DNA from: Sclerodactyla briareus
Taxonomy: Eukaryota > Echinodermata > Holothuroidea > Dendrochirotida > Sclerodactylidae
DNA length: 64,000 nt
NCBI GenBank assembly: GCA_026419785.1
Contig: JAODTK010000278.1
Coordinates: 62,001-126,000, forward strand
Direction: 5' to 3'
Shown: one piece after another, positions 1 through 64,000 of the stretch
Numbering within the stretch: the first letter of the stretch is position 1
Layout of the letters: each line of letters starts with the position of its first letter
Position numbers and translations under genes: made by a program
Notes under the pieces: model-generated
What the model saw: only the letters and a program-made list of their open reading frames with translations
What the model was told of the DNA's origin: nothing
The model's database searches: none

Positions 1-3000
1 TCTATATTTGTTATGAAAGACATCGTCAGCGAGTGAGTTCAACTAAATACCCAAACTACTCCAATGTGCTATCCAAACGGAGCCCCATCTTGTTTTGGGC
101 CGAATCGGTGAGAAAGTTCAAGAGCAAATCGCATCCAATATCATATTGCAGGAAATAGTTATTCCTACTTCTGTACTTGACTTTCGTGGCTGAAAGCCTA
201 GGATTTTTTAAGTTGGGAGGCTCTTGAGGAGGGAGGAGCTAGAGCAGTGGTGTCGCCAACTTTCGTCTTTGGAGGGGGGCACGGGGAAACGTGAATACAT
301 ATCTGGTCGGAGCGCCACCATGTTTTGGCGCGGAGCGCACACAAAAATTTGTGATTGTGCAAGCTTCAATGGCCGGAAATGGCCTTACCCTGACCCGGCG
401 TTTTAAATGATCATTTTGTATTCGGTGGAAAATTTAAACATTAGACCCTAGTCCTATCGTTTTGCCCCGACTTTCCGTCAGCCAGAATGTTCAACATTGC
501 TGCGCCATACTACTAACCACCAGTGCGCAGCCGAAGCGCGCAATTTTTTTTCCTCAAGTTCACAGGCGTATTCATAGAGAGCAGGTCAACTCCGAGTAGA
601 ATTCCCGTGGAGAAAACACGCGCTGAAAATTCAAGCAGTCTGAAAGCCTAGGATACTGCATTTTAAAGTGCCGTGTTGAAAGAGGAAGAAACGGACAGAG
701 GCTAAAGGTTTTAGTATCGAAAAGAGGATGATCGTATTTGTCAATCATGGGAATGTTTGCTGTATATCTCCTCACCCTCACCAGATATGTATAGCTAAGG
801 GGGGCTAATGAGTCAAATTGTCCTATATACTTGCACAGATGTCCGGGAGACGGGAGACAACGGGACGAATTCACCACTATTACCGACGCGCGAAGCAGCG
901 AATTTAGAAAACACTTTCTAGTGCATTGAGGCAAATTTGGCGCAATTAGGCTACTGCCTTCTTGTCATGAAAAAACAACAAATCAGCTAGGTCTATATCA
1001 TGCTGGTCGTCGAACAATGACTACAGAATATTTTTCCCGAAAATTACCAATTTCATCAGGGGGGGGGGGGGACACGGGGCGAGGGTACATGATTTTCCAG
1101 AGGGGCTCGTGCCCCCCCCCCCCCCGCCCCTTGGCGACGCTACTGGGCTAGAGTACTTCATATGGTCATTGATTCAATGATCGGGGAGACAGCATCGATT
1201 GGTTAGCAGTTTACACTGAAATTTCTGGATATGAGCCTCCCCGATGCTAGAGAATGTACTTCCCAATCTTCCCTATATGCACTGCCTCGGATTCTGTGAC
1301 AATGGTGTTGCCCTGGCAGATTAGGTCAATCTTTCGCCAAAGGATGTCAACATAAATTTATTTCAAATGAGTCAACTCATTACCTTATAGCGGGTATGTA
1401 CGGATCTCACCGAATCATTGTTAACACATTCCGTTTTCCCCTGATAGCCCTGTAGTGGGTGGGGGGAGGGGGGGGGGCTTCCTGCCCCGATCCGATATTT
1501 TCCTCCGGGAAGCTGTGTGATGTACACTGTATCAAACACAGTGAGCAGACCAAGCGAGAATGGGGGGGGGGCTAGTGCTAAAATTGGGGGAACTTTCTCT
1601 TCTTTCCTTTCGACGACACTGTTTAGATTAACTCAGCAATAGCCACGTCCACTTTTTCAGTTTTGGTTTCTCCGTATTTTTTTTTTTTTTACCACCCTTT
1701 CCTCCGCTTCATCCTCTTTTCCTCTCCCCTTCTCTTCCTTCCTCTTCTTCCCCTCTTCCTCTCTTTTTTCCTCTCTCCTTTCTTTTTCTTTTTCTCCTCC
1801 TCCCTTTTTCTTCTTTGCCCCCTTTTTCCTTTTCCCTCTTTCTCTTACCCGGGGCGCCGCCCCTGAAGCACCCCCCCCTGGATACGCGCCTGCTGTACCT
1901 ACTATATGTCCTTGTGCATGACACTTATCTCTATCCTCAGCTCAGCCTAGGTGTGAATAGGGATCTGTGAGCTGAATCTGATCACATATGGACCGTATAC
2001 GGGCTCAAACGGTGATCTATCGAGATTGTGGTTGGATATCAATCAGAACTTCTTGAACTTTCGGGCAAAATTCCAGCGGTTATAAAAATTACAATCGTGA
2101 GTGTAATTCACATTTCCCATCGCAGTAAGGTGAACATATTCTCCTTCGTGTTGCTAATGTCTCTTTTACAGTAACCAGAAATGTTCGTGTCATTGGAGGG
2201 ATAACATGTTCACCTGTAACATACAATATATATAGCTTCATCAAACTTTGGGCAATATGAACGCCATATATTAGCCATCTTGAAAAACATATTTCTGGTT
2301 GTTTATGTCTCTAGACTAGAGGCTCTGAGAGCTGTTTTGCGCACGTCTACATGCATGTGCATGTTAGGTTGTCAATCCAATAGGCGTACCGGTTCTAGTC
2401 GGAGAAGTGGGTGGGATTAGGTATTTCGATGGTACTTCTTCTTATATGTGCACGGCTAATTAATTACATTATGCTTGACTGAAAAGGATTGAATCGATAC
2501 ACGGACAGTTGGAATCAGAACAGTTCTTATAATGAAGAAAGAATAGCGGTTGGAAAACAGCCATTGATTGAGTGTTTGCGTCAATCAGCGTCCACGGTGA
2601 TTTATAAGTGAAAAGGTTTCTTAACGAACCCTTGGTGCCAGTGTTCAGCCTAAAATCACGGTCTCTGTTTTTGCTGTGCATATGAATCCACAGTAATTGC
2701 TAACCTGACTTAACCTGTGTTGTAAGGGTGGCTTGGAAAGCTGAATCCTGGCTGGCTATTTCTTTGGTAAAATGGCACCCTCAATTTTCCGTGCATGGCG
2801 GCTGCTAGTGCTCAGAAATTCGATATAAGAATGCGTCGGATGGTGCCGGATCGGGAAATACCTACCCTATGTCAAATTGACCTTACTTTATTCGCTATAA
2901 CGACAATTCTATATTTTTAGACAGGTGGATTCCTGAGATACTGAAAAATCGCAATTGACTGGAATTAAGGAAATATGTCTGTTGCCAGAATAGTTGAGCG

Positions 3001-3445
3001 GAGACAAGAACGTCCTTACATTTTGAGTCTCTATGCTGTGTAGGTATAGTTATACGTATACCAAGTAATTCGATGCCGACTTGTGCTCAACCGAAAAAGC
3101 AGAATGCGTAATCCACACAAGTACAACGAGGTCTAAAACTATATACAACACTGTCTGGATGATTGTATTATACACAAAAAGTTAGTAACGTTCTTATACA
3201 CGCGGCAGTTCTATTCTTACTAAAGGGCAAGTCCAGCCATAAATATTTAAATGTCATCTTATTGTGCATTGATAATCATACCAATCAAACTTTGTGTCAT
3301 GTTCATAGCATTTTCGTTTTCTAAGTTAACATTTTTAAATATTATTGCTTTTTCCCTGCTATTTGGCAATTTGCAAATTGGCAACATTCGATGACGCCAT
3401 TACTACCAATTTTGAAGAAGAGGTTAAGGAACATGTCCTAACGTT
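1..3445. other. Non-coding flank and CLCA upstream intron sequence
   Basis: I see no supportable exon here. The stretch holds G-run/C-run pairs near 1,060 and 1,113, a G-rich run at 1,455-1,475, a long pyrimidine tract (listed separately), and AT-rich unique-looking DNA. If the CLCA gene continues upstream, its signal peptide, metalloprotease and VWA exons must lie before this window or be too diverged for me to see. Reading frames on both strands in this stretch are short and resemble no family I know. Confidence 0.5.
1672..1850. repeat. Long homopyrimidine (C/T) tract
   Basis: About 180 bases are almost purely C and T on the + strand, starting with a run of T and continuing as mixed TCC/TTC blocks. 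Lysine/arginine/glutamate-rich and phenylalanine/leucine/serine-rich frames on the two strands are by-products of this composition, not genes. Such tracts can form triplex (H-) DNA; that is known for polypurine-polypyrimidine mirror sequences in general and is only inferred here. Confidence 0.75.
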
Positions 3446-3655
3446 TCCCTTATTATTGGTAGATATGACATAAAAATGTTCAATGCCAGTTTGCCCAAAT
3501 CCCCAAATTATATGAAATTTGAGGAAGCCACATCTTCCCAACCGAACATGCTATCAACCTGGAACAAAGTTATATTTTAATGATTTTTTATTCTCTTTAA
3601 CATTTAACACCAAAAAGGGTATTAATTTGACTGAACTTTGACTTTAATTGAAATC
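3446..3655 (+). repeat. Dispersed repeat, copy 1 (partner at 48.4 kb)
   Basis: About 210 bases match the segment at 48,377-48,590 in the same orientation, including the shared block AATTATATGAAATTTGAGG and the following 'AAACCTGGAA', 'TTCTCTT(T/C)A' and 'CCAAAAAG' blocks. A shorter upstream match, at 3,226-3,255 against 48,341-48,370, suggests copy 1 carries an insertion of about 170 bases or copy 2 a deletion. No coding capacity is visible. It is an unclassified interspersed element. Confidence 0.7.
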
Positions 3656-3687
3656 ATTCAATTTTGTCATCTTCCCAAAGTTCTCAG

Positions 3688-3794
3688 TGTGGAGGTAACG
3701 TCACCATCAAATTTTACCTATGGTGGTACCTACAGCGGTTAGGTAGAGGACACCCCGATTCAAGACGGTATCCGTCAACTTCGAGACGGCAGAG
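3688..3794 (+). CDS. Possible CLCA exon after the VWA domain (frame-broken)
   Basis: The segment is bounded by a plausible acceptor (TTCTCAG) and donor (AG|GTATGT). One frame gives VEVTSPSNFTYGGTYSG, and after a stop in that frame another gives RFKTVSVNFETAE. Together they resemble the CLCA segment after the VWA domain, where vertebrate members read 'IxLWDPSG...GG...' and then 'KMAYLQIPGIAKVGTW'. The match requires one frame change near 3,750, as in other CLCA exons of this window. What is seen is the splice boundaries and the two short frames; assignment to CLCA is inference from weak similarity and from order, since the next recognisable exons are downstream on the same strand. It could instead be chance in repeat-rich intron DNA. 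Confidence 0.4.
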
Positions 3795-3867
3795 GTATGT
3801 TATTCGCATCAAAATGTTTCCGTTATACTCATATTATACAATACATTGAATTGCTTCACATTGGCAG

Positions 3868-3934
3868 ATTGATGGTCTACATTACAGCGATGGTCATTCT
3901 ATCTCACGTTGTCTCTTACCGGGTAGTGGTAGTG
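3868..3934 (+). CDS. Possible small CLCA exon
   Basis: This short segment lies between an acceptor (TTGGCAG) and a strong donor (AGTG|GTGAGT). One frame reads WSTLQRWSFYLTLSLTG, which lines up with the family motif 'GTWKYSLQxSSQTLTLTVTS' that follows the previous candidate exon. A second frame ends in SGSG, and the linking step again needs a frame change. The position between the 3,688 exon and the clear exon at 5,343 fits the protein order. Exon length, phase and frame are not mutually consistent as written, so the call is tentative and would fall if a family alignment failed to cover both pieces. Confidence 0.35.
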
Positions 3935-5342
3935 GTGAGTGTATAATAGGCAGAGGGAGGCCTTGTATACAGATCCAGTTTTAAGATACAGATGTTGGTG
4001 GCTTTGTGAACGTCATTTGAGGCTGTTTAAGGTAAGTGGTGGTTGTCTGAGATCATCAAGTTATCCTATTCAAGAACTGCTGAATGATAGGGATGCACCA
4101 GGCGTCTACCAACTGACCAAGATTGAGCATTAAGCTCACACCGTACGGGGTTATCCTGATCCAACCAACCCCCCTCTCCCCCTCCCTCTCTCCCTCTCTC
4201 CCACTTTCTCCCCCCCCCCCCTCTCTCCCTCTGGCTTGGGGGAATTCTCTCGACGGCGAGGGCGGCTGCCTATCGGAGTCATTCTATGACATATGATACG
4301 AAACTGAAGGTTTTTATTGGGAATTCAATTTCGGCAATCTCTTGCTACATTGCTCAAGAATACAAATTACTACTTTCGTTCTCCAAATAATTTCGGTAGG
4401 GTTGTGTACAACTCAACTCAGCGCCTTGTCGCCTAACAATTTGCAATGCCAGGGACCTAGGTTCCAACATCTTGGCATTATCAAGGATTTTTTTATTCAC
4501 ATTGCTTAAAATTGAAATTCCATTGTGGCATCGCCTGCATACCCTACCTTTTGCTACCTTTATGATATCGTGACGTTTTACTGGCAGAGTGTAACTGAGA
4601 AATGTGTACCATACATCACCTCTCCTCAACGGTGATACAATCAGCTTCACATTTCAAATTTTACCAGGTCGCTTCAGCGCCCTACCCTGTCGCTCTAACT
4701 ATTTTCTCACTTTCTTATACATTCAATTACCGTTGCAGATGCTCAATCATGACATTTGTCAGTTAGCAAATTTGTTAATCCAAACTGACCATGGCCTCTC
4801 GTTAATTTTCTCCGTATTTTCAACTGATGTTCCATGGCTCCCGGGCAACAACGATGGCAGTTCCCTATTCGTCATCATTTGTCACTGATATCATTTCAAC
4901 CGATTTCGATGTTGTACACACACAGTATTTAGTGATGCGTGGTTCAACACGTGTGCGCTGTATGATCAGTATTTAGCAATTGTTTACTGGTTTCTGATGA
5001 GGCCATATATATCGGTGGATTTCAGTAATTCATTTCAGTAATTTTATTTGACCTTTCCTTTATTGGGATCCTAGCTGGGAGTGTTTATCTTCCACTCATC
5101 TAGAGACTGGAGCTCGAAAAACGAGAGTTCTAGCATTTGCTCGTTACCTGATTATTCCACCAACCTCCACACTGCGGTCGAGAACTAGTTTGTTGTCTTA
5201 CTGATGGGAGACGTGCAGGGCTTCAATCAGTGAGGTAATCAGGTTCCGCACCTTGCAAGGACCGGCCATATGACATCAAAAATTCAGATAAGGGATAGCC
5301 TATTTACATTTAGTCTTTCCTCTGATCTGCCTCTTCTACCAG

Positions 5343-5631
5343 GGCCATGGGCGTTCTAATGTCGCCAACCTATACGGCGATGAAGTTGCGTTTCTCCCAG
5401 TTATCTACGTATCCGTCCCCAACGAAGGGGTCGATCCGATAATATCAACCTCTGAACTCAGCGGGTCGACTGTGGACTTTGCGAACGGCGAGCCTCTCAT
5501 AGCCTTCGTCGAGATTGTCCAAGGATTCTATCCGGTTACCCGAGCGAAAGTCACTGCGATAATCGTACACACCGGACGCCCAACCAGGTCTCCTAATTCC
5601 GATCAAGATGATCTGTACGACACTGGAGCGG
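5343..5631 (+). CDS. CLCA-family exon, C-terminal beta-sandwich region
   Basis: This is an internal exon of a calcium-activated chloride channel regulator gene. It starts after a strong acceptor (CTTCTACCAG) and ends G|GTGATG. The 96 codons are open throughout and include PVTRAKVTAIIVHTG and end in LYDTGAG, matching the family segment 'PILxAxVTALIE...LELLDNGAG'. The next exon supplies ADITKDDG, so the junction reproduces the family's GAGADxTKDDG motif with correct phase (one base plus two). CLCA proteins are secreted or membrane-tethered, self-cleaving regulators of calcium-activated chloride currents; that role is known from vertebrates and is not shown here. This exon has no frame break and is one of the best-supported coding segments in the window. 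Confidence 0.88.
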
Positions 5632-6360
5632 GTGATGACTTTTAACACTCACATACTAGGTCTGAAACCTGAATATTCCGGACACCTGGGTAAGAAACGG
5701 ACATGCTTCTCGATGAACGTAACCTAGTAACACGATTAATAGAACTTTTTCGCGGAACTAATGCAAGGAATTACTGACTCCAGCGAAATGCCGATTACGA
5801 GTGAGTACTCACGAAAAAATGGCTGAATAGGGATTTAGACTCGCTTTTGACAGTACCCTTTCATTGCATGTTGCTCCAAGCATCGGAACTTGTGATAGCG
5901 CTGGTAGCATGGAACTGCATATAGATCATACATCAGTTACGTAACTGCATCAGTGTGAGTTTGTCCGCTTTCTAGCCAGGTTCTATATCGTCTGTCAGCG
6001 AGGTGACGGCCTGGGAAATCTTCAAAACCTTCTTGAATTCATCATTTTAAAAAGTCGATCGATCTACAATATTCTTGTACACACCCTACTTGAACATTTG
6101 AGTGCATTTCCTTTGTATTTTGCTATTTGGAATCACCGAAAAATTGACGAATTCTCCTAAGTGTCCGTCACTGTCGGGGACAAGTATATATCGCGGGTGT
6201 TAGCTAGGTTGCTACTAGTCATTTGGGTAATAATTCAACTGTTTTTTGTACAAATGTGCTAACTAGATTAATGTCCAACGAAGAACAAAGAAATACAATG
6301 GTGCAAATAGTTCACTGAACTGTTAATTATAGCGATAGTTAAGTCCTAGAAGCTGATGGA
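5632..6360. other. CLCA intron, unique-looking part
   Basis: This is AT-rich intron DNA between the 5,343 exon and the LINE fragment. I see no motif or reading frame that I can support. It ends at the short repeat-like tail (TTAGTTTAGTTTAG) that closes the LINE copy. Confidence 0.5.
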
Positions 6361-6371
6361 ACAGGAACGAT

Positions 6372-7960
6372 TAGTTTAGTTTAGTGAAAAAGGGTCAAGA
6401 AGGACAAAATCCTCATGAGAGACCCCGAAGCCACAGCATCCAAAAAGAGAATAACAACCCAGATGCTTGAAGAATTCGCCCACAATTCTTGAAAAACAAA
6501 TCAAGAGTCAAGACCGTTCTTGAACGCATTCACACTCTTTGAAAGAACAATATCTTCAGGAGCCTATTTCCGAATTCCGAATTTCCGAATGTCCAATCTA
6601 CAGCATTTACCACGAAGCTTGAGGCAATGACCCCTATCGGTGATAACTCTGGAAAATTAAAAGAAATGGTGTATGGAAAGGCCCTCGAATCCATTAAAAA
6701 ATTTGGAAACCTGAATCAAATCACCTCGAATTTGTCTCAGCTTCATCGAAATTAGACCAAGACGCCTCAATCTTATCCTCGTAAGGACTAAATCTCTAAG
6801 ACAGTGGATTTATCTAGTGGCCCTCCGCTGAACGTTTTCAATTACCTGCTTGTCTTGCGAGAAATGTGAATTCCATACTTGGACAGAATACTTCAGGTGT
6901 AGTCTCACCAGCTGCTTAAGAGCCCGACAACAATATCTTTATCAAGGAAACTGACGTGACGTCTGATCAGCAAGAATTCAGTTACCTTGTCTCGCATCTT
7001 CAGCACACGGCTTAGAAGGTTTCAAAGAAGAATCGGAATGAACACCGCGAGTTCCTTTCCTGAATTCACCTGATGAATAGTTTGCTCATTTAACTTGAAA
7101 GAGGCGTTGCGAATGTGGAAACCAACATGCATAACCGGCATTGAAAAAACATTGCCAATCGAAAGACCATTTGGATCGGATGATCCCTTTGGACAATTGC
7201 AACATCATAGTTCGAAGCAACCTCCCAATACAACTTGGTATCGTCCGCAAACTTCCTAACTCTGGAATGCACCGAATTTTCGAGATCGTGAATATACGCC
7301 AGAAAAAGTGAAAGCCCAAAGAACCGATCCTTGGGGAACACCTCTAGTGACCTTTTGCCAAGGAGACGAACACCCATCAAGGACACTCTTTGTTCCCTAT
7401 TGAGAAACCACTGACGAATCCACTCACGGACATTCCCTCTAATGCCAAAACTTTTCAATTTAAACAAGAGACGCTCATGAAGAACCTTGTCAAAAGCTTT
7501 TTGGAAGTCCAGGAAAACTATACCAACAGCACTGCTGTTGCCAACTGCACTAGTAATATCATCCATAAATTCTAAGGGAGTATTCCCAACACTAACGATT
7601 TTTTCCTGAAACCATGCTGCGAACCCCGAATTAGATTATTCTCATTGAAAAAATCGACAATATGATCCCGAATTATGGATTCTAACACCTTACAGACAAC
7701 ACTAGTAAGACTCACTGGCCTGTAATTACAAGGAAGAGACCGGTGACCTTTCTTGAAAATTGGAGAAACATTTGCTCTACTCCAATCATACGGAACAACA
7801 CCTTCTTGCAAGGTTCATTGAAAATAATAGCTAATGGAACGGACAACTGGTCGGCAAAAGATTTCAACAAGAAGGGGTTAACTCCGTCCGGACCAGGAGC
7901 TTTACCACTTTTTAACTTCTGCAGTTTCTTGAATTCTGCAGCGACCTAAATTAAGTCTCT
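6372..7960 (-). mobile_element. Non-LTR retrotransposon (CR1/L2-like), 5'-truncated
   Basis: The minus strand encodes part of a LINE ORF2 reverse transcriptase. From the 5' side it shows the KSGKAPGPDGV motif (about 7,900), CNYRPVSLTSVVCKVLE (about 7,700), VFLDFQKAFDKV (about 7,500) and the catalytic KFADDTKLYWEV block (about 7,220). Further downstream, frame-shifted pieces (LVRLHLKYSVQVW, near 6,880) match the usual C-terminal 'LVRPHLEYAVQVW' segment. Frames change several times and stops interrupt it, so it is inactive. There is no endonuclease domain: the copy begins abruptly near 7,960, typical 5' truncation. On its own strand it ends in a short CTAAA-type tandem tail at about 6,372-6,386, as in CR1-like elements. 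It lies antisense inside a CLCA intron. Confidence 0.85.
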
Positions 7961-8603
7961 TACGAAACATAAACAACGGGTGGGGGACGGGGGGACATGT
8001 CCCCCCACTTTTAGACCATGCTCCGATTAACTTTAACATTCTCACACATTAAAATTTTGAAAATGTGGCCATATCCCCCCCCCCCCCCTTTGAGAGGGTG
8101 GTGACGTATATATTATATATATTTATTGAAATTGCCAGTAATGTGAAGTTTAAATCTAGTCAATGTTCATATAAAATTAACTGCTGAATTTTATATGCAT
8201 CTTTTCGATTAGACTTTCTTCAAACACACATCTTGATAAGTACATGGAGTACATTGGTGTATGGATGGTTCGCAACCAATGTGTTTGGAAAATTGTCTAA
8301 TCATTCACACTCCAGTGAGTTTCATTGATGACGTTTTTGGAAGGAAAGTAAAAAAAGTTTGAGCCCCTCGCTGCAGGAGGAGGAGGGGGTACTGCCTGAA
8401 CAATAGTTTCTCTTTCTTCCTCAGTCTCTCGTGCTTGCCTTGTTCCCAGCGAGAAGGCATTTTTTCAGGTTTTATTCACTCGATTTTACCTGTCTACGTT
8501 TCTATTTTCGAGTATTTTCTGTTCGGAAGAGCAGACACTTTATCACTACCAAACAAACAAACAAATGAAACTAAGTGTAAGTTTATGTCATTTCCCCCCG
8601 TAG
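7961..8603. other. CLCA intron with G/C homopolymer pair
   Basis: This stretch has no supportable exon. It holds a G-rich block (7,980-8,005), a C-run (8,068-8,080) and AT-rich DNA up to the acceptor CCCCGTAG before the next CLCA exon. Confidence 0.5.
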
Positions 8604-8806
8604 GTGCTGATATAACCAAAGACGATGGGATATATTCACGATATTTCACCAACTTCACCGGAGTCGGATTTTACGGTATAAAAATAAATATCGAGAGTGA
8701 TGAAGTCCTGTCACTTGAACGGCAAAAGTCGCCCGCCTGCCATTCTCATACACACAAGCGTATGTTGAACCCGATGAATTGCTGAAGGGGAACATACCGA
8801 CTATAG
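8604..8806 (+). CDS. CLCA-family exon with KDDGIYSRYF motif
   Basis: The exon begins after CCCCCCGTAG and ends at a consensus donor (TATAG|GTAAGT). Its first part reads ADITKDDGIYSRYFTNFTG and then GFYGIKINIES, almost identical to the vertebrate CLCA block 'GADATKDDGVYSRYF...GRYSVKV'. The last part is family-like only in a second frame (SYTQAYVEPDELL), which corresponds to the conserved 'ALYIPGYVENG' segment. The frame change lies between about 8,715 and 8,735, near a short A run. In the first frame a stop would appear before the donor. I take this as one exon with a one-base indel, either a sequence error or a real lesion. Confidence 0.85.
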
Positions 8807-9649
8807 GTAAGTACAGCATCAATATTGAACGATTTCAATACATGACGACACGACACTTGAGACTTTGGTAAAATACGGAAAAAACTGTTCCTTTTCGTTG
8901 ATTCAATACTGAAAATGATACTTGGGTTGGATGATTGTTGTAGATTTTTTTATTCACAACCCTAATAGACGCGAGACATACCTTGCCTTCTACTGTTGTG
9001 TACAGCCAACATCCGAATATTGTAACTGCGTTCCTCGTGTCGGGAGAGCGTCATATCAAACTCAGCTACCTCGAAACACACAGCTTAATCTATTCCACAT
9101 TTCCAACTTACCCATATGTTGACCATGCACCGCACCCACGCGCCATTGAAACATCTGGCAATAACACAAAGTCCGGGTTGGCCACCTAATCGCTCTTTTT
9201 CTTGCCAGCCCTCTGATCTCTAAATGTAGGCCTATTTTTAAAATGATAACTGAACAATAATTGAAATAAACAAAACAAATCCACATCTTTGGTGATTTCC
9301 ACGTGATTCCATTTTACCTGGCTACGAAATTTGGAATCGATCAGTCGTTTGAATCAGCACACTAGTGACAACTAGTGAAAAGGTGAGAAGAACAGGTAAC
9401 ATTACGCCAGCCCCAGAATCTGTTTTTCACCCTATATTTCAAAATTTTGGCCATAACTTAGAGAAAAATATGTGATTTGTGACTATTCTGGTATTTGCGA
9501 AATATCACGATTCTACGAAAGAGACAGTCACATTTTTGAAAAAATCTGACGGACACGCAAACGGACATCTTTTCGAGGGCACCTCATTGCTGGACCACTC
9601 AACACATATGGGGTACTCCATCATGGGGTACCCTTCAGTAGATATTCCT

Positions 9650-10010
9650 TGACAACCACATTTACAATAGCAACGTGCTATGGAAACCAGCAACCGTAAA
9701 TAAAGATGGGATCTTTGGTAACAATGCAGTGAGGTAGGGCATTCCAATACGAAGTTTCCTCGGCACAAAAAACAACAAAATACTTGTAGCAGTCTTTGTC
9801 TGTAGATATGGTGGAGTAGGAATCCGGATGCTTATGTCGCGATTGACGCTGGGCAGGCTGTAGAAGATCTCATATAGGCATGGACAATGGCATCGCCGCC
9901 TTGCCGAAAACCGCCACAAGAGGTCCTACATTATTGTCACCAATTATTCTCGTCTGCAGTAAGAGGTCGCCATAAGAGAGAACTCGGAATATTAAGGAAC
10001 TTGAGCGATA
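9650..10010 (-). mobile_element. LINE ORF2 C-terminal remnant
   Basis: On the minus strand one frame reads KHPDSYSTISTDKDCYKYF and then SYWNALPHCI. This follows the familiar end of non-LTR retrotransposon ORF2 proteins, 'YxxxRTxxYKYSFFPRTIxxWNxLP'. Upstream frames are broken, and no reverse transcriptase core remains nearby. It is a short, decayed copy inside the CLCA intron. The assignment rests on the C-terminal pattern alone. Confidence 0.45.
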
Positions 10011-10829
10011 CTATTGCGAGAAGCCGATACCCGTTTCACCACCGCGATCATCACTTATCCTCAATGACTTTGTCGAATCAGCTGTATACGAGCTGTATGA
10101 GTCGACTCATGGGGGCCCGGGGAGGACTTGGATCGTATTAGAATATATAGCTCCATGATTAGACCTCGAGAGTCTCCTTCTGACGACACGCGCGCGTGCT
10201 TAGTTAACCCAGCAGAAAGGTTTAATTGTGACGGTGTGCTGTACAGGACAATGTCATACGCAGAACACACATCAAGACTGTACAATTCCACCTCTGTGAT
10301 ATCTTGAGGGACATGACCATGTTTCTATAGACAGCTGTCTCCACACCATCCGGTCACTCAACCGGATCAAATTCCTGTCAGGAAGTCAGGATAGGGAAAG
10401 CTATACGGGTACGTAATTTGTCGAATAAGGTTGCCAAACTTGAACTCATGTCTTGGAGGGGGCGATCATTATCCACCAATTCTCCGACCTTTCCACGGGT
10501 CACAGTTAGACGCCGGTAAGCTATCATTGCCAACATTTTCTAATGCGTACAGTGTCTTCTTCTGTCCAACCTTTCAAAGCTCCTCGCGAATTAGTTTAAG
10601 ATCAGATAAAGAATAGCAATTACTATGTATAACAACTAATTATATCTCCGCGACACTGGAAGTGTCCGGGGTATATTATGGTTTTGGGTGTGTAGCCGCC
10701 GCCACCGCCGCCGCAGGCTCTGCCGCCGCCGGAAACGTTAGCGCAATAACTCTTTAACGCTTCATCCGATTGATCTGCAACTTGATAGGCATGTCCGCCG
10801 TATTAGAAATCTCGGATGAGTTCGAAAGT

Positions 10830-11180
10830 GGGCATCACTGCAATGCTGGGAGCCGCTAATTTGCATAATTTACGCGAGTTACTCGGATTTGAATAGAACT
10901 TGGTGGGTAGGGACTATAGTTGATCCCGAAAAGTTTGGAGGTCATTTCGGAGTCATCGGAGGTCAAATTTGGATAAGTTAGGCGTTTGACCAAACTTTGT
11001 CAGATTTGAACGAAACTTGGTGGATGGAGACTACATTTGTTCCTGACAAAGTCAAAGGTCATTTCAAGGTCCTCGTGGGTCAAATTTGCATAACTTTTGT
11101 CACTTCCATAAATTGCGACAAAACTTGGTGGATGAAGGCTATCTTAGTTTCTGACCAAAATAGAGGTCTTCATGGGTGTT
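10830..11180 (+). repeat. AGGTCA-containing imperfect tandem repeat
   Basis: Three imperfect units of about 90-110 bases recur: 'GAAACTTGGTGGATGGAGACTA' type openings (near 10,898, 11,010 and 11,120) followed by AAAGGTCATTT and GGTCAAATTTG blocks. The same sentence-like arrangement (TGGATGAAG..., then GGTCAAAGGTCAT) recurs at 38.2-39.2 kb and 49.8-50.0 kb. A near-perfect direct repeat, AAGTCAAAGGTCA, lies at 11,049-11,061. No coding capacity is visible. Confidence 0.6.
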
Positions 11181-11639
11181 AGATACTTCTTCCCAATGAT
11201 TGCTCAAAAGCGGGGATACACACGTGGGCGGATTACCCGCCTACATATGTCTAGTTTTGCTCTTGAACTTGAAGAAATGTTTCGAGAAGTCTGTAAAAAT
11301 GAAATATGCAAATCAAAGGTCGTAACTCTGGCTTACGAACCACCTCCCCCCTCACAATCTGTGGAGTATGTCGTTGTTTTTCATTTGTATTTGTGTTGTC
11401 CATCTTCTACACTTGCGTCATGTATCTTTTTTCGCAATTTTATAGGGTTTATATTTCCAGAGATTTTTTCTTGTGAAAGATCCATGCCACCTTCCGACAA
11501 GGTGACATACAATAGGTTAATAAGTATCCATATGCAAATAACTCTAGAGGACAAAACCGGTGCCCAACCGTAAATGTGGTCGATCAGTTCCCTCAGCAAA
11601 ATGTTCAACACGATTCTTGACGTGTTTTGCTTATCATAG

Positions 11640-11889
11640 ATGGCGAACCCGTTCTTCTTCCGGGAATGCCCGTACCGGAGCCGAAGGGGGTCACCTGCTC
11701 CCAAGTTTACCAGAGGAATTTCAGGAGGGTCCAGTCAGGTGCAAGAAACACCCCAGAATTGGCAACCCGGGGATGACATTATCGGCCCAAATAAGATCGT
11801 AGACTTGAGGGTGTCGTCATCATATTATGGAAACGGAACCGTGACGTTGGAGTTCACAGCTCCGGGAGATGATCTTGACAGCGGTAGTG
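11640..11889 (+). CDS. CLCA-family exon with fibronectin-like TAPGDD block
   Basis: The exon starts after TATCATAG and ends at AGTG|GTAAGT. In the frame that continues from the preceding exon it reads GEPVLLPGMPVPEPKGVTCS. In a second frame it reads KFTRGISGGSSQVQ, then IGPNKIVDLRVSSSYY and LEFTAPGDDLDSGS. These match the family order '...VCFSRTSSGGSF...PPxKIVDL...LxWTAPGDDxDxG'. The frame change lies near 11,700-11,710 and again looks like one missing or extra base. The final block is the start of the fibronectin-III-like C-terminal domain of CLCA proteins. Confidence 0.85.
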
Positions 11890-13555
11890 GTAAGTATGGC
11901 TTTGTAGCCAACATTCGATCCCCACCTCATGGGGTATTTTCAATTCTACACAAAGTTCTTGTTCTTTTTTTTGTTCTTTTGGCGGGGTGGAGGGGGTGGG
12001 GGACAACGACGGTTTCGGCAAAACGATCATTCATCCAATAAAACAGCGGGGTGTTTTTTGTTTTTTCATTTAGACCTTCAGCCTTTTTGCCCCATCCATT
12101 TCAAACATTGATTTTTTTCTTCATCTGATGCCTTTGGATGGGGCGATAAGTTTTGTAAAAATGATCAAGGAGCCTCTTCAAACCTCTTTCCAGATGGCAA
12201 GAACACAAAATACCCATAAGCCGTCTGTGCATCATCGTTAAGAACTTTATTCACTCTCTTTAGTGCGCGTTCTCGGTGAAGGGAGTGGAGAAAGGGAAGG
12301 CTCGTTCCAGTAATATGATGAGCATAATGAATGACTGAGTATCATACAATTATCCCTCCGTCGTGTGAGCCGTCTGCCTCCCCGTTGTTTCGAGCACTCC
12401 ATCCATCTATCCGTCTGTCGCGTCTGTCCGTCCGTCTGTCTGTATGTCTGTCTATCTATCTATTCATCCAGACTGCCTTAAATGCACAAAGACGCAAATG
12501 TAAATTACAGTTGTGGTGAGACGTGGTTCAGTAGGTACCTAGTAACGATATTATATTGTACAAATTCTCAGTGTATACGGTATCAGCTTAGGAGACAATA
12601 TTTGTTTATTTTGCTGACTTTCATTACATTGGCATTGCCCCGCACATCCTATTTCAACAGCTGCTGTTTGTTACTTGCAAATGGCAGTTCCTATCAATAA
12701 GGGGACCAATTAATGACATGGCATTTTTGGCCTGAAATAAAAGACTCTGGCTTTATGTATGTTTTTCTCAATTCCTATTAAGTTTTCTGAACTAGTCATT
12801 AAAATGTGTGTTCAGAACACAAATTGCTATATACACATCCTCAGTATGACCCACAAATGAGAAATATGTGTTCCGCGTGTGAACGGGACACCGTGGTGTC
12901 CCCTTTACACATGAAACAGAACATTTTTACTGTATTATCTGTGTATTTGTATAATATATACTATTTATGGATATTATCTAGGGTTCCAGGTAATTTGAAC
13001 ACTCTGGAACTAAAGATCAAGTGATTGAACTAACACCAAAATTTACACGTGAAATCTCTCTACTGCTGGGAGCCTCATACTAAAACATGATAACTGTTAC
13101 ATTCATAACATAGGCTATATTATGGCGATGATTAGCATGTTATCAACTGCTTCTGGAGAGAAACGAGAGTCTTGAAACTGAAAATAGGTTATAAATAGGT
13201 AACATTCCGAAATGCTTGGGAAAAGATGCTATAGGTTAATAGGTATCATACCGAAATGATTGGAAAATATGTCATGATTTTGGCATTAAAATATGGCATA
13301 TTTCAGGTGTATTTCTCTTAAAAAAAATCGCTAAATCTGAATAATGCCAGAAAAGTTGGCAATATGTAGCTATTCAATAGCATAATTGTGACCAACTAAC
13401 ATATGTTTATTGACCAGGTGAATTAAGCCAACACTGCAGTTGCCTTTTGAAGGTGTTATATGCCACTGGTATCCTTATAAATAGAAACAGCCAAATGCTA
13501 ACTCGACGCTACTTGTCAGCTTTGATTCAAATGTCAATATTTAATTTCATTACAG
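11890..13555. other. CLCA last intron
   Basis: This is AT-rich intron DNA with a (GTCT)n/(CTAT)n microsatellite at about 12,400-12,475 (CCGTCTGTCTGTATGTCTGT). No exon is seen until the acceptor TTCATTACAG. Confidence 0.55.
12400..12475 (+). repeat. Tetranucleotide microsatellite
   Basis: This is an imperfect (GTCT/GTCC)n run grading into (CTAT)n in a CLCA intron. It is likely length-variable between individuals. Confidence 0.85.
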
Positions 13556-14094
13556 CATCCTACTACGTGATCCGAATGTCCTCTATAGCCGCCGAATTGC
13601 AGAATAATTACAGCTCTATTGCACCGATCAACGAGTCTGTCATTCTGGACGGCGATACCTCATCCCCTGGTTCGTTTGGGGATCATCAACTCTTTACTCT
13701 AGTCGTCCCCGTGCCAAATGGCCAGCCGATCGTATCATACACGTTCGCTATGCACGCTGTAGACGAGGCGGATAACGAGGGGGAGGTGTCGAATCTCGCC
13801 CAGGCGACCCTGAGGGAGTATATACCTCCTCCTCTGACCACCCCCTCTCCAACTACAGAGGAGACATCTACCAACAAGCCAACCAATCATGAACCAGAGG
13901 AGGCGAACCTTCTACCCCTCTGGATTGTGTTGGGGGTAATAGGGGCGGCGATGCTGGGGATTCCCCTAGGGTATGTTTTGTATCGCTTTTTCAATCGTAG
14001 GGAAAAGAGGTCGCCCGACACAGAGGAAGGGGAAGGAATGATTTCCGGAGGTAGATGGTTTGTCAAAGCCGCGGCACCTCCAACCGCTGTGTGA
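13556..14094 (+). CDS. CLCA-family terminal exon with stalk and membrane anchor
   Basis: This is the last coding exon, opening after TTCATTACAG and ending at TGA (14,092-14,094). The joined codon gives ASYYVIRMSS, matching 'xxYIIRIS' of CLCA proteins. Further on, AMHAVDEADNEGEVSNLAQA matches the conserved 'AIQAVDxxxxxSEISNIARV'. Then come a proline/threonine-rich stalk (IPPPLTTPSPTTEETSTNKP), one hydrophobic segment (LWIVLGVIGAAMLGIPLGYV), a basic stop-transfer stretch (RFFNRREKR) and a short cytoplasmic tail rich in Glu and Gly. This predicts a type I membrane form like vertebrate CLCA2 rather than a fully secreted one. The frame is intact for about 180 codons. A possible ATTAAA polyadenylation signal follows at 14,111. 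Confidence 0.9.
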
Positions 14095-16055
14095 ATACAA
14101 TGACTCAATCATTAAATGCGATGTGTCCAACGTCGAGCATATTCCATGATGACACTGACTGATTTCCCTCCGTATTTACCCACAATTTTCATTAATTCAT
14201 TTGCGGAGCAAAATCTTCTAGATTAATGCTGCAATTCGGCTATTTTCTTTTAGATTAAAATAGATCATTCATTGCTCTTGAAACGAGTACTTCGGGAGGA
14301 AAATGTTCATCGTCTTGCAGTTAACACGAAGGATAGACTATAAAACAAGAATTGTGGTTTTCATTAAACGGTTTTCCATCGATTCGATTAAGCACCGATG
14401 GAACGTTTTTTTATGACGTCACCGACTTTTGGTGATTTGTTCGACTCGCGAGGATTCACTGACTTTACTTGCTATACTCTTTCATAAGGAAACTTACTTT
14501 TGCAATAGTGACTCTACTCGTGACTCGTTACAAGCGATTTTTCTCCATTCTCCAAACATCAATCAAACAATTAATATAGCCTAATGGGTAAGTCACTGAA
14601 TGTACGCCAGTTAAGTAAGGTGATTGACAATGGTTATAGTCGGCTGAGCGGCTCCGTGAGGGTGTTCATATCACTGGAACAATCACTACCAATTTCTCAT
14701 CGTCCGATTGTCTAGTGATTTGTGGGAAAACCCTTTGGCTCTGGTGTACAAAAAATCAGATAAAACTTAATCGCACAGGGCATGGACACATGTGTGACGA
14801 TGATCTTCAATCGAGTAGCCATTTCAGAACCATATATTGAATTCGCGAATGTTTTGGTTGGCGAAACGACTATGATGAGAGCATGCCCCCGGAGTTGCAA
14901 AGGAAAGTCTCATGAAAAACTAAGGTAAACTACGTTTTTATTACTTGTTACTTTGTTTACAAACTTCGAAACCAACAGGCTATTCAAATTGCTTCATCTA
15001 TGCAAATCCATAATGTCATACTGATGGTATTCCTCATACAGAAACTATCCCCAAATTGATGATCGCGTTATATCGAATAGCGTACAAATAGTAATAAAAA
15101 TGAGAGATATATGTGTTCTGCTCAATGATTTATCCTTGATTGAAATGTTAACGTGTTTGGCTATTTCATTCAAATAACAAATCTCTCGTCACTCATTATC
15201 ATTGTTCCTTATCTGATTGGATTTTGCGGGAATACACCATACAACCGGAAGTGAACGAATCACATGTACCATGTAGTAATTTTTGGGGCGCTGTCTATTG
15301 TCTTCATATTTTTTTTCTAGTTATCGAAAGGTTCATTATTCCTCTTCAAAGAAACATCGACGCAACTTAAGGAGAAAACACTGGAAAAATGTTGGATATT
15401 ATTGCGATATGTGAGTGGTTGAAAACATGAAAATATAGAAACAGACTATGAAATAAACTGACCAACTACATAGCAAGCAACTTCATATCTCACAGAAATA
15501 TAATCGCAGTGCAGAACGTAACTCAGATGAAAACATTTTGGTGGTATGGGGAAATCCCCAATCCAGCCTTACGATTTGCAATATCTCCGTCTGCCATCAA
15601 CTTGTCAAATATTGCGTGACGAAGGAGTGAAATGTTGTTGAATCATCTCAAGTTATTCCCCACAATCCCCAAAGCAATTCACAACAAGTACATGCTTAAC
15701 ACTATTATAATATAAAATCAGAAAATGTAGTATCGTCCTAATAACGTACATTGAAGAAGTAGAGGAACCAGAAATAAGTAGGAACTTTTCTAGTCTGGCA
15801 CCTTCGTAAATATAGCATAATAATACATTGTATGTAAACATACATACAAGCAACCACAATGCATACGGCACACATACCTTCAGGCAAATACATCACACCT
15901 ATATTCTTTCTTAAACTTACAGAACGTAAATGGTGTGATTTTCAAAGAGGGACAGGGGAAAGGAGTTAGTTATAACCTAGCATGAGTTGCTTGGTTTTAG
16001 TCATGGTATTAGTGTATTGTTCCAGCTAGTGATTGTTTTTTTTGGTTGAACATAC
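14095..16055. other. Intergenic DNA after the CLCA gene
   Basis: This is AT-rich sequence holding the probable CLCA 3' UTR at its start. I see no other gene, tandem repeat or element in it that I can name. Confidence 0.5.
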
Positions 16056-16059
16056 TTAG

Positions 16060-17470
16060 AGTTGGCCAATTTCTTAATGCAATTCAAGGGGCAAAGAATT
16101 CCAGAAATGAACCCCAATACTACGTATTTGGCCTGTCCACGAGCAGTCCGGTAGTATGGTTGACGAAGCGAAGGTCGATTACGAGTGCTATGATCATGAT
16201 AATAGAATGTGTATCATAAAAACCAGTAAATGAATCAGGCAACATGCCGTGGTGAAATTTATAAAGGAACATTCCAAGTTGGTGATGTATAAATCGAAAA
16301 TGGTCAAATCCCTGAATAATGCCGTAGCACTTTGTCTATTTGGCACATCTTTGAGAGTTGATTTTTGTGTATTGCCCCACAATAGGAGGCTATAAGATAG
16401 ATAAGTTAGTACTAGTGTAAGTATATCAATAACACCATTTGACCTAGAAATTTGTTTTTTCACGTTCCTTACCGGTACCTGTTCTTTCCATTTTGACGCT
16501 TCATCTAGCGTAATTCCAGAAAAACTGTACTCGATGAAGCTTTCGTTTCATGCCCGTTGAGAACGACTTTAATGTCACTCGTATCTGGAATGTTACTATC
16601 AAAAACCATGAACTTCGTTTTTAGTACATTTAAAGACAATCTTTTTGAATTTAGCCAATCAGACATATTTTCAAATTCGCGTGATATTGCATTTAAGGTC
16701 TCTTCAAGAGTATCACGCTCAAAAAGAAACTGGTATCATCAGCGAATAAGAAAAAAGTAGCATTTGCTGAAGAAGTATGTATATCATTGATGTATAGTAT
16801 GAAAGGCAATAAACCTAGTATTGACCCTTGGGGTACACCAATATTATAGGTCTTTGTCTGTGATGACGTATTTATTTACCAAATTTGACAAAATGTAAAC
16901 GATTATGAAGATAACTTTTGAACCAAGCTAGAGCTATACCGCGTACACCATAAGCATATAACTTATTTATTAGAATGGTATGGTCAATGGTGTCTAATGT
17001 CTGAGGCATGCTTTAGGAAGGTGAAAAAAACAGCCGCAGCTGAGGACTTGTCTCCTAAACTTGATGATATCTTATCAACTAGGTATAGTGTGGCTATTGG
17101 TTATTTCGGAAGCCATATTGATTGGAAAAGAATATTATGATTCTTCACAAATTTGTATATTGTGAACCATTCGCGCATATATCATGGAGATTGTAGGTAG
17201 TAGCGAAATAGGTCTATAATTTGAATATAATTTTGATCACCTATTTGAAAATTGGAATATTTTTGCAGTCTTCAATTCTTTCGGAAAAATGCCCTTTTCG
17301 AATGAATATGTTCATGACATTATCAATGCTCTACTATGGCATTTGCTTTATATTTGAGGACGTCATTGGTGATATTTCCTATCCTATGCCCTTTTCCCAA
17401 TTTTTAGTTTTGAGGACAGGATATTGGCGATGGTAATTTATCTGCTAACGACTTTCGCAACCCGAGAATA
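16060..17470 (-). mobile_element. Non-LTR retrotransposon ORF2 fragment (Jockey/CR1 group)
   Basis: The minus strand reads, with frame changes, through a LINE reverse transcriptase. In order it shows FPKELKTAKIFQFSN and SNYRPISLLPTIS (about 17,200-17,290), LVDKISSSLGDKSSAAAVFF (about 17,060), ILINKLYAYGVRGIALAWF (about 16,950), FILYINDIHTSS and FFLFADDTSFF (about 16,760), then YLSYSLLLWGNTQKSTLK (about 16,390) and a C-terminal RTARGQAKYVVLG piece (about 16,130). All are landmark motifs of the Jockey/CR1/L2 type ORF2, and the order is right. Internal stops show it is dead. It is AT-rich and a different lineage from the copy at 6.4-8.0 kb. No endonuclease domain is visible. Confidence 0.82.
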
Positions 17471-17580
17471 ATAATTGTTAAAACTATTTGAAATTTTATT
17501 CTCAGCTGAAGTTAAGACGCCATCATTTAAGAACGTCTTGTAACATACGTCAGACTTTTTTTTCTTTATGTAGAATGTTA

Positions 17581-17611
<31 letters not shown>

Positions 17612-18570
17612 CTTTCCACATTTTACTAGTGTCATTCTTATTGTCATTAATACTATTAAAGATACCTTACCTTCGCCGTCGTATTGTGCTGTTAGCAGGC
17701 TTCTATTTTTGTGTATGCCACTCACGAGTTGGTGTACGGGGTCGCGGAATTGACGTACAAACATCGAATGTTATCCAATAGCGCTAATTCCCACCGAATA
17801 ATATGGTGTTATTACCCATTTAAGGCAAATATGATATTGTGCTGTCACGTGCTATCTATGGGGGGGTAGGGCGGGGTTCCCTAACTTTATCCCCCACGAA
17901 AACGCCCTGTGGAGGCCAGATTTGTCCACGAACCCCCAACTTTTTCAAGACCATATCTTCGTGATATAAATAAAATATCTTAAGGTGCTTGTAAAAGATT
18001 CATTCTCTGGCATAGTACAATTACTGTTATTTGTAATAAAAAGCCATGAGATAAGTTAAACAAACTTGTTGGGAAACAAGATTAGATACGAGCATCACAC
18101 AATCAATGTCACACCTGGTGAGTCGGATGCTCCTGCTTTCTTCATGAGGCTTTTGATTCTTAAGGATGTCCTGGAGATGCCACCCTTCCTGTCCGGCCGA
18201 CGTCATGCGGTGCCCTCGTTTTTGTTTTCATGACGACCAAACGCTGAGAACCCTGCTTCTCATAGTAAGTCGACGTGAAAGGTATGAATTCTGAGCGCTT
18301 CTTTCCGCCGCCAGATCGGGGAAGGCCCCCGTAAATGGCTTGCCCAAAACTCTGAAGACTGGCCCTGTGGAAAACCTGCATTTTAGTGTGGCCTAAGCCT
18401 TCGAGTCGCGATCAGATCTCCTTGCGCTCATTGTTTCTCGATGTCGTCCATGGAATCATGGTAGGATCCTGATCCCTGATCGACCTGGACAATTGGAAAG
18501 TAATCCATCAATCGATCAGACAGAGTCTTCAGATGGTCCCTTGATGTCGATGACACGCCTGGAGTCAGAA
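17471..18570. other. Intergenic DNA with G25 homopolymer
   Basis: No gene is supportable. A run of about 25 G lies at 17,587-17,611. G/C-rich blocks near 17,860-17,900 and AT-rich DNA follow up to the satellite. The 18,150-18,450 part is moderately GC-rich but has no recognisable product. Confidence 0.5.
17587..17611 (+). repeat. Poly-G run (about 25)
   Basis: This is an uninterrupted G run; its true length is uncertain in any assembly. Runs of this kind can form G-quadruplexes, which is general knowledge and not shown here. Confidence 0.85.
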
Positions 18571-18574
18571 TCAT

Positions 18575-21500
18575 TCATCGACGTTATAATGAAAAGTCGC
18601 TATGCTCCGACAAGTATGAGAATGTTCTAGCCCATAAGTGCAACATATCCTCTTGTGCCGGCACTCGCTACCATGGAGGTGTCAGGGATGATGAGGGTAT
18701 CGCCTCATGGTGATGCCTTCTCTCTTGAAACCGCGGGCATATCCGGAAGTGACGTACACACCGATGTTATACCAGAAGGCGCATATGCCGACCATAATAA
18801 ATATGGTGCGACCCCCTTAAGTGTCAACATATCGATCTTGTGCCGCACTCCGCTACCGTGAGGTTAATAGGGTGGGGAGGGGTAGCCTCATGGCGAGCCA
18901 TCTTCCCTTGAAACGCGTCGGCTTATCCGAAGTGACGTACACATCGACGTTATACTGTAAATGCGCTTTTGATTCCGACCGTAACTAATAGGTGCTACCA
19001 ATTAGGTGCCACATATCGATCTTGTGCCGGCACGTGCTTCATGGGGATTAGGGGATGGGAGGGTATCGCCTCATCGCGGTGCCATCTCCCTTGCAACCGT
19101 CGGGCATTTCGGAAGTGACGTACAACCACCGATATTATACCAAAAAGCGCTTTATTTCCCGACTGAATCAATATGGTGCACCCCCTTCAAGTGCAACATT
19201 GATTCTGTGCCGCACATAGCTGCCCTGGAAGGTTGTAGGTGGTGTAGGGGTATCGCCTCATGGGGTGTCATCTCCCTTGAACCCGTCGTCATATCCGGAA
19301 ACTGACGTACAACTCGACGTTTATAGACAAGCCTTTGTTTCCGACGTATGAAAATATGATGCTACCCCCTGTTCAAGTGCAATTATCGATCGTGTCCTGG
19401 CACTCTCTACCGGGAGGGTGTGGGTCTGGGGATGGAGAGGGTATCGCCTCATGGTGAGGCCTTCTCTCTTGATACCGTGCGGCCTATCCGGAGACGTACG
19501 AACATCGATGTTAACCGTAAGTGCGCTAATATTCCGATCGTAATTAATGTGGTGCTACCCCTTAAGTGCACCATACGATCCTGTGCGGCACTCACTTCCA
19601 TGGAGGGTATAGGGGTGGGGAGGGTACGCCTCATGGCGCTGCCATTTCCCTTGAAACCGTCAGGCATAGCTGGGAGTGACGTACAACATCGACGTTATAA
19701 TGAAAAGCGCTTTGTTCCGACCGTATGAAAATATGGTGTCTTCTACCCGCTTAAGTGCAGCATCTCGACTTATGCCGGCACTCACTAGCATGGGGGTGTA
19801 GGGCATGGGCAGGGCTATCGCCTCATGGCGCTGCCATTTCCCTTGAAACCGTCGGGAATATCCGGAAGTACGTCCAACACGAGTTCTACCAAATGCGCTA
19901 TATTCCGACCTAATACATATGGTGCTACCCCTTAAGTGCCCATATCGATCTTGTGACGGCAATCGCTACGTGGGGGTATAGGGGATGGGCAGGGCTATCG
20001 CCTCATGGCGCTGCCATTTCCCTTGAAACCGTCAGGCATATCCGGAAGTGACGTACAGACACCGGTGATACAAAAAGCGCTATATTCCGACCATAATAAA
20101 ATATGGGGCTAACCCCTTAAGGCAACATATCGATCTTGTGCAGGAACTCGCTACCGTGGGGGTATTAGGGTTGGGGAGGGGTATCGCCTAGGCGATGCCA
20201 TTTCTCTTGAAACCGTCGGGCTTATCAGGGAAGTGACGTACAACATCGACGTTATAATGAAAAGCGCTTTGTTCCGACCGTAACGAATATGGTGATTTTT
20301 ACAATTTAAGGGGGGGCAACACGATCGGTCTTGTGCCGGCAATGATACCAGGGAGGGAGTAGGGGTGGGAGGAGGTATGTCTAATGGTGGTGCCATCTCC
20401 CTTGAAACCGCGGGAATTATCGGATGACGTACCAACATCGATGTTATACCAAAAAGCGCTTTATTCCGACTGTAATAATAGGGTGTACCCCTCCCAAGTG
20501 CAACATTACGATCCTGTGCCGTCAAGTAACCATGGAAGGTGTAGGTGGTGGGGAGGGTTAATGCATCATGGCGGTACCATCTCACTTGAAACCGTCGGGC
20601 ATTTCCGGAAATGACGTACAACATCGACGTTATAATGAAAAGCGCTTTGTTCCGACAGTAATAAATATGATGCTACCCCTTCAAGTGCAAATTATCGATC
20701 GTGTGCTGGAACTCGATAGACCATGGAGGGTGCGGGGTATGGGGCTGTGGAAGAGGGGTATCGCCTCATGGTGCGGCTTCTCTCTTGATCCGAGGGGATA
20801 TCCGGAGGGACAGTCACAAACATCGATGTTATACCGGAAAGCGCTATATTCCGACAGGTAATAAATATGGTGCACCCCTTAGTGCAAATATCGATCCTGT
20901 GCCGGCAATCACTACAATGGAGGGTATAGGGTGGGGAGGGTAAGCTCAGGGCGAGCCATCCCCTTTGAAAACCGTGCAGGCCCTAGCTGGAAGTGACGTA
21001 CAACATCGAAATTATACCAAAAAGCGCAATTTTCCGACCGTAATAAACGTGGTGCTACCCCTTTAAGTGGCCATATCTATCTTGTGCCGCACTCGCTCCA
21101 TGGAGGGAGTAGGGGTTGGGAGGAGTATCTTCTCCATGGTGTGCCATCTCCCTTGCAACCGTCGGCATATTCGGAAGTTGCGTACAAACATCGGATGTTA
21201 TACCAAAAAGCGCTTTATTCCGACTGTATAATATGTCTACCCCTTCAAGTGCAACATTACGATCCTGTGTCCGTCACTAGCTACCAACCCCTGGAGGGTG
21301 TGGTGGGGGGGGGGTTATCGCCTCATGGCGGGGCCATCTCCCTTGAACCGTCGGGCATATCCGGAAATGACGTGCAAACATCGACGTTATAATGACAAGA
21401 GCTTTGCGCTTCCGACAGTATGAGAATAATCGATCGTGTGCTGGCACTCGCTACCGATGGAGGGTGTAGGGGTCTGGGGATGGAGAGGGGTATCGCCTCA

Positions 21501-22605
21501 TGGTGAGGCCTTCTCTCTTGATACCGTCGGCATATCCGGAGACGTACAAACTCCGAATGTTATACCAGAAGCGCTATATTCCGAACCATAATAAATATGG
21601 TGGCTACCCCCTTAGGCAAAATCTCGATCTGTGGCCGGCACTCACTGCCATGGCGGGTATAGGGGATGGGGGGAAGTATCGTCTCATGGTGGTGCATCTC
21701 CCTGAAACCGTCGGCATATTCGGAGTGACGTACAAACAATCGAATGTTTCCCAAAAAGCGCTTTAATTCCGACTGTAATAAATAGGGTGCTACCCCTTCA
21801 AGTGCAACATTACGACCTGTGCCGTACACTACTACCATGGAGGGTGTAGGTGGATGGGGGGGTTATCGCCTCATGGCGGGGCCATCTCCCTTGAACCCTG
21901 TCGGCATATCCGGAAATGACGTGCAAACATCGACGTTATAATGCAAAGCGCTTTGCTCCGACAGTATGAGATTATCGATCGTAGCTGGCACTCGTACCAT
22001 TGAGGGTGTAGGGGTTCCTGGGTATGGAGTGGTGTGTATCGCCTCATGTGAGGGGGCCTTTTCTCTCTTGAATACAGTCGGGCATATCCGAGACGTACAA
22101 CATCGATGTTACCGGCAAGCGCTATATTCCGACCATAATAAATATGGTTCTACCCCTTAATGTCACATATCGATCCTGTGCCGGCACTCACTGCCATGAG
22201 GGTATAGGGTGGGGAGGGGCACGCCTCTGGCGGTGCTAAAAAAAAATCCCTCCCTTGAAACCGTCATGCATATTTGGAAAGTTGGCGTCACAACATCGCG
22301 TTTATAATGAAAAGCTATATGTTCCGACCGAATGAAATATTATGCTACCCCTTCAAGTGCAACATTCGTCCTGTGCCGTCTATTCGCTACCATGGAGGTG
22401 TATCGGGCTTGAGGAGGGGGGGGGGGGTGTAGGCGAGGGGGGGGGGGGGGGTATCGCCTCATGGCGATGTCATTTCCCTTGAAACCGTCGAGCATATCCG
22501 GAAGTGACGTAAACGAAACTCGATGTTTCTAACAAAGCGCTATTTCGACGTACAACTAATCGACTTTTGCCGGCACTCGCGTACCCTGAGGGTGCATCTG
22601 CGTTG
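18575..22605 (+). repeat. Satellite array, ~21 units of ~187 bp, higher-order structure
   Basis: Each unit contains 'GTATCGCCTCATGG', 'CCCTTGAAACCGTCGGGCAT', 'GGAAGTGACGTACAACATCG', 'AAAAGCGCTTTATTCCGACC' and 'CTTGTGCCGGCACTCGCTAC'. The first of these recurs at about 18,697, 18,888, 19,062, 19,249, 19,440, 19,627, 19,815, 20,000, 20,180, 20,369, 20,565, 20,759, 20,943, 21,127, 21,316, 21,489, 21,676, 21,865, 22,037, 22,213 and 22,453, giving a mean spacing near 188. Units fall into at least four classes in a repeated order (see findings). Divergence includes many one-base indels. Translations over the array are not genes. A degenerate starting unit lies just before 18,697. Confidence 0.93.
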
Positions 22606-22952
22606 AACAATCATGGATCTGCCACTGGAGTACAACCCTACGTCATCAAGCAAAGGCACTGAACAATACTTCATGGTAAGTATGACTTCCTAAGGAGCTA
22701 AACCGTCGGTGGCCATTTTGATGATGCCATAAGCTCTAACCACATACTAATATCCCATCGCTGTATGATCCTTCACGTGATTGGGATAGCCATTTCCGTC
22801 TGTGTTCCTCCGTCAATTATTTAGGCTTGAACCAACAACACCTGCAGCAATTCTTTTATAATCGGGTGACAGGGTATATGAACCGACAGTACGCAAACCT
22901 TGAGCAAACAAGCTTTCCCGGAGGCTATGATTAGTCCGAACATGAGCCCGAA

Positions 22953-23016
22953 CCCCCCTCCCTCCTGGCCCCCCTCCCTCCTGGCCCCCCTCCCTCCTGG
23001 CCCCCCTCCCTCCTGG
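22953..23016 (+). repeat. 16-bp minisatellite, 4 perfect copies
   Basis: Four identical head-to-tail copies of CCCCCCTCCCTCCTGG occupy exactly 64 bases. Proline-rich and glycine-rich frames across it are by-products of the repeat. Confidence 0.92.
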
Positions 23017-23980
23017 CTCACAAGACGACCGCAAACAGCTGTGACGGTGAACATAACGAGAATCCACACTTCCTCATGTGGCATACGCCACACTGCGTAT
23101 TGACACGACGCCGTTATGGGGCGCTGGAACACTTATCTTATACTTCAAAGAGGTATTTCAGAAGATGTGTCGCAGAATCGTGGTGCTAAAATATCGTGCC
23201 AGCACCATATTGTCGAAGTGAAAATATTGTGCGTATTTCAGGTGGGTAACATCGTAGTCCAATGTTTAGAGCAGTTGTGTCCTCTTAATCGCCCGGGCTA
23301 CCGTATTCAACCCTCTAGTTTTTTAAACGAGTGTAATCAGTGGTTAACCCTCATTCACATCGAATCGGGGTTATACCTATGGAGCTATTAGATGAAAAAT
23401 ATCGAATCCCCAGGGTGTGACCAAATCACAGCCGAACATCTCCAATATGCCGCCCCATGCACCCATTATACATAGCTAATATACCTGAAATAACTGCCGA
23501 AACCGGAGAAATACCAATAGGTTGAGGAGGACGCAATGCATTTTTTTCTCCCCCAATATTTGAGCCGACTGCTATTTCGCTGACACTGTATCCGACCTAT
23601 CTCAGCAGTAACCGTGTTTAAACAAATTGCAATATGAACTGATGATCAAGGTTTGAGCGAAATTCTGCTTGCTTCATTTTCATTTTTTTTTGGCGCGCTA
23701 CGCTCGGCGGGTATTTCATGTGCCAGTAGTGTTCAGACCTATGTTGTGGCCTCCTTGTGCAGACATATGAATGTTCCTTACCAAAAAATGCCTGAAAATT
23801 TCCTCGGTTGGTTTCAAAATATCAATGAAAGAGCGGGTTCTCCTTCAATCCCTATCTTTGATAAGACTGGCTGTACCAGCTTGGTGTGTCGATCGCTCCT
23901 TCTGGACGGTTCGCGATTTCCTGTTAGGGGACCAGTTTAAATAGACAAAGAACATGAAATCGCTATCTCGAGGCGAAGGG
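23017..23980. other. Intergenic DNA
   Basis: No gene or named element is supportable. The segment around 23,690 (GGCGCGCTACGCTCGGCGGG) resembles other 'GCGC-TTCG/ACG-CTCG' motifs scattered in 24.6-28.6 kb and is probably the edge of a repeat. Confidence 0.45.
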
Positions 23981-23984
23981 CTGA

Positions 23985-24565
23985 GGCGAACGGAAGGTAG
24001 GTCTACCGCCTGGCAGGATTTGTGATTTTTTTTTATCATGGGTGCGACCACTTGAAAGTTGGGGCGCCACGGTGCACCCATATATTAACACTATGAGGGC
24101 ACACGATGCGGCATCGAAAATGCGCCGAGGGAACGCCACCAATTGCCTTGTCCAAAAGACATGATTCAAATTCAAGTTAAATAAGGCCAAGTCCAAAACT
24201 TGCCTGGATTTTCGATGAATTCCCATAAGTGTAACCTTTGTTTTTTTGAAGGGAAGGAGGTTGAGGCCACGAGGGGTAGTCTACAAACCTGACGGGAACC
24301 TGTGAATTTTACAGGCAATGATTGGGCAAATTTAAAAACAAATTATGTCACCTCATTTTAATGGGTGCGTCCAGCCTGTTGAAAGTTGGGTTGCATCACG
24401 GTGCACTTATTTAATGAGGGCATACAACGGTGTCGGGTAGGACCACCCATAAAATAGCCAGTCGACGATTCGTCCGGTAGCGCCACGAAATTCTTGCACA
24501 GACCTGATTAGAATACAGGTGAAGATGAGTTCATATCCAAAGATTGCCTAACTTTTCGATGGAAT
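23985..24565 (+). repeat. Diverged direct duplication (two units of ~270-310 bp)
   Basis: Two head-to-tail units share the order 'TCATGGGTGCGACC..TTGAAAGTTGGG..CACGGTGCAC..TATTAA..TGAGGGCA..', then a CGCCAC block, then 'CCTGGATTTTCGATGAATTCC'. The second unit has 'TAATGGGTGCGTCC..', 'GTTGAAAGTTGGG', 'CACGGTGCAC', 'TGAGGGCATAC' and 'TTTTCGATGGAATGCC'. The units are well diverged and hold no reading frame. They are followed by two further similar blocks (24,590-24,640 and 24,815-24,880), both ending 'CATTTTGCTCCTTTC'-like. Confidence 0.65.
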
Positions 24566-25774
24566 GCCAAGAGTGATAACATTTTCGCGTCCGCGGCGCG
24601 GATTTCTCGCGCAGGTTGCCATTTTGCTCCTTTCACCAAACCATTTGGCCACCTGTATGGCCCCAATTGGATGTGGGTTCCCTCCCATAGCGCCTTTGGT
24701 CCGCGAAGAAGGGTAAAATCGGGGACCGTAATCTTTGAGTAAAACTCTTGCCTATCTAGGTGATGAGGTCAGAGAGGATCATGCAATGTTCGTTAGGGTA
24801 AATTGGCTCCTGCAAAATCTCGCGCTTCGCGCGAGCGCAGTGGTTGTTTGCCATTGCCCATTTTCATTGCTCCTTTCTTGACTGTAATACCTCACTTGCA
24901 AACGTATTTTTAGAATGTCACAGCACCCACCGTGAATCCCCTATGCATACTTTTTGGAGAACCTTCCTAAAGTGAAAATTTGTTATCAATTTAGGAAGTT
25001 ACTTATCGTTCATAAGGCACGGGAAGTGCCGTTTCCCCTCTGCATCTAGGTGTGTGGCAAACAAAAACCTTTCTGGTACTACTACGCGCCACCTGTGGTG
25101 GCGGCTCCGCATAGATTTTCATCCTGACCCCCGCCCCCCCCAAATCGCACAACACAAATCGCCGCCCTTGCCCTTGGGCATCGACTGGTGCACATATATT
25201 ACAAACATCGAAGAGCGAGTGACTGAAACCTGACAAGAAAAATCAGAAAATAAACAGCACAAGAACTGAGAAATTTTCAATCACAAGAAATTGCAAATGG
25301 AAGTTGGAAGGAATTTAATATGTAGGAGTTTTGTTGGGAACCGAGAAGCCCTTCACAGAATAATTGGTATCAACCAACAACGCTTCCAACACTCTATCAA
25401 ACCATTGTCAAGAGCAGACGAGTATAGGAACAAGCTCAAACTCCGGATTTGCGATGCCCTACTACAGAGTATTTTTTCTGTATAACTGCAAACTGGTGGG
25501 GTAACAACGAAGAATCTTATCACAAATTGACAACTTTTTCCAGAATACTACTCGCAATGTTTTCTCAACAACAGATTGACCAATAACAATTGATCACCAC
25601 ACGATGACTCTAATGATGTGACCACTCAAATCCCCTGGTCTTCCGTATAGCACATAGACGTTGAGATTTTTTGGTTCATATCGCGAGACCCAAGAATAAG
25701 CCTCCAGCGAAGATCGCTCCTGAAAGAAGCATTGAGACTACAGAGCCAGTTGGGAGACCTATGTGACTACTTGA

Positions 25775-26190
25775 GCGGGAAGAATCTAAGCGGTTATCAG
25801 TGTCCGCTTTGCATTAACAGGTCCCGGGTTCGAATTCCAGCCGATCCGCACCGGGCTGATTTTCCCGAAATTTTCTGGACTTGCAGTTTCGACTGGCGGG
25901 TTCCCGGTCCTGCTTTTTGAGCAGTGGGCTTGGTAATTTCGGGGTTGTTTCGGGGGCACTTGCAATATGTCTCGTCGTCGGCTTTGAGCAGTCGCGTCGA
26001 ACAGCTTCCGCTCCTCAGGTTAGCTGAGAACTTGGTCAGGCCCTGATTTCAATGATCGTCCGTCGGATGGGGACTAAATTCGTCCCGGAGCATGGAGTGG
26101 TGTCACTCCTGCCTCTAGCATTCTGAGCACTAGTCGAAAAGAAGGCGAGTTGTCGCCGCTGCTCATCCACGATCAAAACTTCCGGTTTAG
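25775..26190 (+). mobile_element. SINE-like element, tRNA-type promoter, copy 1
   Basis: The 5' end has a box-A-like AATCTAAGCGGTT and, about 40 bases on, a perfect box B (GGTTCGAATTCC), the internal promoter arrangement of tRNA-derived SINEs. Downstream blocks (CGGATGGGGACTAAATTCGT, CTGAGCACTAGTCGAAAAGA, GCTGCTCATCCACGATCA) recur in the same order at 39,850-40,010, which establishes a repeated family. It is not a tRNA gene: no cloverleaf with an anticodon arm is convincing. A central GC-rich part separates promoter and tail. Confidence 0.65.
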
Positions 26191-28160
26191 GAATTCAAAT
26201 CCGATGAGTCAAATTGGCTTCCTGACCCTCGTAGCAATCAAATCAATACTTCGCTCGGGAAAATCAATGCGCAATTCCTGGACATCAACATTACAGTTTT
26301 GATGAAGAATAAACCTTGCGCAAGAGCGGGATACGTGGCCGGAGATTGTATCCTGAGCATTTCGGATAGACGGGACTCAACCTACTACTACTACCAGTGG
26401 CGCGCCACAGGGGCGGGCCCCCCAATCAGTTTAGCCGAAAAATATTTTTTGATGAAATTCATTTGAGCGCTTGTTTTTGTTCAGTGGGTGGGGTGAGGTA
26501 GTTCCAACGGTGGTCCCGTGCAAAAGATATTCCTGTGGTCAGTAATCGGTTCCCAGTTTAAATAGAGTGGCAAAACACAACAATAATATCTCAAGAATGC
26601 CAGTAAGAATGTGCCAAATTCGCATCGAATGCGATAAAAGGTGAAAAATTTTCGCTCTTCGCGCGGACTATAGCGGTAGATTTTGTCCCGTTGCTTTCCC
26701 ACTCCGCACCGCTCCATGGAACTTTCTACCTCATTGGCCCCTAACTACTACCTATCAGTGAGGTAGAGTACTTAATTATACAACAACATTTTCATTGGCC
26801 CTTATAACACTACAGTCAACCTCTTTTTGATTACTGAACCCTTTAGCCTCCGGTCCCGTTTTCCTTCCTCTAACCACGCGCGCTTTGGAACGGCCGTGTT
26901 TCGCTAATCAAATTGCTTTCGATTTTCAACGCTGTTTTTTCTCCAGGTACTGCTACTGACGTCATAATCATGGTTTTGGGTCATAGAAAGCTAAAGATAA
27001 GCTAATGTCCCCAAATTTGCTGTGAATCCTGTTGTTCCCGCTGTGCTGGGAAAACCCCAGAAAAAATTGCCGCCGCTCGCCACTGGGTGAACATTAGTGT
27101 GGAGCAAAAATTATGGAATATTCTGGCAAAAAGTCGGGCAGCGATCGAAGTCTGACAAAATGTTACAAATTTTCCACGATTACAGATTTGGATCCAAAAA
27201 TGCCCAGATTTAAAGCTTGTATAATACGCCTACACCTCTGGAGAGGTCATTTCCACGGTTTCTGAGGGCTTACGCAACCAAAAAATTCTTGACGCTCTCC
27301 GCGCCAACAAATGGTGGCGCCCCGCTTGAGATAGTTTTTTTTTGTGCCCCCGTCTAATGTCTGTGCCCCCCCCCCTTGTGCCACCCAGTATTAAAAGTCT
27401 GGGACGCCACGATAAGAGGAGAAGATTTTTTTAACGTTTAGTTAGTGGCGGCTATTCCCCTCAAAGCATAGGTTCTCATCCCGTGAAATACACTTCAGTA
27501 TTGACTATTTTCAAGTGTTGTGAGGCAATTCCATGTCGATCACAGTCAGTCAGAGCTGATGTTCAATTGTAGCCAACTCGTGTAAGTAGGACCCCGCATT
27601 AAACGGCTTCATAGCCATAGATTGCGCTTGTAGATGTATTTCAGCATCGTAATGCCCAATTCAAAATCTGCAAAATTAAACAAGATATCATGTTAATCAA
27701 ATTGTAGGCTAACTTGAAAAACTATTACCTTCCTCGTTTGGGTCACTGGCATCCATAATTCGACTCTGATTTCGCGCCAAATTGACAATACCGAGAGTGA
27801 GAAAGTGTGACATAAATAGTCACCATATTGTCATCTAAGGACCTCAAACAACAAACAATTTCCAGAGGGGAGGGGGACAACCCCTCCCCTTAGACCCCTT
27901 CCCCCATATTAGTCCTCGCAAAGACATATTGGTCAAAACTAATATGGGCCCCCCCAATCACGGACCCCTGGCGCCGCCCCTGACACTACTGAACTGTTAT
28001 AATGACTAAGAACTAAATCCGCGCTCTAGGTTGCGCCAATCGGGCCCCATCATAGCCGCAGTTCACGCGTTGCTGTAGAAACTGAATTGCGTAGGGGCAT
28101 AAGTGGTCCCATATCGACTTCAAATTTGCATAGGCGCTCCAGTACATTATGTCCGGAGGC
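26191..28160. other. Intergenic repeat-rich DNA
   Basis: No gene is supportable. Motifs such as CTCTTCGCGCGGA (26,657), C-runs (27,367-27,378) and 'GGGGCGGGCCCCCC' (26,411) look like fragments of mobile elements. The phrase 'GGCGCCGCCCCTGAC' at 27,970 is also repeat-like. I cannot name the elements. Confidence 0.4.
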
Positions 28161-28164
28161 TTGA

Positions 28165-28735
28165 CCTTCAGACGGCCATGAAACGAGCACCTCTCCAAAA
28201 GATTGTAACCTTAATCTCATGCAGGACATTTCGAAGATATCCATAAGGGCTTGTGTATCCGTCTGTAGTGAATGATTACAGGGGTGGTGCGATTTTTAAA
28301 AACTCTAGCAAAAAAACTGTCAATCTATAGAAAGATCGCGCCCCCCCCCCCCCCCCTGTCGGAAGGCCTGGCCCCCCCGGCCCCCGTCGGGTAATTTTCC
28401 CATCTCGTCGGGGAGCCCGAGTGGTGTAGCTGAAACTGTATACACCCCGACGAGGGCTTTTTGCCCCCTACATATATATTTCCAACATTCTTATAGTTAA
28501 ATTCATATATTGAAGCTGAAAATCTTCGGCGTCGCGCTCCGCGCGATCTTTCTATAGTATTGACAGTTTTTTTGCTCGAGTTTAAAAATCAGTGTAATCA
28601 TCTTCCCTACCGACTATACAATCTTGGAATATAATAGATAGGATACACAAGCCTTATGGATATCTTCGAAATGTCCCGCATGAAATTAAGGTTACAATTT
28701 CTTTTGGAGGATGCTCGTTCGGCCGTCTAACCACT
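28165..28735. mobile_element. Foldback (long inverted repeat) element
   Basis: The left arm (about 28,165-28,340) and right arm (about 28,548-28,735) are inverted copies of each other. The left reads AGACGGCC..ACGAGCAC..CTCCAAAAGATTGTAACC..ATATCCATAAGG..GATTACA..AAAAAAACTGTCAA..TATAGAAAGATCGCG. The right reads CGCGCGATCTTTCTATA..TTGACAGTTTTTTT..TGTAATCA..CCTTATGGATAT..GGTTACAATTTCTTTTGGAG..GCTCGTTCGGCCGTCT. The loop (28,341-28,547) contains a C-run and CGTCGGG motifs. There is no transposase, so it looks like a non-autonomous hairpin element. I could not identify a target-site duplication. Confidence 0.82.
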
Positions 28736-31700
28736 GTTTTGGCCTCTGTGTAGATGGTTGTGCCTTTTCACGACGCGTCCGCAGTGCCGCCGGTATTCCT
28801 GTGCAGTTATCGGGAAATACCTGACCTATTCTACTAATGGGCGCCTGATAGTGGGAAGCTCTGAAAGTAAACAGTGCCCTCTATAATGTGTATTCCATTT
28901 TTCTTTGGGTTTTGTCTTCAAGAAAATGTTTCAAAAATGAAACCCTCAAATGGGAGGTTTTTGACCTAGGGGGTAGGTGGAAGCCTCGTCGTGGAACTTT
29001 CACTTGGACCCCCCCCCCCCCCCCCCCCCGTCGGGGACTCGTGACCCCCCGTCGGGAAATCCTGGCGCCACCATGGCTTGGGTTATAACCCCGGGATCTG
29101 TAGGTGCCATGGGAGTAGTTTGTACTATACCCGTTTTCGTGTTTGCTTGATCGCAAGATGAGTCATCGAATCTTGAACAAGACTATTTTACCATCCGGCA
29201 AACCGCGTTCGCTTCGCTTTTAGACCGCTTGCTTTTGTAAGCATGTGTGAATCAGCCATAAGATTCCATGATTTCTAGCGTATTGTTTGTACAACATCCG
29301 TACTTTTTCATTGGCTGGTCATTCTCACTCCAGTGATCTTTTCCCAACGTTTTCGAGGACTAAAAGAGATTGGCCGAACTTGAAGAGTGTATTCATAATT
29401 TGTTGGATTGATTTGAGCCAGAATTCGATCGAATAAAATCATTCGTTCAGCCATGAATCAATATAGTAATGACTATTATAATAAACATGATTATCCGGAT
29501 TCTTCCCATCAATTTCTAATGATAATAAAAATTCCGGAACATATATATCAGCTGGCAACATCCAGCAGAGAAGCCCGATATCAACATCTGTTTCACAAGC
29601 ACCAGAGCCGAAATTTCAGCCATGTTGTTATTCACGATTTTCAGGTAAGGGGAATTGTCTCTGGTGCTTCCAGGGGAATATGACCCTATCGTCCCAGCCG
29701 GTTAATTCTCTTACTCAACACTTATCCTACAGGTAAACTAGTCCATTTGATCGCACTACACTTCGGAGCCTAACGTCACGACACGTAACGTTGGAAGCTC
29801 ACGTATAGGCTATAATTAACGTAGTTATTTTAACTATTATACTGTGCAAGTTGTCTCTGTACTGATTGATCGTCATGTTTCCTCGAATATACCACTGCAC
29901 CACTTAGCTAGTCAAAAACAGAAATGAGCCCTTCACAATTGCTGGTTGACTTGGCGCCTGTGATATTAACCAATCATGAAGGCTTCCCCACTGATGAAGC
30001 AGGGCAGTTCCTATTTTCAAGTCCATCAGTGGGTTCCTGCCAAGCCTCTTTGCTTATTGAAGCCGGTGGACATTTTTTTTTTTTTTTTTTTTTTTCTTTT
30101 GAATTATGCAAAATGAAATATTTTTATGTTTAGCGTCCCTGCCAGCCTCGTTTTTTGGGGGGATTCTGACTTTGTTTTCTCATTCCGGCCAAAACACTTC
30201 TTTGTTTTTCGAAAAAATATTTTGAAAGTCTAACACTGTGGACATCAGTTGACGAAAGAACCTTGAAGCAGGTTGGTTAGTAGACCCTGTAGAACTGTAG
30301 ACTAAAAAGGATGAGAAAAAACAAAACACTAAATCCTTTTTAAAATAGTATTGTTTCTTGTTATTCACTTCTCATAAGAAATTGCAAGAATTCTGATTGA
30401 ATCCGATTTCCCAACTCAATGAACACTTTTTTGGTTTTTGGGCCAATATGCGTTCCATGGAGGCCTTACCTCCCACGGTTTTATCATGGTTAGGCTGCGT
30501 TGTCGGCGATCAGAAAACGGCTCATTTGAGTTGGAAATCCGGCGATTTCAATCAGATTTCTGCAATTTTCACGTTAGTAACATACCAAGAACCACTATCA
30601 GAATTTAGTGGCCATCACCCACAAATGAGTAGAATATGGTGGATTTTCTAGCCTTGCTTCATTGACATGTAACACAAGTGCCCATATGAATTATTTCGGG
30701 GCACCTTGCTTCATAGGCAATGTGCGGAATTGACACCATAGGGGCACTCTGTGTGTTTAGCTGTCAATGTAGCTCGCCATTTTGAATTAAAGTTTTAGTT
30801 TTGCAATGCCGTATATGGCTAGGGCAAACCACCATTTTACGCTATTATTAAGTATTATTATTGTGCACATCAGTTAATGACTATTCCAAATTTGCACGCA
30901 ACTCAATATAATACCCTTTGCTTCGGAATTTCAATTTCTCTATGTATGGTCTGGATCCCACCTTAATTTCAGTATCTCACCCACCCATAATTCAAAATTT
31001 CAGTTTTCCAGATGTTTTGAATTATTGGCTGGGATTCAATCTTCATAATCGCTCTCCATTGTTTGACTAATACTGTTTTCGTTGGGACTTTTGTGGATTC
31101 CATGGATTTTGTGATACTCCCTGTTTCCATTAAGCTCCATATCCTTTGTTAAGACTGTGATGTTTCTTTGATAACGATTCATTACAGGCCACTGCAGGAT
31201 GGAACTAATGAGAAGCATGTGCACTTGTGTCCCACGAGCCAGTATGTCTGGCCCATGAGAAGCTTGTTGAAACAACAAGTAGTGAAGTATATGGCCCATG
31301 AGTAGCCTTCTTGGCTGGCCCTCCAGTCACTCACCCCACACCACAGAGGAAAACAAGTTTGGTTGTTCTTTGGCCTTTTGACTAGAGCTTTATAAAAGGA
31401 AACCGATGGTGGTTGAATGAGGAAAATCGGTTGTTGCATTCTCAAATTCAAATGGCGAAATAGGATCTTAAACTACATATTTTGTGTTGGGAAACCTACT
31501 CTTTGGCCCAAAATGCCTAATTCCCATTTTCAGGTTCCTTCTATTTTGTAAATAAATGTTGTCATGGCCCTAAATGACAATAACAGACCAGATTTATATC
31601 AAATAACCCATTCCCAAAGAACAGGGTGGATACAAGTCTAGTTGGAAGGCAGAAGACATTCAAAGATGTTGATGGTGCCTTTTCTGAGTGATGGCACTAG

Positions 31701-33260
31701 AAAACTATTGATTCGTTTACATCCTGTACAGTGGAAAGTGGTTAGGCTACAGGCTAGGCTATGTACGACGTCAATGGGACATTACATCCCACTTTCTAAC
31801 CTAATAGCGGCTTGATCCTTGCATATATGAAAAATTATTTTCACTTGGTAATCTTGTGGCCATGTACTGGATAATCTGTCTCACAGTGATTTGTTTGTTC
31901 CAAAAATACTTTTGGTAAATTCTTAGGCAGGAAAAACTGCCTAAAAAGCGAATTGCGTTATTAGCTATTGTTTAAATTGGCTGTCACCGTTTGTGTATTG
32001 GCACCCACCACTAACGGCAGTGTCGGATAGAGTAATCTTCCTCTTTCTAATGATGTCTTGGTGATGGCTAAGGTAGTGTCAAGATTTTTCCGCATCGTGG
32101 AAATCGCGGCAATCCCGGAATTCGTATTATTTGGTAACGCAGAAAGCATGATTCTGCTTGAAGAAGGCAAACCCTTTTAATTAGGCTATAATTCCTTAAA
32201 AATTGGACAATATCACACTTATTATTAAAATCAATCACAGCCAACATGTTTGCTGCTGTAATCCTTTACCATCCTTGACCATCCATTCCGTGGTAAAATC
32301 ACGAAAACATCGTTTTCATTTCTTCGCGAATTTTGGAAAGCTACGCACGTTGTGATTGCAGGGCCGGAGTGCAAGCCACTAGCGCGGCATCCGCGCCATG
32401 TACTGTAGTTAGGCTACGTGAACTCGTAACACCGGTGGCTTGCCATTATTTACATGTACAAATTTTGCATTTCCCGAACCTGTGCCGAAAGTGTTTGTTG
32501 CGACACTGCACAGATTAACGCTGCCATGAGATCAAAAACAGTCTATTGTTACATGTTATCAAGCTTGGATTATCTTAATGTCCATTCTTAACTGTATACG
32601 AAACACATCAGTGTGGTGTGCAATTTGGCAAGGGCTCCAACTCAGTTGTGTGGCCAGGCGCTCAATAAATCAAAACATTTTTAAAAAGCAGATAAAGTGG
32701 AATTTGGTTCTTAAAAAGTCAGAAAGCAGAATTTGACCTTTTTAAAAAAGGCAGAAAATTCTTGACACTAGCTAAGGAGCTTCTAGGACAAATCGCTGAC
32801 CCCCAATTAAGCATGGTTATGCAATGTTTGCTTTTTCAAATGATGTAATATACATTCATGGAGTCAACATTGCCAGATGTGCATTTGCTTAAGAAGTAGA
32901 AAAATTATGCTTCTTCAATTGCAAGTTAACATATGATCTATATAATGAATCCTTGAAACTGGTATTAAAAGGAAGGAGAAAAGAAGTAGAACGAATTAGA
33001 ATGCTTCATTATCTGAAACAAGCACACCGTAATGTAATAAACAAGAAAGCGTAAATGAAGATACACTTCTCTCCTGAGATACACCTCAGAATCACACACA
33101 CTTGTCAATGTAGGAGTGACCTCCCTATTATAAGGATACACAAGCATTATTCCATACTTGTTTACATACTCACAGATGCACAAATGAACAGATAGTTCAG
33201 GGCCCGGGGATATATTTTGTAGTATCCTTATTGTGATACCGTAAGCTCCCTAGAATATGC
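28736..33260. other. Gene-poor intergenic stretch
   Basis: About 4.5 kb without a supportable gene. It contains C-runs (29,010-29,030) next to CGTCGGG/TCGGG motifs resembling the loop of the 28.2 kb foldback, a T run of about 27 (30,069-30,095) and otherwise AT-rich DNA. Short frames here have no family resemblance and are close to chance length. Confidence 0.45.
30069..30095 (+). repeat. Poly-T run (about 27)
   Basis: This is an uninterrupted T run. It may be the poly-A tail of a minus-strand retrocopy whose body would lie upstream at lower coordinates on the + strand, but I see no recognisable body. Confidence 0.8.
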
Positions 33261-33498
33261 CACTATTGTCGCGTTGAGCTTGGCCTGCTATTGGTAGGTC
33301 GTGGAGTGTACATCTGGTCCCTGGATTTGGAAAGGTTGCTCATTTCATAAAGGGCGTGCACGGTTAAGCGTTTTGCCAAATAAAACCGGTTTTTCTGGTC
33401 TGCACTTGTGATCGATTTAAAATTTTCCAAACTATAAACTGACAAATTCGGAAACCTGAAGACCGGTATCCGCCCAACGAAAAATGTTGGTTCGTTGA

Positions 33499-33966
33499 TC
33501 ATGCATAAGCTACTTCTTGCAGGGAGATGGAATGAAGTTGTACATCATCTGTGCAAAGTGTATATTTATCAGTCGTCCAATATTTAACTTGAAATCCGTT
33601 AACATCAAGATATAACACTTCGTGCATTATCTTCGTGATGATTATCGTTGACGCGTTTTTGATGACATAAAAAACGGAAAACCGAATCAGATCGGTTTCT
33701 ATTTCGATACCGATCGTTTTCTCCCAGAGTGACCCGTGCAGCCTTATTTCATACCTGCAGTAAATCTTTGTGGGGAATGGAAAACTGTAATCTATAGTAA
33801 ACTCCATTTCGATGATGATGTTCCTGTGTGGAGTTCTTGGGGGCATCGTCTTTGCCATAATGCATGACGCCACAGTTGAACAACCCCAGTAATAATATAT
33901 TATAACAGTTAATAACTTCTTTTTCTTCTTTGTACTTGTTGAAACCCTCTTTCGTGTACACAACAA
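33499..33966 (-). CDS. Unrecognised 155-codon open frame
   Basis: I do not recognise this product. The minus strand stays open for 155 codons in AT-rich DNA, longer than other unexplained frames here. It has a normal mixed composition in the middle (YCRYEIRLHGSLWEKTIGIE, DLIRFSVFYVIKNAS), a Lys-rich stretch near the start and no clear signal peptide, membrane segment or repeat. An internal methionine before the EFTIDYSFPF segment would give about 102 residues. A second minus frame (33,263-33,502) overlaps its end by a few bases in another frame, so the two could be one coding segment with a frame break. A single-exon gene, an exon, or chance are all possible. Confidence 0.3.
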   Translation of the reverse strand: MLCTRKRVSTSTKKKKKLLTVIIYYYWGCSTVASCIMAKTMPPRTPHRNIIIEMEFTIDYSFPFPTKIYCRYEIRLHGSLWEKTIGIEIETDLIRFSVFYVIKNASTIIITKIMHEVLYLDVNGFQVKYWTTDKYTLCTDDVQLHSISLQEVAYA

Positions 33967-35575
33967 GGATGTTTGCGTTCACTGTTCAGTGAGCATCGAG
34001 CAGCACTAGTAACTGTGTATGGGCGGCCTTGCCTTGAACACTTGAAAACGGGGCTTTCTTAACAGGCGAATCTTGGTAATTTATTCCAGTCTATAATAGT
34101 TTGAGGGTGGAAACTGTAACTGGAAGGAAAGAAAGTTCACTCGGAAGCTGCCAAATGCCAACTGATAGAATAGGGCAAGCCTGTCTTTTTTCCCTCCTTT
34201 CTGACAGTGGTTCCCTGTTTGGATGACCTTCATAGCTCCTACTCTGCAGAAGTAACTGCCCTCCGTTCCTCTCACCAAATTAGGCTAACTATCAACCTCT
34301 AACCCATGTGCGGACTGACATGACTTCATTCTGAGCATGTTGACTACACAATACGACACTCCGAACTTTATATATTTCCTAACACCTAACATCGCACCTA
34401 ACAAAATTTGATTTTTCCTAAATATTATGATCATCCTTTATTAGGAACGAGGTTGCAGGCACAACTCCTTCAGCTGGGTCTCTCGATTGGAGTTCAAACT
34501 GGCCATGAAATTGAACTGTAGTTTGTGTTGATAAAATCTCTACGTATACTAACTTAACCCAATTTGAACATGCACCCTATTTAGACCACAATCTAGCCAC
34601 CATGGCAAATTGGAAAGCAACCCCTTCTGTCCACGCCATCCCCTCCTAAATTTGTGGCAACCGTCCCTATTCCTCCTTAAACCTGTTCTTTGTGAGTCAT
34701 CTACAGTTACCTCTGTCAGCTGAATACGTACCTTCACAAGAACACACAACATGGGCAGTGCCTCTTTGGCGTTGTTGGACCCTTGTTGAAGGTAGGGTTC
34801 CCAGCCACAACAACCTCCTCTGTTTCCTTCCTCTGACTCGACTTCCAGTGTGCCCCTCTGCTTCCTCACCTCTGAACTGAACACTTTGATGTTGCCACTC
34901 TGCTTTCTGGCACTGTAGAAATGCACGCCTGCAACTGATGGGGAACTTGTGTGTCAGAATTCCATGATTCCCCCTGTACGGCATTGGTGTATGCACATTG
35001 CCTGATGTCATTTTGCACAGACACACTTGAGGGGTTCATCCTGAACTTTTGCATGCAGAAACTCCCTTTTCCAGCTTGCCTACTGCGCCTGCGCATTTTT
35101 TTTTTTTTTTTCCCCTTTCTTTTTTTTTTCCCGGATCACTGGTACGTAAAAAACTTTTCGATGCAACTGTTTCGCTTATCTATGCTAACTGTAAGAGAAT
35201 GATATGCTGAACTGGTGCCATTTGAAAGCATGACGACCTAGTGGAGAGTACCCTTTGACTTTGTACAGGGCAAAATTAACCCCAGTGAAACAGTTGCCTG
35301 ATATTTCGCATTGGACGTACAGTCCCGTACTGCACGTACACAACAGCGTCTCTCTTGGATCCGTGAATACCATGCATTGGCCTCGGAAGGTCCCATTTGC
35401 ATCACCCCAATGGTGTAATCCGTATCCTAACTGGTTCTCACAATAGAGGGATTGGAGGTAGATACTCTTCTACTGTATTCTTGATGACCAGCATGGTGAT
35501 TTCATCCCATTATGGTCAATCATGGACTATCTTATTTTGACCAAAAATGTTTAATGTGTTGAATGTGTCTTCCAG
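33967..35575. other. Intergenic DNA
   Basis: No gene is supportable. T-rich runs at 35,097-35,111 and 35,119-35,130 are the only obvious low-complexity features. Overlapping short frames on both strands at 34.5-35.1 kb conflict with one another and look accidental. Confidence 0.45.
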
Positions 35576-35678
35576 CCACAAGCCTGCACGATTTCGTTAA
35601 CTTGTGTCTCTGTGACTTTACTCGTAGTGCCAGTAGGACATTGTACAGCCTGCGGGGCGACCGTGCGGACTTCCTCAG
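35576..35678 (+). CDS. Exon-like segment, unrecognised
   Basis: A good acceptor (GTCTTCCAG) and a donor (CTCAG|GTAGCC) bracket 103 bases. In one frame they read TSLHDFVNLCLCDFTRSASR and then TLYSLRGDRADFL with no stop. I know of no family that matches. Because it begins and ends in the same phase, it could be a cassette exon of an unrecognised + strand gene together with the next candidate at 35,989, although the phases of the two do not join without a base change. Confidence 0.25.
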
Positions 35679-35988
35679 GTAGCCGTACCTTGCGGGTAAC
35701 CTTCGTGCAGCTTACAGCCGTGATTAAACTGTGTTAGAATCCGTCGGTCTTCTTATGAGACAGTACACTACCCGCATATCAGAGTAACCCTTGTACATTT
35801 TTGTTAATTATGAGAGCTTCTAAATAGTACGGCCCCGAGTGCCCTCTTGGGCATAGCTTTCGCGAGTGATACCTTGTCCTGAGTCCTGCGATCTGTTTGT
35901 TCCCCAGGTGGCTTAATCAAACCACATACGTTTATCGTATATTATAAATTCCTGGCGACATCCAACATCTTTTCCGGGAGAAGTACAG

Positions 35989-36186
35989 GCCTCACTGAGG
36001 ACCAAGAACTATGGAGGAAATTTGGACTTCACGACGGAGTTCAGGGAGACGATGAGGGATGCCATCGCGAACCGTGAGCACAGAAGTGGAGTAGTGGTGC
36101 AGGCATGGATGACAGGTGCTGCAGCCCTGGGACAGGAGAATGGGGGAGGCGGAGGGATGCGGCAGGTTGGCGTGCCCCCTACCTGA
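35989..36186 (+). CDS. Exon-like segment, unrecognised (possible terminal exon)
   Basis: After the acceptor-like AGTACAG, one frame is open for 65 codons to a TGA at 36,184. It reads ASLRTKNYGGNLDFTTEFRE, then TMRDAIANREHRSGVVVQAW and MTGAAALGQENGGGGG. The composition is protein-like, with a charged helix followed by a small-residue stretch and a Gly run, but I do not recognise the family. A donor-like CAG|GTTGGC at 36,165 would make it an internal exon of exactly 59 codons; otherwise it ends at the TGA. The region overlaps the start of a weak tandem duplication (36,130-36,440) whose second unit is not open. Confidence 0.35.
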   Translation, partial: ASLRTKNYGGNLDFTTEFRETMRDAIANREHRSGVVVQAWMTGAAALGQENGGGGGMRQVGVPPT

Positions 36187-36445
36187 AGTGGCTGTTCCAC
36201 GGCTCGTGTGATACATGTGATAATTTTAATCATTAAAGTGTGTTTCACACTAGTGCGATATGATACAATTATTTTAACCGTTGTCGAATTGAAAATATCT
36301 TAACTTATATGAGCGTGCAATGAATGGAGGACAATGTTGCTAGGCCGCCTTTGACAGGGGGGAAGGTGGGGGAGGGGGACCCCGCAGTTGGCCGGACCCA
36401 TACTGTGAAGTGCTGTTCACGCTTGTGTGATACAATGCAATATTT
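36130..36445 (+). repeat. Weak direct duplication
   Basis: Two diverged units share 'GGGGGAGG.GG', 'GCAGTTGGC/GCAGGTTGGC', 'CTGAAGTGGCTGTTCCACGG / GTGAAGTGCTGTTCACGC' and 'TCGTGTGATACA / TTGTGTGATACA', spaced about 216 bases. This is best explained as an old tandem duplication. Confidence 0.5.
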
Positions 36446-37590
36446 TATCGGACATAGACGTCACAATGTTATTTTCAATAAGATGTACACCTTTTGCGAT
36501 ACATAGATGATTTTATCAGTCCTCATTTCAAAATATTGCAAACTATTTAATCTCGAACGATAAAATCATCAGATGAGATGAATTGGGCAATGCAGTGATA
36601 AACTTCCGCAATTCTGCAAAGATGCTGGAAGGCCAAACGGCCGTACTGGGGGGCGTTTGCCCGAAACGTGGGTTCTTTGTGATAATTATTGGTTTTGATG
36701 AGTGTTTGGTCATTGGATGTATGAGAAAATCGCCTCTGATTGATCTGCTCAGCCCCTATTTGCCACCATACATAGGACCTACAAAACCATGATTTTAGGT
36801 TGGAATCCATAATGCTCTCCTCATATGATCTACAATAATAACGTGACCGTGAGGGCATGGGAAGGAGCGGTGTTGCGCCGGCGTTACCCAGTATCACTTC
36901 ACATGCAAGGCAATAGATAATGCGGTTGAGTATGTGGCCAGGGATGTGTGGTGTTTGGTGGCTGTTTTGAGAGGGGAAGGGGATGGTCCGTAAATTTCTA
37001 ATGCAAATGTAACAGTTCTCCCTGAAGGGTCGATCCCAGCCTGACGTCTTGGCAGGAACTTCCCTAATTCTTAATTCTTATTTCTTAGTGATTCATCAAG
37101 TGTGCTTCTTTGGGCATAGGCGCATCTCCCGGTGGCGTCCTGTTCGCCGTGTTCCTGTCTAACTTTCTTGTCATTGTCTTTCCATAATCTTGTGGAATCG
37201 GTTCCTGTGTGAAACGCATATTTTGTAGCGCCAGCAGGATTTTTTAAAAATTTCCCACCTGATCACCATTCTTCCTGGAATAGGAAAAGAGTTTGAGTGC
37301 TGTAATTTTTACTGAAGTTCTTGTAGATAATAACGATAATGATAATAAATAGATTTATATACGCCAAATCAGCGATACAGGTTTGCTGCCAGGCACTTAA
37401 CGGAGGCACTCACGCAACAGACAGATTAAGTAATGAGTCCCCCGCCCCCCCCCCCCCCCCCCCCCCCCCTTCACTTATCTAATGGGGAAGGTTTTTTCAC
37501 AATGTTCTCATTGGTCTGGTAGTCGATCCCACAGGTAAGGTGCTGCGAACATGAAGCATCGATATCCATAGTCTCAAACGGTGATTTGGA
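36446..37590. other. Intergenic DNA with C25 homopolymer
   Basis: No gene is supportable. A run of about 25 C lies at 37,445-37,469. Confidence 0.5.
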
Positions 37591-37770
37591 CAGTTAACTA
37601 TCCCTTAGCAAGAATCGAGTTCCCGGCATGATAATACAAAGACCAGTAGTTGATGAAATATCACGGATGTTCCAGGTGGATGGCACAAATGCACGCAACA
37701 TGATTGTGAATTAATTTTTCCGTGCGAACAGGTAGCCAGTGGCGCTCTCTCAGAACGGAGTTTGTGGACA
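37590..37770 (-). mobile_element. LINE ORF2 C-terminal remnant
   Basis: The minus strand reads VLRERHWLPVRTEKLIHNHV and then, in a neighbouring frame, YFINYWSLYYHAG. The first piece matches the very common non-LTR ORF2 segment 'LHWLPVRxRIxFKIxxLxxK', and the second fits the following 'PxYLxDLLxxYxPxR' segment. No reverse transcriptase core is nearby. It is a short dead fragment. Confidence 0.5.
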
Positions 37771-38650
37771 CCGTTTTCTCTTCTGTGTAACGATGCGTGC
37801 TGCGGGGAATTATGTATTCCCTGGTAGTGTCCGTATGCAAAACACTGGGTAGGCCACCACACAAAAGTAAAGAATTCAAGAATCCACTGAGTTACACTGG
37901 CAGAATCATATCTCAGCACAGGTCTTCATCAAGGAAGTTCCTAAATAAACTTATATTTCTTAACGGCAGTTGCAGAACGGCAAAGAGATTCAATGGAATC
38001 TCCATGATAGTTGGTTATCAAATAGGCACCAAAGGTACTGACATTACTAGAGCATGAAGAATTGATCTATCATGAATGATTGGCATCATTTTCAATATCA
38101 TTGATGAGCTTACTTTATCAAATATTGTGAAGGCTGAATGGAGATTGAAAAGATGTGTTGTGATTTTATTCCGTGACAAAGTCAGAGGAATCTATTGCAG
38201 TCATGGCAGTGTGTGTGTGCGTGTGTGATTGTGACGCCCAACCTTGTAAACACGATGCCGAACCCTCCCTGGTGGATGAAGTTCATACTTGGTATATCGG
38301 GTATCCATAAGGAGCACATGATCCATTGTTTTGGGGTCAGGTTGGTGAAAGGTCATCTGAGGTTGGGAGAGGTCGAATATGAAATCTTTGTGAACACGAT
38401 GAGTACAGGAATGCTTGATCCAATCAGCGTAAAAATTGGTACACAGATCTCCTATAGGGAGTTACAGGAAACCATATGTTTTTGGTGTGGACCGGGGGGC
38501 AGTTTTTGGGGAAATTGAAAATTGTGAAAAACGAAATGAGTTGGCAAAATTTTTAAGCTCATTAACGCAGCGACTTCAACTCCACCTGGATGGATGACTC
38601 ATCTGGTAATGGGTTCTCTCTTTAGAGGAGATATTCTCATGGTTGTTATC

Positions 38651-38663
38651 AGGTCAAAGGTCA
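38651..38663 (+). promoter_or_regulatory. DR1 nuclear-receptor-type motif
   Basis: A perfect AGGTCAAAGGTCA, the canonical direct repeat with one-base spacing bound by RXR/HNF4-type receptors in animals. It sits in a repeat, so function is only a possibility. Confidence 0.3.
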
Positions 38664-39049
38664 TTTGCGGGTTAAGAGAGGGCAAAGTCTGAAAATCTTG
38701 TAACATGATAAAAGTCTAGAATGCCCTGGTTCGACAGTGATTGAAATTCGTATTCCCCCCCAGCTGCTCGTAGGAGGAAGTACACGAAGTTAAGGAACCC
38801 TATTGTGTCTGTGGGGGACTGGAGTTCAGTTTTCAGAAAATCGTGGAGAAAACTAATAATTTGGCAAATTAGCTTGTTAACACATTATTTTGGGGTCGGG
38901 GTCAGGAGCAGGGGAAAAAAAAGTGGAAAATTGTGAAAATTGATAATTGTCAAGTGACTTGTTGAACATAACTTGACCCCTCTTGGATGGATGAAGCTCA
39001 TACTTGGGTATGTGGGTCTCCCATGATGATTAGAGATCTCTTTGGGGTC

Positions 39050-39062
39050 AGGTCAGAGGTCA
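39050..39062 (+). promoter_or_regulatory. DR1-type motif in repeat
   Basis: AGGTCAGAGGTCA, two perfect half-sites with one base between, in the 38.2-39.3 kb repeat. Another AGGTCA follows at 39,067. Confidence 0.3.
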
Positions 39063-39564
39063 TCTGAGGTCAGAAGTCCAAAGTTGAAATCTTGTTACTG
39101 ATAAGTCCAGACGTTGCCTGGACAATGAAGGAAATTTGGTATATGCCTCTGAGGACCTCACGCCTGGTATGGATGAGATCAAACTTTATGTGAGTACCCA
39201 TTAATGAGTGCTACGTGATCCCTATTTAATAGAATTTTGGTTAACATGTGAAGTTGACAATGCTTAACTTCAAGTCAGGATCAGTCAAGGAATCATGTAG
39301 TAGTATGGTATATTATGTGTGCAATTTTTCCACACAAGGCAGTACATCAGAGGGCGCTCTAGGCATTTGCAGTCCACTAGTGCATGTGCACTTGTTCAGC
39401 AGAACGTATGACACTTTATACTGACATACTGTAGAGTCAACTGGCAGTGATTGAAGTTCTTCGCCAAATTGTCGATCTCTGAGATCAGGGTGGTTGGAAC
39501 CAAATATACACGTTTAAACCAGATAAACCTGTTCATAGCAGTGGTTTCAGTAATTAGTGCAATG

Positions 39565-40020
39565 ACCTAGCGGTTTGTTGCAACAGAGACGACTGTTGGT
39601 ACATGGTTTGAATCCAGCTGTGGACGGGACGTTATTCCCTAAGGGCTGTATGGCAAGTGTCAATGGGCGAAGTTCTTCATTTTCACCAAGTTACGCTGGG
39701 TGCAGTGGATTGCTGGAGTTACTGGGGTTGGTTACGGGGTTGTTTTCTGATGTGAGTTGTCTGGTGGGCGGTTTCACGTTGGGCTTTTGAACATCATGCT
39801 GTAGCTCCTCCGAACCTGGATGATGGGGTCCTGAAGTTTACTGATAGTATTTTCGGATGGGGATGTAAAGTGGCAGTCCCGGTAGCAGGTATGAGGAAAT
39901 GGTTACACCCTGCCTCGAATCCTGGCCCTATTTCCCCTGAGCACTAGTGCGAGAAGAGAAGATCTGGGACAAAGTTATCTCCGGCGCTCATTCACGATCA
40001 CTTCAGCCTGGGTTCTTACT
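39565..40020 (+). mobile_element. SINE-like element, copy 2
   Basis: This copy shares the order of blocks with copy 1 at 25.8-26.2 kb: box-A-like TGACCTAGCGG, box-B-like TGGTTTGAATCC, then CGGATGGGGATGTAAAGTGG, CCTGAGCACTAGTGCGAGAA and CGCTCATTCACGATCACTTC. The internal promoter is less well conserved than in copy 1. About 450 bases are covered, in line with longer tRNA-derived SINEs. There is no coding capacity. Confidence 0.62.
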
Positions 40021-40329
40021 TGAGCCTTCTTAATTTGCTTCTTGAACCCATAGAAATCGAATAAAATAACCACTTAATGTGAAATAGGCGAGATGAGCGG
40101 TTTGAGAACCCAACTTTGTTATATTTCCATATATTGTATTTTCACGAGCTAACGATTCCCGCTTCCCTCCCCACCAGATGAATCTTTCCAGGATTCTTCC
40201 AAGTCGACCAAGTCAGTGAAATCTATGTAGTCACTAACGCTGGGTGAAGTAGAAAAGAAAGCCGGTAAGCCTTGGTTTTCTACCGGACACGAGAGACTGT
40301 CCGTTCATTACCTTCGCCTTAGGCACTAG

Positions 40330-40545
40330 TTGATTCCTGGTCTACGCGAACATCCCAACTCACAGTACATACTGTTTGACGTCTTGCTATCACGACTGTA
40401 TGGTATTTATAGGTCATTTCAATTCACTGCTGGATGGCGTGCACTGGGGATTCCTGGTCTACTAAGCATCCCATCACAATCAGTTTCACTTATTCAACTT
40501 ACACCATATTGTACTTTTCACTCCACCCCGGCTAGAACAAGCTTA
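40330..40545 (+). repeat. 107-bp-family repeat, degenerate copies
   Basis: It contains 'CTCACAGTACATACTGTTTGACG' and 'GCACTGGGGATTCCTGGTCTAC' blocks that match the 107-bp unit best preserved at 44.9-45.2 kb, here in two degenerate units. Confidence 0.6.
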
Positions 40546-40884
40546 GGCATATATATGACTTAGCAAAATGGGATCGAGCGGGAGAAAATTCAAACCAAAT
40601 CACGCAAACCGCTAAGGATAACTTAATCCCGATAGACAACGTCGGAAGAATAATGCTCCCAGCAAGATTTGAATGACGATGAAAGCAGATGGGTGATTGT
40701 CGGCGATGAAAAATCGATGAATGAAATCTTAGGGCCAAGACTTGCTCCCATGAACTTAAACGTTCAACTGGCCAAATAAGGACGATAGGGGTTTCCAGTC
40801 CCGGACTATGTAAAATTGCCAGATTTTCAATGCGCAGGGTGGGATGGCAAAAGTGCAATATGGGGTAAGTATCGTAGTTCACAG

Positions 40885-41150
40885 ATCCACAAACCAGTAC
40901 GTAATGTTTGACGTATTGGTATATAAGACTGTCTGTTGGTGACAGCGTCTAATTTACCTGCTTGAATGGCCGCAGTGCACTGGTGGATTTCTCGTCTACA
41001 GCATTCAACTTCAGTAAAATAAGTTTGACGTATGCATAAAGACTATGTTGGTAAGAGCATCTAATTTCCTGCTTGAGGCCTCAGGCACTGGTGGAATTTC
41101 CATCCACTCACAGTACGTAATGTTTAAAGTATTGCATATGCCGAGTTTCC
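40885..41150 (+). repeat. 107-bp-family repeat, 2-3 copies
   Basis: Units with 'CAGTACGTAATGTTTGACGT', 'TGTTGGTAAGAGCATCTAAT' and 'CCACTCACAGTACGTAATG' occur here. It is the same family as 44.9-45.2 kb, with spacing near 107 and small indels. Confidence 0.7.
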
Positions 41151-42780
41151 GTTAGGTCTGCAATGCCAATAGTCCCTGGACTCGCAGCACAAAAAGCCAA
41201 GAGTCCTGCCAATTTTTTCAAGAGTCCCAACCAGTTTTTGGGAGAGTCCCACTTCAACAAACATTTATGCAAAATAAGAAAAGAGTACACTGGATGATGT
41301 CTAAACATTAATATGACATGGCTTTTTTTAGTTCCGATGTACCTATTTTTACACAAAATGCATGCTTATATTATAAATATTGTATTGTTATGTTTTTGTT
41401 TACTTTCATGCGGTCGGAGCAATGAACATACAGACATTTTCAAATAAAAAATACATCTCTATGTTCCGACCTGTGTGTTTCAATACATAAGTCAGAACAT
41501 CGGAAGGTCAGAACATAGGAGTGTCAACGAGTATGGGGAAGCTAACACAAAATCCACATTACAAAATAATCCGCCGCAGCTGAGTCGCTCACTATGCGCA
41601 CACCCCTCTTTCTCCCAGTACTCATGACCGCGCTGTCCTAACCCCAGTACCTGTTTTCATTTACACCGGTATGACAAGACCTACATTGTTCTGTTTCTAC
41701 CGAAATAACTGAAAATTCTGTCAATCCAAACCACATTCATAGTCAAAACTTTCCTTCCATCCACACCGGGATCATTTTTTGTTCTACGCTACCGAATAAC
41801 ACCGGCCCGTGAATCACCAACAGTTTCTCCGCAGGGCTTCCGTCCCTGTTACCAATCACTAACATCATTCAACTAAATATCTGCATATTGCAGGGAGGGT
41901 CTGGTACAGCATTTTTGATTGGACTTAGAGTGGATGTGGGAATGGATGAATCAGCTGTGTAACCAGTGTTTACCTAGGTCTCAAAATGTGGGGGGTGGGA
42001 TTCCCCCCTCATATTTTTTCAAAAAGGGATTTTGAAATCTGGGGGGCGGTTCTCAGAAAATAGATCAGTGATCTTGGTACCATGCATACCGCCGAACATT
42101 GCCCGTTGCCAGTTTTTAACAATAGAAAAGGATGTGTTTGCTAAGGGGTTTAACAACTCCCTCCTGTCCTGGCCCAAGTTTGTCTCCCTGACTCCCTCTC
42201 TCCAGTCGACTACATTGCAAGCTATTGCTACATAAGTTACACTGTCACCCTGGGATTGCACAACAATGCCATACCTTCCATCCTATCTCATAGCTACATT
42301 ACTCTCGCCCAAAGGGCAAAACCTCCAACAGCAACATTTTTCTGGCCCATATGAATGTTTTTTCCTGCGAATTGTATTTTGTGTGAATCATAAAAAAACA
42401 AAACTTATAACGTCCAATGGCTTTACTAGTTCCCACATGGTAGCCAGCAGTGGGCCTAAGCTACTGAACTTGTTATGATTTTGTACAGGGACCACACACA
42501 GCTTAGATCAGAAAAGTGCTATTTGAAGACACTTGCAACGAGCATGATTCACTCTCTTTTCGTGGAATTGTTTGTACAACCCCATCAACATGCCTGTGTT
42601 CATTATTTGATGATGTTTAAATGTTTTCAATGAGATTTTAACGTTATTTTTACAGTGAAATTTTGGTCCCATTCCACATGGTTAACATATAATGTGTACA
42701 TGCCCCAGTTTCTCTACAAAATCATGTCACTGAAAGTTATCAATATTTGCGGGCTTCGTAAGTAACGTAAAAAATAGTTT
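41151..42780. other. Intergenic DNA
   Basis: No gene is supportable. The stretch has mixed composition with no tandem structure that I can see. Confidence 0.4.
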
Positions 42781-42799
42781 TTTCTCTCATGTCCTGCAG

Positions 42800-42954
42800 T
42801 GTACGATGTCTGACACACAATTGTGACACGATGAAAAATGCCTCACATACAGTAGGATATATTGGTGTGGGCATGATTGCGTGCTTTGGGAAGAGGGTTG
42901 TGGCGAATATTAAAGACGTATCTTTGTGCGTGATGTCAAACACGTGCGTCCCAG
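42800..42954 (+). CDS. Exon-like segment, unrecognised
   Basis: Bounded by CCTGCAG and CCCAG|GTACGG, 155 bases stay open and include SHTVGYIGVGMIACFGKRVV and NIKDVSLCVMSNT. The frame in fact runs open beyond the donor to 43,052. I do not recognise it. The minus strand is also open here (about 94 codons), which weakens the case. It is included only because the boundaries and length are exon-like. Confidence 0.15.
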
Positions 42955-43084
42955 GTACGGCGGTCCTGAATCTTGTGCTCCCTGGGAATATCCGTGCCTC
43001 TAGGGACCCAATCCGGGTTAACAAACCAGAAACCCTGATAACTGTATGGTAAGTTTAGGATGGCATCCAATTTAAAATGCCTGT

Positions 43085-43190
43085 AAGGCATGCACTGCTG
43101 GATTCCCTGGTCTACCAAGCATTCAATCACAGTACGTAATGTTTGACGTATTGCATATACGACTAATGTTGGGTAGAGCATCTACAACTC
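43085..43190 (+). repeat. 107-bp-family repeat, single copy
   Basis: One unit has 'GCACTGCTGGATTCCCTGGTC', 'CAGTACGTAATGTTTGACGT', 'ATTGCATATACGACT' and 'TTGGGTAGAGCATCTA', matching the family at 44.9 kb. Confidence 0.75.
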
Positions 43191-44880
43191 ATGATCAGGG
43201 TTCGAAATAACCGACGGCAACCAAAACCGACGACACTTGGCTGTCTGTACCTACATGATGTGCCCGCATGCCCCCTCAAAATCATGCTAAACCGACAGCC
43301 AAACCTTCCGTCGGCCCTGGGTTTATGGCCGCCGATGCCCCTGCCAAAATAACTTATCGTCCAGATGTATGTCTTAAAAAAATCTGACTAACCATGTCAA
43401 AGTCTGACTTTTGAAGCATCTAGATCGCGTCTGCCTAAACTAACGTTATACAATGCCACATATAGACAGCGTCTGCAAGAAACAATTGGGCTGTCCATCT
43501 CGATCATTGAATTACCCGACAACTACGTTGTGCCTAACCAGCACTATAGGCTACATGGTGCAGCCTGCGAAGTCGTTGGATCTATCTATATGCACGAACG
43601 TATGACTGGTGCTGTAGTAGTGTCAATTTCGGCGGTCGCACACAGCGTGGTTTTCGCATTAAATAATCCCCTCAATTAACAAATGTCCTTTTTCCATAAA
43701 AAAATTCTAGTACAAATAACCATTTGCTTCACTGTCAGTGAATAAAATTTTGACCAATTCAAAGGACGGCGTGATCATTCCCGTTATTCAAAAATTGAGG
43801 GACCAACTGACACGTATTTACGGTGTTGTTTTCATTACCGAAGTTTTTCACATTTTCAAATAAAAAAAATACATTCCCGCTTACATTAACACTGTGAAAA
43901 TTGATAAGGAACAAAACTTTCCCCTCACCCGCCCTAGGCTATCGTCGAATCAATTCAATTTGCCGTAAATATTTTCTGAAATGTTGAGGCAAACTAAACA
44001 ATTGTATTTTCTATCACTCACATTTTCTGCAAATATCATCAACGTTCAGCGACAATCGACGCGATCGATGTTCGGCAGCGTAGCGCGAGGTGTCGTCATT
44101 ATGTGATATTGAACATGTTATGAAATTACAATGCTCTGATTAGTTGGGGGGCGATTACTAGCATCACAGTGGGTACCAACAACCATATACCAGTTCCGTG
44201 AAATAAAGGCTTTTTAATACAGACTGCAAGCACGTGTAATTGTATTGCGTATATATAAGATTGTGGTCGCAGGCTGTAACTCAAACAGAGTATATTATTA
44301 TTCCACTGCTCAGTGAACACTGTAAAATGAAGACAATTTGAACACTTAAAAAGTGTTTCAGCAGAATATTTTGATATAGCGCAAGGGTGGTTATACAAGG
44401 AGAGCTTGAAGTTGAATTGACCTGTGTGATACACAGCTGTTGTGTGGTACAGTATAAACAAGTAACACATAACGTCCATGATTTTTTCTAGACTACGTGA
44501 ATAACGGTACCAGCACCGATACCGGTTGCAAGGAACGTTCTACCGGGTTTCCGCAAAAAATCGTACGCGCACCCTAAATTAGGGTTATAGATAGATCGAT
44601 AGATACGAGAGAGGCTGTCTGACAGTAGACACCCACTACTTGACCTACTGTCTGTAGAACTGGACAGGACTGTCTAAAGTCAACTAAAACCTTGTTACTA
44701 CCCAATTGCTTATTTTTGCTTCACTGGTATGCAATGGATTGCTAAAAACGAAAATGGCCGTGAGTGCACTCTTCATTTCATTTTTGGCCGTGGTGCCCTT
44801 ACCAATGGCCGTGGTGCCCCTTATTATCAACTGGAAACAATGGTCATTTGGCCGTGCCCCTTTTGATTCTTATTTCAAGC
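43191..44880. other. Intergenic DNA
   Basis: No gene is supportable. The stretch from 43,195 to 43,330 (GGGTTCGAAATAACCGACGG, later CCGTCGGCCCTGGG) has an inverted-repeat flavour around CCGACGG and may be a small element. A GATA-type microsatellite (GATAGATCGATAGATA) lies at 44,590. Confidence 0.4.
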
Positions 44881-44884
44881 CTTG

Positions 44885-45250
44885 CAACAGTACGTATGGT
44901 TTGACGTATTGCATATAAGACTGTATATGTTGGTAAGAGCATCCAATTTCCTGCTTGAATGCCTCAGGCAGTGGTGGAATTTCCATCCAACTCACAGTAC
45001 GTATGGTTTGACGTATTGCATATAAGACTGTATATGTTGGTAAGAGCATCTAATTTACTGCTTGAATGCCTCAGGCACTGGTGGAATTTCCATCCAACTC
45101 ACAGTACGTAATGTTTGACGTATTGCATATAAGACTGTATATGTTGGTAAGAGCATCCAATTTCCTGCTTGAATGCCTCAGGCACTGGTGGATTACTGGT
45201 CTATCGAGCATTCAACTCACAGTAAACGTAATGTTTGAACAGTTTGGCTA
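44885..45250 (+). repeat. 107-bp tandem repeat, best-preserved block
   Basis: CAGTAC starts at 44,888, 44,995 and 45,102, a period of exactly 107, with a fourth, altered copy at 45,220. Each unit carries GTACGTA, TTTGACGTATTGCATATAAG, TTGGTAAGAGCATC, CCTGCTTGAATGCCTCAGGC and GTGGAATTTCCATCCAACTC. The first three units are nearly identical, so the amplification is recent. There is no coding capacity. Confidence 0.93.
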
Positions 45251-46900
45251 TAAGAACTGTTGGTTAAAACAAACAAAGTTTTAGAAGCACCGCATTGAGC
45301 CAGCCCACAGACATCTAACGGGGCACACGTGCGGTTAGCCACAGCTGGCCGAGTTTTTGTCAGTGATGTCCCTAAATATATTAAAGCCCTGCTTGTTTGA
45401 AACTTGAACAATCGGCTTCTTCAACTTTCTGCTTTAGATCCATTGTGTGGTCACTGTGCCATTTCAGGATTAATCCACCAGCTCTGTGGTCTGTGCACAT
45501 GGCTTTCATAGAGGCCAGTTACCAAAAAAAAATCTCCCAATTTTCAATTCACGATCAGTTGATATCCCCAGGGAGCAATATTCCTCATTCCAGATGGAAC
45601 AATATTCCAATTTGTTGCTTGCGAATTGGCACATAGGAAAAGGTAATAATTTGTGTCTGATCAGAGAAGTGCAGGAAGTTGAAATTATATTTGTTTGACC
45701 CTCAAACCTTTGAAAGTAATAATGTGAGAAGTGCTCCTCCTTATCCTGGCATCAGAAATTACACGACACAGAGCTATAAACTACTGCTGGTACGATTCAA
45801 TGCCACACCCAACCCTCCGCCTCGCTACTGCGAGTATCATATTAAAGTTTGCATGCAATTAGACTTCCCCCGGATTTCATTTGTCTCAGAGGACCACATC
45901 TGACCGTATACTCAGTATCACAGTGTTTACTCACAGTGTGTGGGCTACAATATACTGTTTAGCCTTGTATGTGTGGATTCTGCAGAACTGTTTTACACTG
46001 TGCGAGTACTTGACGAGTACTCACAAATTTGCTTGCGAGTATTACATGAAGCTCACTACACGCTCCACTACAGTCTTAATTTAAAACACTACTGAAATGC
46101 CTTGGTGGCCTTGGTAAATTACTACACTTTCCCTCGGCTCCCTTTTCAAATTCTGAAAATGCCTAGGAGCCCAGCTTGAAATATTCGAGGAAATAAGCAT
46201 CAATATCATTGAAATGATGCCTGGTTCGATACCTAGCGATAGTAGAACTTCAGTCAAAATTACAGCACTCAAATCATTTCTTCTATTCTTGAAAATTGGT
46301 GATCACCTGTGCTCGCTTTCAAAAAAGCTGGCCGGCGGCAACAAATGTATATGTTTTGTCACAGGGACCTATTCCACAAAATTTGAATGTTGACATGTTA
46401 CTATCATTTCAACCAACTGTTTTTTCAATTGTAGTTTTTATATCAGTCAGTATGGGTAGCTCTGTGACTGGAAAGCAAGACATGAAATGAGGGCTCAATG
46501 GAACTTTAATTTGAGGCTTGATTCTATGAGGTTTTAAGCCATAACAAGCCTCAGTAATGAGCAGCACTTGTAAACATGCCTATACGAACATTACATGTAC
46601 GGCATGCATACTTATATCATAAGTCTTCCTCGGCCTCATCTCCCCCCCCCCCCCCCACCCACCTCTCAAAAAATCTCTCTACCCAGGCCATGTGCGAAGT
46701 CACTTTCAAGTTCTGTTTGATAACGATTATATGTTAAATTTATGATTCTCAGCTGTGTTAGCATCTTTATTCATCAAATATTAATAATCTTGTTATTCTA
46801 GCACTTTTCCGGGTCGGAGACTTTACTCGCGAAGTGCTTAACAGATATTACCCCTGTTCATTAATTGTACTTGTCAACACCCTACCGTACAAGCGCACCT
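45251..46900. other. Intergenic DNA
   Basis: No gene is supportable. A C-run lies at 46,642-46,656. Confidence 0.4.
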
Positions 46901-46905
46901 TCATC

Positions 46906-47405
46906 ATCGTGTCCCCTGGGGAACTTCTCAATGTCATGCAGCCACATACGGCACTTGATACTCTTCAGAAGCACCTCACAAGGTACCGCACTTTACACTT
47001 GTTGTGTGCGTGGGAACATTTCATGCCTTGTCCAACAGCACTGCAGAAAGTCTTCAGGCTTTCAATGGGCTCCGAACTCACAATCAATGGTTTTGCAGTT
47101 TGGATCTGTACCGACTGAGCTAATCTTCCTCAACAGAAAGCCTCAAGAGTTGAAATCATACAATAAATTGTTAATAATTGGAAAAAGTTCTGAAGTGCAC
47201 AAGGACATGCACGCTCACCATTATAGGCAGACGGAGCCCATTGGAAGCCCGAGACTCTTCCGCAGTGCTGTTGGACAAGGCATGTCTCCCACGCACCCCA
47301 TGTAAAAGTGGGTACCTTGTGAGGTGACTTGTGAAGCGTAAGTCGTGCCTGTATGTGGCTGCCCTATTGGGAAGTCCCCGGGGGGGGGGACCCATGAGTG
47401 ACGTA
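46906..47405. mobile_element. Foldback element with ~170-bp arms
   Basis: The left arm (46,906-47,078: CCTGGGGAACTTC..GCAGCCACATAC..CACCTCACAAGGTACC..CATGCCTTGTCCAACAGCAC..AATGGGCTCCG) is the inverted copy of the right arm (47,228-47,400: CGGAGCCCATTGGAAG..GTGCTGTTGGACAAGGCATG..GGTACCTTGTGAGGTG..GTATGTGGCTGC..GGGAAGTCCCCGGG). The spacer (47,079-47,227) is unrelated. A third copy in the right-arm orientation lies at 52,018-52,190. There is no transposase, so it is a non-autonomous repeat, either a true foldback or two SINE/MITE copies inserted head-to-head. Confidence 0.82.
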
Positions 47406-48376
47406 CAACTTGTGTGCACTTGGGAGCGAACAAGCGCAGAAATCGCGTGCCTAATTAGTAGCGGGTGTATCGCTATATAAGCACTGTACTGTATATATTA
47501 TATATGCATATGCATGCAATTTGTGTAAGTCATGAATATACATAACGTAGCTTTTGCATTTTGTCAATTGCACCATATTAGTAGACGACTCTCGCATTCA
47601 ATACAACAACCAAATACCTCCACAGGCATTTCAAGACTTTAATTAACATTACTCTCATACACAGTATGATCCATAGTTCCTCATGTTTGTTGAAAGAAAG
47701 TGTAAACCGAGTGTTTTGAATTTTATTCTCAGGCGCTTCTGATGCAACAATCAGAAGAAAAAAGAAGAAAGGGGGGAAAAACAAAGGGGCAACAAATGGA
47801 CCAATTTAATAGGCGGTGAACGGAGACGACACGCCCCGGCGGGTAGCGGGTAGAGGAGGTGACGTCGGAGAGGAAGCAAGTGGGGGCGCCCTGGACGAGG
47901 AAACTCGTCAGCAGGAACCATGAAACTCAGAAGGGGGATTCAAGGTGAAGATAAGAAAGATGAAAGTGAGCTATATGTCCCCAATCACCACCGTGTGGGG
48001 CAATAGACGACTGAGATAGTGCTTCTGATACAGTAGGGATGTGCAATATCTGTCATCTGCCTTGAGGTGTTGTCAGTGATGGAGGTGAGTGATAAAGCCA
48101 TACATTAAGGTCACTAGTCATGGGAAAGGTGACAGGCATTCGGTAACTTTCTATTTGTTACATTATGGCCGCTGAAACTCCAGAGGGAATTTCAGTCAAT
48201 TCGAGCATAACGCCAAGGCAAATCAGCTATTGTGATGAAAGTGCTGTGTGACAAATTTGATGTGAAAAGAAATTGATGTTGAACGTATTTCTGAACTCAT
48301 AACCAAAAAAAGCTGTAGCCTTCAAAGCAGAATACTATTAGGGGGACTTCCAGCCAAAAAATTTAAATGGATAGGA
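47406..48376. other. Intergenic DNA
   Basis: No gene is supportable. A purine-rich run (47,753-47,785) produces a Phe-rich frame on the other strand that is not a gene. Confidence 0.45.
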
Positions 48377-48590
48377 ATTATCCCTTATAATTGGTAGATA
48401 TGAACCATCATGAAGGTTGCAGTTTGCCAAATCACCAAATTATATGAAATTTGAGGAAGCCATATCTTCTCAAATGAAACTGCTATAAACCTGGAAAGTT
48501 GATATTTGAATTCATTTTTTGTTCTCTTCACATTATACAACCAAAAAGATTATTACTTTGCTGGACTTTGGGCTTCAATGATAGGAGTAC
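48377..48590 (+). repeat. Dispersed repeat, copy 2 (partner at 3.4 kb)
   Basis: Same orientation as the copy at 3,446-3,655; shared blocks include 'AATTGGTAGATATGA', 'AATTATATGAAATTTGAGG' and 'TTCTCTTCACATTA'. No coding capacity is visible. Confidence 0.7.
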
Positions 48591-49790
48591 CCGAGGGCCT
48601 GAATAGCCCTTTCACCTGTTGTATGATCTGTCAGAATCCGTCTGCCTTCGGACGATCTCAGAGAGTATGTTTACTACCAATTTAGGGCTGGTTGTACTCA
48701 TGGACTATTAATACCTGGAGAGGACATCCGAGCGCGTATTGCGTGCCCTGTCCAAAGTTTTTCGTCAGAGAACGACAAAAACTCGAAGTGAAGCGGCGGC
48801 ACCACTTGGCGTTTACAATCGTAACCCACAATCGGTTTGTACTCCTACCAACGATGGTCTTTCGACCAAGAAGCCCCCGAAAATACCGCGCGCTCCATAG
48901 TAAAGATTGTATGTCATTGTGCAAGATTCTGCAACCTTCATTGAGTGTTACCCTGTTCCAGAAAAACGCGGGAACCTCAGAGATTCTATGGTACGGAAGC
49001 GCAGAACAACATGATTAAATTTCGGGAAACTAAACGATTGCGGTTGGCAGAATTCACAGCTAGACGTAAAGTATGACATCACGGATTTAACTAGAGCCTA
49101 ATAATTTAAGCTCTAATTGAAGGAGGCTGCCAAACGGAACATATTCCACTCTTCTTGACGAAATTCGAACATGTCCCGGTGAATCACATGTCACTATACA
49201 CTAACTATAGCACTACTATAATTGAGGGCGCTGTCCCGGTTCCAACAAGGGTTCCACACTGACTTTTGCTTTGCATAGGATTTCCAGTACAGCATGTCCG
49301 GGGGCGTGTTTGTACTCAGTCCCGAAGATTGCCTGTGCAGCTAGGGCAATCGTAGCAAATGTGTTGACAAAGGGCACATCATTAAAGCATATCGCTCGAA
49401 TATGACATTTTGGAACTTTTCAATCGGACTCTTGAGTTCTACTGACTGATGAGCTAATCCAATCCTCCCTCACGTTTCTGGGATGTTTTGTCCTACTGTA
49501 CTCGACTCTTCCCTAACAGAGCACCCATACGTGGTTCATGTCTTATCATATTTGCCTTTTGTTTAAAGCCAGGGTGGGGTCCGCCGCAGGAAACAAATAC
49601 CGCAGACCCCATCATGGTAAGTCCAGAATCAGACCGCCAAGACCAGACGATGTGGGGGGCGTAAAAAAAAATTACAATTACATCGATAAAACAACAGTCC
49701 ACCCTACTTGGTCCATTCATGTTGAAAATTTCTCATCTCCGATGTACTCTCTCAAGGGTAGTCACAAATACCCTGTTTGTTTTGGGGGAC
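48591..49790. other. Upstream part of or flank to the SRPRA gene
   Basis: No SRPRA N-terminal (SRX-domain) exon is recognisable here. A small palindromic pair (GTGGGGTCCGCCGCAGG / CCGCAGACCCCATC) lies at 49,573-49,615. Short frames conflict between strands. Confidence 0.4.
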
Positions 49791-49794
49791 AGGT

Positions 49795-50015
49795 TGAAGT
49801 CAAACATAATAACATTTCCAGGTCTTACTTTAGTGTGGGTTCCAATGATGATACGTGCACCCCATTGACTTTTGGGTTCGGTCAAAGTTCATCTGATGTC
49901 AACAAACTCAAAGTCTCAAAACTTTGTGACAGAATAGGTCCGCAATTGATACTTTGCCTCGGCGAGGATCAAATTCTTTCTGGACTCCCCTCATTGCTGA
50001 GGTCAAAGGTCATCT
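49795..50015 (+). repeat. AGGTCA-family repeat next to SRPRA exon
   Basis: Blocks such as 'CCCCATTGACTTTTGGGTTCGG', 'GTTCATCTGATGTC' and 'TGAGGTCAAAGGTCATCTTTGG' follow the same order as in the 38.2-39.3 kb repeat. A perfect DR1 (AGGTCAAAGGTCA) is at 50,000-50,012. The repeat ends about 130 bases before the SRPRA linker exon. Confidence 0.55.
50000..50012 (+). promoter_or_regulatory. DR1-type motif in repeat
   Basis: A perfect AGGTCAAAGGTCA, in an intron of the SRPRA gene. It derives from a dispersed repeat; binding is untested. Confidence 0.3.
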
Positions 50016-50142
50016 TTGGCTCCAGAACCGTCCAAATGTTTCGACTACTCTCTCCCTGCCGTTCTTGTTTTTCCCTGCAATTTCTGCCTTCTGCCATTGT
50101 TTTCTGTGAGTTTGTTGCTAAATCTCTCTCCAACTTTTCCAG

Positions 50143-50275
50143 AAAGCCAGTGAAGGAGGGTAAAAGAAGAACTGACTGGGGATAACGGCAAACCACGGAC
50201 TTTGCCTCTCTCGATTCTCGACCCGAAACAGAAACACCTTTTAGACGTCCTGAGGATCTGGACCTTGAGAAGGAG
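50143..50275 (+). CDS. SRPRA: SRPRA linker exon, copy 1 (frame-broken)
   Basis: This is part of the signal recognition particle receptor alpha subunit, the membrane-bound GTPase that docks ribosome-SRP complexes at the ER. After the acceptor AACTTTTCCAG, the frame KPVKEGKRRTDWG runs into a region homologous to copy 2 at 50,471. Read with small frame changes, it continues as NGKPR, LDxxDPKQK and then DLDLEKE. The family has a basic linker followed by 'RVWxLGG....LDYS' and then an acidic run, and this is the same arrangement in the same order relative to the 52.8 kb exon. The end at GAG|GTTATG is a possible donor. Four indels relative to copy 2 break the frame, so this is either the real exon with sequence errors or a decayed duplicate. 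Confidence 0.55.
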
Positions 50276-50690
50276 GTTATGCCATTGATTAGCCTGCACT
50301 TTCTAGAGACAAAAAAACCCTGAACTATAACGTTAACCTTCAACTGGATTAACCAACCTGGTCTACTTCTCTTCTCTCTCGTCTCCATCTCATATTTTTC
50401 AATGCCCCGCTCTATCTAGCCTATTAGTCAATTTCTGGCGATTTCTACTATTTCCAATCTGGCCACCCATCTGGGGATAAATGGCAAGCCCAGGGACTTT
50501 GCCTTTCTCGATTTCTCTGACCCGAAACAGAAACAGCCTTTAGACGTCCAGGAGGATCTGGACCTTGAGAAGGAGGTTAGTGCCATTGATTATTCAGGCA
50601 CTTCTAGAGAACAAAAAAACCCTGAAACTACCAAGTTAAATGTTTATTTGGATGAACCACTTGGTCTGAAGACTGCTAATTGGTATTTTA
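50176..50690 (+). repeat. Tandem duplication containing the SRPRA linker exon
   Basis: 50,176-50,365 and 50,471-50,690 are direct copies with a spacing of about 293. Shared blocks are GACCCGAAACAGAAACA, GGATCTGGACCTTGAGAAGG, AGGTTA(G)TGCCATTGATTA, CTTCTAGAGA(A)CAAAAAAACC and ACC(T/A)(G/C)TTGGTCT-like ends. Similarity begins at 'CTGGGGATAA'; DNA before that differs. Confidence 0.9.
50471..50577 (+). CDS. SRPRA: SRPRA linker exon, copy 2 (intact frame)
   Basis: This segment repeats copy 1 from 'CTGGGGATAA' onward, and the frame is open through it and well beyond (to 50,694). It reads GINGKPRDFAFLDFSDPKQK, then QPLDVQEDLDLEKE before a possible donor GAG|GTTAGT. The sequence fits the SRPRA segment between the basic linker and the acidic DLDxxSSDDE motif. 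It lacks the KPVKEGKRR start found in copy 1, and no good acceptor directly precedes it. It may be an alternative exon, an unspliced duplicate, or a second allele wrongly placed next to the first by the assembler. Assignment is by position and composition, since this linker is poorly conserved between animals. Confidence 0.5.
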
Positions 50691-50694
50691 GGTG

Positions 50695-51685
50695 AAGCAT
50701 GCTACAATCAAAGATAAATTTAGAGAGGGGGTCTGTTTCTTACACCAAGAGTCCTCCCCCCCAAATTTGCTTAATTGAAAGGCTTTTTTTTCCTCCAAAT
50801 ACTTCTACAAATCAAAAGAAACCAATGGATTTTGCCATCAGAAATTGTATGGGTTGAGATCAGTCAACAGAAATTTTACCAGGTTTTTTCTCCAATGGAT
50901 GTCCAGCATGGGTGTGGAGAATATTTCCTCTTCTATGCTATAGGTAGAGCAGCTGAGGCCAAAGGTCGTCGTACCTGCCTCATACGTAGACACAGCGAAG
51001 GTTCAAAAACGTTACGCATTGTTTATCGCCATTCTCTAACACTGGCAAGCATCATTCAGTGTAAGAGCATTAATCGTGCAATCGCCGGGGCTAGGCCCGG
51101 TCCCTAAAAATTGAATTGGTTCAATGAATTGGTCTCAAGGTCTCTGCCATTTAAACGACTGACACATATCTATCATTGGTCTGATCCAGCCGAAAGTTAT
51201 TTCCCCCCAGAATCTCCCTGCTGGAGAGAGAGGCTGCTCGTAGATTGATAGGGGCCTCCACTCCTAATGGTTGTTGACTGCTGCTTTGGAATCTCTCCGA
51301 TGTGAGACTTTATTTGTGCCCATGACAGCCTTGGCTGCGCCGCTCTGGTGCATCATCCTCATCTTCACCATCATATTCATTTTAACGTTCTGTTATCCAT
51401 GTTGTTGACATGGGCTTGATTGGACACATGTGACTCTTCTCCAAACACATCTGTCCCTAACAAGTACCACAACTGATATCCTTCTTCTTCTGTAAATTTT
51501 TCTGGACCACATCATTCCAGGTCTCCCTGGGTTCACCACGGGCCTCTAGAACCAGCGGTCTCAAAATATCTACACTTACTAACCCAGTTATCCTCCTTCA
51601 TCCTCTCTTTGTGACCAAACCATCTCGATCTTCTCCTCTGCATGTTGTTTCATAACCTGCTAGCTCTGGAGCTCATGTAGTAGTT
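50695..51685. other. SRPRA intron
   Basis: I see no further exon. The 51,300-51,660 part is pyrimidine-rich mixed sequence without a supportable frame. Confidence 0.45.
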
Positions 51686-51847
51686 CGGTGCCGGGAAATT
51701 CCCACCCGGACAAGTCCCACCCAGAGAATTCCCACCCAAACGTGACCCTAAGTTTAGACCCTAACCCTAATTCTGACCATAAAAATCATTCTGTTGAGGG
51801 GGAATTGTCTGGGTGGAAATTGTCCGGTGGGAATTGTCCGGTCACGA
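51686..51847. mobile_element. Palindromic MITE-like element, copy 1
   Basis: The ends are inverted: GTGCCGGGAAATTCCCACCC at the left and GGTGGGAATTGTCCGGTCAC at the right. Inner sub-repeats of the 'TCCCACCCGGACAA' type occur two or three times per arm. The core contains AACGTGACCCTAAGTTTAG and CCCTAACCCTAA. A second copy is at 61,172-61,287. There is no transposase. Confidence 0.8.
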
Positions 51848-52017
51848 GTAGTTCATGTGGTGCAGATCCTCATTTATACGCTTCATCGCTGGAAAGCCCT
51901 GCCGGCAGTGGTATTCTCTTGAGGCTATCTGTCCCGAGAGAGAGCTGAATGATATCTCATTATGCTTCGTCCGGTAGAGCTTCGCAGACTGCAAAAGGAT
52001 TGATTGCGATTTTTCGG

Positions 52018-52190
52018 AGCAAATTGGAAGCCCGAGGACTTTTCCCGCAGTGCTGTTGGACAAGGCATGTCCTGAATGTTCCACGCCACCCACATGGTAA
52101 AGTGGGTACCTTGTGAAGAGTAGCGAGTGCTGTATGTGGCAGCCCTATTGGGAAGTCCCCCGGGGGACAGGATGAAGCGACGTACTGGAA
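52018..52190 (+). repeat. Third copy of the 47 kb foldback arm
   Basis: It matches 47,228-47,400 in the same orientation: AATTGGAAGCCCGAGGACTT, GTGCTGTTGGACAAGGCATG, GTGGGTACCTTGTGAAG, CTGTATGTGGCAGCCCTATT and GGGAAGTCCCCCGGG. As a single arm, it shows that the repeat also moves or exists alone. Confidence 0.85.
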
Positions 52191-52809
52191 TGGTGCGTTG
52201 GGAGAGATCACAAGAGATGCGTGCTATATATAGTACTGGTGTGACAAGTCCCTAAATAACAGGGTAATATCTGTAAAGCGCGTCGAGCATGTCTTTGACG
52301 TGGAAAAGTGCTATATAAGAACGAGATATAATTATATTAGGACTTTCAATGTAAGCCATTTTGCCCTGTTCAAGTAGTTTAGTATTGGCTGCTTCCTGAT
52401 TACCCCTGGGCATACTGGGGGATTCTTGGAGTACCTTACCTATTATCTGGAAGTGTAGAGCCCCTCCGTCACTCCTTCTTCCTACCAACCATCCCCCATC
52501 AACTAACCCCTATCCCACCCTCCTGAACTCCCCAAACCTCCTACCCAGTCTCCCCCCCCCCCCCCAAAAAAAAAAAAAAAAAAAAAAAAAGGTAATGTAA
52601 CAGGAATTCTGTATACTTGAATTTAAAAAACCCAGGCTCTCATCAACTCTTTCTTCTCTCTTTCGACCTGCTTGCTCCTTTACATTTTAATGAAGACAAG
52701 GTATATTTCCATCAAAGTGTGATATGGATATGGTTTATTGAACGGCAACTCCAGTGACCCTTTCCTGTTGCTCGTTGACACTTGGACATTATTCCATTCT
52801 ACCTTGCAG
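52191..52809. other. SRPRA intron with C/A homopolymers
   Basis: A run of about 14 C directly followed by about 28 A lies at 52,551-52,590, probably the poly-A end of a + strand retroelement insertion, though I cannot identify the body. The acceptor for the next exon is ACCTTGCAG. Confidence 0.5.
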
Positions 52810-52908
52810 AGAGCCATGGTCAACCAGAGTGCCACAATCAAGACCTGGATGCAGAGTCTAGCGATGAGGATGAGGATCCGCAGGGAAATGCTGGGGCCCC
52901 CAAGAAAG
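52810..52908 (+). CDS. SRPRA: SRPRA acidic-motif exon
   Basis: The exon lies between ACCTTGCAG and AAAG|GTAAAT. It reads SHGQPECHNQDLDAESSDED and continues DPQGNAGAPKKG. Animal SRPRA proteins carry an acidic 'QDLDxxSSDDE' motif followed by a Ser/Lys-rich spacer just before the NG domain, and this exon reproduces it. The start could be 52,810 or, two bases later, 52,812, using the overlapping AGAG. The exon ends in phase 1. The next expected coding part (the first helices of the N domain, around 'GLVGSKxLxxEDM') is not visible before 61,432 and is either missing from the sequence or too altered for me to see. Confidence 0.78.
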
Positions 52909-55900
52909 GTAAATGTGGTCCTCCCAACATTGGCCATCGAGGTGATGAATGGCAGGAGTCAGTCAAATGGTGACATTACATTCACATGTTTATATCAACA
53001 CACTGACTGATGCAACCTTTTCCATTCAACTTTTCATATTTTCACATTCCTTCTCGAAATATTTGATAATTATCCAACACACCATCCTTCAATGTAATGA
53101 ATCAGGGTAGAACATTGCAATCCCCCATAGCTACGGTCTTTTGTGATCTGATTCTGGCCGAGGCCTACATAGCCTCCAGCCCCCTCCTCATCACTCTGTC
53201 CCCACTGTCTATTCATCTTGTGTCAAAGGTCAACTGCAGGATCAATTTTGAAAAGTAATATGATAGCAGCGTGAAAAACTAATTTACCATCTAACCTGGC
53301 ATTCATACAGCTTCCTGTTCCGGAGTTAGGCTTTTGACTGTTTTGTGTATTGTATTGTGTAATATTGACATGCATCCCCTCATTTATGTCCATCTGCCCA
53401 ACCCTGTGCAGGTATCCTTTTTATTTTCTCAAAATTTTTAAAAATTAAATCTTTTTATTTTTTAGTTTTTTGGTTTTTGGGTGGTTTTGGGTAGGCTTGC
53501 TATAAGACAGTGAGCTTATGCATAATGTTGATTACTACTTATCACAATCAAAACAATACAATACATAAGATATTCTTTGCTTTGTTCAAATGTGGTGTCA
53601 TGCATTTTCAACGCACGATGGGGGATCTCTCTTCTCCCTAATTTCTCTTGTAAATGGACCAAGCCTTATTCAGCGTCAAACGCCATCGTCACCTTACCCT
53701 CCTCGCATTCACCGTTATTCACACACACTTTCCTTCCACTTGAAAAATTAGTCAAAGATTCACCACAATTTGAAAACAATTGAACAAATTCACCGACTGT
53801 TAATTTGTCCATCGCGCGTCACCCAGTGGACTAATTCCACGTAAGTCAAAGATTACAATCACAGAAAAGTGTTATGCCGAAAGATTTCATCCACCACCTC
53901 TATGAAAATAAAATTGCACTCATAAATTATAATGCCCAGAATTGTTCTTCATCGAGAGGCACACTTGATAGGTGATTCTACATGCGGCAGCTATGAAGTT
54001 GAAGTTTTTACTCGTAAAGACAGCCTAAAAAGCTAGGTGTTGACGTAAGTGCTTTTTGACCCAGGCCTTGTGATTCCTTACGACTTCCAGAAATGGAAAG
54101 GTCAATTGAATGAAATGGAGTGGTGGTCTGGACAGTGTGCCACCTTTACCCCTGAGGATAACCATTAGCCAGAGTATAACAGTCGGCCAAACCCCGGGAA
54201 ATTCCAAGGTTAAGGGCAGTCCAGTCTTCTGTCTTTAATACTACTAAAAGGCCCAGTGGACAGCCATATTGTTTGGTATCAGAGTTCACCTCGCCCCAGT
54301 TTTAATCCTAATTGATGTTTAACTCAAATCACCTCCAAGTAGCACTAATTATGTAATGCATGTACCATAGTACTTCATTCTTTATAAATCATAATCATGT
54401 ACTGGTGCTCATGTCCAAGTTGGATTGTCCTGGTTTGTGTTTTTTTCTTTTGTCTTTATGAATGCACCGAGGTGAGTTGCCCCTAGAGCACGTCCCATAG
54501 CATACACCTCATTTTGAAATAAAGGTTGTCTCTTCTCACTGGTCTCCCTTGGGCGCGTGGAGAGCAATGCCTGACCCAGACCATGTTGTTTTGGTCGCAT
54601 AGCACCGCAAGCTGGTTGGGATGGAACTCATGTACAATCTTTTAAGGAGATGACTAATAATTGGAAATCTTCTCCATTATCATTGTACTTGGCATTATCA
54701 TTCTCATCTTCTTGACAGCACATGACATGGAAACATGCGGAGAAACTTAGATCCCTCACGTGAACACGTTTGATTGTTGTACATATTTGTACTCTCAAGA
54801 TATCATGAGTGAAGTATAATTTCTTTATAAAATTCTTCACAGCCGCGCCACAACTACTGGAACCTTCACCCTTTTTTCCTTTACAATCCAAACAAGAGTG
54901 CCAATGGCACGTAGCTCACCCTGCCAATATATCAGTACTGATAGATGCTATTACAAGTACATGTGTTTTGATTGTCATTGCACTGTGCATCATACTGATT
55001 CGTGTATTAAATGTCATACTCTTTAATCATAATAGTTAAAAAAAATAATAATAGACTGTTCTTTGTCCCACACTTTGTTATATTTATGTACAAGAAACAT
55101 GTTTTCACCACACTGGTGGATAATGGATGGATCGTTTGCCCAGAAGGGCCTTTTTGGCCAATGACCCCTAGATGACCTTTGACCTCACAGTTTCCCTGAA
55201 CACCCCATAGGTACCATTGGTCACTGATAATTATACCTGATCCAGTTTCATGAAACATCCTATTGAAACTGTATAAGCTTGGTGCAGTTTTTAACCAAAT
55301 GGTCAAAATTGATGCTGAACACTATGTAGTACCATTGCCAATGATAATAATGACCAGCCATCATGATCACTCCAATTCAATCTGTGGGAGAAGAAGTTTT
55401 TGACTTTTTGAACCGCCAAATGACCTTAACTAGCCGGACTATAACACCAATCCTGCTTAAAGTGAATGGGCGTAGGTGACGTGGTAGCGGTGTGGGTTAT
55501 ATAAAGAACATCCAAGATAACCGGCAGTTCCTTTTAGTGATTCGTTTCGCTAGTCGCTCCTTCAATGAAAATGACTTCCAAGCTTAGTGTGTGTTGCCTA
55601 TTCACAAAATGCTAATCAATTGTGGATATGATAAGCAATCATGCAATTTGGGCTAGCAACGGCTATCAATCAATTAATATTGAACCCTGGATAACGGTAA
55701 TAACACTGGTGTACTTCCACGAAGTTAGAACATCGCGGCAGGCAATTAATTTTGATTTGTGTATCATGTCGCCGTCCCTGCTTCCCGGGGCTGGCTGCGC
55801 TGGATAATGATTTGCTTAAGCCTGTCTCAGGCGGAGGCATTCTGCGCTGTTGGCAGTATTTTCTGAGAATCAATTCTATCAATTCTTGAACATGAATCGT

Positions 55901-56200
55901 CATATAATAAGACTCAATATTCCGACACCCATTTTTTTTTTTCGCTCGTCCAGATTCAACCAAGGTTTCAGTAGCGCTCGCAGAAGATACGACACCAAAT
56001 AAATATCGTCACGTGAGATTCACCCATCCCAAAACATTTGTTAGGACAAGATTACCATTCCCACCATTCTTCAATACTTCAGAATTCGACTTCGAGTCGA
56101 CGCCGAATCTGCGACGAGCCTTGAGGGTAATGTGAGATTGTCAATTGACCCTTCATTAAAGGTCAATATTTCCACATACGAAATGGATTTTGGGCCTGTT
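52909..56200. other. SRPRA intron
   Basis: This intron stretch of about 3.3 kb before the DIRS-like insertion is unique-looking, with DR1-like sites at 53,221-53,232 (TGTCAAAGGTCA) and 55,173-55,185. I found no convincing exon, although at least one N-domain exon would be expected between 52.9 and 61.4 kb. Confidence 0.45.
55173..55185 (-). promoter_or_regulatory. DR1-type motif (minus strand)
   Basis: TGACCTTTGACCT is the reverse complement of a perfect AGGTCAAAGGTCA. The surrounding 55,100-55,300 sequence resembles the AGGTCA repeat family in inverse orientation. Confidence 0.3.
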
Positions 56201-56229
56201 AGATTAGTTTCCCATTACCCACAATATCA

Positions 56230-56396
56230 CCTCTACTTACTTCAGGACACTTACCTTCTGAACTTAACTCAAATTGCATTTTCGGCCAACGGCCGCTTCA
56301 ACACACCATATACCACTAAAAATAGAGTTAAGCACAGCCCCGGTACTGAACGCATAAGCCGTAACTAGCTGGGGCGGTACGGGGCCTGCACTATCA
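56230..56396 (+). repeat. Left inverted terminal repeat of DIRS-like element
   Basis: Its reverse complement aligns along 60,207-60,360. Shared blocks (left strand) are CACTTACCTTCTG, CAAATTGCATTT, GGCCAACGGC, ACCACTAAAAA, AAGCACAGCCC, GGTAC.GAACGCA and GGC..GCACTATCA. Weaker similarity continues outward to about 56,205. Confidence 0.85.
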
Positions 56397-57666
56397 ATTC
56401 TTTTCGGTGTGTGTTGCACAGCAACACACGGCTCTGTTACTCGTTGAGTTTATACGCCCCCTTTCCTCCGCCACTGTCTGCCCACGATTCCAACCACTAT
56501 CAGCTGTGATATAATTCATTTTTTTGGGGTGTGGGTGTATTTTCTGTAATTAATTCACTCATTCCTGCCATTCTTGGACGAACTTTCGATAGCGGCCAGT
56601 GCGGTCTTGTTTTTGCCCTGGTTCTTTGTATTGGGCTTCGTCGGCCGACCGTTCTTCCGTGGGTGCTGGGTTTCATCCTCCCTCCCCGCCCGGGGCTTAG
56701 GTGCGTTATTCCTTCCGCTATCGTGTTTCGGTCGTTTGAGTGAGCCCTTCTGGGCTCTGGCCCGCCCCTCTTGGGCTCCGGGAAGGGGGTGTTTTTCCCT
56801 GACTAGTTCGTAGCGGGTTTTCCCCCTCCTTTCGCTTATCGCTAGCTTTGCACTAGTACTTTTCCACACTGTGCTATGGGGGCTTTTCCGTCCGTTTGCC
56901 TTTGTGTGTGTGTTTCCCCCGTTGTCGTCGGTGTGGCTAGGCCCTCATGCGCTCATAAGCGCTTGGCTCTCAGGTCTCAGGCCGTTGCCTAATTCGCTAT
57001 CAATCGGGCCCCCTCCATTCTTTTTTAGTCATTCGCTACAGATGCCCTTGGGGGTGCCATATTTGTTGTGGTCTTATAGTCCCCTATTTTATTCATAGGT
57101 CACGCATATGTTGCCCGCTGGTGCGGGCTATAGCTGGGGTAGGGCACAAATTTTCTTTTTCATGTCATGAACCTGGAGCATTTCTGTTCCTCTTTCATAT
57201 GAGCCATCTTTCGAGCGTGACGTCACCGGCGCCATTAGCTTTGGCGGACATCTTTATTTTCGCCCGCGGGGGCTTTTTTCCCCTCCCTGGCTGCCTGGGG
57301 GGCCGTAGACCCAGGGTTTGGGTGTCTTTGGGCTCCCCCTAAGGGGCCCTCTGACCGTCCATCTTTCTCTCTCCTCCTCCCCACCCCCTCGGTAATGTGG
57401 GGGTGGGCCTTTACCGTTTCGTGCAGTTTTCACGTTTGCCCTATATCTCGTAAACTGTAAGCCCTAGGGTGTCCAAAGTTTGCAACTTTGATTTGTTAGA
57501 GTAGCAGGCCCGCAGGGGGCATTTTGTAACCCCTCGGGCGGCTCCCGGGTCCTTTGACCTAGTTCTGATACATTGTCTAGGTATAGTAATTAGTTTGAGT
57601 ACATTACCTGATACACTCTGGTTCGGTTGCTTTTGTACGTTCTGTAAGATAGAGCATTACGTTACA

Positions 57667-58400
57667 ATGTCCTCGAGCCCAGCGCACTCCCGCAAGCATC
57701 AGAGGTCCTCCCGTTTTACTATAACTACTAGCGGCGTCGCGCTTGCGGCGCTCACAATCACGCTTGGTGGGGATCCCTCGGGTCCCCCCATTCCGGCGCG
57801 TCCGGGACCTTGAGTTCCTGGCTCCTCTCCCTTCCCTGCTGGCTCCCTTGTTGGGTCCGCCAGTAATGGGGGAATGAGGCCTGCGTGGGGCCGAACTCCG
57901 GTGGCGACGGTCACTTCGTTTAAGGGCCCATGGCCTTAATAACCTCGCACCACCGGGTTTCTTGTCAGGACCTTGCAATCCCTCTGCACCTCGTGTCTCA
58001 GCCCCCCTCCCTTCTCCCTCCGCCTCAAGGCTACCGTGCTGCGTCGGCCCTGGGTTGGGGGAATGGGTTCCCCCGCGGGACCCGCTGTTGTGAGACTTAC
58101 TACGTCGGCGCTTGCCGTCCCCTTTCCGTCGTCATTTCCCTAACCGGGTTAGGGCAGGCCCCCGCTGTCGGTTTCGGCCTCAGCCACCCTACCAGGACCA
58201 GTTGGCCCTGGCCTGGGGGTGGCACGACCCCTGCGGCGGGGGCGCGCAGGGTCAGGGAACGGTCCTCCAGTGGGGGGGAACGGGTTTCCTGGGAGGCAAC
58301 ACAGCCATATGTTTATGGCGTTCCTCTCGGCCCTAATCTGTTCGGTACGTAAGGCCCTGGTAACGTGTTCGGGGACGGCTGTCCACAGGGGCTGTCGTGA
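57667..58400 (+). pseudogene. Probable first ORF (gag-like) of DIRS-like element
   Basis: An ATG at 57,667 opens a Ser/Arg-rich start (MSSSPAHSRKHQRSSRFTI). Coding-like, GC-rich frames continue with changes of frame to about 58,400, where VYGVPLGPNLFGT is the most protein-like piece. Position before the recombinase fits a gag-like ORF, but I recognise no conserved gag motif. This is inference from element layout. Proline/glycine-rich frames on the other strand here come from base composition. Confidence 0.35.
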
Positions 58401-58719
58401 GTAGTCACTGTTAGTGCCCCACCCAGTTGGGATCCTCACGTCTGTTCGTCCCGAAGGGGCCCGTCCCTGGGCGCACACCGGGGTTTTTTTGGGGGCGCTG
58501 CCCCCAGTGCTGCATCCCGAACAAACCTCGCGACGGGTTCTCCGGCTTGGGTCTCTTCGGGGCTGCCCCGCTCCCCCATCCTGGCGAGGCTTGGGAACTT
58601 CGGTCAGAGACTTTTGGGACGGGTCGGAGTTTGTTGTCCCTCCGATCCCGCCCCATACTGCAAGGCCCGTCTGTGCGACGGGGAAACGGGGTCCCCCCCT
58701 TCAGCGGTCGTCCTCGGAG

Positions 58720-59740
58720 GATGAAAAGGGATCACCCCCCTCCTCGTAAGTCCCTAAGCCTCAAAGAAGCGCGATGCTTCATGCGGGCAATGAGCTTCCA
58801 TGTTTGGAAGCTCTTCAGGTCCCTGACGACGTGGTTTGTTCAAGGGACCCAGCCTGGTGATTCGCGAACTCGGAAAAAATTGTACCCGAGGGTGGTTGGG
58901 TGCGGATCGCCAGCTTTCTTCTCTTCTTCTCCCGGCCCCGCGTCCTCTGTCGGGGAGGTGGCCGACTTCCTCCTCTACTTACTTGTTCCGTTTAGGGTGG
59001 CAAGTGACACGATCCGGGGTTACCGCTCCGCTGTTTGCGGCTAAACATAGCGGTTTCGGGAAGTGGGTCAACGGTGTCTTCTGGCGAAGCCACTTGACCT
59101 TCTCCTTCTAGCTTGTTCTCTTGATCGCCTAGGGTTCGCCCTAGTTCCGCCTGGGACATTGGGGACGTCCTGCCGATACTAGCGGAGCCTCCCAATGAAC
59201 TGCTATCGGACTGCTCTCTGCCGCCAGCTGTTGGTTGAGATAGCGTTCCTTCTTGCGGCGGCATCCGCTCGGCGCCGTGGTGCCTTGCTTGCTCCGTCTA
59301 TACTCCTCGCCGCCATATGCGTTTTGAGCCTAAACGGGGTCCGCCTGGTTCCGGACCCGGCGTGTCTCACTAAGACGCAGTCGATCATTTTTTCTCCCGG
59401 CTTTCCCCGATTTTCATCGCTGCTTTGGGAGTGGAGGGGACGAGGTGTGGTGTCCGGTTGGGGCCCTTCGGGTTAACCTGGATCGGACACGTCCCCTCCG
59501 TGGTCCGTGTACGTTTTGTGTTTGTTTTCACGCAGCGACTTCATGCCACAGCGCCCTCCAGGGATACGATGTCTCGCTGGGGTCGGCTGGGGGTTTCCTC
59601 CTCCCCTCGGCGCTCTAAGAGTTGCCGTGGAGGAGTTTTCTTCTACAGCTGCGAGATGGAATTCTCAGAATACCCTTTATCGCTTCCTACCTTCGGCACT
59701 ACCCCCTGCGGAGTGAATCCCGCATGGCCACCCGCTGTTT
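58720..59740 (+). pseudogene. Tyrosine recombinase of DIRS-like element, frame-broken
   Basis: Three landmark segments appear in order but in different + frames. First is VGEVADFLLYLLVPF..ASDTIRGYRSAV (about 58,955-59,040), the core-binding domain pattern 'VxxFLxxLxxxGxxxSTIxxYRSAI'. Second is IAFLLAAASARRRGALLAPS (about 59,240-59,300), which carries the first catalytic arginine region ('KxxFLLALASAxRxSELxAL'). Third is CPVGALRVNLDRTRPLRGPC (about 59,451-59,510), the 'CPVRALxxYLxRTxxLR' block, followed by APSRDTMSRW. The HxxR box and catalytic tyrosine are not clear. At least four frame changes and several stops make it inactive as written. Confidence 0.72.
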
Positions 59741-60062
59741 CCTCCCGCGCGGGGGTCCCGGTTCGGGTTCCGCGTCTGGTGCCCCCGTGCCGGGGGGTCA
59801 CTACTGGCATCTCGGTAAGCGTCGGCTTTGGGCCTCTCTCCCCTTCCGGCCACCCCCGCGGCTCGCTCGTAGAGCGTGTTTGTGTTTGGGCTGTGGCTGG
59901 CTCGGGGACAACCTGCCTGTGACGGGAAGGTGCCCCGCTCGGATGTCTGTAGTCAGGTTTGACTGCGGAGGCGATACTCAGACACTTTCGTATTGTGAGT
60001 GGTCTTATTCTAGTTGGATTAATCGCATCCCCGGCTTCCCACCCCTCCTTGCGGTTGTAGGC

Positions 60063-60157
60063 TGCAATTTGGTAGTAAGTCCAGAAGGTAAGTGCCCTGA
60101 CGTCAGTATACTCCCTTCGTTAAGGGGGCTACTTACGAGGGGCCACTTACCTTCTGG
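60063..60157 (+). repeat. Internal complementary region / hairpin of DIRS-like element
   Basis: 60,081-60,096 (CCAGAAGGTAAGTGCC) and 60,141-60,157 (GGCCACTTACCTTCTGG) form a perfect hairpin stem apart from one base. The left half (60,063-60,098) is a direct copy of the right terminal repeat at 60,312-60,347. The right half (60,111-60,157) is the reverse complement of 60,338-60,375. A fusion of both element ends is what the internal region of DIRS1-type elements provides for rolling through a circular intermediate. Confidence 0.8.
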
Positions 60158-60206
60158 ACACCCGCCGTCCTCCCCCCTAAGCCGGGGACCTCGGGTGCTA
60201 GTTGGA

Positions 60207-60375
60207 TGATAGTGCCAGCCCGCCGCTCACACGAGTAACGCTGCGTTCGGTACCGGGCTGTGCTTTCTCTCTTTTTTAGTGGTTAGGTGTGTGCAGCGCC
60301 GTTGGCCAGAAATGCAATTTGTAGTAATTCCAGAAGGTAAGTTGCCCTCGTAAGTAGCCCCCCTAACGAAGGGGG
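60207..60375 (+). repeat. Right inverted terminal repeat of DIRS-like element
   Basis: Reverse-complementary to 56,230-56,396. It ends with CCAGAAGGTAAGTTGCCC and a C-run/G-run hairpin (CCCCCCTAACGAAGGGGGG) at about 60,358-60,376, shared with the internal region. Confidence 0.82.
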
Positions 60376-60380
60376 GTTAG

Positions 60381-61171
60381 TGTTTGCCAGACCCGCAGTT
60401 GCCTTTGAAGCGTTTTATCGCAAGACCCCTGATCCTGTTTCTTCTTCAACTCTCCGCTCCCCCCCCAAGCAAACAGAAGTCCTCGCTATGGTCTTTTCAA
60501 CAATGTGCATAGCCGGTTGGGGTCCAAGACACTCAGTAAGGTGACATGGCCCAGTCCTGGATAAACTGAGGGCCATCTCTTGGTGAGTCCTAATTTTCAG
60601 GGAGGAGGAGTCTTTGTTGGGGCTGGGGATCCATGAGCTTACAGTACGCCCCGGCCTGGGGGTCTGGATAACGACTCGTTTGTCTGTACATCCTTCTACA
60701 GTCAGAGGGCACTGTGTCCTCGTATAGAGTCTGTCACATATCTTTCCTATTGGCAGTTACTGACGAATCTTGCATTTTGTCAATTCTGAGTTGGATAGTT
60801 TTATCCTTCCTATTTTGGGGCGTATAATCTGATGCGAGGTCCCAAAGTCCAAGAGCCCTCGTTTTTCACATATTTCACTATTTCGTGAAGAATGCTTCTT
60901 GTGGCAAATCTATTTTCACTATATATAAGATTTGTCATTGTTCTGTGTAAAGTCGTTGCAGCAGCATTATCTTTTATTTAGTTTTTCAATAGGCCTTTTC
61001 CTTTTCGTGTTGTGACAAATGTGTGCTGCACATGTGACCAATCTGTTGTCACACGGTCCTTCCCCCCTTCGAGTAGTGTGAAATGTAGAATTTGTGGTAG
61101 GAATGTAAAGTGCAAGCACAAACTGTTAAATTCGTCATGAAAACAATGGTGAAAGGTTTCACGTAATGATA
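60381..61171. other. SRPRA intron after the insertion
   Basis: No exon or element is supportable. Composition returns to AT-rich past about 60,720. Confidence 0.45.
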
Positions 61172-61287
61172 AGGTTCCCGACAATTCCACCCAAACGTGA
61201 CCCTAACTTTAGTCCTAATCTAATCTGATCACAAAAAAGCATTCCGTTGAGGGGGAATTTGTCCGGGTGGAAATTTCCGGCACGACT
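61172..61287. mobile_element. Palindromic MITE-like element, copy 2
   Basis: It shares CCCACCCAAACGTGACCCTAA-type and 'CATTCCGTTGAGGGGGAATT' blocks with 51,686-51,847, including GTCCGGGTGGAAATT at the right arm. It is shorter because the outer parts of both arms are missing. Confidence 0.78.
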
Positions 61288-61431
61288 GACGAATGGTTGT
61301 GACAACCTCATGTTCCCATTTCACGTAGTGAAGAATGTCTTTGAAGCACTAATATTATATAAAGAATTTGTCTCGTTGCCGGAATTGTGGGTAGCAGCAC
61401 AAATTAGTTCTTTACTTTTATCCTCGCCAAG

Positions 61432-61515
61432 AACGTGGCCAAGAAATTGCTGATAAGGTTTGGTGGACTCTGGTGGGCCGAAAAGCTTGAAGGAAAGTCA
61501 TGGGAACCTTTGACC
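61432..61515 (+). CDS. SRPRA: SRPRA N-domain exon (end of helical bundle)
   Basis: The segment begins after CGCCAAG and ends at GACC|GTAAGT. Across two frames it reads NVAKKIADK, AEKLEGK and, after one missing base, MGTFD. The family reads 'KNVAADIAVQLCESVANKLEGKVMGTFS', which is the end of the N-domain four-helix bundle of SRP GTPases. The exon ends in phase 1 (C), and joining it to the 62,671 exon gives MGTF-DR-VTNVVRSG, in register with 'MGTFSTVTSTVKQAL'. Two frame disturbances (about 61,460-61,475 and 61,496) are present. The last 35 bases are also the start of a 106-bp tandem array that runs into the intron. Confidence 0.8.
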
Positions 61516-62430
61516 GTAAGTACTCTGCTGATTCAGCATTCGTTAGAATAGGATTAGATGGCTATAGGAGGCTCTTTATAGTGGCTAAGGAGCGTGAAAG
61601 GTTAGAGGGGGCCTTTGACGCATTAGAAACCCAGCAATCCACATTGAATTTATTAATAATGAGATGGTATAGGAGTCTGTGTTGGTGCCTGAAGCTCAAG
61701 GAAGAGGCATACTAGTTGAGCATTAAAAACGACTCTACTTAATTATATAGGGTAAGATGTATTAAAAGGTTTGCAAACAATCATACAGATGCCAAGAAGC
61801 TTGAGAGGGAGAGTTAAGGCGACCTTCGACGAGGAAACCACAAGCTTCACATTCATTATGATGAGATGGTTTATACAAGTTCATAATGCCAGACAGTTTG
61901 AGGGAGAGACCAGGTTACAAATTCCACCATGAGAAACTGAGACTTTACATTCACTATAATAGGAGGGTGGGATGGTTATACAAGGTTGGGAAATTATGTT
62001 TAAGAAGCTTTGAGACAGAGACAAGGCAACCTGCAACCATGAGAAACTGAGACTTTACATTCACTATAATAGGGTGGGATGGTTATACAAGGTTGGGAAA
62101 TTATGTTTAAGAAGCTTGGAGAGAGAGACCGGCAACTTGCAACAATAAGAAACCGAGACTCTACATTCACTATGATAGGGTGAAATGGTTATACAATGTT
62201 GGAGAATTATGTTTAAGAAGCTTTGAGACGCGACCCGGCAACCTGCAACCATGAGAAACTGAGACTTGCCATTCACTATAATGGGGTATGATGATATTAC
62301 CAGGTTTGTGATCAATAGCCAAGAACCTTGAAGGGGAAATTCATGGCAACCATTGATCTGCGATGCCTAGAAATCAGAGCAGCCACAATTTTCTTCACTA
62401 TTTAATGTTAATACTGGGGGAGGAGGGGGT
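61481..62430 (+). repeat. ~106-bp tandem array seeded from the SRPRA exon end
   Basis: Units begin at 61,481, 61,587, 61,692, 61,794, 61,891, 62,002, 62,109, 62,215 and 62,321 (spacings 106, 105, 102, 97, 111, 107, 106, 106). Unit 1 starts with AAAAGCTTGAAGGAAAGTCA of the SRPRA exon. Others start AAGAAGCTTGAGAGGGAGAG, AAGAAGCTTTGAGACAGAGA or, in the last, AAGAACCTTGAAGGGGAAAT followed by TCATGGCAACCATTGA. The rest of each unit contains ACATTCACTATAATAGG, GGGATGGTTATACAAGGTTG and AATTATG(T/C). Units 5-8 are more alike than units 1-4 and 9. Confidence 0.88.
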
Positions 62431-62670
62431 GAGATAATTTAGGGGGGGCTGAGAATGCTGAGACGGGTTGGTAAATTGTGCCCAATGCAACTCTCCTTAT
62501 GAATCAATGAATGGTCACCCCCCAGAGCAGTTTCAATGGTTGCCTTCCCCATTTGGAATCAGCAATGGTTTACGAAGAGGCAAACTATAGCCGTCTGTTT
62601 TAATCCGTACTTCAAGTGACCCCCTGTGCTCGTAAATTTTGAATTGAGTGAAAATCCTCCAATTTGACAG
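62431..62670. other. SRPRA intron end
   Basis: A short G-rich stretch (62,415-62,450) and unremarkable sequence lead to the acceptor AATTTGACAG at 62,661-62,670. Confidence 0.5.
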
Positions 62671-62842
62671 GTGTGACGAATGTGGTCCGCTCTGGTATGG
62701 AGGAATCTCTAGTCCAGATCCTGACCCCCCAGCGTCGCGTTGACATCCTGCGGGATGCCGTGGAGGCCAAGTCTCAGGGGCGGCCCTTCTCCATCACATT
62801 CTGTGGGGTCAACGGGGTTGGCAAGTCCACCACCTATCCACG
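62671..62842 (+). CDS. SRPRA: SRPRA exon with start of GTPase domain (P-loop)
   Basis: This is the clearest SRPRA exon. It reads VTNVVRSGMEESLVQILTPQ, RRVDILRDAVEAKSQGRPFS and ITFCGVNGVGKST, matching the family 'ESLVQILQPQRRVDMLRDIMxAxxxxRPYVVTFCGVNGVGKSTNLAKI'. GVNGVGKST is the G1 (P-loop) of the SRP-type GTPase, which binds GTP and pairs with SRP54. After GKST the frame departs; one extra A would restore the expected Asn-Leu. A possible donor is CACG|GTTCGT at 62,843. The G2-G5 motifs must lie beyond the window. Acceptor phase agrees with the 61,432 exon. Confidence 0.92.
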
Positions 62843-64000
62843 GTTCGTTAGTGGTTTTTATATTCTTCACTTTTTAGTCCTTTGGTTTTTTAGCGCAAAC
62901 CAGCTCATGCCGTTGAGCTATTGTGATCTCCGCGTGTCTTCTGTCTAATCGATCCATCTAACTATTCACCTCATTGGTGCTCTGGTGACTCTTTGGCACA
63001 TGTGCAGAATATAAGGTAATGAACTCATTAGATCTTCAGCGTAAAAATGGCTAATTAAATCGTCTAATTTGCATGATTTAGGTCAAAATTTTGAGGTTCG
63101 TCATCTGTTTTCGGAACCCTGATAGGTATGGTTTACCTTTAGTTCTGAACCGTTTTATATCATGGAATCGGTCAACTGGAGGTCAAGGTGTCCCATTTGC
63201 ATAAGTTATGCGGAATTTCAAAGTTTGCAAGATTTTTCACCAAATCACACACGGAACGTAGGTACCAGCCTATCTTTAACCTATCCAACTGGAGTCACTA
63301 AGTCATTCAGTGTGTCTATTTTGCTTGGTGTATTGAAATTTCAAAATTATCTTAAGCTTTTCTCTGTTGGAATGTAAATCAAGAAATCTGAATGCAACAC
63401 CTGGAATGCTTGTATTTTTGCATAGTGACCCTAGAGAAACACTGAATCCCGAGCACAAAGGCGAGACACGGGGGCGATCAATTTGTTCATACTCCCCCAA
63501 GTTTTGGTTCGAACCTCACAAATTATGGCAGCCTCGCTGGGCCTCCAGTCTGGTCTTGTGTTAAGACGTTGTTGACAACCCTGCTCGATTGCGCTTTCCT
63601 TGCTGTGTAAGCCTATTCACATTTATGAGGTGTGCCAGCAGTAACCTGCAGTGTTCTACAACCGTAACAACAGAAGCTGTGGTGTCAATCAAAGTGAATA
63701 TTTTTATTGCCAGACAGATAAGGTAACATACACTAAAAGAGTAGGAATAAAAAATATAATAATGTCTTAACACAAGACTAGCTCCAGTCATGAGGCAACA
63801 GCAATTCTCAAAACCTATCTAAGAATAACTTATCCCAGCACTGGTGCAATTTTTCAACTCAAACGAAGTTGGATATCTGAATGAACCTCTTCGTTATCTT
63901 TGTGTTCGTTATCCATAATTCATCATATCCAGATCTGCTTTATGGCTGGGAGAATAGTTCGGGTCCTGATCGCCGCATGCGATACATTCCGCTCGGGGGC
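62843..64000. other. SRPRA intron to window end
   Basis: No further SRPRA exon (for example the DTFRAGA block) is visible up to the end. The segment 62,990-63,290 contains weak 'GGTCAAAATTTTGAGG' and 'TAATTTGCAT' phrases reminiscent of the AGGTCA repeat family. Confidence 0.5.

Follow-up and report, generated by a model that had tools for sequence, protein, structure and literature searches.

In the human gene IFI6 (G1P3), according to the passages of PMC4526556 that deal with it, two downstream units of a minisatellite are used as splice donors, with three mRNA species; the minisatellite with multiple splice donor sites is credited to Turri et al. 1995, as cited in PMC2572611 and PMC4526556. 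A potato RdRp gene, as outlined in PMC4974935, carries a tandem duplication across its first intron and second exon which created a new intron, and intron gain by tandem duplication is among the subjects reviewed in PMC3443670. For human coding tandem repeats, the relevant part of PMC1273636 reports no splice sites coinciding with repeat-unit borders in its authors' data.

Here we describe an array in the gene for SRPRA, the SRP receptor alpha subunit, within the window, by which we mean the whole 64,000-nucleotide stretch of DNA analysed. Nine units of ~106 bp stand in tandem at about 61477-62430, the first of which takes in the 3' end of an SRPRA exon together with the GTAAGT donor. As in IFI6, an animal gene carries a tandem repeat with a splice donor as part of its units, the SRPRA array spanning both exon end and donor; unlike IFI6, where downstream units serve as donors, none of the eight downstream SRPRA units has a GT at the donor position. 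The IFI6 repeat reportedly overlaps the end of a coding exon. The array shares with the potato gene a tandem duplication over an exon-intron boundary and former exon bases which are now intronic, but where potato made a new intron, SRPRA has many copies over exon end and donor and one enlarged intron. Exon sequence has become intron sequence, as the tandem-duplication model of intron gain proposes; in that model, however, a duplicated AGGT provides donor and acceptor of the new intron, whereas the SRPRA intron begins at the donor that its exon already had and ends at an acceptor lying outside the array. The array joins these published boundary repeats and duplications, and differs from them by enlarging one intron, with the copied donors gone. 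A preliminary description had called such an arrangement unusual, which is fair, although related repeats and duplications across splice junctions are in print. Our literature search, limited to open-licence papers, found no report of an SRPRA intron array.

The SRPRA gene around the array

Protein-to-DNA searches placed SRPRA pieces on the + strand of the window. The query was a human SRPRA sequence, identical letter for letter to PDB chain 6y32_B over the stretch covering the exon of interest. With tblastn only 62673-62867 was strong (E 1e-16), the remaining pieces having E 0.026 to 7.6. Frameshift-aware alignment at the places suggested by tblastn gave six exon pieces, each of which outscored 150/150 random window pieces, and whose borders, being set by local alignment, are not exact exon borders:

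29622-29732, + strand, SRPRA exon piece
52839-52919, + strand, SRPRA exon piece
60448-60582, + strand, SRPRA exon piece
61420-61511, + strand, SRPRA exon piece
62673-62831, + strand, SRPRA exon piece
63925-63998, + strand, SRPRA exon piece

The features immediately around the array are these:

61420-61515, + strand, SRPRA exon up to the donor, residues matching human LIAKNVA...KLEGKVMGTF (frameshift-aware alignment; 61420 is not an exact 5' border, and the consensus has single-base indels)
61516-61521, + strand, predicted splice donor GTAAGT (from the sequence; phase fits the next exon at 62671)
61516-62670, + strand, predicted intron of 1155 bp, more than three quarters of which is taken up by the array (the sequence between two SRPRA exons)
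62671-62831, + strand, next SRPRA exon, with the P-loop (phmmer against SRP receptor alpha chains of known structure, lowest E 2.5e-18; no frameshift step in 53 codons)

Against human SRPRA, the piece at 61420-61511 scores 71, with 18/26 aligned codons identical and four frameshift steps, a score reached by 0/150 random window pieces (maximum 35). Plain tblastn returned only E 5.8 for this piece, and its raw translation found no match in the PDB, in both cases because the reading frame is broken. Phase is kept when the exon end at 61515 is joined to 62671. The intron opens with the exon's own donor, and its acceptor lies ~240 bp beyond the array. Pattern searches for relatives of the next exon (52 aa) gave 30 matches in viral contigs and 248 in prokaryote genome contigs, with 0 confirmed in either; the window has the appearance of animal nuclear DNA.

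The state of the reading frame bears directly on whether the locus can be trusted. Across the six pieces there are 12 frameshift steps in 203 matched codons, as might be expected if this were an SRPRA pseudogene or an assembly artefact, from which exon, donor and array would tell us nothing of a working gene. The residues between the indels are nevertheless well kept, and one 53-codon exon has no frameshift; since frequent single-base indels sit between conserved residues with a clean exon alongside, the pattern suggests consensus errors in a real gene more than a dead one. The absence of stops from the pieces is weaker evidence, the alignment penalising them. The array units, moreover, differ from one another by 9-63% and are therefore not stuttered copies of one stretch. 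We consider a pseudogene or artefact distinctly unlikely. With so noisy a consensus, exact unit lengths and reading frames are not to be pressed.

Elsewhere in the window, open frames at 5292-14094 on the + strand bear what we take to be a resemblance to calcium-activated chloride channel regulators (CLCA), with no supporting Pfam match in the four frames scanned. A reading frame at 7090-7635 on the - strand matches reverse transcriptase (Pfam RVT_1, E 4e-8), and Rfam and tRNA scans of the window returned 0 and 0.

Units of the array and their homology to the exon end

The nine units are given below with approximate borders. Where two p values follow a unit, they belong to the alignments of its exon part and its intron part, in that order, each confined to the unit's expected stretch, with a floor of 0.0005.

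61477-61583, + strand, unit 1: last 39 exon bases, donor and early intron (local alignment, profile and register tests)
61584-61685, + strand, unit 2, degenerate: p 0.009 and 0.0005; both parts align from offset 107
61686-61790, + strand, unit 3, most degenerate: p 0.036 and 0.21
61791-61887, + strand, unit 4: p 0.0005 and 0.017; both parts align from offset 314
61888-61997, + strand, unit 5: p 0.17 and 0.0035; the Tandem Repeats Finder array begins within it at 61926
61998-62104, + strand, unit 6, young core: 91% identical to unit 7; p 0.021 and 0.0005
62105-62210, + strand, unit 7, young core (MAFFT identity): p 0.047 and 0.0125
62211-62317, + strand, unit 8, young core: 85% identical to unit 6; p 0.45 and 0.17 when each part stands alone
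62318-62430, + strand, unit 9, in which the exon end is best preserved (62318-62356) and the intron part can barely be made out: p 0.0005 (score 22.5) and 0.86; profile match 62294-62401, E 0.026

Tandem Repeats Finder picks up no more than the young core, 3.4 copies of a 106-bp unit at 61926-62287, while a self-BLAST under tolerant scoring joins 61483-61829 with 62005-62356 (E 9e-11, 60% identity across 364 columns), and self-BLAST and a profile together extend the array to 61483-62401; its head-to-tail copies and a unit of tens to ~100 bases make it a minisatellite. The preliminary description's nine units of ~106 bp, the first of them straddling the SRPRA exon end and GTAAGT, are confirmed. 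In a MAFFT alignment of the nine, units 6, 7 and 8 are mutually 80-91% identical and all remaining pairs 37-66%, unit 1 being only 45-52% identical to the others. Unit spacings vary, and no frame is kept across the array.

The repeat had been said to start at 61432, with about 35 exon bases in its first unit. The latter figure is about right, ~39 being measured; the start is ~45 bp too early. The 37 exon bases at 61440-61476 are matched in 0/8 downstream units (p 0.13-0.71), and by alignment only ~39 exon bases belong to the unit, which begins near 61477. A tenth unit after 62430 and an inverted copy of unit 9 near 62530-62565, both suspected by eye, were rejected, shuffles scoring as high in 95/1000 and 789/1000 cases, respectively, under a scoring that let long alignments grow and is not sharp; an inverted-repeat search gave four pairs, none of which was the suspected inverted copy. 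The window holds two further tandem arrays: one at 18627-21966 (184-bp unit, 17.9 copies, 70% matches; Tandem Repeats Finder) and one at 44887-45192 (107-bp unit, 2.9 copies, 96% matches), the latter near the SRPRA array in period, yet without a self-BLAST match to it. An exact 33-base piece of the repeat unit had 0 matches in viral contigs.

With unit 1 so diverged from the others, and two units lacking a significant exon part, the likeness between exon and array might be put down to chance, an ordinary intronic minisatellite merely beginning near an exon. Several tests speak against this. Local alignment of exon 61438-61515 with 61540-62440 gives a score of 22, which is reached by 0/134 other window segments, 0/1000 exon shuffles and 0/500 array shuffles; its best match of all is unit 9 (62318-62356), and the earlier remark that the last unit still looks exon-like thus stands. 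Weaker controls came from exon plus intron (61438-61560), for which 1/1000 and 1/500 shuffles did as well, and from intron alone (61516-61575), with 3/1000 and 4/500. A profile trained on units 4-8 only picks out 61483-61646, a stretch that bridges exon and intron (E 1.2e-5); outside the array its top match has E 13. Exon 61438-61515 by itself is equalled by 0/2000 shuffles with a profile of units 4-9 and 1/2000 with that of units 4-8, and by 0/2000 random window pieces with either.

When the units are taken singly, the exon core (61477-61515) reaches p<0.05 in 6/8 downstream units, lying at the floor in units 4 and 9 and falling short in units 5 and 8; the intron start reaches that level in 5/8 (units 2, 4, 5, 6 and 7). 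After correction for eight tests the exon part holds in units 4 and 9 and the intron part in units 2, 5 and 6; by themselves, the exon parts of units 5 and 8 miss significance, as do the intron parts of units 3, 8 and 9. In units 2 and 4 the exon and intron alignments share a start offset, yet the offsets drift by 2-5 bases inside, and since these searches were confined to each unit's expected stretch they are not a free test of register.

Ungapped offsets were taken over the whole range. Those best matching the exon's last 39 bases are 316, 411, 523, 629, 735 and 843, one for each of units 4-9 and spaced 95-112 bp, and the five best for the intron start (521, 627, 414, 733 and 105) fall in the same register. 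Among 5000 random 39-mers, 3 were as regularly spaced and 34 had as good a best match, with 0 combining both; the borders of the 39-mer were chosen after the local-alignment result, a choice of which the local-alignment and units 4-8 profile tests are independent. Over all offsets the ungapped exon and intron match profiles are uncorrelated (r 0.007), because the best exon and intron offsets differ by 2-3 bases. The exon end and the array are homologous and in one register, and a chance resemblance is exceedingly improbable. The alignment, profile and register tests all support the claim that the founding segment of the repeat ran from the exon end through the donor into the early intron.

Donor positions and donor-like sites in the array

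The preliminary description also envisaged copied decoy donors downstream of the true one. The homologous position, however, carries GT in 0/8 downstream units, even within four bases either way. Units 2-9 there read GC or CA (in two alignments of unit 2), TA, AG, CC, AT, AT, AT and TG, the position in unit 3 being set from the period, as no clear ungapped offset emerges from its exon part.

Elsewhere in the unit there are GT sites that resemble donors. Scored with a human donor matrix, the true donor (ACC|GTAAGT) receives 5.9, and five GT sites in the array, none at the donor's place, exceed it:

61601, + strand, donor-like GT, score 6.8
61752, + strand, donor-like GT, the best, AGG|GTAAGA, score 8.7
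61967, + strand, donor-like GT, score 6.05
62074, + strand, donor-like GT, score 6.05
62429, + strand, donor-like GT, score 7.8

By the same matrix, GT sites scoring at least 4 have a density of 11.3 per kb in 61522-62672, where the window as a whole has 6.0; for those scoring at least 5 the two figures are 6.1 and 4.0. The counts for 61522-62672 include one site at the next exon's acceptor, and the excess arises in part because a motif elsewhere in the unit is itself repeated. Should the donor be skipped, the alternative C-terminal residues raised in the preliminary description would number ~66, the frame past the donor staying open (71 codons from the ATG at 61500) to a stop at 61713-61715, with further stops after; the site at 61601 precedes that first stop and the other four lie past it. 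The 74-aa frame at 61491-61712 matches 0 Pfam families. RNA folding of the array is not unusual (z +1.54; 19/20 shuffles fold at least as well).

On these motif matches, use of array donors is possible. Some transcripts might skip GTAAGT and splice from array sites, as for IFI6, so that the protein would be cut short or lengthened or the message would decay, a reading to which the five higher-scoring sites, their raised density and the open frame leading to 61601 lend some colour. Yet the homologous donor positions have lost GT throughout, the site excess is partly repetition itself, four of the five sites lie beyond the stop and the scores come from a human matrix, and we judge alternative exon ends of this kind improbable. 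It is very improbable that the array acts as a working multi-donor SRPRA exon end, in which read-through of a weak donor and splicing from stronger sites would tune the amount of intact SRP receptor.

Origin and meaning of the array

In our assessment the array is, with high probability, best explained by tandem duplication across the exon-intron boundary followed by intron growth without new splicing. About 106 bp across the SRPRA exon end (39 exon bases, the donor and ~65 intron bases) would have been duplicated in tandem by slippage or unequal exchange, and later rounds would have brought the array to nine units, with the latest growth in its middle (units 6-8). The exon part matches human SRPRA residues, which makes it old and constrained; it is ancestral and the array derived. 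Unit 1 would remain the working exon end and donor; units 2-9, intronic and without GT at the former donor place, would be removed with the intron, so that the lasting outcome is a larger intron and not new splicing. The duplication mechanism, the order of events and the splicing out of the array are all matters that we infer, and, given the five higher-scoring GT sites, the silence of the array in splicing can be put no more firmly. As the exon end is best preserved in the farthest unit, unit 9, and the youngest units stand in the middle, we likewise infer that the middle of the array turned over and the edge stayed.

The array looks like a real, though probably neutral, piece of genome history. 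An ordinary intronic minisatellite has no direction of its own; here the constrained exon tail fixes the ancestral part of the repeat and gives the array one, making it a legible trace of how an intron grew from the end of its own exon. It suggests, too, that eightfold copying of a splice donor need not leave eight donors.
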